Positions 1 to 64,000 of a stretch of DNA of 64,000 bases are shown piece by piece. Made by a program: the position numbers and the translations under genes. This stretch comes from Polytrichum commune (lineage: Eukaryota > Streptophyta > Polytrichopsida > Polytrichales > Polytrichaceae). The notes beneath the pieces are model-generated. The model saw only the letters and a list, made by a program, of their open reading frames with translations. It was not told the DNA's origin and did not search any database. Positions within the stretch are counted from its first letter, which is position 1. Every line of letters begins with the position of its first letter. The stretch covers positions 4,028,001-4,092,000 of the forward strand of contig OX485803.1 of the NCBI GenBank assembly GCA_950295325.1. Reading direction: 5' to 3'.

Positions 1-3000
1 AAAAGGCAGTGAGCTTGAGTTTGAACCTGTTTGAGTGGAATGATAGGAAAGTTGTTAGGCAAGAGAGAAGATTTGAACTCATGACGAGTGACCCAATTTG
101 TTAAAATGTAGAAGTGGAATAAGAGAAGTTTAGAGAGGCTAGGGTTATCGATAATCTAGGTTAAGAGGCTACATCTCTAGAGCAAAAAGGTTGATCTTAT
201 GATTATGATTGTATGTTATATTCATTTCAAGGTTGTGATGAAGATTATGCTAGTTGAACTTTATCCTAACTAGGACTATAGCCTATGCAGTTGTATGTTT
301 ACCTTGGGTATTTGTGTAGCAACTGCAGTCAAAGATGCTATAAATGTATGATGATTCATGAATGAGACAAGTTCATTAGAAGAAAATGAAAGGAATCAAA
401 GGGAAGAATAAATCTTTCAACAAAAAAAATTGGTTTATGATTGATGACATTAAATGATCATTTTAATATGGAAGAAGATACTAATTCCCCAACATGATGA
501 AAATCCATTGGAAAGCTATGGCCACATGTGACAAAGACTATTGCCCAAGCTAAAAGAGCTTCACAACTGAAGTAGAAGCATGTCATTAAGTTTTTAACAA
601 TTGTCATATAGGATAGACCCACACACAATTGAAGCTTAAGAGGGAGAATATTGAGAGATGAACCTTAAGGAATGGAAATTTGGAGGGAGATATCCAAGAT
701 TGTTATAGAACTCCTTAAACCAGTGTAACATTAATCCCTATAGACAATATACCGGTATTCCTTGAGATGTAGTACCCTAGGTTATTTGTTCTTTTATTTT
801 AACCCAGAGCACAAAACCTAAACTATAGATAATGTTGCATTGTTTTTTATTAAGCTATTGGCTATAATGAATGCAAATAATCTATGGCACGAAGGGTATT
901 TGAGTAGTAGAGTGTTGTGTATTAATTAGGACGTGTTCTAGATGTCATAGTTGGTGTGTAGTTTTGGTGGTTTAAGTAGTAACCTATGGTTCAAACATGT
1001 CCTCTAAGTGAGTAGCGGGGTTTTAATCGTAGTGTGTTGTTTATGTTGTTTGTTTTAAAATATATATAAGTAGCTCTCATGCTTCCTCGGTTGAAAGTGT
1101 GAGGAATGTGAAGACATTTGTGGGCTCCGATGTGGTTTGTGTCACGAATTTGAGTTGTTTGCCTTTGTAGTAGTTTTCTTTGACAATCGCTCTGAAGATG
1201 CTATGTGCAAGGTTGTCACATAGAGTGTCACCTTTAAGATGTAGATGAAGAATTATTTCCTTGTTGACTAGTTTGTAACCCTTCTCCACTTTGCAATCAC
1301 CTTCCCTCCACCCTCCATTTTCATCAAAAATGCTCGTTCACCATTGAGTAGAGTTATTCCATCTTTATGTGGGTGGTGAAGGTATATCTTGATACATCCC
1401 ACCCAATTTGTGGTGATGGCATTGAGGTTGATATTGAGGATGATATTGAGGGATATTGATACTACATTCCAAATGCAATGTCCATCTTGTAGAGTGTATT
1501 GGTGCATGCTCATTTTTCTTCGCATTTATTGATGTTCTAGAAGCTTGTCTCAAAGGGAATTATGAGATGGATGGTATCGGCGAGGCCAGTCTCCTTATTG
1601 ACTTTTGCTTGACTTGGAATTTGTGTGAAGTGGAGATGGTGTCCTGATACTATGTCCATGTGCTTATTGGAGAAAAACTTTTGTGAAAACATGGGATTTC
1701 AAAAATAATGTTCCTGAAAGTATGGTTGATATGTTCTATTCATGTTTATCTCTCTCGCTTTGGCAATTTGGCCTCGCACTAAAATGGCATCCCACAAACA
1801 TATTGTCTCATCTCCAAACCCCATAAACACCACAAATCATCGTGCCTCACTACCAACCTACAACTCATAAAAGCATGGACAACATACGCCCCAATCCAAG
1901 ACATCATGACAACACATCCAATGGCATTGCTACCAACAATTACACCATAATTCTCAAAGAAAAAGAGTTGTGGGATGCCTTCTCATGGGAGCCCATGTGA
2001 CCATTTCAACTTGCATAGGGTTGCGTGCATTGGTGGTTGTGTGTTTGGTGGGATTGATGAGTGGTCTTGTGCATGGATGGCTTTCTTTGGCGATGGGATG
2101 TCTCGGTGGGTTTTGGTGGCATTTGCGGAGGTGCCAATAATATTTACCAAAGGTGAGTGGTATATGGTTAGGTGGGGATCTACGAACAGACACCAAAAAT
2201 GCATGTGTTTAAAATAGATTGGACTACGTGCTCAATAAATGCTAACCATTCCACATGAATGAGAGGACCTATATGACCACTTAATGAGCACTTAAATCTT
2301 CACTTTGATAATGAGATATCCATGTGAGCTTTGAAATTTGTGAGGCAAATAAGTATGAGCACAATTTGGATTTGATAATCTTCTCGCACTAATGCTACTA
2401 CGTTTTTCAGATTTTACGAGAAGTGGGTGCAAAGAGAAAAGTATCCAAATAACACACTTCTACCTATTGATGAAAAAAATATTATGTAAGTAGGCTAGGC
2501 TTGAGTCACCCTGCCCTTTATGCAGCTATAGGCACTTGCTTTGTTTTGGAGTTTAGCAATTGGCTTTGCGGCCCGCCCCCATGGAACCACTGCAAGTGAA
2601 TTATGCAACAAGGCTGTCTCTAGCTGTGACTCGCCCAGCATGCACCAAAGAAGGATAAAAATCTTGTCTGCAAGTTGCCATCCACTGTGTCATAATAAGT
2701 CCTCCTGCCATACATTTCGTATGTTTTCAGAAAGATGTAGTGCATCCAACTGGGCTACAATTTCTGTCCACGATGTTCCAGCTCTTCATAGTCCGGGCGC
2801 CATTTGTAAAGTTGATTGGGTGCTCTTCTCGGTGATTGTTAATTGGTTACCACTTGCAATTGATTCTTTTTTCAATTTGTACCTCCCAATAAAAAATTAG
2901 TACAATTATGAAGTTGAAGGCTGCCTGCAACATCATCACAAATTGTATGTGGCCATTCATCCTGGAAAGGTATCTGTGATGTCTACAAAAGCCATCCATT

Positions 3001-3130
3001 TGGAAGGTCAAAATGTAGTTCAAATGTAGTGAACTATTGTATAGTGCCCTACAAATTGTTATTGTTAGGTGACTTGATTTCATAAATGGCATCAAAAGAT
3101 CCCGCATCAATCTAGCTTGACTTGATTGGA
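1..3130. other. Gene-poor stretch, no supported gene
   Basis: Only short, unrelated open frames occur on both strands, with no recognisable domain, no convincing exon chain and AT-rich composition. A Rep-C dispersed repeat lies at 2141-2400. The block at 2541-2840 is somewhat more GC-rich and its minus strand has a broken frame that I do not recognise; it may be an old transposon fragment. Confidence 0.5.
2141..2400 (-). repeat. Dispersed repeat Rep-C, copy 1
   Basis: This stretch matches, in reverse complement, the segment around 44255-44480. Shared words include a run reading 'tcttcactttgataatgaga' here and its complement there, and a 'gacaccaaaaa' box. Other related segments are near 30130-30280, 31920-32045, 32905-33010 and 45490-45720. 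No coding content or clear termini were found, so the superfamily is unknown. Confidence 0.5.
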
Positions 3131-3169
3131 ATAAATTAACCCACTACGGAGTTTGTAAACCATAACCAT

Positions 3170-3480
3170 GCTGGAGGTAACACGAAGAATTCATGCATGG
3201 TGTTTGATCATATCAAGCATTGGAAGGACTGGATGACAATGTTGTGTTATGTATATGATAACAAGCATCGTAAAGTGTTGATAATTATGGGTTGTGACAT
3301 GCAATATGAAGATAGTGCACCAAGACTTTCTTTTGGAAAAAAACTTGAATGCTATCATGGCACACAATGAAAGCCAAACATGGAATTCAAAGGCTTTATG
3401 TCAATGGACATTGCAACACGTATCGTTCACCACAACTGCACTAAACCTATCATTCAACCAAAGTGTGAAAATTAGTCGTA
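3170..3480 (+). pseudogene. MULE transposase relic (DDE region)
   Basis: In translation this block matches the catalytic region of the better preserved MULE-1 transposase at 12690-12900. Shared short stretches are VFDHIK / MFDHVK, KDWMTM / RDxTTM, YDNKHRKVL / YDSKHCKVL and GCDMQYED / CCDMQSED. It then continues as a diverged copy of the FWENFNAIM region and of the FKGFMADS box that holds the second putative catalytic Asp. The frame is broken and there are no neighbouring exons or termini, so this is a fragment of an old Mutator-like insertion. It is useful as an outgroup: it has Trp where MULE-1 has a TAG stop at 12721. Confidence 0.75.
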
Positions 3481-3670
3481 GAAGACGTTACAATACGGGG
3501 TGGCCAAATGTCAGTTGAGATGTAGCATGTGTGTAGTTATTTTGGACAAATTTAATTGCAGGAACAATATGACACATAACTCCACAAAAGTAACTCCTAA
3601 ATTGTGTTTTACTTAGTGGGTGTAATGGGATTGCATGGGCACCTTGAAGGAAAACATGACCAAAAGCAGG

Positions 3671-3674
3671 AAAA

Positions 3675-3727
<53 letters not shown>
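3671..3727. repeat. Poly-A run plus (AC)n microsatellite
   Basis: About 20 A residues are followed directly by about 18 AC units. The apparent reading frames across it on both strands are only repeat translations. Confidence 0.97.
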
Positions 3728-3729
<2 letters not shown>

Positions 3730-3730
<1 letters not shown>

Positions 3731-4160
3731 GAGTATGATATGCCCATGATATGGCAGTTTATGCATATGATGTGCACTGCAACATGGATAGACAAATATG
3801 ACCACTTACACAACTAGAACTCATACTGGAGATAGAACATTATTGTAAAACCACAAAGTATGCACTGAATAAACCATTCTCATTTTGCATACGTGGAGTA
3901 CACCATTCAAATGCAACTTCACAATATTGCACAACTCATTGACAACAATTCGCAGCATCGGGTGGAGTTCGCAATCTACACACATGCACTCCAAGATGAA
4001 GGGATGAACACTATGAAATGCGACAAAGTTGATGTCATCAATATGGATAAATTGTGTCTCTTCTTCATGATTTGAATTGTCATTGACACACACAATGAGG
4101 CTATCCCATTATGAACCTACATAATTGTGTCCAAAAACTGAGGGCCCGCTCTACACCATC
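3730..4160. other. Intergenic DNA beside the CACTA relic
   Basis: No recognisable coding or structured element. It lies 3' of the minus-strand CACTA transposase relic and may be its eroded downstream part, but no CACTA terminus could be identified. Confidence 0.4.
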
Positions 4161-4164
4161 AAAG

Positions 4165-6480
4165 CTAATCACTTTCCATACTCCACATTGCAATCGTGAT
4201 CAAATGCCTAGTCTGACTCTCCCAAGGACCACCTCCCCTCCCATATGCTCTCAATCCACAATGCGCATCAAATGTTTTCCCGCCCTGAGCTTCATTTTGC
4301 ACCGGTTCCGCATGGCCTTGACCTTCAACAACATTCACCACATTGCCCCACACATTGCAAGTTGCCTCCAATTCAACATTCACTAGGCCAACACCAAGGA
4401 TCCCACTCTTTACTACATCCATGATGCAAATGCTTTGGCAGTTGCTTTGAAGGACCACCTTCCACCCACCCTCCACTGGGTCATCTCCAAAAAAAAACTT
4501 GCTTCACTTGCGTGGGGAAGACTTATGGTTGTTGACTTGCTCTCTGTCTTCTCAAAAAATTGGCCATCCAAAATCCGTATCTATCTCATTTCATAGTTGC
4601 ATTCTCATGCTTGTTGCGAGGCACCTATGATCCACAAAATAAAATGACAGGGGTTTGTTGGTGCATTAGTTGCAATATTTTCCTTAAAACCCCCACGTAT
4701 GAAAGAGTGGCCTCCACAATGTTCATATTTGCTTTGTTCAATCGGCATGCTTGCATGCATGTCAATGCAAAACCGGAGTGATAAGTCTTGAAGCCTTTTG
4801 TTGTGTCCGATTCAACAACTCGGTAGTGATACCTAAATGTTGTGCAACTACAGAATGTTAGAATGTGAGAATCTGGTGGTTTGCCAAAACAATAGCCATA
4901 TCATGAACGGGGCGCCCCTCTACCAAATCCCCTCTAATTCTAGTTTGCAGCCATCGCTTGTACTCATAAATTGCTACCATCTCAAGAGAATATTGTATTT
5001 GCATATGGCCCCACCTCCGGCCCATATGTGTTGTGTGAAATGCAACCCTCTTGTCACTCACCTCCTCCCTAGCAACAACCCATTCGCTGCACATCACAAC
5101 ATAGTCAAGAAATGAAACAAATCATAAGTTTACAAAATGTCCAATTGCAGACAAAACCATACTTGCCTATGGTACGCCCCCGTGGCAGTGGAGTTCATTA
5201 TGATGTACAAATGTGCCGCTCTCAATTTCGCATCTATCGTCCTCCTAGGTTTCCCTCTACCTTGCAATTGCACACCTCTCATGCCAACCTCTTCCTCGTC
5301 ATCTCAAACACGTCTTCGTATGTAAGGATAGCCTTGTAAGTATTCAATGCATAGTCCAAGAGCTTCATCTACAATGTAGCCCTCTACCAATGATCCCTCC
5401 AACAAAGACCTATTCCTCACATATTTCTTGAGCACACCTAGATATCTCTCCACATGATACATCCACCTATACCATAGGTTTGCAAATTGCGAGCTCATTC
5501 ATTAGATGGATTACCAAATGTGACATAATGTCCCCAAAACTAGGGGGAAATCAATACTTTAAAATACAAAGCGTCTCTGCAACATATTGCTTTAGCCAAG
5601 CTATCTCATATGGGTTCACCTCCTTTGAGCATACTTTTTGAAACACAATACTCAACCTAATAATTCCAACATGAGCCAACGGATGCAAGACATTTGGAAT
5701 TGCCATGGGCAATACTTGTTGTGACAAAATATGCATGCCATGAAATTTTAGGCTTTGCAATTTACCTTTCACCATGTGCTTCCTCATGGAGACTGAGTAA
5801 ACATAAATGACCCTTAGTCTTTGTATGGAGGACAAAAATACCTTTTTGTCATCCAGAAGTCGTACATATGGAGCATGAGGTTTTAATTTTCTTCTTGTAG
5901 GGACCTCGACACAGTCTTGAAGCCACAGCTAGGGTTGAATTTGAAGTGTTTGCATGTCCTCCCTCACAGAAGCCATGTCCTTCTCTCCCATGATAGTCCT
6001 CAAGACATTTTCACTCACATTCCTTTCTACATGCATCGCATCTAGAGTGTGGCGGATTAACAAGTTCTATTCAAAACATGCACCCCAAACAACCATAGAT
6101 CAAGGATTCCCATATTTGGGCTACAATAACACAAGGAGGGATTTGTCCATACTCCGGAAGCCCATCAAAGACCTCCATTGGATCACAAAACGGGTGGCCA
6201 ATGTTCAACGACTTGCGGTGTTGGCAATCATAAGTTATCTTCCATAACTCATGTGAGTACCTTCCCCTCGTGTTTGGGCCGCAATGAGGGCATGCTACAT
6301 AGCCTTTCATAGCACAACCACTAATCAAGCCCAACGTTAGGAAATCACTTACCGTATATAGACACACAACCCTCATCATGAACCAATGCTTACCCCCTCT
6401 TGCAAGTGCATCGTACACCCACACTCTAGGGCTCCACAATGCTCTCAACTCATCTATGACTGGAGCGAGAAATGTCTTTC
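4165..6480 (-). pseudogene. CACTA (En/Spm) TNP2-type transposase relic
   Basis: The minus strand reads, from 6480 leftwards, through successive blocks typical of plant TNP2 transposases (Transposase_21, then DUF4218 and DUF4216). Block one (about 6450-6071) has PVIDELRALW, DFLTLGLISGCAMKGY, the zinc-like ACPHCGPNT and DCQHRKSLNIGHPF. Block two (about 5835-5551) has LKFHGMHILSQQVLPMAI. Block three (5498-5304) has RWMYHVERYLGVLKKYVRNR followed by GSLVEGYIVDEA, the DUF4218 signature. Block four (about 4530-4165) has TQVKQVFF then DDPVEGGWKVVL, typical of the C-terminal region. These blocks lie in different frames with many stops, for example a frameshift in the T-run at about 4490. In an intact element the protein would catalyse cut-and-paste transposition in the nucleus. 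It is not functional here, and I found no CACTA/TAGTG ends. Confidence 0.85.
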
Positions 6481-6489
6481 ATGCATGAA

Positions 6490-7120
6490 TGTGCGCGTAG
6501 GTGCGAATTTGGGACAAATTTTTGAAAACATCTGGAAGTGGATTGTGTCCTAGCAATGTTGTGGTTGCCACAATAGTAACGGATTGTGTAGAAATGCCCA
6601 ACCCAAATTGTGTGGAGGTACGAATTTATCACATTATTGTGCTTGGATTCTATCTTTTGGTTGTGTGCTTGACAATAGGCAATGCCCGTGTCATTTTTGA
6701 AGACATGTGTGGAGTAGCAGGTGGGACCTGGAGGAGAATATGCAAAAGTGGCAACGAGGGATCCACCCCATGTAGGACATCCAACTGGGTCTATGGTGGA
6801 GCTTTTCCATCCTGATCATGACACATAGATTGTCAGGATAGGAAGGGGCGGCAAGAATTGCAACACGGAGGGCATTCTTGAGGAGTACATGAGTTTGGGG
6901 CCACAATATGTGATTGTCACCAAGTGTTTGAAGGAAGGAGTTCCAATTATTTTTGACGTGGACAACAAACCACGGCTAGAGATCCTTGAAGATGCATTAG
7001 GCCACCAGATTTTGTGGCAAGTTGTTTACTTGCAGCGAGTTCTTTGAGTGACATAGTGGAATGTATTTGTGTTTTGGGTTGTGGCTTTAAAACATGCATA
7101 GGTCATACATAGTAAGGGAT
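6490..7120. other. Eroded flank of the CACTA relic
   Basis: This may include the N-terminal exons of the TNP2 gene on the minus strand, but no motif is clear. It ends at the 10-bp target duplication of MULE-1 (7121-7130). Confidence 0.4.
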
Positions 7121-7130
7121 GCCAAAGAGG

Positions 7131-7193
7131 GGGGAGTGCTATCATGTGAGCGGTGAGCGATGAGCAGTAACTTGTGAACGGTGAGTGAGGAAA
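7131..7193 (+). repeat. MULE-1 left terminal inverted repeat
   Basis: It begins GGGGAGTGCTATCATG and continues with a series of TGAGCGG, TGAGCGA and TGAGCAG words. It is the inverted counterpart of 16451-16516 and is closely similar to the right end of MULE-2 (26030-26082). The iterated 7-8-bp words may be transposase binding sites; that role is inferred. Confidence 0.9.
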
Positions 7194-7680
7194 GATTTTT
7201 GGAAATACATGCATTAGTACCCTATATCCGTGGTATTTTGGCATAAATAATAATTTTTTTTCTAAAATAAAATTAATGGAGAGTTTAAAAAATGTAATTA
7301 TCCTCATGAATGCCTCACTCTATTTTTAAATTCAACAACTGCAAGCTTGGCTTGAGGGTTTGAAAAAGAATTTTAATATTGTTGTTGGATTCAACATTCA
7401 ATTGTAATATCAATGCAAACACCTTCCAAGTATTGCTTTGAACTGTATTTCTAAAATTCATGTAAGTTTGAGAAATGAATTGATGGAGGTAATTAAGTTT
7501 TAGGATATAGGGTTCAAGAATAAGAGGAAATTGCTCACACAATTTAATGTTCACTAATGGTGGTAATTTAAAATGATGAATCCAAACATTGTCACACATC
7601 CAACCAAATAATATCCAATCCAATCAAATACATAGTGGATGGTATTGACAACTACCTAAATGTCCCTAAACTAATTTAGC

Positions 7681-9573
7681 TTAATCATTTAGATCATCGC
7701 ATTGAATCGCCTCATCATCTACGTACGGGTTACGGACAATTCGTGCAGACATACGGCGAAGTGTTGGCGTCACTGATCTTGCCATGATTTGAGCAACATT
7801 TTCAGTATATATTGGCAAACCCATATTCGGAGATGAAGTCATGTTGTTTTTTTTTCTGCGAAATAAAATCATAAGTGTTAGACTTCTAGTGCACACATAC
7901 CAGACATTGGAGGCTAAGTTAGCAAACAATATGGAGAAATTAAAAACTTATGTTCTCAATCGATTTTTTCTCGCAACCTTCTTAACAAGCTCTTCATCGG
8001 AATCGATGGAGGCATTATGTGGCATAAATCCACCTACACTAGTAGTTGGTAGTGGATCACTTAATGGGGATAAAATAGCATCAAAGAATGCAAAATCTTC
8101 CTCGTATGCAACTAGATGGCGGCCACTATTTCTGCAAGCATGAATAGATGCACCTGCCAATGAAATGTTGCAATGTCAGTTAATTTGCAAAAACCACTGA
8201 CAACACTATAGTGACTTCATTAAAACACATTGAGAGATGATATAATAGGTCCTTGAGTAAGAGATAAACCGACCTGTAAATGCGTAAGCATCGAGGACAA
8301 CCGATGCGGGGGTTGTTAAAACCTCTATTAAGATTTGCATAGATTCCGAGTCCTTTTCCCTACCACCTCTCCATGGCACTTTTTCGTTCATGAGTTGAAT
8401 GCTCACTGATGTGAGATTGAAGAACACATCCAAGGCCTCCACATCCACCTCAGTATTTGCGTTTCTTTTTTGAAAAACAAACTCCGACTTGGGAGTAGAA
8501 CGAAGAAACAACATGATGCGGAAACGACGAGTCTATAAACCACAAGAAAATCTTTAGCGGGGGATTCGATTGCAAAATTGAGGAGAACATTGCAATACAA
8601 TGAAAAAGTAGAAATCAAAATAATAAATAATAGAATTTAATGTATACCGTCAACGACATGTCAAGTGGATAACACAAAGGCAACTCGTTGAAGCCCCACC
8701 AATCTTTTCGCAATACAAAATCATAGGAGGCTGCGAATGTCCTTACATCGTCTTTGACATATTTCTTCTTAGGGACAAACAAAAGCAAGGGGCCATCATC
8801 GGTGAGATATACACATGCAAATTCAAATAGAGCCTCAATGTTCTTTCTCTTGTGGTCATTCCAAGCTGGGATTACATGTGGAGGAGATGAAACGTTAGGT
8901 ACAGATAAACCTTCTAGCAAATCTGCAATAATAAGATCAAAACCTCTAAAATTACAATTCTCTGAAGAAACCCTCCTCTTGCGTCCGGAACCCACCTATC
9001 AAAAAAACCAAAAAATAATAATTATACACAAGTCCAAAGCATGTTGCAAAATCAACACCATATTTTATAAAATAAAAATAAGTTCAATATTCAGTATACT
9101 AACCTTAGTCACAAATTCGAATGTTTTCAACATTAACAGATTCTCATGACAACCATTCTCCATCAATCTTTGTATTGAAATCTTCTCCAATATCACTGAA
9201 GAAATTGGCCCAAAAGATGAAGCACCATTGACAATGGTTTTTAACACATGTTGAGATCGTTGTGATCTCGAAATAGGAGAAAACTTAGGTCCATCATTGC
9301 CTTGAGTGTTAGGTGTAGATGTTGAAGGACTAGGATTGCGTGCCATAATACCAATTTGAGATGAAGGTGTTGGATTACCCTCATCCACCTTTAAGCCACG
9401 CTTATGTTTAGTTTTTCCCTCCGGTTTTACTACTTTCACCACACACACATTCTCATTGTTTATCATGTCAATATCATCAGGAGGCAAGTCTATTGGACAT
9501 GACTGTTTCCTAAGCTCCTCCTCCTCACTTGAACAAAATGTAAGAGGACACTCAATAAACCATGGACAAGACT
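7681..9573 (-). pseudogene. DNA N6/N4-methyltransferase-like cargo gene of MULE-1, 5' truncated
   Basis: Exons read on the minus strand with GT-AG borders: 9573-9104, 8995-8648, 8532-8274, 8153-7948 and probably 7855-7681. The joined frame is phase-consistent across the first four and gives about 426 residues. The order matches the N6_N4_Mtase family (PF01555). FDLIIADLLEGL sits where the DPPY catalytic motif is expected. It is followed by a strand ending PLLLFVPKKK, then NEKVPWRGGREK, then the SAM-binding-like VVLDAYAFTG, which is split by an intron after the first base of the last Gly codon, then GRHLVAYEED. Both key motifs are altered (ADLL for DPPY; YAFTG for FxGxG), so catalysis is doubtful. 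The N-terminal 150 residues are Ser/Thr/Pro-rich and basic. Upstream exons are missing: a 358-bp array begins 47 bp before the first exon. A stop at 7948-7950 precedes the last putative exon, whose splice phase does not fit, so the 3' end is uncertain. By analogy with MULE-2 the lost N-terminus may be ParB-like. Confidence 0.7.
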
Positions 9574-9620
9574 GCAAAGTGGCATAATCCCATTTTAACG
9601 TGGCATAATCTTACTTTAAT

Positions 9621-11642
9621 GGTTTTTTCTTGCTTCTTCATTTCTTGTTTTTGTAAACATTAATGTCTCATTTTCAGCACCTTATGAAAGCAAAGGCTAG
9701 GTAAAGGTGATGAAATCCGTGCCCTCAACCTTTTAGAAATCTTAGAAGCTTCAATTTCAACCTTGAAGCTTCTTTATTGAAACTCTTTAATGTACTACAA
9801 ACCCATCAAACAAACCATACAATAACCTCCAAACATACATATCAAGGCAAGATACAAGTAATGAAGATAAACAAATGCAAGAAGAAAGACAAAAACAAGA
9901 CATGAAGAGGCAAAAAGAATACCCTAAAATTCCTAAAAATCTAGTCTCGGAACCGGAACTCACTTTGTTGAAGTTTTGAGGTTTTTTCTTGCTTCTTCAT
10001 TTCTTGTTTTTGTGAACATTAATGTCTCATTTTCAGCACCTTATGAAAGCAAATTCTAGGTGAAGGTGATGAAATCCGTGCCCTCAACCTTGAGAAATCC
10101 TAGAAGCTTCAATTTTAACCTTGAAGTTTCTTTATTGAAACTCTTTGATGCACTACAAACCCATCAAGCAAACCACAAAACAACTTCCAAATATACATAT
10201 CAAGGTAATATACAAGTAATGAAGATAAAGAAGTGCAAGAAGAAGGACAAAAACAAAACATGAAGAGGCAAGAAGAAAACCCTAAAAATCCTAAAAACCT
10301 AGTTTCGGAACCGGAACTGACTTTGTTGAAGTTTTGAGGTTTTTCTTGCTTCTTCATTTCTTGTTTTTGTGGTTATTAATGTCTCATTTTCAGCACCTTA
10401 TAAGAGCAAAGACTAGGTGAAGGTCTTAAAATCCGTGCCCTCAACCTTTGAGAAATCCTTGAAGCTTCAATTTCAACCTTCAAATTTTTTCATTAAAATT
10501 CTTTGATGCACTAAAAACTCATCAAGCAAACCACATAACAATTTCCAAGCATACATATCAAGGCAAGATACAAGTAATGAAGATAAACAAGTGCAAGAAG
10601 AAAGACAAAAACAAGACATGAAGAGGGAAGAATGAAACCCTAAAATTCCTAAAAACCTAGTTTCGGAACCGGAACTCACTTTGTTGAAATTTTGAGGTTT
10701 TTTCTTCCTTCTTCATTTCTTGTTTTTGTGGTTATTAATGTCTCGTTTTCAGCACCTTATAAGAGCAAGGGTTCGGGAGAGGTGATGAAATTCATGCCCT
10801 GAACCTTTTAGAAATCCTTCAAGCTTCAATTTCAACTTTAAAGCTTCTTCATTGAAATTCTTTGATGCACTAAAAACCCATCAAACAAACCATACAACAA
10901 CTTCCAAACATACATATTAAGGCAAGATACAAGTATTGAAGATAAACAAGTGTACAAAGAAAGACAAAAACAAGACATGAAGAGGTAAGAAGAAAACCCA
11001 AAAAATCCAAAAAACCTTGTCTCGGAACCGGAACTCACTTTGTTGAAATTTTGATATTTTTTCTTGCTTCTGCATTTGTTGTTTTTGTGGACATTAATGT
11101 CTGATTTTCAGCACCTTATGAGAGCAAGGGTTTGGGAGAGGTGATAAAATTTATGCCCTCAACCTTTTAAAAATCCTTGAAGCTTCAATTTCAACTTTGA
11201 AGTTTTTTTATTGAAACTCTTTGATACACTAAAAACCCATCAAGCAAACCACAGAACAACTTCCAAGCATACATATCAAGGCAAGATATAAGTAATGAAG
11301 ATAAACAAGTGCAACAAGAAGAATAAAAACAAAATATGAAAAGGTAAAAAGAAAACCCTAAAATTCCTAAAAACCTAGTCTCGGAACCGGAACTCACTTT
11401 GTTGAAATTTTGATGTTTTTTCTTGCTTTTTCATTTGTTGTTTTTGTGGACATTAATGTCTCATTTTCAACACCTTATGAAAGCAAGGCCTAGGTGAATG
11501 TCATGAAATCCGTGCCCTCAACCTTTTAGAAATCCTTGAAGCTTCAATTTCAATTTTGAAGCTTCTTCATTGAAATTCTTTGATGCACTAAAAACCCATC
11601 AAGCAAACCATACAACAGCTTCTAAGCATACATATCAAGGCA
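9621..11642. repeat. Tandem array, 358-bp unit, about 5.6 copies
   Basis: Units start near 9621, 9980, 10338, 10696, 11054 and 11414. Each opens with a ggttttttcttgcttcttc-like box and contains a 'cggaaccggaactcactttg' box near its end. The last unit is partial and stops directly at the transposase coding sequence. On the minus strand four units keep an open frame of 66-80 codons (10357-10115, 10679-10473, 11038-10838, 11397-11191) with a shared Cys-rich, hydrophobic sequence starting SSGSETRFLG or similar. In the first unit the frame is cut by TAA. The array fills the central region between the two divergent MULE genes. Confidence 0.95.
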
Positions 11643-13148
11643 ACCTCATGTTCATCCTACGTCATCTATATCTGATGTCCATGTATTAGAAGCCCTCAAA
11701 ATCACCAAATATCGTAGAAGATCCAAATCCGATTTTACAAATATTGACTTCGATAACATTGCTATAAAGGATGTGAAGTATCTGCCGTCTTCTTTTAATG
11801 GGGATGTCCTTTTCATTTTGCCACCGGTCAAGACTGAAATTTCAGATGCTTATGGCAAGGCGATGGATGGCATGGACAAGATTTACGACGGACATGTCTG
11901 GTGCAGAACCAAAATAACAAACATTCAAAATGAATTTGGTTTGACTTTTTGGAGGTCTTCATGCGTTGGTCATCTCCAATGTCCTAACGACTTATGTGAG
12001 TATTTTTCACGAAATGGTGGAGTTCGCAACTGTACTGAATGGATTGGTATTACACCCACTCCTTTCATGGTTGGTACTGACCCACCAGAGAAATCTAAGG
12101 TTCAATGCAAGGTTTGTCATGCCGCTCCTATATGTCTTGATGTTTGCTATGCAAAAATTATATACGTGCATTCACAATCGTGAAACATGTCCCGTGTTTG
12201 TATTCATTTGGGTGTTCACAACCACCCTGTGTCTAGTGGAGTGTGTCGTGAGTCACTAGACATAGCTTACAAGTGTGTGGCAAATGAGATGGCTAAAACT
12301 CCAACTGCAAAGAACTCGGCTATTGTTATGGCTGCCAATAAACAGTTTTTCGGTGATTACATCCTCAAATTCCCACTCCTAGGAGAAAAAAACCATCTTC
12401 ATGGAGCATCCTTGGATGTGGTAATGGATAAATTCTCCACTTTGGCTTCCTCTAACTGTCGGAACTTTGTGGCGGGTTCCAAACGTTTCATTCGTAGTGG
12501 AATGGGTTCCCTGGATAGCATCATGGCGCTAAAAAACCACTATGGGTTCAAATATGTGCATGATAGTCAATTTTCAGGGCAATCCAAAGATAAGGTCTTT
12601 CTGTTCAAGATGTCTGTGGATCTTGCTGGAAGCGGAGTCGATTTGGTGAAGCGCATGCAGTATGGAGGAGACATGGAAAATTCGTGGATCATGTTTGATC
12701 ATGTGAAGTGATTACGAGATTAGACTACAATGGCGTGTGATATCTATGATAGCAAACATTGCAAGGTTCTCACAATAGCATGTTGTGATATGCAATCAGA
12801 AGATGCTCGGGCCCAAACCATTTTTTGGGAAAATTTTAATGCTATCATGTTGACGAATGGTGTTCCCAATGTCAATTTCAAAGGATTCATGGCGGACAGT
12901 GCCCAAGCAAATTGGATTGCTGTGAGGAAGATTTACGGGGATGGTGACCCATCTGCTCCCCTCGAGGGTCGCGAACGTACATGTTTTTTTCATTGGTCTG
13001 CCAATTTGGATAAAATCATACAAAAACACATCTGACTGTCATTGCAACATGAACACAAACAACTTTGTAAAGACTACAATGATGCCAAGAGTTTGGAGGA
13101 CGCCAACATCAAATACCATGTAATACGGGCATGGTGGTTGTCATCAGG

Positions 13149-14557
13149 TGTGAGCCCAAAATGGTGCCCACATGTGGTGATCAACTCTTCGAAATCAATT
13201 TTAGTTTGACTTTGAGGCGTTATGATTATTCACAAAACATAAAAAGAGTGAAGTGTAGTGTGGATTTAAGTGTAGGCATTAGGATGTGTTGTGTGGTTAT
13301 TTCAAGGGTTGAGTTCAATAGGAGAATGCCTTGATTATGTGAGTAGGGGATAAGGTGAGGCAAGGTGAGCTCCGCGGGTTAAATGCCCACTTTTGGATCC
13401 ATCTTATTAGTTTAGGAAGAAGGAAGCTTGGTGGAAGGGGATTAGTCCCTACTTTGAAGGTGAAGGTTAAGGGATTGTGATTGGAGGTGCTAATCCTCTC
13501 ACCCTATCCTCACCTTTCTCTCCCTCTCCCCCTCTCTCCCTCTTTGCTACTTAAGGTGTTTTCTCTCTCATTTTCCTCTCTCTCCATCAAGTGCTCTCAA
13601 GGGAGCAAGCTCTGAAGAGCTTGAGCCACGTGTGTGGGTTATTAGTTTTAGTGAAGTTAATTAGTTAAGCTCTCTCTCTCAAGGCCTCCCAAGTGAGTGA
13701 GCTCTTAGAGCTTAAGATTGCATGTAGTGATTAGGTGGTAGTTAGTGAAAGTAATGTGTTAGATTAGTTCATGACTTAGAAGCAAAGAAAAGAAAAGAAA
13801 AGAATAATTTAGAAAACCTTGATTAGGGGATGGGGAGGGTTGTAGTAAAGGTAGCCAAGGCTGCTGGATTGTATTTCTGTTGGGCCTAAGGCTAAGGGCA
13901 GCCAAGGCTGCTGGATTGTATTTCTGCTGGGCCTACACCCAGGAGCGGAGCTGCTGGACCGTATTTCTGCTGGGCCAAGGCCAAGGAGCTGGACTGCGGG
14001 ACCGTACTTCGGCTGGGCTTCAGTTAGTTCGTTAGCTTTGATAAGTTAGGCTACTATGGGGGGGGGGTAGTTAGGCTAATCCCTTGCGGGATTGCTAGAC
14101 CATACTAGATTCTTTCATGCCATCTTGGTTCTTAGGTAAAGTTGGATTCATTAGGAAAATAGAAGTGTGTGTGAATCTTGAATGTGTTGGTGGTTACCCA
14201 TCGAGGTAAGTGTTTTTAAACACTCGTACTCTTTGGTTGGAATAAATCACGTGCATGATTAATGGAGAATGTGGAGGATCCTAGTGAGGACAAGATAAAG
14301 GAAGTAAAAATCAAGAAGTCTAGAGGGATCTCTTTAAGGGCATGTGTGGCCAAGGCCGTGGGTTGGACCTTTGAGAAATCAAATTCCACTACGAGCAACG
14401 ATGCTCACAATAACAAAGCAAGTTGAGTTGAGATGAAGTTAGTACCTAGGACATAAGAGCCATATAGCAATCCACATTATGGTATTAGGAATTGAATGTG
14501 ATTCTCAAAGCCATCACCCGGACTAGGACGCTTAAGGGTGGTGGGTTTGGCCTCACA
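13149..14557 (+). mobile_element. Solo LTR-1 inside the MULE-1 transposase
   Basis: The insertion starts TGTGAGCCCAAAATGG and ends GGTTTGGCCTCACA, so it has TG...CA ends with a 6-bp terminal inversion (TGTGAG/CTCACA). It is flanked by the 5-bp duplication tcagg (13144-13148 and 14558-14562). Removing it and one duplication restores the transposase frame (SSG|ATTEEG). No internal retroelement region or primer site is present, so a recombined solo LTR of 1409 bp is the simplest reading. It belongs with LTR-2 and LTR-3 in this window. Internal parts are CT-rich (13500-13600) and contain a minisatellite. Confidence 0.88.
13851..14025 (+). repeat. Minisatellite in solo LTR-1
   Basis: Three to four imperfect units of roughly 45-50 bp, each with a 'gctgctggattgtatttctg'-like core followed by a ctgggc box. 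The last units are more diverged and GC-rich. Confidence 0.8.
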
Positions 14558-16450
14558 TCAGGGGCAACCACCGAGGAGGGCATATACAGTTTGTCGGAAT
14601 GGTTGGGGTTTTGGCATTATCGATATAGACAATGGGGAGGTCACATGCTCATTGTAAGTTTCTCCTATACACAAGTGCCCCTCCTCTACTATTGATAAAA
14701 TTGTTGTGTCATCTCAATTTTTAAAACTAAAAATATTCCCAATATGTACTACAGGATCTGGCTTTGGATCAGCGTGCTAAGATGCCAACTTGCAACCTAG
14801 CAGAAGCAGTGCATAACAAGTGGCTACAACAATCAGGGAACAAAATGACATGCTTGTACGAGGCAACCGTGGATGACATAATCCGCGCATTCATGCAAAT
14901 CGCAAATTATCGTTCTTGGCTTAAAGGGAGTTCTTCAGGGAAAGGGCCAGATCAAGCATCATTGAAGCTCAAAGCTGCAACACACACTGGTGATCCCAAG
15001 CTTATTGCAGAGGCAAGGAGGTCATATCCTGGGGAAGAGGATCTTAATACAAGGAATTGTGCACTTGAGGGCTTTGAGTTGTTTGGATCAACCAAGAGAA
15101 AACTAGACTTACCACCTGGATCTGAGTATGATTCTCATCGTCCCGACAAAGTGAACTACTCCATCCCTCACCCTAATACAAGGTCAACGAGGGCACGCAT
15201 AGATGAATCCTTCAAGCGTGATGAGAATATGGTGTCTCACACCACTAATGTGTTGGAGTCAGAGTGTCCTGAATCCCAATGGTATAATTCACAATTGCCT
15301 TATCCGTCCAAGAAAGAGTGTCAGGCATTGTAGGCCAATACTGGACATCCATGTAGGGCTAAAGTTGGGAAAAATATACATGGCACACTTGCGCCAATGT
15401 ACACATGCATGAAAAAAGAATACCGTTCCAACAACCATGTTCCAACAAATTTTTGGTTTTGTGGAGATGACAGTAATCAATGTGTGAAGGGGAGCAAGAA
15501 GAAATGGGTGTTTGATTGGCCAAATCTCCCTAAGGTGTGGCCAGTGAAGGTTGGTACAAACCTTACACAGGAGGAGGTGTTTGCATTGGAAGATGTTGGG
15601 TTTCAACTGCAACAGAAAGAGGCACTGTCACCACGTCGTCGATTGAGAACAATGACAAACCTCTCCATCCCTCGTTCACATTTTTGTGTTCCTCCAAACC
15701 CAAATGCGCATCTAAACACACGGTTTTCTAAGGCAGTTCAACGGAAAATGACAACACCATTATCAAAGCATAGGAATAAATGGGAGAACGCATTACACAT
15801 GGATGGGTATTATGTGGTTGGTGTGACTCCCATTCCATACCCTGGATACGGATGCATCATAACCATAGTTTCCAAAGAAGAGAAGACATACCTTGTCTCC
15901 ATTGCAGATATTCCACAATGCACTTGCCCGGACTTTGTGAAAATGTTGTCTTTGGCAGTGGGAAAAAGGGGTCAGTGGGTTTCATGCAAGCACTTGTATT
16001 ACGTGTTCAGGTATTTGTGCAAGGTTGACTACGCCACTGACAAGTTCATTCATGCACCGATATTCAGCTACAATGAGGTGATGCGACTTCTTGAGCTCGC
16101 GGGTGTTGCAGAAGAGGCGTAGTGGCATAGGGGTGAAGGGCATGGACGCAATTATTCATCATTTTTACATATATAGAAATAATTGTGTGTATCCATATGA
16201 AATGTATGTAGTATAAACTGATGGTACAACTAAATAGTTGTTTGTCACAATAAAGTGCTCGACATTTCAATGCCGTACTTGACATGTCAATAAAATGCCT
16301 ATCACCGTGGATCAACAAACTTCCTGAAATCCATGGTAATAGGGCCGAGTTCAATACATTTTTTTCCCACAATTTTGTTTTCATAATATATAATCCAACT
16401 ATATTGGAATATTTTCTTTTAAAATCCTATTATTGGTCATTTTTTTGTTG

Positions 16451-16516
16451 ACTGCTCACATGTTACCGCTCACTGCTCACTGCTCACCGCTCAACGCTCA
16501 CATGCTAGCTTCCCTC
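16451..16516 (-). repeat. MULE-1 right terminal inverted repeat
   Basis: Read on the minus strand it starts GAGGGAAGCTAGCATG and continues with TGAGCGT, TGAGCGG and TGAGCAG words, pairing with 7131-7193 and closely matching the left end of MULE-2. The 318 bp between the transposase stop and this repeat hold no gene. Confidence 0.9.
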
Positions 16517-16526
16517 GCCAAAGAGG

Positions 16527-17240
16527 GTACGTGGTGTGATAGGCAAAGTGTGACTTGATTCCATGTGCAATAAGAGGCATGTGCAGGGAATGGCATGCAT
16601 TGGAATATGCACCATTATACGAGAATATGTCAGGGATGTATTGATGGCATTGTTGGGCATGCACCATAGTAAAGAGCTTTCTTCAAAGTAAATTGACAAT
16701 TTTAGTATTGGCTTCCATTGGATGTTGAAATGTGTGTTGAATACCTATATTGGCAGTTTTTATTTTGCGACATGTTGAACCTCATTCTTAAACCTTAATG
16801 GTCCAAATTATTCTCAAAACTCTTCATTGCCACATTGAACGTAATATTGTAAATCCAAGGCAATGTCATAGCTTGATCTACTCTACTTATTTTAGATGTT
16901 TAAAATTCATTCCCATGACCTGGCAAGTTCATAAAACCATAAACATAAGTCATATAGCCTACATAAGTTATATAGGCTAGTGTCAATGGCATTTAAAGAT
17001 GCGTGTAAGCCGCCATGGACCTTCTGACACAAATTTCTTTCAATTTTTCCACGAAAGATATCACATCAAGGTAGTTATGGATGCCAACATGTATTTGACC
17101 GCCATTACACATATCATGACATTATAATTTGCTTATTTACATTAAAAACACTTGTCCCTCATCGGTCCCCCTAGTTGAACTCTTCCTATGCAACTATTTG
17201 TTGCCGGTGTCTCATGCAACAGATTTTCTAGTTATTTTCC
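16527..17240. other. Intergenic DNA between MULE-1 and a MULE relic
   Basis: No gene or element recognised. It is AT-rich. Its 3' part may belong to the eroded 5' half of the following MULE relic. Confidence 0.4.
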
Positions 17241-17249
17241 ATGTTACAA

Positions 17250-18470
17250 AATCCACATATGCTGGTAGCGATTCGGGTGATCCTATGGAAAATTGTAAGT
17301 GGACTATCAATTTGGGCAAGGTAACTAATAGAATATATCAAACCTCTCTTGAAATTTCAGCACAAGCAAATATGCAAGGATTACAAGATGCGTAGAGAAT
17401 GGACACTCAAACTAAATATCATGTGATTTGTTCATGGTGGTTGTCTTCCGGAGTTGTTAGGAAGAAGGCATTCTTGGTCTTTTGATGTGGTTATGGCATT
17501 GCAAAGCAATGGGGTGATCATTTGCTTATTGTAACTACATTACCAAAATGTGTTATTGATGTTGGTTTTTGTACATGCTAGAATTGTGATGTTCTTCTTA
17601 TCCCCAGCTCTAGTGGGGTTCACAATAGATGAACATGTTGAAATACCAACATGCAACCTTGCAGAGATAGTGCACAACAAATGGCTCCAATGGTCCAACT
17701 ACAAGTTCACTTGCCTGTACAAAGCCATAGTGGAAAATTTGATCCGTGCCTTCATGCATATTGTAATTTATAGGGCATGGTTAAAAGGGGTTCCTACTAA
17801 TAAAGGCCATGATTTAGTGTCTTTGAAACTTAAAGACGCTTTCAATCGTGGAGATTCAAAGCTTTTGGTAGAGACCATGACGTCTCACCTAGGGCAGAAG
17901 ATATAAACACCAAGGATTGTGCCATGGATGGCTCAAAATGTTTGGGTCCACCAAACAAAAGCTCAACTTGCCACTTGATGTTGTTTGTGACTCACATTGA
18001 CATGTCAAAGTGAACCACTTTATTCATCGCCTAAACATTTGATTAAACATAAGTCTTTGAATTATGTAAAGCATGGTGTGGCTCATACCACATTGGCGAT
18101 AGAAAATAATTGCTTTGCTTCCCAATGATGCATTGCAAGATTTCCCTCCACCTTTGCCAAATGATGTTGGACAATGCATGGACTTTATTTCATGCAAAGT
18201 CGGAATTGGCAAATAGTGGACTCCTACTCCAACTTATAAAGGGTAGAAGAAGGAATTTTGTTCCACCAACAATATGGAGAATGAGTTTTGGTTTTGCATT
18301 GACAACATCAACCGTTATGTGAGTGACAACAAAAAGAAATATGTTCTAATGGGCATATAGTGCCCAATACATGGCCGGTGGAGATAAGAACCAATCTCTT
18401 GAAGGAGGAGGTATTGGTTCTCAAGGACGCCATGTACTATAGGCAGCCGAGAGACACATCAAACTTGCTA
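17250..18470 (+). pseudogene. MULE-3 transposase relic (C-terminal two thirds)
   Basis: Blocks parallel to the MULE-1 transposase occur in the same order but in several frames. TKYHVICSWWLSSG at about 17410 matches the segment before the LTR insertion. A block equivalent to PTCNLAEAVHNKW is at about 17645 (IPTCNLAEIVHNKW). CLYKAIVENLIRAFMHI follows, then DINTKDCAMDGS at about 17900 and TPTYKG/NFVPPT-like sequence near 18230-18280. It breaks off in the region equivalent to EEVFALED (about 18420). The SWIM finger is absent. Stops and small indels are frequent, so it is older than MULE-1 and MULE-2. No terminal repeats were located. Confidence 0.8.
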
Positions 18471-18479
18471 TGGTAATTG

Positions 18480-18696
18480 GCCTTGCATTGAATCATTAAA
18501 TCATTATAATGCCAAGTTTAGACTTTGGACACCTAAAACTCATGTGAGGTTATTATATTTGACATCACAGTTTGCATGTAAGTCTTAATTATTCACATAT
18601 TACCATTCATCACTCTGTCTTAGCTTTACTTATTTATATATCAGTAACATAGACATGATATAGGAAAAATTCGACATTAATTTGTGGACTTAATGA
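18480..18696. other. Short spacer before LTR-2
   Basis: AT-rich, nothing recognised. It ends at the ggaag duplication (18697-18701) of solo LTR-2. Confidence 0.4.
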
Positions 18697-19144
18697 GGAA
18701 GTATGAGCCCAAAATGAGTGCTCATATTGGTTTTATGTTTAGAATTTAATTAGGATTGCATTTGGAGTGCTATTGAAACAATTAAAAGTACAAAAAGAGT
18801 GAGGCTTGGTGTGGATTTATGTTTAGGCCTTAAGCCTATTTGTGTGGTTAATTAGAAGCTTAATGACATTAGGGAGTGTTTTGGTTGAGTGGGTAGTGTT
18901 TGAGGAAGCAAGGGGAAGGGCCTTTGACTTAAATGTTTGAATTAGAACATGTTCTTGTTAGTTTAGGGGGTGAGGGTTTAGTGGATAGGATAAGGTCCTA
19001 CTAAGTAGGAAAAGGTTAGAGAGGTCGTGGTTGTGGGATGCCCTCTCTCATTCCTCCCTCCTCTCTCTCATTCTCTCTCTCTCTCTCGTGTGGTGTGGGG
19101 GTGCATGTGTGTGTGTTTTTTGTAGCATGGTAGAAAATGTAGTT

Positions 19145-19404
19145 GATTAGAGGGGACTTATAGAATATAGTTAATTAGAGGGAACTTATCGAATGTAGTT
19201 GATTAGAGGGACCTATAGAATGTAGTTAATTAGAGGTGCTTTATAGAATTAGTCGATTGAGACCAGCTACTAGGGACTGACGCAACAACTGATTAGCGAC
19301 TGGGGCAACAGTTGATTAAGGGCCGAGACTAGCTACTAGGGACTGAGGCAGCAGCTGATTAGCGACGGAGGCAACAGTTGATTAATGGACCAAGACAGAG
19401 CTTA
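19145..19404 (+). repeat. Minisatellites in LTR-2
   Basis: Four imperfect units of about 29 bp based on tagttgattagaggga and acttatagaat are followed by about two units of roughly 60-70 bp based on ctactagggactgaggcagc and agctgattag. The second repeat type resumes at 26083-26170 on the far side of MULE-2, which confirms that MULE-2 split this repeat. Confidence 0.85.
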
Positions 19405-19414
19405 CTAGGACTGG

Positions 19415-19504
19415 GAGGGAAGCTATCTTATGAGCGATGAGCAGTGAGCGGTGAGCGGTGAGCAGTAACACATGAGCAATGAGCAGTAACATATGAGCAA
19501 TGAC
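19415..19504 (+). repeat. MULE-2 left terminal repeat
   Basis: It begins GAGGGAAGCTATCTTATGAG, followed by about ten iterated TGAGCGG/TGAGCAG/TGAGCAA words with two interspersed AGTAACA boxes. It corresponds to the right end of MULE-1. Confidence 0.9.
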
Positions 19505-19639
19505 TCCAAATTTAGTAAAGACATACGGGTTTAGGGTACATAACCATAATTTTGACAAATTAATTGCATATTTTCAATTGTAAATTGCCAGTATTTTAAA
19601 TGAAGCACACGTGAAAGGACCCTATTGCCATGGATCATT

Positions 19640-20395
19640 TTAAACACTTTCAATCCATTGCTAATTTTTATTATAATAATCCAAACCAATACATGTCATT
19701 TATTGACATCCTTATACATGTAGTTACAACCCACACTTGTACAACTACTCACATTTCACAACACCAACAAGTTCAAGTAGGTGCATAACCTCATTATACG
19801 TATATGTAGGTGTCATAATTGTGAACCACTCAAACCGCTCACGGGCTCAGTTAAGGCCCACAATCTACAAAAGCAAGGAAATTAGATATTACAAATAGTC
19901 AATATGTAGGTAGCTACTAGATTTTGAGACATCCGACTGTAGATGCGAGTTGTGTAAGAGACTGGTATTAGGTCTGGATCAACCCGGGTTCGAATCCGGT
20001 TGGTTACATTGACCGGTGCTATCCCAAATTGAGTTAATGATAAAGTAGGAATAATCTATAGGCGGATACCAAGAAGAGGTTACTACGCGGATGTGCGTAG
20101 AATCTTGTCGATTATTTTTTATTTTTAGAAACTTGTTATTATTTATCTGTGTGATTCAATCAAACCGCTCACGGTTGGGTCGTAGTCTAAATAGAATTGA
20201 AGTTACTGAATCATTTGAAAGACTTTCAGTCCATAACTAATTTTTGTTATAATAATCCAAACCAAAACATGCCATTTATTGACATTCAAATATATGTTGC
20301 TTAATAGAACACTTGCAATACTACTCACATTTTACAATATCAACAAGTTCAAGTAGTTGCATGACCTCATTATATGTATATGTAGGTGCATGAAT
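19640..20395. repeat. Partial duplication of the MULE-2 transposase 3' end
   Basis: The stretch 19640-19830 is repeated with about 563-bp spacing at 20200-20395. Both contain ataataatccaaacca, an atttattgacat box and an aacaagttcaagtag box, the last encoding the transposase C-terminus on the minus strand. The copy nearer the terminal repeat is the extra one. The DNA between them includes the tRNA-like segment. Confidence 0.75.
19920..20135 (+). mobile_element. Possible tRNA-derived SINE
   Basis: A strong tRNA B-box, GGTTCGAATCC, lies at about 19987-19998 inside a T-arm-like stem (ccgggttcgaatccgg). A plausible but weak A-box lies 40-50 bp upstream. The downstream body contains gcggatgtgcgtag and ends in a T-rich tail. 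No full tRNA cloverleaf can be drawn, so a functional tRNA gene is unlikely. No target duplication was identified. Confidence 0.4.
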
Positions 20396-22060
20396 GAACT
20401 TGTCACTCTCGTAATCCACCTTGCACAAAAATCTAAACACATAATAAAGATGTTTACAATACCCTATTTTCCTTTTTTTCCCGATGCATGAGATGACATT
20501 TTCGTGAAATCCGGGCATGTGCAATGCGGAATGTCGCCAATTGTGACATGGTAGGTGATATCCTGCTTGGAGACAATGTTGATTATAACTCCAAAGCCCG
20601 GATATGGAATGGCAGTGACCCCAACCACATAGTAATCTTCCATGAGTCCGGTACTTTCCCATTTGTTTTTGTGATCCGCCAGCGGTGCTGTTGGATTACG
20701 ACGCACTGTCTTCCCAAACCTGAATGTAGGGTGGACGTCCGGGTTTGGTGGCATACAAAAATGCGAGCGAGGGTTGGGAAGAGTTGCGATTGTTGAAAGC
20801 CTACGACGAGGGGACAATGCCTCCCTCTGCTGTAGTTGAAATTCAGCATCTTCAAGTGCCAGAACCTCCTCTCTCCATAGATTGGTACCTATCTTCACCG
20901 GCCACATGTTGGGTACTATAGGCCAATCCAACACATATTTCTTCATACTGCCACTCACACAATGCTTAATATCATCAAGGCAAAACCAAAATTCATACTT
21001 CACATTGTTGGGAGAACAAAATTCCTTCCTGAGCCCTTTGTATGTTGGAGCAGGTGTGCCATGTTTCCCAATCCCGACTTTGGTATTGTACATAGTCCCT
21101 GTAATGGCCTGCAGTATCCAACATCGTTTGGCTGAGTTGGGTGGCAATCTTGCAATGTGTCACTTAGAAACAATACAATCACTCTCTAACACAGATGTGG
21201 TATGAGCCACATCATGAATTGCAAAATTCAACGATTCCTCTATACGTTGACGAGTTGTTCGGGTGTTGAGACGAGGAATGAAATAGTTCACTTTGTCGGG
21301 TCGATGAGAGTCACAATCAACACCCGGTGATAGGTTGAGTTTGCGTTTGGTGGAACCAAAGAGCTCTGATCCTTCCAATGCACAATCTCTAGTGTTGACG
21401 TCTTCTGCCCCTAGATAAGACTTCATGGCATCACCAACATTTTTGGATCTCTACACCTGGCAGCCGCTTTGAGTTTCAAGGATGCTGAATCAAGATCTTT
21501 ACCATCAGACCCCCTTTCAACCATGACCGGTAATTTGCAATTTGCATGAAGGCACGGATCATGTCATCCACTATACCTTCATATAAACAAGTCATCTTGT
21601 TGCCAGACTGTTGGAGCCATTTTTTGTGTACAGTCTCTGCAAGGTTGCATGTTGGCATTTCCGCACGTTGTTCTATTGTCATATCCTATGAACAATACAC
21701 AAATATGAGGATAATAAAAATATAAGAAATATATAATAATGAAAGAAAAATGAATGACATTGAATATTGAATTTTGATATGTACTTACAAATAACATATG
21801 ACCACCCCATTGTCTGTAACGAAAGTGCTAAAAACCCAACCACTCTGAAAGGCCAAAGATGCCTTCTTCTGAGGCAAATCCGAATGACAACCACCAAGAA
21901 CGAATCACATGATACTTAGTCTCGGCGTCGTCCATTGTTTTCGCGTCTTTGTAATCCTTGCATAATTACTTGTGTTGAAACTGCAAGGATGGTTTGATAT
22001 ATTTTTGGGTCATCTTATCCAAGCTCGTAGACCAATGGAAAAGACATGTACGCTCACGTG
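20321..22060 (-). pseudogene. MULE-2 transposase remnant (C-terminal part)
   Basis: The minus strand carries the same order of blocks as MULE-1 from the HWSxxLDK box onwards: TCLFHWSTSLDKM (about 22030), KYHVIRSWWLS, an intron between the GGHMLF codons and DMTIEQRAEMPTCNLAE (about 21690-21800), HKKWLQQSGNKMTCLYEG, LALEDAEFQLQQREALSPRR, VVGVTAIPYPGFG and the SWIM half-motif CTCPDF, then CKHLYYVFRFLC. A frameshift in the Lys-rich stretch near 20470 splits the SWIM finger, and other frameshifts lie near 21460-21500. A TAG at about 21830 replaces the Trp seen in MULE-1 (GFWHY). Everything N-terminal to the HWS box, including the two DDE Asp boxes, is deleted. Confidence 0.85.
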
Positions 22061-22544
22061 CAATCATGAAGAAATACGCAACACAATACGAAAAAGAAGA
22101 ACAATCTTCTCAGGCGGAGATGGAGGTAGGTTGTACGAACGAAATCGTAAGAAAATAACTTTAAAATCAAAATAAATTTGAAGGTATGTAATGTATACTA
22201 TATTGTGCACGCCGAGAATACGATTCCAACGGTATATAGCATGAACAAAATGATTTTGTTTTGCATGTTTTAGAGCCAAAAAAACAATTAGAGCATCTTA
22301 GATTCTTCTAAAATCTTCAAAAAATGAAAATTTTATGCAGGAAATCTAATCATATTAATTTCAGTAGACTTTGGCGATTTATGTAAAATTGATATCATCT
22401 CCAAAAATTCTGGAAAAAATTGGAGTGAATGGAAAGGCTATAATCTATGCACTTGAGTTTTTTCGGAAATAAATTAGAATATTTGAAAACGTTATAGCAC
22501 TCCGGAAAGTGACTCAAATCAAGGTGTATTTCTCTTCCAAATGG

Positions 22545-23405
22545 GTAGCCGTTAACGGCCACCCTTTTTATGATGCCAACTTCTATGTTCTAGTTTAGGA
22601 TGGCCGTCAACGGCCACCCTTTGTATGATGCTAACTTCTATTTTCTAGTTTAGGGTACCCGTTCTTGGGTTTCAGTCTTCATTTAACAACATATTTTCTT
22701 TGAAATAAAATCACATATATGCATATATTTCTTATGTATGTTCCATCTAAAAGTATGGCCGTTAACGGCCACCCTTTTTATGATGCCAACTTCTGTGTTC
22801 TAGTTTAGGATGGCCGTCAACGGCCACCCTTTGTATGATGCTAATTTCTATTTTCTAGTGTAGGGTACATCTTCTTGGGTTTCAGTCTTCATTTAACACC
22901 ATAATTTCTTTGAAATAAAATCATATATATACATATATTTCTTATGTATGTTCCATCTAAAAGTGTGGCCGTTAACGGCCACCCTTTTTATGATGCCAAT
23001 TTCTGTGTTCTAGTTTAGGGTGGCCGTTAACGGCCACCCTTTGTATGATGCTAACTTCTATTTTCTAGTTTAAGGTACCCCTTCTTGGGTTTCCGTCTTC
23101 ATTTAACAACATAATTTTTTTGAAATAAAATCACATATATACATATATTTCTTATGTTTGTTCCATCTAAAAGTGTGGCCGTCAACGGCCACCCTTTTTA
23201 TGATGCCAACTTCTGTGTTCTAATTTAGGGTGGCCATCAACGGCCACCCTTTGTATAATGCTAATTTCTATTTTCTAGTTTAGGGTACCCCTTCTTGGGT
23301 TTCAGTCTTCATTTAACAACATAATTTCTTTGAAATAAAATCACATATATACATATATTTCTTATGTCTGTTCCATCTAAAATTGTGGTTGTTAACGGCC
23401 ACCCT
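22545..23405. repeat. Tandem array, 210-bp unit, four copies, with GTTAAC palindromes
   Basis: The box gttaacggcc recurs at 22551, 22761, 22971, 23181 (as gtcaacggcc) and 23391, an exact 210-bp spacing. Each unit has two related sub-blocks, each opening with a ggccgttaacggcc or ggccgtcaacggcc core followed by accctttntatgatgc. The core is a perfect 14-bp palindrome. At 23017-23040 it extends to a perfect 24-bp palindrome, and an isolated core lies at 23621-23634. The array sits between the two divergent MULE-2 genes, the same relative place as the unrelated 358-bp array in MULE-1. Confidence 0.95.
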
Positions 23406-23809
23406 TGGTTGCATCTCGAATTTATTGGTATATAAGTTTATTTTTTCATGTATACACGCATTTCCACCCTTATTAAAATTTCATATTCTTTTCTATATAT
23501 GTATTTTTTTCATGTATATATTCATTTCCACCCTTATTAAAATTTTATATTATTTTCTATATATGTATTTTTCTTCATGTATACACTCATTTCCTTCATT
23601 TTTTTTCCTCCAACAAGGGTGGCCGTTAACGGCCATCCATATTGAAATTTCAGATTCTATTCTATATGTGGTTTTCCTTATGTATAGTCTCACTTTCATA
23701 AATATTTTTGTATATTATTTTAGTTTTCATGTGTGATTTCTTTCATATGTATATATTTCTTTTAATTTAGTTTTATCTTTCATATGGATGATATTTTTGT
23801 GATTTAGAT

Positions 23810-25406
23810 ATGGAAGTTGTACATCTTTCTGAAGATCAATTGGAATTGCAATTGCATGCATTTTTAAGAAAGAAATTGTCAACACATCTTCCCGTCTTGC
23901 ACGGTTGAGGCATCAACCAAGGGCAAAATTAAAATTCAACATTCCACTATGTCGAATGGTTGCATTGCCTGTTGTTAGGTCTTTTTTGAAAAATGACGTT
24001 ATGAACTTGGCTGCACATTTTGTTGCTTGTGGTTATATGGACGGCAACGGGATTTTTTACGTGGCCTTGGAAAACAATGAGGAGAAAACAATAGATGTTA
24101 CTGATAATATCATTGAATCATAGAGTGAAAATTGGGTACGGACAAATGATGCCTTTGAAAAAATATTGCAAACTGATGGATACGTCAAAGTTTTCTCTTG
24201 CAAAATGTTTATGATGTGGGATGGAAACCACCGTTTGCAAACATGGTTGCCCATTATTAATCGAGATCATATACATGATCATGCTTGACATTATGCTGTT
24301 GAAAATATTATTTTGGACGTCAAGGGAGATATTGCAACCATGTTGGCAAGTTTACATGAAGTGATAATTCTTTCATTCTTCTCTTTTTATTTGTTCGGTT
24401 CATTTGGTTTTCTTTTAAGTTTATTTTTTTATTATATATTTCTTTTCCGTGGCTTATCATTGGTTGTTTTATTTTGTCATGAAGAACTAAAAATCCCATG
24501 TTTGTACGAATCTTGTTCATAAGCTTTGCCGCATTCAAAGCATTGTTGGACAACCACTTTCATATTTTAAAAAAGTTGTCTCCAAAGAAGATCTTACTGC
24601 CGCTGATGCCAAATAAAAATCCAAATATAGAACTTGGTTTTCTTTTACTGTTGAGGCTCTTAATGGATTTCTATATTAGGTTATTTTTCTAAAGTATTAG
24701 TTTTTCATGTTTTTTTTTCTTGTATAATTTTTTTTCTTTTTATTTTGATTTTGATAACTATATGGTTTATTACATCCTATTTTTATTATGTGTGATTTAT
24801 CATACTCTTATATGTTTTTTCCTTGGTGTAGCAAGAGTTGGGAGATGTTGCTGTTACTGCTCAAAGGAAATTTTATGAGAAATACCCTGATTCTACACAT
24901 TGGACTTCAAGTGCGGTGGGTGAATTTGTTTCCAAAGCTGTGGAGAGGGTAGGATTGACTTCCCATTTGGAACTAAAGAAACAACTTTCCATTGCAGATC
25001 CTAGACATTCTCCTATGTTCTTAAAGCAGGTGAAGTCTCATTATAAAACTCACGATGAGAATCCTGACATGATTCAAAAAAAACTTTGGATGTTAGCAAC
25101 TTTGGCAATGGATACATCTATGAAGATTAAGTGGCTTGAGAGGTGGAACAGTTCATCTACTCTTCGTGAGGTTCTCAAGTTTCCGAAACCAAAATTCAAC
25201 GATACAGAGTTTTCTAAGTGACTTGATAAAACTACTTGGTGGGCTCAGGTGATAATTTTTTGTCTATGTTTTTTGAAAAAAAAAAAATTCAATCATTCAA
25301 TTTTTTTAATCTGTATTTTGTATTTGGCAGTTGGCTATTGAGACCGAGAAGCTCTTTGATGCTACTGTGGCTAATATGCATGTGTCCATCAACTATCTTC
25401 CAGATG
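23810..25406 (+). pseudogene. ParB-like cargo gene of MULE-2, 3' half missing
   Basis: Likely start ATG at 23810 (MEVVHLSEDQL). Exons fit 23810-24360, 24485-24679, 24832-25248 and 25331-25406 with GT-AG borders. Exon 1 contains MNLAAHFVACGYMDG, then VKVFSCKMFMMWDGNHRLQT. The last resembles the ParB/Srx-fold GxHR box (typically DGxHRxxA), which in bacteria is often joined to N6/N4 DNA methyltransferases. Exons 2-3 encode helical sequence (LVHKLCRIQSI; WLERWNSSSTLREVLKF) and exon 4 encodes MHVSINYLPDG. There is a frameshift near 23905 and stops at 24121, 24286, 24616 and 25219, several set in contexts where Trp or Gln is likely. No exon follows the good donor at 25407. Place, orientation and splicing style suggest this is the upstream half of the gene whose downstream half survives in MULE-1. 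That join is an inference, and the ParB assignment rests on one motif. Confidence 0.6.
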
Positions 25407-25439
25407 GTATGGATCATGTGCCCACTATTTTTTATTTTT

Positions 25440-26029
25440 TATATTTGATTTCCAAGAACTTCAACAATTTAAACCTACTACCCGATTTATATCTACAATT
25501 CACTTTTGTTGTTCTTTATGTTTTGCACTTCGTAAATGTCACCCTCATGATGGTGTTATGATGTATTCAAATTTTACATTGATGTGTTTTATAGTGAGAC
25601 ATTCTAACATGCTACATTTGTTTTCAACATGAATTTGCTTACACATTGTCTTCAATTACATTATTATTATCTCAACAGTTGAATGTATATTAGTTCATTT
25701 TTTATACAAAATTGTTATAGCAACATTCTCATTTGTTGTTCATTTGGACTATAGACCCTTACATGTAATTCCACAATCATAGGCCCCCAACGGATTTACA
25801 AACCATAACCGGGAAAAAATTGAAGGCTCACAGGTTCACACACGCATGCTCACATTCTAGCAACCCCGAGTCATGTACATATTGGTATTTTTCATTGCTC
25901 ACTACTTGCAATCTAGCATTCATATTGTTTGTCCTCCCAATCTTCTTATTATTGAACCCTAAAAATTTATTTCTTTAGGCCACGGTTATAGGATACTAGG
26001 GGTCTTATTACCAAATATTTTGTTTTCTT
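25440..26029. other. MULE-2 sequence between cargo gene and right end
   Basis: T-rich, with no methyltransferase exons. The last 100 bp (cacggttataggatactagg) resemble the subterminal part of the MULE-1 left end in reverse complement. A deletion therefore probably removed the 3' part of the cargo gene here. Confidence 0.6.
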
Positions 26030-26082
26030 CACCGCTCACAAATTACCGCTCACTGCTCACCGCTCACAAGATAGCACTCCCC
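26030..26082 (-). repeat. MULE-2 right terminal repeat
   Basis: Read on the minus strand it is GGGGAGTGCTATCTTG followed by TGAGCGG, TGAGCAG and TGAGCGG words. The first 13 bases are identical to the left end of MULE-1. Confidence 0.92.
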
Positions 26083-26544
26083 CTAGGACTGGGGCAGCAG
26101 CTGATTAAGGGACCGAGACCAGCCTACTAGTGACTGAGGCAGCAGCTGATTAAGGGCCAAGACCAAAGTTTTACTAAGGAGCAGCTGGTAGTATTCGTGG
26201 GAGCAATTAGTTACACTAGACTAAATCGTAACGTAGTCAATTAGGATTAGTACATAGTGTTGGTTTCAAACAAAAAGGAAAAAGAATTAGTTCATTAGAG
26301 TTGTGATTGAGTTGTGTGGGATGGTACTTGAGCACGCGACTAGCGCCATGATAGAGAAGATTGTTTCTTAACACTTGTAATCTTGTTATGGAATAAATTG
26401 GTGTGTATGGATTAATGAGAAATGTAATGACTTCTAATGAAGTTGGTAAAGGGGAGCTATGCGAAACAAATGTGATATCCATTCCCTCACCCGGACTAGG
26501 TTGCTTAAGGGTGGGTGGTTTGGCCTCACAGGAAGATAGCATGG

Positions 26545-28079
26545 TGTCAACCACAAACCCCCACCCTTATGCGTCGTAATCTGGGGGAAGGCATGTGGCT
26601 CACATGTGATAATCCCAACGTTCCAATCTTGTGTGCTTGCTCTGATCTTCCCAATAGTAACATCAATCATACATATTTCATTCCATAGCAAGAGTTACAA
26701 GCATTTAGGAATGTTTTTCTAACCTTGTCTTGCCCTCTTGCACACCAATTACACACTTCATTCCCTAAGCACTCCTAACCTATCCCCCCAAAGGTCATAC
26801 TACCACTAATTATGTTTACCCAAACCCAAGTTGATCCTACCCCTTTGATGCACCCTTGTCCCCTTAATCAAACCTCCTTTCTCATTGATGCACGGTCATT
26901 AGCCCTTCAGGTGGGGCTCGGTTACCGGTCCTCAATCCTCCCATCCTAACAGTAATTCTACGTTGTTCATCCAGGGTGCGAGCCCGTCATCGCCCGTCAC
27001 CACCGTGGTGATCCTCGCTGAAGCGGCTCCCGGCTGGGAACTGCACTGTTCCCGGAAGTGCAGACTGCCCCTTGCTGCTACCTACCAGTTGCGGTCACAA
27101 TGTGAGATTCCAGGCTGCTGCCCAATGGCAGCTCGCCAAAGCTCAAGCCCTTGAATGTCTGCCTTTCAGCAGGGTTGCAACTACTAACCAATGCAGCTTA
27201 GCTGCTCGCCCTTTCTCTGTTTTAATTGAGCCTGGAGGACTCTAAATCCTCATTCAATTGAATCTCGCACCCAACAGTTGGTACCACCACTGTGAACAAT
27301 CTCCACTTTTAGTGCAACAAATGAGATGTTCAGCTCCGAGAATGCAACTCCGAATCACCGATAGATGCCCTCACAGTCTTCCCCTTTTCGTTTCAGCTTT
27401 TAATTTCACCTCTGGGTCACCGTTAACTTCGAAAACCTCCCTCAGGGAGGCTACTGCTTTTTGGCAGAATGGCACAACATCGCCCCCTTCGGAGAGCACC
27501 CTTTCGACCCCCTTGCCATCCATTTTTATGTGTGTCCTCCCTCGTATTCAGTGCAGCCCATCAACCCCTGAACCGGCCGCTAAACTCCTAGAGCCTTTCC
27601 TCGCCATTCTTCCCGTTCTCGCAAAAGAGCGTGCAAAAGAGTTGCGATCAATTCGGCCACTGATTCCGAAGCCCTGCTGGGCCACCGGCTCTCTCCCAGG
27701 CGCATCCTGTAGAGCTTAACCAAGAGAGAGCGAGAGCGGTTGCGGCCACCGAACTTCCTAATCCCCTGGTCCGGAATTGTCTAGGTCACAGTGACCTCAC
27801 TTCTTAAATGAACACCAGCAAAGCCCAATAAAACTAACAAAACCCAGTTCTGACCCCCCCTTACAACTAAATTTCCCTCAATTACTTTTACTCACTTTAA
27901 TTAAATACACTTCCTTCCAAAACCACTAAAGCACCCTAACTCACTGTTGATTTCAACTCCAAACCAAAATCGAGGCTTGCACTCTTTTTAAGTTTTTGAA
28001 TGACTAAAAGAATTTCAAAATCAAATCATAATAACTTTTAAGGATCAACTAAACATGTGGGCACCATATTGGGCTCACA
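26545..28079 (-). mobile_element. Solo LTR-3, minus strand
   Basis: On the minus strand it begins TGTGAGCCCAATATGGTGCC and ends GGGGGTTTGTGGTTGACA, similar to both ends of LTR-1. The 5-bp duplication catgg lies at 26540-26544 and 28080-28084. The length is 1535 bp. The centre (26940-27780) is GC-rich and contains open frames on the plus strand that run antisense to the element. I regard those as non-coding. It inserted only 4 bp beyond the target duplication of LTR-2. Confidence 0.8.
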
Positions 28080-29230
28080 CATGGCGGTGCCACACGAAAC
28101 GGGTGCAAGCATAGTAAACTGGACAACTCTTGATTCTTGTATAGGTTTACATGAAAGTGATTCATGAGTATACATTAACTTTGAAATTTTGTAAAAAAAT
28201 CAAGATTTTCCTTAAAGCATATCGATGTACAAAGCCAAGTAATTTATGCTTAAAAAATGGATTTTTTGGGGGGGAAATCTACATGTTTTAGAAAACAGTG
28301 CAAGTTGTGATATTGAACAAATGATTATCAATTTTAAAATATGACATGAAATTACATTATCTGGATTAATTCCTTAAAGAACATGATGTTGACTTCAAAT
28401 TTATAATGACTTCAAGGAATATACAAACAAATTTCACGCTCAAAATATTTAAGGTTGTGAAATTTATGTCCAAAATTGGACTTAGCCATTTGCTTTAGAG
28501 CATTACTTATAGTGATAAGTTCCAAAGATCTCATCTTGGCATTCTACATTTGAGTAGTTAACACATGTTATGAGGGCACCATGAAAGTAATCCAATTTAA
28601 TAACATTTTGCTATTACTTATAGGCATTTGATCAAAATAACTATGATATTAGGACACCTAAGCACTTTTGGGTCCACTTTACCATGCTTGCACCCAAACA
28701 CAATTAATAGCATGCACCACATGAGACAAGCCATAATGAGACACTGAGAAGAGGATCAAAGTACACCAATGACGCTTGTATGAATATATTATTTGGGAAC
28801 AATGTGTCATGAAAGTAATACATAGTAGAGGCGCTAATTCCCAATTAGGACCCCATCGGCAATTTATAAGGTACAGCAATTTTGATGAAGTTGGGACTAA
28901 ATTTTGGTTGGGCCGGAACCAATAATGCCATGACACATGTCATGCTTTTGAGTGCTAAAGTGAGGAGGATTGAGCGGTTAAAATAAGCAGTTATGGCAAA
29001 CTCTAGACATTTGATAATATGTGCGGGCCAACTTTTGGCTTCAAAATTTGACAATAATCTTAATTTAAAGAATAAAATTACCATAAATAAATAAATTCAA
29101 TCCTCCTAATTTCTATCTTCCTACACACAAAAAAATTGCACCACCTTACACTTCTCCAAATTTGGCACATAGTCTCTTCAGTGATTGGTTATGGGCGCCT
29201 CTATTCTATTGGCAAAACAATATCCCACGG

Positions 29231-29251
29231 TAAACCCTAAACCCTAAACCC
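29231..29251. repeat. Interstitial plant telomere motif (TAAACCC)3
   Basis: Three perfect TAAACCC units followed by a C-run. The same motif serves as a telo-box in plant promoters, but no gene lies nearby. Confidence 0.85.
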
Positions 29252-30129
29252 AATTCCCCCCCCTAAGTGGGATCCGTCACCTAAACATAGCCATTGACAC
29301 AATGCTAATCCCAATCTCACAATTCTACCGACATTTGAATTTCCCATCTTGCCATGTATGGCTTCCTGTGACTCCCATGAACCTGCTATGTAAATGGTTA
29401 CATGTTTCATGAATTTTGTAGTGTATTTCATGACACATCATACAAGTGCATGCAATGTTAAGAGCATGTTCAAATGCCCATACATTGAATTCATGAAACA
29501 AAAAAGAAACACAGAAAGAAGGAGAAAGAAAGACAACGGCCATGTTGCCATTGGCGTGAATTATGGTGTTGCTTCATTTTCGAGTTGGTCTAAAGTTGTA
29601 TGTAACCCCGATATGGGCATTACGATAATTAGAGGACCCCTAACAAATATTGCCTCCTTTTCGAAGGTGAACACCTTGAATGCTGATGGACAATTCAGTT
29701 GACAACCATCTCCCCCGAAGGGCAAGCCCCTAATTTCCACAGGGTTGGTCGAAAATATATGATTCACCCAGATACCCCCACTATGATTAGGTGGATCATA
29801 GGTGGTAGGGTGCACCAAAAATTAGGTTTTAAGAGAGTCACCCATCTTACTATTGTTCCGGACCTTAGACATCTTAACCTTGGAGTTCTCATGGGATCCA
29901 AGTTAAGACCATGGGTTTAAGCCACCCTTTTATGGAACAAAGTTTCCATGAAACAATGGGGACATGGATACCTGGATTGGATTTGGTGAATGGATTGTAT
30001 TTTTCTTCTTCCTAAACGTCAACGTTAAGCAAGGGAGAGTCATGCCCATGACTTTGACAACACCATGATCGGGCAACATGAAAATGGTATTCAAAATTAC
30101 TATGGTGAACCATAAAATGAAGTGTGTGA

Positions 30130-30280
30130 ACTTTATTGGTCACTAAATTCTTAATCGAACAACTATATTTGAGTGATACATGGCAATGCTTGTGTTTAAG
30201 ACCCAAAAAAAATATCATGATGATATTGAATTATGTTCGCAAATTGTAAACCACTCTAGGTTCAATAATCACCACACATG
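30130..30280 (-). repeat. Rep-C, diverged copy
   Basis: It shares a block resembling 'atatttgagtggtatgtgg' and 'ccattctaggttc' with 45490-45620. Ends are undefined. Confidence 0.4.
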
Positions 30281-31404
30281 GAAGGCCTCTCATCAATGAT
30301 GTTCGTTTTGACCTCTTATGATTATTGTATCACAACTCAAATTCTGAAACTTGAAATGACCATCTTTGTGCTAATCAATTCCTAACAAAATGAGACAGTA
30401 ACCGTAACACTCATGTGCGTCAACATCAAATAAGCCCTCATTAACAATGTAATGTATGATTCGTGAGTGAATTGCATCATCTATGTGGTTATATCCATGC
30501 GGGTGACTAGGCATAGCTACAATAGCCCCTGCAAATTCTATGATTATGTAGGAGACAATTTGAGTGATATAGACCAAAACTAAAGGAACCAACAAAATCA
30601 TAATTTATGGTCACTTACATTTGCGCCCCCCCACCAAAATTCTATGATTATCTGGGAGATGACTCGAGTGATCTGTATAAATTGTTGAGTGATCATAATG
30701 AATAGATTACATTCATAGATTGTAGGTAATCATAGAATTGATGATTATTCACTTAGAGTTTGTTGATTTATTTGCTTTGATTTATTCACTCTAGATGACT
30801 CAAGTGATATGAATAAATTGCAAGTTCTATGAACATCTACAACCTATGAATTTGAATGAAATGTGTGCATCAGAGTTGGTGAACATAGAGAGTGCAGAGA
30901 GGAAAACGGAATATAGACTACTATTAGTTTTGATGAGTCGTGCATAAGAGGTGTTGAGGCAAGTAACCATTACAAAACCTCGTAAGAGAACCTGAGCATG
31001 TTAAGAGAACTGGATCAATACGCTAGAGAACTAGAGAACTGTACCACTGCTAGAGAACTAGGAAGTTGTATGTGGGCACACAAATTCGCTTTCAAATTGA
31101 TTCTACTTTTAGACCAAGTACGACGACTCTCACCAACAATCGGATGTTGCAAAATGAGAAGCAAAGAATGCGAAACGAGGAGGCGAGAAGTTGAGAACAC
31201 CAAAACTGTTTGGTTTGGAAGATTCATGACGTTGCTCAAGGTAAAGGTCCACTATCATGAAATTCAGGTGTGCCACATGTCAACTTGGGTTTAGAAGAAC
31301 CACAAAGTAATTTTAAATATTCATGTAATTGATTATACACTCCGGTAACATGAGTTGGAAGATTCATGAAGTAGCTTGGAGCTATGTCCAAGAACAACTC
31401 TCGG

Positions 31405-31605
31405 CGAGTTGCAAATGAACCAGTTGAGTTTGAAAAATAACCGGTTGAAGTTCAAGACTTCAAAAAAATTACCAATTATTTTAGAAACATCTATAAAATA
31501 TACCTCAAATGAATAAAGCAAAACCAGAAGATGTCAACATGTAACTGGTTGGATTTAGAATCACTAGGATCTTGACCGAATATGCCCAAAAACTTCCCGG
31601 ACACT
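31405..31605 (+). repeat. Dispersed repeat Rep-D, copy 1
   Basis: It aligns with 35865-36030 and 51505-51700 in the same orientation. The shared order is ggttgaagttcaagact, tagaaacatct, an aaaccagaagatgtcaaca box, ggatcttgaccgaatatgcc and cccggacactgg. No coding function recognised. Confidence 0.7.
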
Positions 31606-31919
31606 GGCTTGGAGCCTTCATGAAATTGACTTTGCACTTCCATGAAGTCATCTACTTGGACTTTAGGATAAGACGATTTCCAAGTGGATGCAACAGCCAG
31701 AACTGTTAGTGGAGTCGGAAATTCCCCCAATAGATCACTTACCTTTGTCAACTACTAAGCTTACTTATTGTTATTGATAACTAATCGTCCTCTCAAAAGA
31801 TGACAAATCAGTTGACCCCTTGGGCCATGAAACAACAAAATAAATGTGTTAAATTAAGGTAGATATGTGTTATTCAGAAACTTTTCTCTCTGCGCTCACT
31901 TCTTGGAGGAAATGAAACA

Positions 31920-32045
31920 TGCGATTTGTGTGAGATGATTAGCAAATTCAAAATGTGCGTGTAGTCATCTACTTCATAATATTTGGATCTCGTATGAATT
32001 TCTTATTCATTATCAAAGTGAAGATTTTTTGTGCTCGTTAGAGCA
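31920..32045 (+). repeat. Rep-C, copy with ttatcaaagtgaagat box
   Basis: It matches 44255-44345 closely (gcaaattc, cttcataatatttggatctc, ttattcattatcaaagtgaa) and 2300-2400 in reverse complement. Confidence 0.6.
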
Positions 32046-32904
32046 TTTCCGCATGTTTTTCCAAACGGACACCTCTAAACAATTTAGAGGCGGACTTTAA
32101 CAAAAACCAGTGCTAAGATAAATGAGTGATAAGACATTTGACCTTACTTCAAAAACTATCCAACATCTCATTGCTCAGTAAACAAGAAAACTGTAGAATC
32201 GTGAGGCTCTGTCCTTTGCTATGAAAGACTACAATTGTAGCTGATTACTTTGCTCATGCCAATCCATGGCTATTCACTATACCAAACCTTTTTTGGATTT
32301 TGTGCACCTTCTTCTCAAATACGGGTCAAGGATTGAAGCTACTCATTCATCACCCGAAATTTAAAAAAATAAATAATCAAGAACTGCCTAACTATAATTA
32401 ACTAGATTTCTTTCAATGCATTTTAGGGAGCACTTATATATAAACTATAGTTAACATCCACATTAAATAAAGTGGACCAAAAATAACAAGAACAAGTAAC
32501 GTTCAAGTATGAACACAAAGTGGTTAGGAAATTTGCTCTTGAAACGAAGAAGTTGATGCATAGTCTCTGTCCTACAGACAGAGCCAACAAAGTAGGTGCT
32601 CACACGTTCTCATCATCACCAGCTTAGAGGTGCTTTCTCTTCTCTAAACTCTTTCGCCCCTTCAAATGTGCAACTTAGAGGGTGGAGAGTTTTTATGCCT
32701 CTACAAGGGAATCAACTATCAATATCTCACAATCTTAGACCGAATAGAATCTCGTACTCAACTCTTTCTATGTAGGGCCTTGTGTATTGAAAGACATTAG
32801 TTTTTTTTACGTGTGGAACTTATAGAGGGACTTCTCTACTCTAAACTAAAGTTACTTCATTTACCAAACCTTTGTTCTAGTGATTGGTGTACAATGTGTG
32901 GTGG

Positions 32905-33010
32905 TGCTCTTAAATGATCATATAGGTCCCTTCTCCCATCCCCCACACCCGATTGTGTTGATTATTGAACTTAGAGTGGTTACAATGAGTTTCCATATCC
33001 GTCGTTGACC
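32905..33010 (+). repeat. Rep-C-related segment
   Basis: It contains atgatcatataggtcccttc and a 'gttgattattgaacttagag' block, resembling 44345-44410 and the complement of 45600-45670. Confidence 0.4.
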
Positions 33011-33380
33011 CACTAGATTCTAGATAATAGTGGGTTGGATGTGTTCTCATGAAGATAATAAAATTAACCCACCAACCACATTCTAGTTGCCTACTAGAAT
33101 GTGGAGGGCCATGACCACGGGCCACTAGATTTTCATGCATCCACTAAACACTTAAATTAACAATGGTTGGTAGGCACATACGAACCCTACCCCACAAGAT
33201 TTCATCTATAGTTGTCCTTATTCCCATTATAGTTTGGTGGGCGATCAAGCAACAGATGTTCATGGAAACCCATCCTTAGCATGTTTTGAACACATATCTT
33301 TTAAACACATGTCTTTTTTCGATGTCCGTTCTTAAATCTACATGTGACTACATGCACTTTAAACTCCGTAGTATCACACA

Positions 33381-33573
33381 TGCGGCAACCAAAGTGCATG
33401 TGATATTACAAAGTTTTCTAGTGTTAACATCGATGCGTGATACTATAGAATTAGTGTAGCATGTGACATTATGGAATAACACAAAGGAGATGTGAGGACA
33501 ATTTGGATTCGTTCCCCTATCACCTACGCTAGTGTGGTCCACTCCACTTAGCCTTCCCGGGCGATGCAACGGA
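33381..33573 (+). repeat. Rep-A, left part of the copy split by a LINE
   Basis: The block 'ggcaaccaaagtgcatgtga' through 'cattatggaataacac' matches 58650-58755. The corresponding right part lies beyond the LINE at about 34950-35060. Confidence 0.65.
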
Positions 33574-33601
33574 TGCATGCATCAAGAAAAGAAAAGATAA
33601 T

Positions 33602-33690
33602 ATAACGCCCGTATATTTCATACTGGCGTGAATGTGAGCCCGTTAACCTTGTACTGATCACGGTTCCCGTGATGCAGTATAGGGCGTTAT
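33602..33690 (-). other. Stem-loop in the LINE 3' UTR
   Basis: The 9-base ends ataacgccc (33602-33610) and gggcgttat (33682-33690) are perfectly complementary. Inside lies a smaller hairpin, tcacgg-ttc-ccgtga, at about 33658-33672. A conserved 3' hairpin is used by some LINE reverse transcriptases to recognise their own RNA; that role is inferred here. Confidence 0.6.
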
Positions 33691-33738
33691 GCCTCCTTTG
33701 GGAGGTGGGCTCTGGTGTAGTGCTAGCTTGCCCCCACC

Positions 33739-34796
33739 TTATGGTGGGGGGACGGGGGTTTGTTTGTTGTCAAGTTTCCTTTTGTTCAAGACAAGGTAAG
33801 TAAGGTATTTGATGGCATTTTGGTGTATGTTTTTCATGAGATTTTTTATGTGAGTTTTGGGAATTTTTAGCTCTATTAGTTGTTCAATGGGGTTCTCATG
33901 TATAGCTCCGCTTACTTTGGCTATAATGGTAATGAGGGGGTTTGTTTTGCATCCTTTGTTCCGTAGTGTGGTGATTAGTGGGTCGTATTTGGTGTGTTTG
34001 TGTGTGTGGGCTTGTTCGGGGAATCTGTCATGGCAGTATGTGAATTCGATGAATTGTATGGTGTAGTTGGGGGAGGGTAGTATATGTGTTTGTGTTTGAT
34101 TAGGTGCTCCAATGATGCACATTATGTCTGGGCTTAATTTGGCATGGCATTGGCATGTTCCTTGTGTACATGTGCATTTAAGAAGCCATTCTGGGACTGT
34201 TTGGTCTGGGGGTTGATTGATGAGTTTGCCTGCATTGGTCAGGGTGTAGTATAGGGTGTTTTTATTGGCTTGTAGGGTCTGGGTGATGAGGTGGACTGCT
34301 TTGTTGTGTATTGCAATTCGTAATCCTTTTAGGTATGGGTGTTCGCATGTTGATAGTAGGTGGGGCCATGTGTCCCTATCATTGGTATGGCATAGTGTAC
34401 AATTGGGGTTTTGGTATTTGAGGGACCAAAATATATTTTTCCTATGGTTGCCCATATATTGGGCGTATCTAAATTTTAGAGTTTGGGTAACTTGTGTGTC
34501 CGATATTTTGTCGTCTTTCCAAAAGTGGTTGGAGAGTTTTTGGTTGATTTGGTCATTTGATAGCCACTTATCTACATATGGGAATTTTTGTCTCGCTGAT
34601 GTGGTTACTCGGTTTACGTGTTCTTTCGTTATAAATGTGTGGAGGTTTCGAATGGCTCCGTCGTGTGTGGCAGTAGGGGAGCTTGCTAGCCAGTAAGGAT
34701 TAGAGTGGGCTATGTGGATGTGTGGTGTTTCGTCCGGTTTGTCTTTGAGTGTCCCTTCATTGGCTAGTATGTCTGCCTTTTCATTTCCATTGATTC
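33739..34796 (-). pseudogene. LINE ORF fragment: RNase H end, CCHC motif, restriction-like endonuclease
   Basis: An uninterrupted minus-strand frame of about 350 codons runs from the truncation point to TAA at 33739. It opens with NGNEKADILANEG, the last active-site box of a LINE RNase H. A zinc motif CTLC-x9-H-x4-C follows at about 34400, as in elements with a restriction-like endonuclease. Next come CTC/CQC cysteines, SPDIMC (PD), then FIEFTYCHDRF and a KHTKYDPL lysine box, together resembling PD-(D/E)XK. The C-terminus is QNAIKYLTYLVLNKRKLDNK. The enzyme would nick target DNA for reverse transcription. It lacks the reverse transcriptase and any start, so it is a fragment, but the retained part has no stop or frameshift, which implies recent insertion. 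Coding-strand composition is unusually A/C-rich. Confidence 0.82.
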
Positions 34797-34949
34797 ACGT
34801 GCATGCATCAACATTCAACAAGTGGCATAAGAAGAAGAGTAAGAAGGTGACACTCCACATGTTGACACATGGCACAATGCGAGGGCATGGGTTGACTTCT
34901 TTGGTGGTTTATATTAATGACAATTTTTGTGATATAGGGGAGAGAAATG

Positions 34950-35060
34950 TGATGATAAGGAGTGAGATTTAAACTATGAACATCTGTTCCCTAGGATTTC
35001 GGGATATTAGAGAGTGGGTGACATTATGGAGGTTGATATTATGGAGTTTAGGGTGTACCA
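34950..35060 (+). repeat. Rep-A, right part
   Basis: The sequence gagatttaaactatgaacat, then gatttcgggatattagagag, matches 58885-58945 in order. With 33381-33573 it shows that the LINE entered an existing repeat. Confidence 0.6.
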
Positions 35061-35064
35061 CTCA

Positions 35065-36290
35065 AATATAGGTATCCATATTATTGTTGTTATGTTGGAT
35101 TCAAGGCACATCCACCTTACACATTGAACAGCCGCACGTGGGCCACTGCTCCCACTTGTGGGTCTCATCACTAACACAATATCACCATGTTAGCAGGCAC
35201 CAATATTCCCGCTGCAGCTATGGAGTCCCAGATCGATCATGGAGAGACACAGCAGCTGTCTCCCAGTCAGCTCAGTCAAGCTCCGACACCCCCAAATTTT
35301 AAAACCCAACCAACCAACCAACCAACCTTGAACCCACCACTTAGGGCCACTTCAAAGTTCACACACAAGCCAAATGCCGTGACCATGAAATTGTGAGAGC
35401 CCACAAGAAAGTGTCCAAAGGCCGTCCCAACACACCTCCAAAATCATTTAGTGTGGTCACCGACCCTCAAGTGTAGTGTGAAGTCATATGTGACCGGGCC
35501 CTCGACCAAATGTTATTTCAATGAATTTCTCTTCATGCGGGTCCTCACACATGATGAAATAGAGTAAACCAACGGTTGTGAGCGTTCATAGTGCCATGGT
35601 CTCCCGGTTTTGTGTGTTACGCCTACCTCCAAGAGGTGGTTATTGAAAATAGTTCAAGTGACCATGAAACACGATCCATTCGATGCGATGTAGGAATCTA
35701 CGTAGACTTTGCATCCATCTTGCATTCACGTACTCCGTTGGTCCCTCAAGCGTAGTGTGAAGCGAACTTGGACCGGCCCCACCTTTCCCACCAATGAGAG
35801 TGCTTGAAAGTGTGATGGGCACGGGCTCTCAGTCTCGTGTGTGAAGTGGCCCTTACTTACAGATGAACCGGTTGAAGTTCATCAAGACCTCAGGATCATT
35901 TTAGAGGAATCTAAGGAATATACCCCAAGTTCATAAAGGAAACACCAAAAGATGACAACACGTAACGGTCGGACATGGAGAACACGAGAGTCTTGACCAA
36001 TCATGCCCTAAAATCTCCCCGGACACTGAAACCCACCACTCCACTCCACTCCACTCCACTCCACCCTCCCACTTGCTTATGTAACATGCTTCTTAAACAA
36101 AACCTAAATTATCGATCCGACCCAAACCGACTTAACCCTAAATTCGTAAACAAAAGCAACCGACTCCACCCAGGCAGGCAAGCTGCTGCGCGCGTTCCTG
36201 CGCCGAAGCCAAGGCAATAAGGCAACGGAATGTCTCCGACCACTGCTTGAACTTGCGAGGAAGATGATGAGGGAGCTCGGACTGCGGTGA
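35065..36290. other. Moderately GC-rich intergenic DNA
   Basis: It contains an (AACC)n run at about 35304-35327 and a (CCACT)n microsatellite at about 36035-36062, plus a Rep-D copy. The open frames here have no recognisable domain. Confidence 0.5.
35865..36030 (+). repeat. Rep-D, copy 2
   Basis: The order gaaccggttgaagttcat, tagaggaatctaaggaat, gatgacaacacgtaacggt, gtcttgaccaatcatgccc, ccccggacactg matches copies 1 and 3. Confidence 0.7.
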
Positions 36291-36298
36291 TGCTCATA

Positions 36299-36739
36299 CA
36301 GTCTACCCTCTATAAATGTTAACCCTCGGGAGTGGATCAAAGTTAACATTTATAGAGGTGTTAACAGTTTACAATTACTTTTTTGAGCAATATACAAATC
36401 TTAACATTTATAAATATAAGCAATTGTGAAGAGTTCTTGTGAGAGAATACCATTCATAAAATTGCAAACCCAATCAAAACTTTATTCAATATCAAGTTTA
36501 CAAATCACGGGTGAAGTATGAATGAATGGTTCTTTGGTGAGATTCATCTGCATGCACAACTTGCAAATTGTGTTAACTCGTTAACATTTATAGAGTCAAA
36601 TTTACAAAGAAGGGAGTACCATTTTGTTAACAGTTAACATGTTTAACATTTATAGTGTGCAATATGTGAGGAGTAGAAGAAAGTTAACATTTAGAGAGGG
36701 TTAACACTTATAGGTGTAACATTTATAGAGGGTGGACTG
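36299..36739. mobile_element. Emigrant/pogo-like MITE
   Basis: It is flanked by TA (36297-36298 and 36740-36741). It has inverted ends CAGTCTACCCTCTATAAATG at the left and the complement of CAGTCCACCCTCTATAAATG at the right. CAGT starts, a TA target and a CCTCTATAAAT core are features of the plant pogo-like Emigrant/Lemi1 group. The 441-bp interior has no gene but repeats a TTAACATTTATAGAG-like word at least five times in both orientations. Confidence 0.85.
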
Positions 36740-36749
36740 TAGTTCCCTC

Positions 36750-37550
36750 AAACCCAAGTTTAATTTAAGTGAGCTGGGTCGCGATTCAGAGGTTGAGATG
36801 CTTTGGCTTCGTGCGCTCACCATGTGCCACTGCTTGTTTGTGCAAGTTCCGGCTACGTTCCTGGAAGTGGTGGAGGCCGTGGAGGTGGGTTGAACAAGTT
36901 AAGTCACGTGGGTTTCCACTACGGAATGCCTCCGACCAAGTACTAAGGGTAAAGGTTCGGGACACGTAGCTAGTCGCATGGCGGTTGGCTTTCCTAACAC
37001 CTACCAAAGGGGTTATAGGTAAAACAAAAATGGCACCTCTCGCTTCCCGTATAAGTAGCTAGGTTGGTTGGTTGGTGATTCATCCCAGTTTAAGCTCACA
37101 ATCCCGATAATCTTAATTAGTCCGTGACATTATTCAGAGTTACGCATAGCTATGCGTGTTTAACAAGAATGTAAAATTTTACCAAGCACAGTCGTTTATG
37201 TTTTATAGTGTCTGAACAACCTATTGAATTCTTAAGTAAGACGTTATTGCACTGCGTAACTCCAAGTAGTAATACGCACTATTTGGGATAATTGGTGTGG
37301 ATTACTTCAAAGGTTTTTGGTCCTAATTTAGAGGTTTGTCCAGTCTTTTAAATATCAACCTCCGGGTCAAGAAATAGTAAATAACGTTTTCATCGTCTTC
37401 TCCCAAGGTTCGTCCTCCCCCTCTGCGGAAGTTGTGAATGTTCACCCTGATCACGGGAAGGGTGAACACGCAAATAAACATTGTATAGCCGAAATAATTT
37501 TATGTCTAAGGAGAATAAACCCCTAAATCAAGGTTAGGGACTTTGCTTTA
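36750..37550. repeat. Rep-E and Rep-F segments
   Basis: 37128-37340 resembles 48190-48500 and 47220-47330 (ttaccaagcacagtcgttta; actgcgtaactccaagtagt; ataattggtgtggattac). 36985-37130 resembles 49190-49340 and 49490-49590 (tttcctaacacctacca; tggttggtgattcatccca), and 37370-37460 resembles 49390-49480. No coding content. Confidence 0.55.
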
Positions 37551-38360
37551 GTCTAATGGCATTGAGTTGAAACGAATTAATAACAAACTTGAGAGGGGCA
37601 TGTCTTCACCACATTGGTATGGTAGATGTCTGACGAGGGTGGTTTGTAGTTGGGTATAAGGTTGGCAAGATTTTGTGGTGAAAAATTTGTTAAAGCGTTG
37701 GATATTGGCGAGCAAGATTGGTAGGGGGATGTGTGTGGTTACTTGGGAATATTTGGGTTTGGTTGAGGATGGTACGACGGGGGATGTTGAGGTGTATATG
37801 GTACTGGATTGAGTTATGTGCGTGGTTAATGTCAGTTTAATTAGTATATAGTTGGGGGTTCTGGTTGCAAATGTACAAGCCATTTATGAGGTTGTGTGAG
37901 TTGTAGTTGATGCCTCCTTGGTGGGTGAAAGGTGTGTTGGTAGAGATATATTCAAGTTGTAGTTGGTTCATGAAGTGGGACCACTGGATGTCTATTGGGG
38001 TGGGGGCAATGTTTTAATGGCCTAAGTATCGTCCTCTAAGAGTTAGATCTCTATTAAAAACATTGGCTAGGATTATGGTATAGGTTGGGAATTGCTTGAT
38101 GGTGGTTTGTATGGAGTTCGTGATTGAAGTTATAAGCGATAGGTTTGAGTAGTAGTATGAGGGCATATAGGTGTGTATTATTAGGAGTGATGGTGTAGAT
38201 TTGTTGTGTAGGAGTATGATTTGCATGTATGGCATAATTTGGGTTGGGGGTTTGATGTGTTATATAGTTGGGATATAGTGTGTTGATGTTTCATGTGATA
38301 AAGGTGGGATGGGTGGGTTTGCTATGAGGGCATTTGTGATGGTGTATAGGGTTTATAAAT
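37551..38360 (-). pseudogene. LINE fragment: APE-type endonuclease domain
   Basis: On the minus strand, TFIT(stop)NINTL at about 38290 fits the start of an APE-type endonuclease (normally TWN-x-N), with TGA in place of TGG. Downstream in other frames are LLIIHTYMPS (about 38170), then TIILANVFNRDLTLRGR (about 38050), which matches the GDFN box, and INGLYICN (about 37870). Frameshifts and stops break it. The coding strand is A/C-rich and G-poor exactly like the LINE at 33586-34799, so both may belong to one family. No reverse transcriptase follows: sequence left of 37551 is unrelated repeat. Upstream sequence to about 38860 has the same strand bias and may be the element's 5' part. Confidence 0.7.
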
Positions 38361-40330
38361 TTGGAGGCGGCTATAAGCATATCTTTGTGTAGGTAGGGGC
38401 ATTCTTGTTGGAGTTGGGCTAGTGTAGGTTTGTCGGGGGTATGGTTTTGGTGATGTAGTTGAAGAAAGGGGAGTAAATTTCGCTGTGTGGTGTGTTATTT
38501 TTTAAAATGGAATTGTGTTTTAATATTGTCTAGTGTGTGTATGTGTGTGTGTTGGGGGGGGGGGGTTGTAATGGTGTGAGTGTGGTGGTTATTAAGTACT
38601 CGGACTAGATGTAGGGTATGTGGTCATTGGTGTAGTCTTAATGTTTTTCGCAATCGGATAAATGTGTAGGTGTGAATTGTATAACGGAGGTGTAGTATGA
38701 AGAACATTAAGAGAATTTGGAGTTTTATAGAGGTGAGGTGATAATTTGGTAGTGTTTTCTTATGTGGGTGGTTGAACTATGTTGATAGAGGGTATATTGG
38801 GTTGTGTTGATGTGTGTTTGTGGTTTTTCTTTCGTTCATTTAGGTATTTTGTGTGGTTTAGATAACTGTGTATAGGTTTTTTATGTGTATTGTGGGTGTC
38901 TCTATTTATATGGTTTCTAATATGGTTTCTATTTTAAGGACTTTAGGGCTTATGTTTTTACTTTGGGTGGCTCACAAACTTTAAACTTATAATCTGGGTG
39001 GAGTTGAGGAACTCTTTCATTGGTTTATGAAATCTATGATTCCTTTACCAATGTAAAGGTTGTGTTTAGCAACACTATTGAGGGTAGGGGTTGGTGAAGT
39101 TATCTCCTTTTCTCTATTCATCTCAACTCTTGATATGGCCCAAAGTATTGACGACGATGTCTGCAAGTACTTTGTATTGAGATGTCTTGATAAGCTATCT
39201 TCAAGTGTTGAAAGATTGATAGTTTCAGCGTATGATATTCCTTTTGTCCTTCATACAATTTATGACATGCGCAATGTAATGAGTTAAGTGGTTCGTGGGT
39301 TGAACAAGAGAAGCTTGTGAAACATATGGGTGTCTTGAAGGTCTTATTGTTACTCGTAGCAGTTTAGTGGTTACTTGGAAAGTTAGGCTTTGGATGTTAT
39401 GCATCTCTTCATGAGGAATGTTCAAAACACCATGGGCACAGGGGGAACCTTGGAGTGGCACCCGGGGCTTGTGGCGCCATATGTGAGAGGGCTCAAGTGA
39501 TCCTAATGTGGGTGAAGGCCCTGGGCATAGGGAACACCTCCCATCCACGGAGACTAGGAGTCATGAGGGTAAGGACATAAGCATTGGGTAGCTTATGCCA
39601 TCCGGGTTCTAGTAAGCTAAAGAACACCTCAATCGGAGGTGTGAGCTAGGAGATATGGCAATTTGAGTGGGGCATTACCTAGGGATAGTGCCCTGGGACA
39701 GCAGTGATCTGAAAGTGGCGCCCGGGACTGCCGAGGTTAGAACAATCATAAATTCCTTATTACCTACATGAATGGGGCAATTGAAGAGTCTATCAACATC
39801 CACACAAAGAATAGGTGTCGATGGAGTGGTCGCTTGATAAAATCAAAGATCGTGCAACGAAGTTATGGAGGTTTGAAGCTGCTAGGGGCTTTCAACCCCA
39901 ACAACTAAGGGAAAATATCTACTTGGCCCCAACTCTAAGGAGAGAGACAAAATGTTACTTGATGGTGGGGTAGTGGCCTTGCTCAAAGTCCTAAAGGCTT
40001 AAGTCCTAGAGGCTTATGTGGGTGAGGCGGCGTGGCCGGCCAAACCCACCCGAGGCCGAAAGGCATGGCCTTCACGGGCGTTGGCCCAACGTGGGGGCAT
40101 AGTTGCCAAATATGCTTTGGGTTGTCATAGTGTTCCTCCCGCAACACGATGATCAACTAAAGATTGGACTTCCATGGATGGAAGTCTACATCTAACCATT
40201 GGCTACTTATTAAGGGGAGAGTTCTGAATGCATGTGTAGGAGGCTTGGTCACCCACCTATGAGCATGAAGGTCCAAGGTATTGGGAGCTAATCATTTGCA
40301 CGGGTGGAATGCGAAGGGTTAGCCCTTGTG
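38361..40330. other. Intergenic; possible LINE 5' part, then unclassified
   Basis: 38361-38860 is G/T-rich on plus, including a 12-G run at 38554-38565, and continues the LINE strand bias without clear motifs. 39400-40330 is more GC-rich with no gene. Two similar words, gtggcacccggggct and gtggcgcccgggact, occur at about 39455 and 39716. Confidence 0.4.
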
Positions 40331-40887
40331 ACCCTTGCTAGAATTCAAAAACAACCAAGATAGTGAAGGGGAGCTACCAAGGGTTGCGACACTGGATGAG
40401 CATTATCTCATAAGTCCACTTGATTGCTTTGTTTCGTTCGAGGTAGTTGTGCTTTTCCTTTTGGAATTGAATTTGCTTTCAATTTGTGCCACCAAAAAAA
40501 GAAAAAAAAGATGGGATCATAAAGGACTTCCCACTCAACACAACATAGAAATGCGTACCCATTTTCAATACTAGAGAAGTGATGTGGTCCATTACATTCA
40601 ACTCATATGCTAAATGAGTAGCTAAATAGTGTGAACCTACAATATTTCACCATATTGAATTTTGTGTGGAAACTAAGATAAAAATTATGTGCAAAACACA
40701 CACACCCAAAAAAAGTGTGGTTGCGACAACAATCTAAAACATTATTCAAAAACCTCACCACTCCATGAAGTTTCACTTGTAACAAGGACATTGGTTGAAC
40801 ATTCTCTAAACTCATTTGCCAGACTTGCATGTATGTATGTATGCCTTACTTGGATTCACATATGAGATTGCAGCATTGATTAAGGGT

Positions 40888-40952
<65 letters not shown>

Positions 40953-43900
40953 TTTTGTTTAAAAGACCCTTGTGTTTAAAGATGTTGTACAAAGGTGTAA
41001 CTCTCCACTCTCCACACTCTTGGTAACATGAACATATAGAAGTCATAACAAAGTAGAGTCCATTTGAGACATTGTGATTTGAGGGTTAGTTATGTGTGAA
41101 GTATAGGGTTATATTAGTGAGGCATGACGCAAAGACATGATGACTTGTGGCGAAAGAGTTCATACAATCATGTTTGCCATCTCCACCAACAACCTTGTGT
41201 TGTAAATGTTCTACCTAAGGGGAGTTGAGATGAAATTGAAGGAGGCAAAGCTTCAACCTTGTCTTTAGGGGGGGGGGGTTTGGTAAAGGGGAGGCAACAA
41301 TGGAGTTGTTGGTGGAGAAAGGACAATGATGAACCTAATGAGAGTTCAAGAAATGGTAACATCCAAGGTCGATTCATAACTCCATAGTGTCATAGTGTCA
41401 TAGCATTATACTCAAAATATTTGAAAAAAGAAGAAATCTCATATTTCTTTTAAAATTTAAATATTTTCATCGTCTACAATTATTTTAGGTTTAGATTCAT
41501 GTCCTTACATCCTCGACCTGTGTTAAGCATAAAATTGAATTTAGATTTGAAACTTACTAATGATGGTCACCTCAATAGTGATTTTTTGGCCAATGCATAG
41601 TGTATTTGCTTGGTTTGGGCTTTGGAACTAAGTTTTGCTTGCTACTCATGTGCATGGTCAATTTTTGCAATGTAGACCACTAGCTATGACAAATTAGCTT
41701 AAGGACAAATGGCTCAGTAATTAAATGCTTTAAAAAAATTGATTGTAATATCTTATGTTGTAGATAGTTATCTCATTCTTTGGCTTTATTTGAAGATTTA
41801 AAACCATGAGGAGACTAATGTACATAGTTCATATAACAACTACTTACGTCGATGTTTTTTTCAGTATAGTCCCAATAGTTGTGCAGGGGTTTCTATGTTG
41901 TTTGCAACATCTTGTTTTGTATCATCCCTTTGTTCATGTACGGCATCATTGAAGAGTGGTAGGATTATGTTCTCATTGAGAGCTTTAGATCGAGAGTCCC
42001 ATTTGAAATCATGCAATATGTAACACTTCCCCCATCATGTTTGTAGGAAAATTTGTTTTATGTGATTATGAGAGTTAAAACCATGTGCAAAGAATAGGAT
42101 TTATGGCACTTAGCTCATACTCTACCTATAGATTATCATGATTTGTATCAGTTTCCAATTATTGTTGAGATTGTTCCATAATCAATTGATCAAATTTTTG
42201 TGACAAGACATGTTTGAAAGGCCATCTTAGAGAAAAGAAAAAGTAAAAAAAAAATGCTCGGTATATCAAAGTACAATTTGATAAGACAAATGTTGTTGTT
42301 ACATGCATATGAAGTTCCTTAACCACGCACAATAAATTATTGACATCTGAATTGACCAACACTTATAAGCCAAATGAGTTGTTTTAAATATGGAATCCTA
42401 AAACCTCCATTGGCTTCAATCACTATTTTGGACAATTTTCTCCACAAAATCTTGGCATGTGGTAGATTCTATCAATGATTGCTCAATTGGTAATGTGTCA
42501 TGCATCTTCACATAACTTGGATTATTGTTTATTGAATGTATAATCTGGCATGTAATCCATCAAGAAGAACTTTGAAACGGAGTATGTCACATGTTAATCA
42601 AGAGAAAATTGTCATTATCACACATCTTTTGTTTTTAGCCCAAACTACAACAATACTCTTAACATGATTTATCCTCCCATGTGTTTGATTCCATGGTGGC
42701 ATAATATGATCACACATTCAAACATTGTTAAAAAAAAATGTAGAAAATATATATTGTAACAATAGACGAAGTATACCACCAAGTGTCTCATTCTAAAATC
42801 ATGTAGAACCCTAATGTCTTTTAATTTTGCTCAAGTATTTGTTCAATTAAGATTTTTCTAACCAAATTGCTTGCCTTATCAAGAGGAATTCAATACGTAT
42901 GCTTACCATCTCTTACAAGCGTGTGTGGAGTTATTTGAAGGTCAAGTTCTTCATTTTTTTTGCTTACAAAGGTTGACCAACCATCCTATGAGCTTCCAAC
43001 TTCTTGTGATGAGATCTTCTCCTCATGATCCTTGAACAAAGTATAAGATTTGGGGTTTCTCCTTGGAAATAAATGTATAAATGTCAATAAAAATAGCAAA
43101 CAACAACATTGTCAACATTAAATAACTTTTCTTTTTTCTACCTGCACTTAACAAACGAACCATCATCAAGAAGTGCCAATAAACTAGGATTTTGTTTTTG
43201 TTTTTGTCATTGTTAAATGGGCTAGGCTCTTGGAGAAGGGGCATGTGTAATGTTTAAGGTAATGCATAAGAGGATCATGGAGCAATTTGATGAATGTCTT
43301 CAAAATGTGGGGCATACTTGGTTTGGCTCTAGATTGTGACATCGGTGGGGTGTTTGTTATGACGAAATGTGAACACAACTTCTATGGAAGTTAAGATGAA
43401 TGGAAGAGGGGTGGAGATGGCAATTAAAGGGGCACAATAGGCACCCTTGTTTCTTGTAGAGATTTCGTGAAAAGGGAACTTGGCCAACATAAAGTTCATG
43501 GCCAATTGGGATGAGACATTGGGGGAATGTGGAATAGTGCATGCATGGGGGTTGTCTAGGGTATCAATGTAATCCTAGACATTCAACATGTGACTTCACC
43601 TCCTTGAAGCGAGAGCATCTAAAGAAATATTGGTGCTTATCACTAAAACATGCCTTCAAGAAACACGTCAAATTCCAAACATTTAACGCTATATAATTTC
43701 TTCTATTGCTTTGCACAAAATTAAGGCATGTGTCCCTATTGTGGGCATTTCCAACTTAACATGTTTCCCAAACATCACTTTAGTTGTGGCATCAATGAGG
43801 TGAACAACAAAACATGCTAATAATTCATCCCAAAGAAAAGCTTGGATGGGAAATTTGCGACCGGAGTCTTATTTTTGTATGTTCTTGGGATATCCAATCA

Positions 43901-44254
43901 AGTACAAATTTCATAATCCATCAAGGAGTAATGTAAGGGCCCATATCAAGGTTTGCACTCGTTTAGAATGGCAATTTTGTGTGGCTACTTGGGTGTCTAA
44001 CAATGTGTAAAAGAATAGTGTCTCACATTTAAGCACACATGCCTTGTGCTTAAATATTTGTATAAAAACACATGATGGATACATAGAACTGGTCCCAAAG
44101 TGGTTTTCAAGTGAAGAGTTTGCTCTTTCTTTGATTAGAATTGGTCATAAAGTGTTTGCAACTCTGAAGGTATATGTGTGTTATTTCATTATTTCATTAC
44201 TCAAGATGTGCACCCACTCTTGCATGATATGCAACAATCAATTTGTGTGACACA
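40331..44254. other. Gene desert
   Basis: AT-rich, with no supported coding region on either strand. A long (TC)n tract is annotated separately, and a G-run lies at about 41270. Confidence 0.55.
40890..40949. repeat. (TC)n microsatellite, 30 units
   Basis: An uninterrupted 60-bp TC tract. Confidence 0.98.
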
Positions 44255-44480
44255 ATTAGCACATCCAAATCATATATGTAATCGTTTGCCTCATAATTTG
44301 TGGATCTCATATGAATATCTTATTTATTATCAAAGTGAAGATTTGTATGCTCCATAAGTGATCATACAAGTCCCCCCAACTGTTGAACCCAAAATGGTTA
44401 CGATATTTCTTTTCTTCAACACATGTCTTTTTGGTGTCAATTTTGAGAACCACACCTTACCACATACCACTCAAATTTTG
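44255..44480 (+). repeat. Rep-C, copy
   Basis: It contains tggatctcatatgaatatct, ttattatcaaagtgaagatt, tgatcatacaagtcc and 'accacataccactcaaattt', each matched in other Rep-C segments. Confidence 0.6.
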
Positions 44481-44939
44481 GTGTCTATGTTATTATTGTG
44501 TTGAAATTAGGTACATCTACCTTATTGAATTGGCAACGTCTAGTTCCATGATAGGAATTGGTTGTTTGCTGCAAGGTTGTGCAACTATTCCTAACTCATA
44601 ATAGCTTGATAAACAACATTTGCATAGTAAAAATTTGATTAAACCTCATACTAGCTAGCCACATAAGATACACATATCGTAGTAGGACACAAGCAAGTCC
44701 CATTACATGAAATTCTATAGTGACATGATCCTTTTTTCAAGACCATACAATTAACCTACCAAAATCCTAGGATAAAACCATCAAAATCCAAATATTACAG
44801 AAAATTGAGCGTCAACTTGTAGACAATTGTAGGTGATAAGCATGTTCGACATAAATTGAATCAATTTTGAGCAATGTGTCACATGTCACTTCATAATCAA
44901 GTAGTCACTCTACAAAATCCCATGTTTCACTACAAATAA

Positions 44940-45318
44940 CTACATTGAATATGATATTCAGTGTTATATGGTGTTTTATGTCACTATGGTAACTTTTTGG
45001 ATGACACTTCTTGTGAAGAGGTGTACAAATGGATGATGGATGAGTTCATCCATTGGCAAAACCCCACCTTCTCTTGTCAGCAACCTGTGATGAAATATTG
45101 CCATGGATGATTGAAATTTGGATGAAAAACCACTTGGTGAGTGGCAATAATTGCAACACTGTAAATCTATAATCCCCCAAATGTTTTACAAGGAATTAAT
45201 AATGTGACAAATAATGTTGGGTTAACATTTAGTGTTGGTGACACTACACCGCGGTTTTTAATAAGTATTGAGCAAGACAATTAGAATTGGTGACACTAAA
45301 TATCATGTTTTTGTGTAG
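44940..45318. mobile_element. MITE-G, copy 1
   Basis: It aligns over its whole length with 47572-47955. Inverted ends of about 28 bp start CTACATTGAATATGATATTC (left) and CTACACAAAAACATGATATT (complement of right). Internal ttaacatttagtgttggtga and tgacacta words repeat the terminal motif. No coding capacity. No target duplication could be fixed. Confidence 0.75.
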
Positions 45319-45489
45319 CATTTGGGCACCAAAGTGCCGAACATGCTTATCACATTCGGTACATGACTTTCTTCATTGTAAACTTCTAACTCGGAGAAAG
45401 GGCTAAATTGAAAATGGAAAAGACCAAGATCATGAGTTTTGAAGAATGTTAGTGTTTATCGTTAAGATAGACAACCCTTCTCCAATTAC

Positions 45490-45720
45490 TTTTCTTAATC
45501 AAACATCCATATTTGAGTGGTATGTGGTTAGACGTGGCTCCAAGAATGGATATCAAAAAACTGGTGTGCGAAGTAATTAGACTAATTGCTTGACGCATGA
45601 ATACCATTCTAGGTTCCATAATCAACATAATGGGGTGGGTGCATGGGGAGGCGGACTTGTAAGACCATTTAATGAGGACGGACATATTCACTTTGATATT
45701 GAGTGACATATATGTGAATT
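45490..45720 (-). repeat. Rep-C, inverted copy
   Basis: It contains tttgagtggtatgtggttag, ccattctaggttccataatc and a tgatattgagtgacatatat tail, matching the complement of 44255-44480 and the plus strand of 2141-2330. Confidence 0.6.
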
Positions 45721-47570
45721 GTACCCAAAGCAACCATTGACACCACCACACCACAAGATCATTTTTGCTTACCGCACCTCGAATTATAGAACTTGCCATT
45801 GAAATTGGTCGGTGGTCGACTATCCCTATCTCTAGAGATGATAGATTATGCCACTTTTGCTCCTAGAATGCAGTTCAAAATGAGGCACACTTTGTGTTGG
45901 GATGTCCCTACATAACCCCACCATGAGATAGGTTTTCATCACTACATGAGAATGTCGTACTGGGGAGCCTCAAGTCTTTCATTCAATTGGACCAGTAGGT
46001 TGGGATTAGCCTCTATCTCACGGAAGCTACAACATTCTGCCACCCGTAGCAATCAACTGGTTTTGAAACCATCATGACGTACTTTTAATCTCATTAGCCT
46101 TCTCACCCTAAAACCAATTCCACTTCGTTTCGTTTCACATGAGCTGCAAAACATGAAGAAAGCAGCCACATTGGATTTGCCAACCATCTCGTACTAATCA
46201 TCACGCATTTTCATATCCTAGGAGAAGTGGGCTAGGCGGGAAAAGCAACCAATGAGACTCATCAACCTCATATACACACACACATGTTTATATATATCAA
46301 TCACTTGTGGAAAAAGCAAAAGCAAAAGCAAACACTCCCCTATACGGGTAATTAACCTAAGATTGGGTGGGCCACATTGGCCAATTGCCACCTCGAGACC
46401 CAGGTACTTTAAAGTGCACCAAAGATATCCTACTTTGTCATAATGCAAATTCAAGTTCCCGGGAGCCAATAGCAAGAGCAGGGCCACCGCCCCCTAAATG
46501 GGAAGGCAATAAGCTAGTCATTGGAACCCACTATGAATGTCTCGGGAGTTAGATAGCATGCGCATTTATTGGCGGGCGGAGGGTGGGAGTCGCCGAGGGG
46601 GCAATGATACCATCTAGGAGGAGGAGGTGGGGGCCCGGCCGCTTGTGGAGGAGTAGTATGATATATCATGTGTATGTGCTTGGCTTTTGCATGGTATGTA
46701 TATATATGTCCTTGGATGTGAGAGGGCATTGTGGGAGGATTATGTGTGTACCTTTTTGAAGGCTCCCAATCACCACCGCCTTAGTGTGGGATTGGCCAAA
46801 ACCTTTTATTGGCGGGCACCCGACCTGTTGACTTGGAGTCGATTGGATCCTTTTTCCTCCTAATAAGTCAGGATTCCACCGGCATTCATATTGGCCCGCT
46901 TTCATATTGGTTCGTATCCGTTTTATCCATCCATTATGACGAACCTTTTCCCGTTTTTAGAATTTGATTATTACCTCCGTCTACTACACTCGATGTTCCA
47001 ATTAGTGTGTGTTACTATTCGGGAGTTAAACGGTGCAATAACGTCGCATGCTTCATGAGTTCGAATTTTACTTCATAAAAGTCCCAAGAGGGGCTGGGGC
47101 GAAACAACCCGTACACTGGTTCCTTGGAGACAAGGGTTTAGGCATCCAACAAGGAATGAGTGTATGGGTTGGTTTGTCCAAATCTCCCAAGAAGTTGGTC
47201 GGACATCACAGAACTTAAATGACTTGACTTTGCTTGGTAAAATATTAGAGATTTATTAAATAGTTATTGCATGCGGACCTCTCGATAGTAACACACACTA
47301 ATTGGGGTAATCGGTGTTGTTTACGTCTCATCTTCTTAGTTTATTTATGCATGGCTCACTTTAACCTCTCCCATGTGGTGAATTACTCTGGTTAAATTGA
47401 TAATTGACTGCACTTAGGTGGCCATTCTGACCCTTGGATGCTTTTCCTCCTACTAGGACATGGTTCCACCGGCATTCATATTAGCCAAGTTTGTTGTTTG
47501 TTTATATTTTTGTGTTTTTTTTTCTTCCAATTTTAATTTGGAACACAGGAGGTGCGTAACGGCCACCTTG
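45721..47570. other. Intergenic with short diverged repeats
   Basis: No gene. A small repeat around 'ggttccaccggcattcatat' occurs at 46870 and 47463. 47220-47420 belongs to Rep-E. Confidence 0.45.
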
Positions 47571-47571
47571 G

Positions 47572-47955
47572 CTACACTAAAAAAATGGTATTTAAGTGTC
47601 ACGTGGTATTTTATGTTGCTATGGTAACTTTCTGGATGACGCTTTGTATGAATCAAGTGAACAAAATATTGTCGTGGATGATGGATGAGGTCACCCATTG
47701 GCCAAAACCCTAGCTTCTCTTACCAGCAACTTGTGATGAAGTATTGTCATGGATGTGTGAAGTTTGGATGAAAAACCGCTTGGGAAACGACGGTAATTTG
47801 CAACACTATAATTCTATACTCCCTCAACAAATTTACAAAGAATGACAAACAATGTTGGGTTAACATTTAGTGTTGGTGACACTATAGCGCGGTTTACAAT
47901 TAGTATTGAGCAAGACGATCAAGATTGGTGACACTAAATATGATATTTAGTGTAG
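47572..47955. mobile_element. MITE-G, copy 2
   Basis: Ends are CTACACTAAAAAAATGGTAT and the complement of CTACACTAAATATCATATTT, so the element also reads CACTA...TAGTG three bases in. It is 384 bp, non-coding, and collinear with copy 1. CACTA-type ends suggest mobilisation by a CACTA transposase, but the expected 3-bp duplication is not evident. Confidence 0.75.
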
Positions 47956-48109
47956 TTTTTCGTGAAGTAGAGAGAAGATTTCACGGCTAGGAATCAAACC
48001 GCCGACCACTAGCATAACATAGTTTAGGATCATCTTGGACCAATGTTCACCAGGTTTCATATCGACTCATATCAATTTATGTGTATGTTATGACTACTTT
48101 CTACATACC

Positions 48110-48600
48110 TTCTCTTACATTCATAAAGTAATCATCTACTACATTGGTTTCCCAATTAAAGCATGTTTGTATTCAAAGTCATGCGGTGCTATAATTATTC
48201 AACGAGATTGTAATGTTTTACCAAACAACGTCATTTATATTCTATAATGTCAGAACAACATAACATTATTCAGATTCATAACAATAATCTGTGGGACTGA
48301 CAATGTTCCACAGAATATTCCCGGATATTCCACACATTGGCCTCAATATATAGAATATTCCACATAATACTGTGAGTCCCACATAACACTGTTATGAATC
48401 TATTGAACTTTTTGTTAGTAAATAAATGAACTACGGAGTACGATGCAATTGGACTGCGTAACTCCCAATAGTAGCACGCGCTAAATGTTAAAATCAGTGT
48501 AGTTCACGTCTTATAATGGTCTTCGTAGCTCATTTATGGCTGGCTCACTTTAACCTCTCCAATGCAGTAATTTACTCTGGATGGACTGACAGTTGACTGC
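48110..48600 (+). repeat. Rep-E with a nested small inverted-repeat insert
   Basis: It matches 37150-37340, except that about 130-150 bp around 48260-48402 are absent there. That insert has inverted ends GATTCATAACAAT and the complement of GATTCATAACAGT and is palindrome-rich (gggact/agtccc). It is probably a tiny MITE; its exact borders are not fixed. Confidence 0.5.
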
Positions 48601-49189
48601 AGTTGGGTGTCCTTTCTGCTGTTGGGGTGCCCTTTTTTCCCACTGAGCATTCATATTGGCTCATACTATATTCTATCGCTCCATTATATTTACTTACTAC
48701 ACCTCTTTACATTCATCATGTACTTACGTCCAAGTTTTACTCAATCAAAGGCTCTGGGATGTTCCACCCAACCATTGAGGATGATATATGATTTAGGTAG
48801 CGGAAAACAAAAACTAAAGAATAGAAGAAAAGATGTTGGAGGCCATGGATAACTTAAGGTGGCAACTTGATGACACATGTGTAAATTAGCAATTTAACTC
48901 TTCTCTTCACTTTATTTCTTCTTTGTCTTTCCCTACACCTCCACATCATTCTGTCTGAACTTCTACAAATGTGAAGAACATGTTCAGGTCAACCCTAGTG
49001 TTGAAATCTAAAATTTGAAATGTACATGTATAGAACATGCCCAAAAACAATGGGTTGAAAATTTATTGGTTGAGCACTTCGGAGTTCATAAAAAACAAAT
49101 GGCATAAGTTGTTTCCGAGTTTAGGACATCTTCAAAGGAATTAAGTTAATCTTCAGTCTAGGTTAAACCGTTTAATTGATTACACTTAG
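48601..49189. other. Intergenic, nothing recognised
   Basis: AT-rich, with only short frames on the plus strand that lack domain content. Confidence 0.4.
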
Positions 49190-49590
49190 TCGGCTTTTTA
49201 CCCGTTGGTACTTTTAAAGTCTAGCGGGGGAGGACGTTCACCAAGCCTACCGAGGGGGTAATAATAAGAACTAACCCCTTATAGGTGGGTTGCTGGTTCA
49301 TCCCAACTTTAAGCTCATGAAACTCATTTTAGGGTCTCTAAACCTAACTTAGAGAATAATTTTGTTGAAAGTAACGGTTTCCAAGGTCTGCTATTCTAAT
49401 CAACGTTCTCACTCTTTCCTCCCTTGGTTCATCCTCCCATGTCGTAAGTGTTATGAACATTCACCCCCTACCAGAGGGGTGGTTTGGTTTCCTAACACCT
49501 ACTGAGGGCATTTTAAAATAAATGGACCCATGTACTAGGGTTGGTTGCCACTTCATCCAATTTTATACTCAACTCATTAATTTGGGGTCT
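49190..49590 (+). repeat. Rep-F copies
   Basis: Two related segments (49200-49340 and 49490-49590) share the order 'cctaccgagggggta / cctactgagggcatt', gttgctggttcatccc / gttgccacttcatcca and agctcatgaaactcatttta, and match 36985-37130. Confidence 0.55.
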
Positions 49591-49599
49591 TTCAATTGC

Positions 49600-51160
49600 T
49601 CCCTGGTAGTTGTGAGTCACACAAATCATCAAGTTATTGCCAATTGGTGTGCCAACAATGATAAATAAGTACCAAATTGCACTTGAGTTCATAGACTATG
49701 TTGGACTCAATTTTATCAATAAAATTAGAAAAGACAAATTATTTTTATGAAATGTTGTAGTGTTGAAGTTTTTGATAAATTAAACTCTTAGGAATATATT
49801 TTTAAAATAAGAAATTAATACTTAATTGAAGGGTCTTTAATATTCCGTTATTAAAGACATCGAAGGGAGGCCTCTTACTTGTACACAATTTATGGTATTT
49901 AGTGTCATGTCCATTATTTGCAAAGGGCTAAAAGTAGATGCCTAGAGGTCTCATAGTGTCACATCCACTAATTGCCAATATGGTACTATTCATTAACACA
50001 AGTTTTTTTTTTTAAGTAAACAATTATTTACATTATGTGTTTTAGTCTAGCACATTAAGATACTTGAGATGATAATTTTGCGTTGTAGTATGCAAGGGGG
50101 TTGATATTATTGAAAATTATAATCCTTTGTATTCAACTTGTAGACCATATTATAACATAAGCACGCACCTTATGGCGCTATTGAACATACTCATGCCAAG
50201 GTGTCAGTAAGCCTACTTCAATGCCAAGTGTCATTAGGTGACACAAATAATGAAGTTGTTGATAATTAGTGTAACTTTGCATACCCTCAAAATAGGGTAA
50301 GTGATACTATTATGCATGTGAAACTATATACATAACTGGTGTATCAACCTTGAGCTTCACATCATTCACTCGAGATAATTCCCTTTTGCCCTTTATCTCC
50401 CACTTCTTGCATTCAATGTCACAATGTAAGAAATTAGATTTCTTTTGTTGACATTATGTAACATGTGTGGGTTTTCGTAACAATGGGGGGTGGGGGCTCC
50501 TTGATTTATTGTATGCACATGTGATAGCCATATATTATGATGACCTTTTAAGTTGGATTCTAAGTGTTTTAAAGACCACACTATCAACAGTGGTTGGGGA
50601 GATTCATCAACCTTGTTCTACATCGGAATTTACACAAAATTTATCACTATATTCATTAATTAGAGACTTTGGAAAGTCTCAAAATAAATGCAAATGGTTT
50701 AATATCTAATTCAATTTCTTATTGTGATGATATGTATTTGTGCCAAGTTGGTTAGTGTTGCTAATGCAAATCACTTTATTAAGTCACGTTGAATACATTT
50801 TTGTTTTTTTGTTTTTCTTGTTCTTTATTTGAAAACCACGTCCTTACATAGTCTTAAAATCATGAAAAAATCTCCGATTACCGAATAAAGTGATAAATGT
50901 AACCTCAACTGAAATATAATCATCTTCATACTTCACTTCAACGGATGATAATTACGTCTTAAGAAATAAATAGATCCTTTGTTATGACTCATGATTTGTT
51001 TCTAGTTCGTTCCAGTGATAGGAACATAGTATTATGTATTCGTATTAGCAATTTGCCGCTTTTAGTGGTGGTGCCTCCGCCAGTGTAACACTCCACATGC
51101 ACTTCCACCACCATTTTGGAGTAGAAATAGGGAATTGAATTGTGATGGTACATAACATTA
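49600..51160. other. Gene desert
   Basis: No supported feature on either strand. AT-rich. Confidence 0.5.
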
Positions 51161-51204
51161 CTTTGCCTTCTTAGTGTGTGTCAATTCCCAAGATTTGCCA
51201 CACG

Positions 51205-52000
51205 TCGCACCGCTTGCAGCTCTATCAAATTCAGCTCTGCGTGTGGCACGAGGGAGCATCCGCCGAGAAGTGTGCGGCTCGAATCACCAACAATACCTAG
51301 GGCTAGAGAAGGTGAGGACGACGGTGAGGAGTACTTCTTGTTGTGGCGGTGATGGATACGTCCTTTCGGTACTTTAAAATCATGTATACGGAGAACGGAA
51401 TATGTCGCCACCCAGTTTCGAAGCTTGAGAAAGCAACCATGCATGATACTGCGAATAGCCACAAATCGTTTCTCCCAATGAATGGGGTGAGCCGACCGCT
51501 AGTTACAGATAAACTGGTTGAGTTTGAGAAACAACCGGGTGAAGCTCAAGACTTCAGGAAAACCCACCCACCACTTTACAGGAATCTGCGAAAGACGCCT
51601 CAAACTAATAAACAAAACCCGAAAGGTCGCAACGTGTAACCGGCTGGACTTGGATTTTGACACATTGTGCCCAAAAATCTCCGCGGACACTTGTTTCACC
51701 GCTTGCAGCTACCAAAGCGGACTCTGAATCTGGTACGAGGAGGAAGCACCCGTGGAAATCATGCACCGCAAATCACAAACAATGGCCGAACCCACAGTCG
51801 AAGGCGAGGACAAGGGTGGAGTACGTGCCCCATGTTACGGCGTCGGTGGAGATGCCCTTCAAAAGTACTTAAAATCTTGTCTACGGAGAACGGAATGTGT
51901 TCCAGCTTTTGAAGCTTTAGATAGCAGTCAGTTGATGGAACTGGTTGCTACGGTGACTGCAGCAAGACAAGCGTGGTCGCTGCTTCACCATCGTCATCGC
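51205..52000 (+). repeat. Tandem duplication, 494-bp period, including Rep-D copy 3
   Basis: 51205-51410 and 51699-51905 are diverged copies. Both open with caccgcttgcagct, continue with cacaaacaatggc or caccaacaatacc, and reach tctacggagaacggaat or tatacggagaacggaat. The second half of the first unit is Rep-D (51505-51700). The second unit carries an open frame of 87 codons with no recognised domain. The segment is more GC-rich than its surroundings. Confidence 0.7.
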
Positions 52001-52019
52001 AAAGCAAGCACTTGATATA

Positions 52020-55000
52020 TACAGGCCCCATGCTTGCCTGGAATCTTTGCTGTGTTTCCAGATATGGATTTGTCGCAAGTATGATGTGAAGCTCCAGAAT
52101 CTAGACCTTAGACGATTTCAACGTCAGCATAAATTTCAAGTGTCCCGGCTCCCATATAGATGCTTTTGCCCAACTGAGAAATGTTTTTGGAAAGGATGAA
52201 TGAGGCTGTGCATATGACATCGTTGGAAGGTCTAGATCCCCCCCCCCCCCCCAAATGTCAATACTTGTAAAGTCTTGGCACCAAACTTGTGTTGATTTGG
52301 CTAAAACATGAGTTTGCGAGCGAGCCCATAAAGAGTGGTGTTGGGCTATTAAGGAACTAGCTTTCTAGCTCATCATACGAGAATGGGTGGGCTAAGTTAA
52401 CCTTTCATAGGCAAACCCCAAGGTTTACGGTGACGGGTCCCATGGGCCAGACCAAGGGGAAAACCTATTTTAGATCTCAAAAGTTTCTCAAATTTCTTGG
52501 GATGGCAAGTGAAGGAGTTTCACCCAACTTTCAACATACTCTCCGATACATGACAAGCTAATAAGCTCTAAATAGGAGATTCTCTCCAAGAAGGCCAAGA
52601 AGGATCAAAACCCACAATTTTGTCTTTCTTTAAAGGACTTCACACATCATTCTAATGCACTGCATACGAATCTACTTGTGACTAAGAATTACAACAATAA
52701 TTTCATAAGGACCTATCCTCTTTTGTCATTTTCTTATTAAAAAATGTGTTGACAACTAGTGTGCAACTAGTAAACAATATTCACAAGTGGAGTGCAACAA
52801 AAACACAAAAATCCTTGATGGAAGAAGGATTTTCATGTCCAACTTTCACTCCTCATAAAGAATATTGACAAAGTAAGCTTCTAGAGAAAATATGCATGCA
52901 TATACATGTAACTTGGATCTTATACTATCCCAAAATTGATTCAAACTACTATAGATGTTTATAATTCATACGAAATGCACATTAACTCACAAATGAATTA
53001 AGCTTGACATGTAGACGTTGATCATCATCATCATCATATATACTGGGTGTATACCCAAAATTCATAAGAAATTATTTGCCGCTCGTACTTGTCTTGAATT
53101 ATATATGTTTTTTTTCATTCAACCCAATGTTATCTTCCTTCCTTGCTTCCTACATGGCCCAAGACTAACTGGGTGAAGACCTAGGGTACAAGGAGTTTGG
53201 TGGGTATGAAGATGGGTATGTGGATGGTCCACCCGGTATGAGCAGGGTATAAGCCGTGTATGATTCAACTTGGGTGAGGAGAGGGGTCAAACACCACACT
53301 CTCGTTTTAAAGAACTTGCTTGGTTGCTCTTCTAAGCTCTCCCCATGCAACTCTCCTCTCCTCCACACTTAAGGCATTTGTTTTGTCACCATACTTTGTT
53401 ATTCAAGTTCAATACATGAGTGTTTCTTGTTTGTTATTGTGTTTGTGATGGTCTTAACGTTGATGTTGGTTTGAAGAGGGAAAATCACCAAATTTATGGG
53501 TTCTCTTGTTAATGTTTTCCTTCCATACGTATTTTTGAAGGGAGGATCTAGACTTGGTGGTTCTTGCGTACATAGCTTATATTTGTGCCTGATGAGGAAA
53601 AGATCAACAACCTTTTTGAGTTATATAACTATTTTTGCCTTTCACAAGTACGCTTAGGGAAGGGATATTTCTTATTATAGAAGAATATCGGGTTCATTGG
53701 AGGAAGTGCATTGTGTTGCAATTGGGTATGGGTATTTCCAAGACCTGGTCCAATTCCCATAGTTTGAGTCAACATGTTTGTGCCAAACATCATATGATTC
53801 AAACCCTCGACCTCGTGGGTGAGGAAGCAAGGACATACTGCTTAAGTACTTACTTCCCGCTGCCTAACATAGAGAATAAAATAGCTATATTCATCATGCT
53901 AGAAAATTTTGGTATTAGAAATAGGGTGTTGAATACATATTTTTCAAAAATAAACATTACCATCATAAATAATTGAACTAGCAAACACCTTATGATGCTT
54001 CTAACAATAGACTCTCAACAAAGAACATGCAGGCATTTTTGAAACGCAAGCTTTCATCTCATCCATTCATACTAAAATGTTTGTACTTAGTTTTTGACTT
54101 AATGGGTTCCAATAGTTTGAATTTGGTGGTCTTCAATTCTAACCTTGATACAAAATAGCCAAAAACAATGAATAATGCAAAATAGACAGCTCATAGTTCA
54201 CAACCTCTTCACAACATCCTTACTTGATGAAAAAAAGAGTGAGTGTAAGCAACAAATTTGCTTATGTCCCTAATCAACATTCTTACCAAATCAACAAAAA
54301 CTTGCTTACCTCTCCAATTTTGGAGTCAAATTGCCTAGAAATAAAAATGAGAATTATGTTGTAAATTGCCACTGTAGTGTTGCCAACAAAAAATGCAAAC
54401 CTAACATTATTTATCATTCTTTGTAGTAAAAAGTTGGACATTATAGATTTACAATTTTGTAAGTACTATCACTTACTAAATGATTTTCAACCAAATTTTA
54501 ATCATCCATAATAATAATTTATGAATAAAAAAATGTCAACATGCAAAATATACCAAAAGTGGAAGTAGGCTATAATTAAACACGAGATTGCAATTTAGTC
54601 TCACAATGACTATAGTTGCTACTCAATACGAAGGTATAGTATGGTGGATTAAGCTTGTAAACATCATTTTGAAGTATATAGCATTGTTTATGCAATCATA
54701 CCATACCTTAGGACAACCAAACAACAAGGTCAAGTTACTCTTACCTTGTAGTGCAATTAATCATATTCAACTCTCTCATCTCCTAACATTGTAGGACATG
54801 GTAGTTCACATTTTATACTTCTTAAAGAATTCTCCCTAACTACTATGTCCTTCTCTTAGTTGCACACTGGATTTGTTGTCTATGACTGGCCTTACTCATT
54901 CAACTATCATGTTGTAAGACTATAGCCAATTTTACCAAACTTTTTATTGTAATTGCTACCAAAGTAACAAAGACTCTCATGTTAATGTATCTGATTGTTT

Positions 55001-55795
55001 GGCTATGCTCTAGCCAATTTACAAGATGCTTAGTTGCCACACAATCTATCTTGATTGTAGCTCCTATAGCCTTCTAGAATTTACCAAGCTATGGCTATAT
55101 CTTATTTATTGTGGATTAATTTGGTTCATGTTCATTCATGAAAAAGGGTTTGTCCTATCACATCATCCACTCCCAAATGCTTCACTTCCCCTATATGATT
55201 GGCTCGCTTTTGGCCACACTATTCACTAACTTCAATGATTAGAGCCACAAATTACATATATCATGACAACCACTTATCCAAACATCAAATTCATTCACAC
55301 ATCATAGCTTAAACAATCTCTCCAAGTATTTTCCCAACTTCATATAATCACATCGATATCACAAAAGTTGATGTTTTGTCTTTGGTTTAAATTACTCATT
55401 ATATCAAAAAATATTACCAGGCTATATCATGGATCATTGTTTGTTCATTTATAAAGGCAATGTCTATAGCCCACACTCCCATCACATGATTTTGTGGCTA
55501 TACTCTTATGTGTCATCTCTCTCACGTGCTTAGCCTATGGCATGCGCTACTAGCTCACACAACTATAATTCTAAATTACAATGCAATGTGATATGTCTTA
55601 GACGTCGGAAAATGTTTCTTTTATATCACTAGACACATGTGCAATTGCCAATGAGCCAAAAAATGCTAGCAACTGTGTATAGCCTTCCAGTTACATTGCT
55701 TTTAAGTCTTGGTCATACTTTATGAACTATAGTTTAGTAATCTACTTCCTATAACCAATTTGAACATGCTATACCAAAAAACCATACTACAAATA
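52020..55795. other. Gene desert
   Basis: It contains a 15-C run at 52238-52252 and a short (ATC)n at about 53023-53037. A plus-strand frame at 53635-53976 has no recognised domain. I see no supported gene. Confidence 0.5.
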
Positions 55796-55799
55796 ATAA

Positions 55800-55960
55800 A
55801 ATGACACTCTAGAGCCAAGTAGGATGGTTAGTGGATGTCTTGCATGTGCCCGTGTTTGTTGAATGCGAAGATCCGGATTTGAAACCTTGAAAGGCCCGTA
55901 TAAAACTATGCTTAAAAATAATTTTTTAAAAATAAAAAAATAAGACAAAAACTTCATGGT
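55800..55960 (+). mobile_element. Weak SINE candidate
   Basis: An A-box-like tggttagtgga at about 55826 and a B-box-like ggatttgaaacc at about 55873 stand 47 bp apart, followed by an A/T-rich tail at 55910-55940. The boxes are imperfect and no duplication was found. Confidence 0.25.
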
Positions 55961-56121
55961 GTGATTTTGGATCAAACCCTTCGCCGTGTCTCCCTTCAGT
56001 TTACGAATGGGAGAAGTACTCCGCGGTTACTCTAGAGTAAATTGTTATCTTGATGCAACCTAAATGGTGTAATCCAAGCAAAAGGAATCAAGGTGGAAGT
56101 TTGGTAGGGAACAATTGGGGG

Positions 56122-56469
56122 TCATTAGAGTTATCCTTTAACTCAACCGGAGTTTTAGTAGGGAGTTGGTTGTTTCGCATGCATAACTTTCCATGTTTGG
56201 TAAGTTGTGGGTGCATGCTTGGAGTCAATGTGGAGGTTTGAACGAAGGACATTCCATATTAGTTCATTGGGTACCAAACTCATTTTGGCATGCCAAGAGA
56301 CGCCAAAATGAGTTTGGTACCCAATGAACTAATATGGAATGTCCTTCGTTCAAACCTCCACATTGACTCCAAGCATGCACCCACAACTTACCAAACATGG
56401 AAAGTTATGCATGCGAAACAACCAACTCCCTACTAAACCTCCGGTTGAATTAAAGGATAACTCTATTGA
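56122..56469. repeat. Near-perfect long inverted repeat, 168-bp arms, 12-bp loop
   Basis: The left arm 56122-56289 and the right arm 56302-56469 are complementary. The inner 130 bases are identical and I see only three mismatches, all in the outer 40 bases. The loop is atgccaagagac. There is no coding content. Transcription would give a long double-stranded hairpin that a plant Dicer-like enzyme could cut; that outcome is inferred. Confidence 0.95.
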
Positions 56470-56909
56470 GGAACAAAATACTAGAGGGTGTTTGATCAAG
56501 CCCTAGAATGATAGTTCACTCACACTTACCACTACATGCCATCAATGAGCGGTTCCTACTAACAAGGGCCATTATTAGAGTTGGTTTAGCCGGTGAGAGC
56601 CACTAGATGTAACCAATACTAATACCCGCTGTTCACTGATGGCCCGCACCAGTAAGTGTGGGTGGGCTATAAGTTTCCAACAACCACTGACTACCTCTCC
56701 AAGCCTTCTTTCACTCTAACTCAATAGAAACCACGTGCAAATATCATCTCCAACTTCGTCATTCGAATGGGCACTTTGTCATTGAGAAAAATGGGTAGAG
56801 AGCCCATTTGCACAAATTGATACTTGATGTTACACAAGGATGGAGACTTCTCACTAGAAGATCATCCACGTAAGTTCTCTATAATTGCTCTCAAGAAGCT
56901 CAAAGCCAC

Positions 56910-58066
56910 TCTTTCTTTATTTGCAGGAGACCTCATCAGCTTTGGTTGCTGCTATGACAAATAACAAAGCTTGTGGGGGTGATAGACTCTCACTCAAATT
57001 AATCCTCTTCTTTCTTGTCCTTTGTAAGGAAGAGCTCATTGTAGCAATATTGTTGGGTTTTATTTTAAATGGTCGTTTCTGCTCACATAGAGCCACCAAA
57101 GTGATGAACATGTTGCTTCACAATGGCGGCAATAGAATAAACCAAACAAATTTGATGCCTATCACTATACGCTTCATGTCATGTAGAAAATCTATGCCAC
57201 AACACTGCAATACAAATTTGGGATTTTATCTTATTTTAATGGAGGCGATTGATAGCGAACAATCAACATAGTCCCCTTTTGTGGTACATTATAACAATAT
57301 TGTCTTGTAACAAGGAATCATTTAATGGACCAAAGGCTCTACACAAGATTGTATGTTCTTGAAACTTGATTTTGCAAAAGCCGACAATAAGGCGGTTGGA
57401 GATTTTTTTTTTGGTTCTTTGACATATTGCTCAAGCTAGCAATGCCTCAACAACAAGCATGCCAACAATTTCCTCGTCCATACAAGGCTTGGGCAAGGGT
57501 GTCCATTCGCACCTTACATGTCTCTCTTGATGGAGGAAACTCACAACCAAATAATCAAAGCCATGACTCATTGTGCTCAACAGTCAAGTCATTGCTCATC
57601 AACCTCCTCAAAAGTTGTGCTCATGGTATTATTTTCTAGTAGGCGGACAATATCACTTTCGCAATCAAAGCCAACAAACTCTTGTACAACTCGGTGGTCG
57701 TCCTTGAGAAGTTCACGTGTGCAACATGCTTGTAGATTAATTAAACATAATCGTCACATATTGGTTCAAGAAGATAAATAAACATGAGTAATTGGGCACC
57801 TCTAGGTGGCAATGGCTACCTTGCACGGGGATCTAAAGTTACAGGGCACACCTTTTGATTCGCATCTTATCAACTTGGATGACAATGTTTTCTTCTCAAA
57901 ATCTAGAGTCAAGAAGAAATTGACGTTCTTGGTAAAGGATAAGTTTTTTTTCTTCTTCTTGCATGTCGTCAACAATGTCCTTATGTCTTCTTTGGTGGCA
58001 CTTGACCATCATTTAGGGTTCGCTCCAAGGATTCCTCAAAAGTTGAAGACTATGCTTGAGAACTAG
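56910..58066 (+). pseudogene. L1-type LINE reverse transcriptase relic
   Basis: Motifs of a plant LINE reverse transcriptase appear in order on the plus strand: TNNKACGGDRLSLK (about 56955, standing for KAPGPDG), MNMLLHNGGN ... MPITI (about 57105, standing for LLHKGG...RPITL), FLKLDFAKAD (57356-57385, palm motif A, with Asn after the Asp), GQGCPFAPYMSLLMEE (about 57491), ADNITFAIKAN (57643, motif C with Asn replacing the second Asp of ADD) and VVNNVLMSSLVA (about 57965). The first three are in one frame separated by stops; the motif C block is in another. In an intact element this enzyme copies LINE RNA into DNA at the target. It is inactive here. Confidence 0.8.
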
Positions 58067-58644
58067 CTTTAGTATGGGCTTGCATCATGAGGGTTGACTC
58101 TTCATACCACATATGAAGTAATATGAGTGTTGAAATGGATATTATATGAGACATTAAGGTACATAGCATACATAAGGGGGGGGGGATTGAGGATATTGTG
58201 CATATAAATAAAAATGCTACCAATAATGCTACAGTAGAGGCAGATGTACCAAAGGGGGGCCCTAAGGTTTAGAGAAAAATATGATAACAAATGTGTTAGT
58301 TTAATCCAATTACATATTCATATTTTGTTTTCATTTTGCTAGCGTCCCCAAAGACCATCCAATCCATTGTTTTGGTAGGGCTTGTTGTTGTGTGTTAAAA
58401 AAGTTATTTTTCATTTTATTCCAAATTGGACGCTCTTCAAGTGCTCTTTGGACCCTTCAATTACGCTCTCCGGATTGTGCCATTGTCATGGAAGACCACC
58501 TAAATATACAAAATCAAGTTTGACTACCAAGACTTGGTATATTGAAAGGTTCTATAGAATGCACCAAAATTTAGTAATAAGTGGGTGACTAAAAATACCT
58601 ATTGACCTAATGCCCACATGATCTTATGTTGGGAATTCTAATAA

Positions 58645-58975
58645 CACACCTATGGCAACCAAAGTGCATGTGATATTAAGGAGGTTTGTAGTGCTGACAT
58701 GGTAGCATGATAATAGAGAATTTGTGTAGTGTGTGCCATTATGGAATAACACTAAGTCAACATTGCAATGATGACAATGATGACCACGTGATGCATGTGA
58801 GCGTGTGGTTTGAATCAATTCATGAATTATTTTAATGTCAAAACCTGTGACATATGGGAGGTAAATGTGACAACAATGAGGGAGATTTAAACTGAGCACA
58901 TCCATTTCCTAGGGTTTAGGGATATAAGGGAGGGATTGACAATATTGAGATTAGGGTGTGTTCTAGGATTAGATT
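58645..58975 (+). repeat. Rep-A, uninterrupted copy
   Basis: It carries both the ggcaaccaaagtgcatgtga block and the gagatttaaactgagcacat block that are separated by the LINE at 33586-34799. It therefore represents the pre-insertion arrangement. Confidence 0.6.
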
Positions 58976-59279
58976 ATTATGACTTACATCCCATGAATGG
59001 GAAAAAAACTATTATGTGACTTTCTCATTAGAAAGTAGAAGTCAATAGTATATGTAGATTATATTTTGTGTATGTAGTGGAGGCAATTACCATAATAAAT
59101 TGAAACCCTTGGTATAAATACTTGAGTGTATTATCTAGGATACCATATGTATACAATTTTTTTTCTTTATCTATTTATTGATAACCAAATAAATGTTTCA
59201 TAGTCAACCACACACGTCATTTAAATCTTAAATGAAGATTCCACCCCAGAGGCTTCCGTCCATGGCATGCACTAAATAA

Positions 59280-59282
<3 letters not shown>

Positions 59283-59311
<29 letters not shown>
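59283..59311. repeat. (GT)n microsatellite
   Basis: About 14 GT units followed by a G-rich stretch. Confidence 0.97.
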
Positions 59312-59313
<2 letters not shown>

Positions 59314-59319
59314 GAGGGG

Positions 59320-62300
59320 TGGGGGGAGGGGACCCATGATCGTCAACCTAAAAAATGTGATGAAGACTTTGATGTGCAAGTGGATTATTACAACCTTACT
59401 AGCAAGAGAGTCCAACCCTTGTGTATTCTTCTTGACCCTTATTATCCCTAAAAATTTGTTTGTTTTCAAGATTAGGTATAAAGTTGTATTTGCATGCTTG
59501 CTTTATGAAATATCCATCAAGCAATATTCTTGCTTGGGGTGTGCACTCATTGTTAAAAGTATGGACCCATGTGAGTGCACAAAAAGGTATGCCTAGGGGT
59601 TACAAAATCTACATAAGGTATGAATATCATTAATTCTAGTGTTATAAATATACTAGGCATATTATTCATATAATCCTAGTTATACTTGTGCCTTTAGGCC
59701 CATAGTTAATTATAATGAAGTGGACGATCTACAACATATATAAATTAATATTTTATCCAATATGCAAATCATATCCATTCATGAAATTTAAGGTTTAGGA
59801 CAAGATGGGGAAGACTACTCTTTGGAAACTCTAAATGTTTCTCATTCTAGAGACTGCAAGTGGAGTGATTGTGGACCTCATAGGTGGTTTTTCTTCTTTT
59901 CTTCTCGTGGTTGAATCTTGTTCCAGTTTTGAGATTGTTGTTGTAAAGTGTGATCTTTTGAGGGCCTTTATAGCATCAACATTTGGACGTTGGTTTATGG
60001 TGCCCATCTTCGGCTTCAACATCAACAATTTCCGGTCATTTGTCTTACCTCTCCTTCTGCATTATTATTTACACCACATTTTGGTTCAACCGAGTGGGTT
60101 GGTGTTTCTCAGTGCCATCACCTACTTTTGTTCATATTCAATACAAGAGCAGGATCGGAATATGTCTTGTCAAATCACTGGCTCCTACAAGGCTACAACC
60201 CCCAATCTTATTATTCAGGTTTGACTCACGTTGTCCAAGGATAGACTCACTAGAATTAAGTCTGGTATGTAGTATGTCCAACCTAAAGTTTGACTATCTA
60301 GAGTTAGAGATAATGATAATATATTGAAATCGGGATGTGATTGTGCGGTATCGTTATCTCTTAAGGAGTAGTTGAAGGAGTCAAGAAAAGAGGGAAAAAA
60401 AACAAGTTGGCCAAAACATTAACCATCAAGACTTAGTACTTGAGAAGGGCCTATAGAATGCGCCACAAAATTTGCAATAGGTGAATTGACTATTGACAAC
60501 CAATTGACCTCTTGGACCATCCTTGCAATATGGAAACAAAATTATGTTGGTATCAAAATGAGACTAGGTCAATGTGGACCTATGATTTGATAAATTATTT
60601 AATGGTAGAGTTAGAAACCATCATTGCATTAGCTACAATGACTTATATTATAGAAACAAATTTGTATGAGTTACATCCAATGGATGAATGAGTGTTCAAT
60701 GATTTCATCAATGATAAATAAACATGTATTGCTAAGAGTATTTTAGCCATTATTTTGACATAATATTTTAGGCTTGTACATATGGTTGGGGTCTAAACAA
60801 TTCATTTTATTTTCAATTATGTATGTATTCGAGGGGATTTTTCAAGTATATATTTGTATGTATATCATTTTCATGAGGGGGAAAATGTTGTATATTAGGG
60901 GTATTAATTTCATGGTCATGCACGCACGTGGTTCCTAGTTCTAACAATAAGTGCGCCTCCCGAGCATACTTGACACAAAGTCGAAGAACACATCTGTGTG
61001 GTTGGACCTTTTCTATAAGGTCGTGGGCTTTTTATGATCATTTTCAAAGCAAAAACTTAAGGAACGACTTAAAATTTTGAATATGACAATAGTTTGCCGA
61101 GATATTTCATAGGTGTGGTCATGTTATAAAAAATATGATTGTATGTATAGTGTGTAAGCAACATTTGATTATGAAATTGAGACCGTGCCATTTTGTTCAT
61201 CAAAGATGATGTGTTGTTTCCAACTTAATTATCATGCATACATAATCATCTTGTTGATACACGTATCGAATTTAGAATAAAGATGATGGAATCTACGTTT
61301 CTTATGAATATTTAATTTTAATGTTGTGAAAACTTATATTTAGATCATTTAAGTTTTGATGATTTATTTTTGTACATGAATAAAGAAACATATTCTAAGA
61401 ACTTTTCTATAGAGATAAGCATAATTTAAAGATCAAAATTCAATAGTTTTCATGAATATAGCGAGTCATTGGAAAAGTTGTTCACTAGTTGAGGGGTTGA
61501 CCATGAATTCAATAGAAAACCAAAAACAGTATGGTAAAGCCAAATCCACTTTGGCTCCCTTTGATACTTTGTGTTGTGTGGATTGAAACCTATATATAAG
61601 CCACAATTTGATATCACGTTGACTTAGGATAATTAAATCAGCTTCTACATGCATAAGTTTTTATGCACCTTGTATAATTTTTCCCTGCAATCTCCTAACT
61701 TCACTAATCCAATCCAATCTCTAGAATTTTCACATCCATTGCACTCAATGGTATTTACCAGTTAGATCTTGGAGCTATTTGTGCTTTAAGTGTTAAAAAA
61801 ATTTATTTTGTCTAAGAATGTGTTTGCAAAATGCTTTTCGTAGTGGGATTCATTGACTTCTATGGAACCTTAATCTTTCTTATGTAGGGTGGTTCTATCA
61901 TTACTTAGTTGTTTAGTTATTAAATCATTACTTGTCCTTTTGTTGTATCAGGTGTGTGTGCGTGCATATCTCTCTACACAAGGAAAAAATAAATGATGTG
62001 TTTAGTAACTAGTCATTTGTTTTGACAAAAAGTATAGTGTCATGGACTCATGGTTTAGAGTAGTTGTTCAAGACAATTGTGAGTCTACATCATGTAGGGG
62101 GGTTTAGTTAAAAAACAAATGATTCTTTGCAAAGATAAAGAAATGCACATGTGTTGGGATGAGTGTGGTATTGTTATGTCATAAATACTTGATTGGTGTA
62201 TGAGTTCATATTATGTCCACAAGTAGAGGTCCACATAAAGATACCAAGTTCTTATAAATGAGCGCATTTCAATTGTTTCTTATCATACTCAATTACCAAT

Positions 62301-62530
62301 CAACCTCAAGATGGCATTAGAAAGTAATTAAAAGTTTGGGAGACCAAGGAGGTATCCTCACCAACTCCCCATAATATCTTTATTTGGTTCTCAAAGTTCA
62401 TGGAGACATAAATCTTCTCAAGAGGTTTATATTCAAAAATCTTTTTTGTAGGCTATGTGAGTTTTGAAGTTATTGACTAACCATATTTTTATATATGGAT
62501 GATTGAATTTTAAATAATATGCAAAGAAAT
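59320..62530. other. Gene desert
   Basis: No domain-bearing frame. A plus-strand frame of 129 codons at 59835-60224 is hydrophobic, but it overlaps two other frames of similar length and shows no recognised signature. Confidence 0.5.
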
Positions 62531-62531
62531 A

Positions 62532-63219
62532 TTGTACTTTATATTATCTTACTTTAATGACAACAATGACGACGAAGATGATACAATATATTTGTTGGAA
62601 CTAGAAGTTGTAGCTCCAAAAGAGACAGGAACAAAAAGAAAGAGGAAAGATCCGGTACTTATAAATGTAGTGGGATTGGAGAGCTTTGCGGTTGAAAACA
62701 CACAACCATTACGACATTCTTCTAGACCACCCAAAACAACCGAAAAAATTTATTGGGCGTGATAAAAAAAAAGCAGTGGCATTAAGCACATTTTTCAAGA
62801 AAAAACCTTCGAGTTTATCGAGTAGACCATCAACAATAACTACGGTTTCATAAGAGGAACCTACAACGGTAATCATGACTGGGATTCCAAGCAGCTCACT
62901 TGATCATAGTGTTGCAATTACTGAGACACCGGCGAATCGAGTTGAGCTTAAGGTTGGTGATCGTGTAAATTTATTTGATATCCACGACGACGTTATAGTG
63001 GCAATTGCCATAATCATATCGATTCCAAGATCCGGACAATTGCACAACAGAATGCAACCAAAGGGATTTTACAAAGTCGTTGTAGAGGAGGTTGTTGTTG
63101 GAGAATCTCCTCTTATGGTACCCAACAAAGACGATGATCCAGAATAATTGTATGTTCGAGATGTTGAGGGTACGATGATTGCATGGCGACACGATCGTAT
63201 CGTATATATGAAATAGATT
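62532..63219 (+). pseudogene. Fragment resembling an EN/SPM TNP1-type domain protein
   Basis: An acidic start (DNNDDEDD) and a basic KRKRKD stretch precede LRHSSRPPKTTEK. After a frameshift at about 62758 comes ALSTFFKKKPSSLSSRPST, then a C-terminal domain: VGDRVNLFDI, HNRMQPKGFYKVVVEEVV, ESPLMVP and RDVEGTMIAWRHDRIVYMK. The last part resembles the plant TNP1/EN/SPM domain (PF03017), which ends in a similar 'da.G..IaWp' box. In-frame TAA codons at about 62851 and 63145 are both compatible with CAA to TAA. Upstream exons are not visible. This is a decayed CACTA-type or related transposon gene; the assignment is moderate. Confidence 0.5.
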
Positions 63220-64000
63220 TAAGTGATTAGTACTAGTTTTTGCAGGCTTGTTTATCAAGTGTGGTTTTGATAATTTTTACTATTTGAATATAGTATTATA
63301 TATGTTTTAATTTTTAATATATTTATTTAGATATTTTATTTATTTATTTCGGTATGCTTGAATAGATTTATTGTGAAAAAAATCGTGCATAAAATAACAT
63401 AAAAACAATGTGCAAACTTAATTTTTTTTAAAGGCTATGCATCCCTTATAAATAAATCTCAATATACAATATTATCATCATATTTGAATTGAATTGACAA
63501 GCGAAAACCGCACTTGGCCATGAGCGGTTTTCCTGAATATTGTGTTCTTAGAAAAATATTACCATGTAAGATTTTATTCTTTTAAAGCACTCTTTTGCTT
63601 TGTGATATGTCTCACAAAAAGAAATACTTTTTCATTTCTAACACTTTAATCAATATAAAATGAGTTTATACAAATTGCATCACAAACCCAAGTGATGATG
63701 ATTTACTTTCACCTTCTGATGATGATTGATTGGACTCCCGAGAAGTTCAACAACTTGCACCCACAAGGGCTTGGGCACGGACATATTTGAGGAAGTTTAG
63801 ATCATCTTGGAAAATTGGTAGAAAATAGCTCATGCATATGAGACCACATGGTGAGCCTACACATGGTTGTATGGAATGCTTTGTATGTGAGGAATTTTGT
63901 ATTAATTCACCATGGGGTTTGGCAGTAGGTTGCAAAAGTATACAAAACTTGTCCATATGCGACCACGAGAAAAATAATGATCACAAATTTGCGGTGGCTA
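63220..64000. other. AT-rich intergenic DNA
   Basis: No supported feature. A minus-strand frame at 63747-63956 has no recognisable content. Confidence 0.5.

Follow-up and report, generated by a model that had tools for sequence, protein, structure and literature searches.

Two transposon-like elements in a 64,000-nucleotide stretch of Polytrichum commune DNA (contig OX485803.1; henceforth the window) each carry, beside a transposase, part of a second gene, a methyltransferase-like part in one and a ParB-like part in the other. This raises the question of whether the parts belong to one gene and what such a cargo could do for a plant transposon. The interval 7131–26082 is not a single feature and contains two elements with an intervening transposase fragment:

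7131–16516, unstranded: MULE-1, a deletion derivative with a broken transposase and a cargo gene that has lost its front; its ends are GGGGAGTGCTA and TAGCTTCCCTC.
11632–16113, plus strand: MULE-1 transposase in stretches 11632–13155, 14552–14659 and 14749–16113, located by tblastn with the transposase frames of the relative E2.
17240–18455, plus strand: third transposase fragment, between MULE-1 and MULE-2, located by tblastn with a relative's transposase frames.
19415–26082, unstranded: MULE-2, a deletion derivative (transposase without its front; cargo gene without its rear), with ends GAGGGAAGCTA and TAGCACTCCCC.
19748–22067, minus strand: MULE-2 transposase remnant, located by tblastn with the E2 transposase frames.

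MULE-1 is flanked by the target duplication GCCAAAGAGG (7121–7130 and 16517–16526) and MULE-2 by CTAGGACTGG (19405–19414 and 26083–26092), both 10 bp long and without mismatch; the eleventh base beside each duplication, G, also matches in both elements. In each, the transposase-side end is of the GAGGGAAGCTA type and the end on the side of the second gene is of the GGGGAGTGCTA type, with TGAGCGG-type heptamers inside. The terminal inverted repeats, which contain heptamer repeats, span 39–56 nt with 74–82% complementarity and are short for a Mutator-like family. The preliminary description had claimed matching ends and 10-bp duplications for the two elements, and both duplications proved exact.

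The MULE-1 transposase contains approximately 1.4 kb of extra DNA and leaves the first 186 residues of the E2 frame unmatched. A Pfam search at E values up to 10 returned no MULE/Mutator transposase model (DDE domain) for any transposase frame examined, and the SWIM zinc finger of the transposase scored below the cut-off (E 0.039–0.97). Because no transposase profile matched, the superfamily name Mutator-like rests on structural features. Exact 10-bp duplications were found at five of six end pairs (MULE-1, MULE-2 and the relatives E1, E2 and L029); E4, which has the sixth, yielded no duplication and matches poorly at the left end. Only one end was located for F1, F2 and L032, and none for L030.

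The cargo gene is distributed over the two elements as follows:

About 9592–7681, minus strand: MULE-1 cargo gene, rear (methyltransferase-like) part, by spliced alignment, with the tail by comparison with E1.
9592–9104, minus strand: MULE-1 exon encoding the linker (spliced alignment).
8995–8648, minus strand: MULE-1 exon encoding motif IV (spliced alignment).
8532–8274, minus strand: MULE-1 exon encoding motif X and the first part of motif I (spliced alignment).
8153–7960, minus strand: MULE-1 exon encoding the remainder of motif I (spliced alignment).
About 7855–7681, minus strand: MULE-1 cargo tail (comparison with E1).
23881–24360, plus strand: MULE-2 exon for the ParB-like part, including the WDGNHRL box (DGNHRL at 24220–24237); a single TAG and a single TGA interrupt its frame.
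24485–24679 and 24832–25251, plus strand: next MULE-2 cargo exons (spliced alignment and tblastn).

Spliced alignment and tblastn detected no further cargo match in MULE-2 downstream of 25251. The earlier account of the locus holds on two further points, in that the second gene is divergent from the transposase in both elements (spliced alignment and tblastn) and that MULE-1 keeps the methyltransferase-like part only and MULE-2 the ParB-like part only (spliced alignment). In fuller relatives from the same genome, the cargo is a single spliced gene of ~950–1,150 residues, divergent from the transposase, that encodes, in order, a ParB-like domain, a middle region and a linker, followed by an N6/N4 DNA methyltransferase fold of the permuted (beta-class) type. 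Spliced cargo genes in several families have intron positions in common, and the cargo of E1 and E2, traced to its likely start, begins with a basic, NLS-like N-terminus. ParB and methyltransferase matches lying within 12 kb of each other are on the same strand with ParB first in 45 of 46 pairs, and L032, a relative of MULE-2, contains both halves in order. A search for full-length copies, as the preliminary description had proposed, recovered both genes enclosed by exact 10-bp duplications in E1 (12.6 kb), E2 (11.2 kb) and L029 (8.6 kb; transposase seen in its rear part only). Among 146 transposase matches, 76 have a typed methyltransferase match within 16 kb, divergent in 75 cases. The strand and order counts, spliced alignments, L032 and duplication-bounded copies rule out separate genes or unrelated element families, and in relatives of both elements the halves belong to one gene within one mobile unit, the point on which the earlier proposal depended. 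The two window elements arose by complementary deletions within one large Mutator-like group of cut-and-paste transposons, each keeping a different part of one gene. The copy number of the group is very high; rough first-look counts gave more than a thousand exon candidates of the group in the genome. The F copies also contain a kinase-like reading frame, which is unproven (Pfam E 0.016).

The two halves of the putative bacterial- or phage-like module fared differently in profile searches. Pfam N6_N4_Mtase (PF01555; cut-off 26.7 bits) matched the unspliced 577-residue frame of F1 with 32.4 bits over model positions 1–216 and the F2 frame with 35.3 bits (best stretch 163–216), and nine of the eleven rows searched matched with E values of at most 0.01. 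Searched on their own, the MULE-1 exon fragments did not match PF01555. Whole-domain profile comparison matched beta-class enzymes, namely Helicobacter DpnA (1.1e-8) and CcrM (2.2e-4), so the methyltransferase assignment stands; no relative turned up when viral contigs were scanned with the methyltransferase profile. The ParB assignment gained no profile support: PF02195 (ParB_N) matched none of the eleven rows in Pfam, profile searches of the ParB-like half against PDB (run twice) and phage ParB returned no match, and Pfam, NCBIfam and PHROGs scans, phage tblastn and a viral-contig scan gave no useful ParB support. The nearest match was the ParB-like PHROG 1033 (E 0.4 over the box), and a single-sequence AlphaFold model of the MULE-2 exon had a mean pLDDT of 30.9, too low to be useful. 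The ParB likeness is favored by the GNHR box, by the position ahead of the methyltransferase and by a published algal protein with this domain arrangement.

Many copies contain arrays of family-specific 16–24-bp palindromes between the transposase and the cargo gene. Between the genes of the two window elements lie the following repeats:

22544–23637, unstranded: ten near-copies (0–3 mismatches) of the palindrome GGTGGCCGTTAACGGCCACC in MULE-2, against 0 in shuffles; nine belong to a 210-bp tandem array (22548–23406), whose edge is overlapped by the first of them.
9621–11643, unstranded: MULE-1 array of 359-bp repeats, 5.6 copies (repeat analysis).

In E1, a 360-bp array lies within the intron preceding the ParB-like exon. 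Genome-wide, the palindrome TGGCCGTTAACGGCCA occurs 210 times against once for its control, and of the 50 sites listed, 46 are found no more than 1.3 kb upstream of a ParB-like exon of the MULE-2 type; a further palindrome count gave 997 against 0. A palindrome family of at least three copies was present in 10 of 16 intervals between the genes; none appeared in 22 control blocks, in nine other parts of elements of this kind or in 1,600 shuffles. Independent motif origins number only about seven, because a palindrome in a tandemly amplified unit counts many times. These genome-wide counts, control blocks and shuffles rule out chance palindromes. The remaining six intervals, including those of MULE-1 and E2, contain no palindrome family. 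Repeat-unit shuffles identified 15 of 46 arrays as palindromic (p 0.045 or less), one of which, L031, lies outside the cargo region, while the between-gene arrays of E1, MULE-1, E4, L030, L014 and L005 were not palindromic (p 0.085–0.84). A palindrome in every array is ruled out by these shuffles and the interval counts. The palindromes may be landing sites of the cargo protein itself.

The reading we favor, at about even chances, is that the cargo is a self-recognizing accessory protein. It would enter the nucleus, where its ParB-like or middle part would bind the family's own palindromes, and the methyltransferase fold would act as a binding module and not as an enzyme. The family would thereby recognize and activate (de-silence) its own copies, by analogy with VANC and the Arabidopsis VANDAL elements. 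More tentatively, the system could be a eukaryotic counterpart of ParB/parS, in which the ParB-like pseudo-methyltransferase of each family would load on its own orthogonal palindrome array between the divergent genes and keep the copies open or mobile, with palindromes and proteins co-diverging into many non-cross-reacting selfish families.

It is less probable, and on balance unlikely, that the cargo is a helper of transposition or integration, like maize mudrB or a synapsis factor, with the palindromes as assembly sites and no role in silencing. Such a role would suit the orientation of the cargo, divergent in nearly every case where both genes are seen, and its mobilization together with the transposase; mudrB is a second gene apparently needed for integration in the available text of PMC6446971. 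The palindromes, however, lie mid-element and not at the ends, which have heptamer repeats of their own.

The methyltransferase half has the fold of a bacterial-type DNA methyltransferase, and its active site is eroded. The catalytic motif (D/N/S)PP(Y/F/W) is present in none of 21 copies read, several of which are near relatives; F1 comes within one residue of DPPY (VDIPYG) and is the only copy to keep the aromatic residue. Common to the copies, this loss argues that the fold is kept for a role other than methylation. A working N6-adenine or N4-cytosine DNA methyltransferase marking the element that carries it, a role suggested for the Sola1 protein of Ectocarpus in the available portion of PMC12477816, is therefore improbable, even though the whole domain matches beta-class enzymes, most copies retain motif X together with the TG of motif I, and F1 is so nearly canonical; the erosion is common to families whose older copies show purifying selection. 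DNA marking by methylation, one of the roles raised initially, is accordingly unlikely for the copies read.

Older cargo copies are under purifying selection. Between L016 and L003, dN/dS was 0.10 for the methyltransferase and 0.24 for the ParB-like half, and between E1 and L005 it was 0.24 and 0.35, respectively. Several young pairs were near neutral (F1/F2, 0.83–0.97; E1/E2 ParB-like, 1.15; L003/E3 methyltransferase, 0.98). Rows with an alignment forced by the lack of that half in one copy were left out: for the ParB-like half, E1/MULE-1 and E2/MULE-1 (28 codons) as well as L001/L002; for the methyltransferase, MULE-2/L032 (29 codons). A captured host or contaminant gene without function for the element (a Pack-MULE-like passenger) would fit the near-neutral young pairs and the many broken copies, both window copies included, but is very improbable given the same gene across many diverged families, the dN/dS of 0.10–0.35 between older comparable copies, and a distribution in which PF01555 matches on chromosomes are confined to the cargo of F1 and F2, although genes can escape an exon-by-exon search, and every PF02195 match, like the remaining PF01555 ones, comes from small, bacterial-looking contigs.

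No MULE with a ParB or methyltransferase cargo was found in the literature searched. ParB-methyltransferase accessory proteins have reportedly also been cited for green and red algal transposons. The Ectocarpus protein Sola1-1_Ec32 (1104 residues) combines ParB-like and N4/N6 DNA methyltransferase domains and is encoded on the strand opposite the transposase, as described in the available portion of PMC12477816. The moss cargo is alike in domains, strand and size (~1,100 residues); compared by description only, the algal system differs in its superfamily (Sola1) and hosts, and that portion of the source mentions no eroded motif or palindrome arrays. The supposition that such cargo was undescribed therefore holds for MULEs in the literature searched and fails for transposons generally: ParB-methyltransferase transposon cargo is already known from algae (PMC12477816, in the part available), and the palindrome arrays beside the cargo gene are new here.

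VANC is likewise an accessory gene of a Mutator-like element (Arabidopsis VANDAL), and its family-specific short motifs lie in tandem repeats of noncoding regions, accessory-gene introns included (PMC5735166, PMC10398659, available text). That text mentions no ParB or methyltransferase fold, and the word palindrome is absent from both papers. The VANC21 motif, YAGTATTAY, is 9 bp long with one orientation, whereas the moss motifs are 16–24-bp palindromes, and the anti-silencing that is shown for VANC is a proposal for the moss cargo. Bacterial and phage ParB-N6/N4 fusions (e.g. L019 and L025) also place ParB before a permuted methyltransferase, and the moss cargo gave a profile match to such fusions over motifs X and I (92.7%). 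L019 and L025 have DPPY and GGRR, whereas in the plant copies read the motif is eroded to the D-x-P-E type and the box is mostly GNHR, and these copies contain introns and a long middle region. The bdelloid rotifer N4CMT is another bacterial-type permuted N6_N4_MTase (PF01555) in a eukaryote; in contrast to the moss transposon cargo with its eroded motif, it is a host gene with SPPY and a chromodomain fusion that deposits 4mC (PMC8885841, available text).

The action of the algal ParB-methyltransferase proteins is only suggested in the available text of PMC12477816. The moss group offers many natural replicates and named candidate target sites in one genome, so that what such proteins bind, and whether they methylate, becomes directly testable. 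If the moss protein acts like VANC, Mutator-like elements would have evolved self-encoded, sequence-specific anti-silencing on at least two occasions, with proteins that have no evident relation as the starting points.

The two Mutator-like elements in the window, both deletion derivatives, had been described as sharing their ends and 10-bp target duplications. This was borne out, as the transposase-side end GAGGGAAGCTA and the cargo-side end GGGGAGTGCTA are of types common to both, and each element is flanked by exact 10-bp target duplications:

Window 7131-16516, MULE-1
Window 19415-26082, MULE-2

Exact 10-bp duplications also enclosed transposase sequence together with cargo, the second gene with ParB-like and methyltransferase-like parts, in the related loci E1, E2 and L029 (in L029 only the rear part of the transposase was seen). 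The window corresponds to C1:4028001-4092000 in a genome of 408 Mb, which gave 28 exon matches to the NAC-domain model (14 in its N-terminal part, 14 in its C-terminal part), the mark of a land plant or near relative; so low a number of NAC genes may point to a bryophyte. Genome-wide, 146 transposase matches were obtained (2,473 rough first-look candidates), along with at least 150 scored copies each of the MULE-1 methyltransferase-like exon (1,170 rough candidates) and of a relative's ParB-like exon (1,235). Among the methyltransferase matches listed, a typed one was located within 16 kb of 76 of the 146 transposase matches, with the cargo divergent from and 5' of the transposase in 75 of these 76. 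The remaining 70 transposases may lack cargo or may have neighbours outside the listed or typed matches. Further features were recorded at and beyond these elements:

Window 13156-14551, ~1.4 kb of extra DNA splitting the MULE-1 transposase within a stretch that forms one unbroken frame in E2; contains a 47-bp array (13846-13981)
Window 3116-3403, further transposase fragment, 40% identical, outside the span of the original finding
Window 38001-40000, a 2-kb stretch of strong GC skew (0.43) in which no tandem array reached a score of 120
L021:6900-8264 (+) and L023:6673-8240 (-), kinase-like frames of the F copies (LGRGSYGVV, HCDLSFTN, GDWG), flanked by the transposase and the ParB-like exon; Pfam Pkinase E 0.016 in one fragment only

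The proposal that the two halves belong to one gene was upheld by collinear pairs, a shared spliced structure and a copy bearing both halves. Among the matches listed, 45 of 46 ParB-like/methyltransferase pairs within 12 kb lay on the same strand with ParB first; one methyltransferase copy serves two of the 45, and that of the single exceptional pair also has a same-strand partner. Unpaired matches carry little weight, since the matches listed for the two halves are only some of those in the genome and favour different subfamilies. By spliced alignment, the E1 cargo gene was resolved into 13 pieces spanning 1,159 guide residues, with four frameshift marks that may be damage or artefacts. First come an exon with KRKRKR at the N-terminus, an acidic exon and a questionable piece of 10 bases; the ParB-like exon follows, and behind it lie four exons of the middle region, the linker, three exons for the methyltransferase and the tail. 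This order and most intron positions were repeated in E2, E3, E4, L014, L016, L017, L002 and L005, and the order was kept with fewer introns in F1 and F2; the L001 and L004 alignments are partial, and those of L003, L015 and L018 include stretches forced across non-coding DNA. MULE-1 was alignable only from guide residue 511 onward and MULE-2 only over residues 32-393. L032, 60% identical to MULE-2 in the ParB-like exon, is a member of the MULE-2 family with methyltransferase exons downstream of that exon.

The predicted methyltransferase domain was supported by profile searches. The unspliced 577-residue frame of F1 scored 32.4 bits against PF01555 (model 1-216) and F2 scored 35.3 bits, both exceeding the cut-off of 26.7, and 9 of 11 rows of a wider alignment matched; single MULE-1 exons taken alone gave no PF01555 match. 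A nine-copy profile best matched Helicobacter DpnA (5hfj; 1.1e-8, positions 11-223 of 228), followed by CcrM (2.2e-4), two entries named methyltransferase, and RsrI. Beta-class enzymes have the motif order IV, X, I, as do the plant cargo copies, most of which retain both the PWRGxxEK of motif X and the TG that belongs to motif I. Of 21 copies, near relatives among them, 16 have D[LIV]P[ED] as catalytic motif and F1 has DIPY; in L002, MULE-1, L029 and L032 the motif is altered further than D[LIV]P[ED]. The canonical (D/N/S)PP(Y/F/W) was absent from all 21, so the cargo protein, judged from sequence, is probably not a canonical methylase; we infer a 'pseudo-enzyme'.

Profile support for the other predicted domain was absent. 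No profile search tied the ParB-like part to ParB, and 'ParB-like' here names the box and its position. Across 11 rows this part has 16 invariant positions, among them the G and H of GNHR. The assignment to ParB is made more likely by an Ectocarpus protein, described in the accessible part of PMC12477816, whose ParB-methyltransferase layout is that of the moss cargo. Separately, long unbroken frames on small contigs C10, C12 and C23 (L019, L020) matched PF01555 and PF02195, and one of them, a ParB-methyltransferase fusion, was 70% identical to a viral contig; these contigs resemble bacterial or phage contamination in the assembly.

Between older copies, dN/dS was 0.10 (methyltransferase) and 0.24 (ParB-like) for L016 versus L003, and 0.24 and 0.35, respectively, for E1 versus L005; the MULE-1 methyltransferase half gave 0.28-0.31 against E1 and E2. 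Between more distant families synonymous sites were saturated or nearly so (pS 0.70-0.87; pN 0.27-0.41). Young pairs, whose values reflect few changes, spread from 0.13 to 1.15, with some near 1 (F1/F2, 0.83-0.97; E1/E2 ParB-like, 1.15; L003/E3 methyltransferase, 0.98) and others lower, including L014/L015 (0.46 and 0.16). Low values in old pairs and scattered values in young ones fit post-insertion decay of copies. Exchange between families is hinted at, since ParB-like and methyltransferase distances disagree within the pairs L016/L018 and L016/L003.

Tandem arrays occupied the interval separating the two divergent genes, as well as some introns. Their repeated core is a palindrome in many copies that differs from family to family:

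GGTGGCCGTTAACGGCCACC, MULE-2
GTGTCTCGGNNCCGAGACAC, E3 and L018
TGTCTCGGGACCGAGACA, L016, counterpart of the E3/L018 palindrome
TTGTGCGCTGGCGCACAA, F1
TGTGCGTTAACGCACA and GTTTGGGTCGAACGACCCAAAC, L029
GGGTGCCGTAAACGACACCC, L014, imperfect
CTGTCGGATCCGACAG, L030

By one fixed rule, a palindrome family of at least three copies was found in 10 of 16 intervals. None of 22 two-kb window blocks outside elements, none of 9 element parts from the transposase or the rear, and none of the 100 shuffles run per interval had one. The six intervals lacking such a family were those of MULE-1, E2, L015, L016, L032 and L017; the L015, L016, L017 and L032 intervals are short or truncated, and L016 palindromes lie mostly in a later intron. 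Shuffling the repeat unit alone, a fairer null for arrays, left 15 of 46 arrays with p ≤ 0.045: MULE-2, F1, F2, L029 (two), E3 (two), L016 (three), L018, L004 (two), E2, whose array carries another palindrome, TTCAAGCTTGATATTCAAGCTTGAA, and L031. The 277-bp array of L031 (L031:800-1317, palindrome AAGAGGCCTCGGATCCGAGGCCTCTT) lies beyond the cargo tail, not between the genes. Between-gene arrays of E1, MULE-1, E4, L030, L014 and L005 were unsupported as palindromic by this shuffle (p 0.085-0.84).

The self-complementary TGGCCGTTAACGGCCA occurred 210 times on each strand (reversed control, 1). Among 50 listed sites, 46 were upstream of a MULE-2-type ParB-like exon (55 typed) at a distance of 1.3 kb or less; of the other four, two lay at 9.6-9.9 kb from an exon of this type and two had none nearby. 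GTGTCTCGGNNCCGAGACAC occurred 997 times (control, 0). Its 50 listed sites included 36 within 6 kb of a ParB-like match, one near a methyltransferase match, and 13 in one cluster (C1:468608-471927) near neither, with a methyltransferase match ~10 kb away.

The cargo had been considered undescribed in Mutator-like elements. For transposons generally, the accessible part of PMC12477816 reports ParB-methyltransferase accessory proteins from brown, green and red algae; for Mutator-like elements and land plants none was found in the literature searched, mostly outside subscription papers. The present case is new in its superfamily and host, in its scale, in the erosion of the catalytic motif and in offering candidate target sites. 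In the accessible parts of PMC5735166 and PMC10398659, targets of VANC, the accessory protein of Arabidopsis VANDAL elements, are motifs that vary by family and have multiplied through tandem repeats in introns and noncoding DNA, and the moss arrays resemble them in place and behaviour. Most economically, each element would encode its own DNA-binding protein in the cargo gene and carry candidate sites for it; that protein might open chromatin, aid transposition or regulate the divergent promoters.
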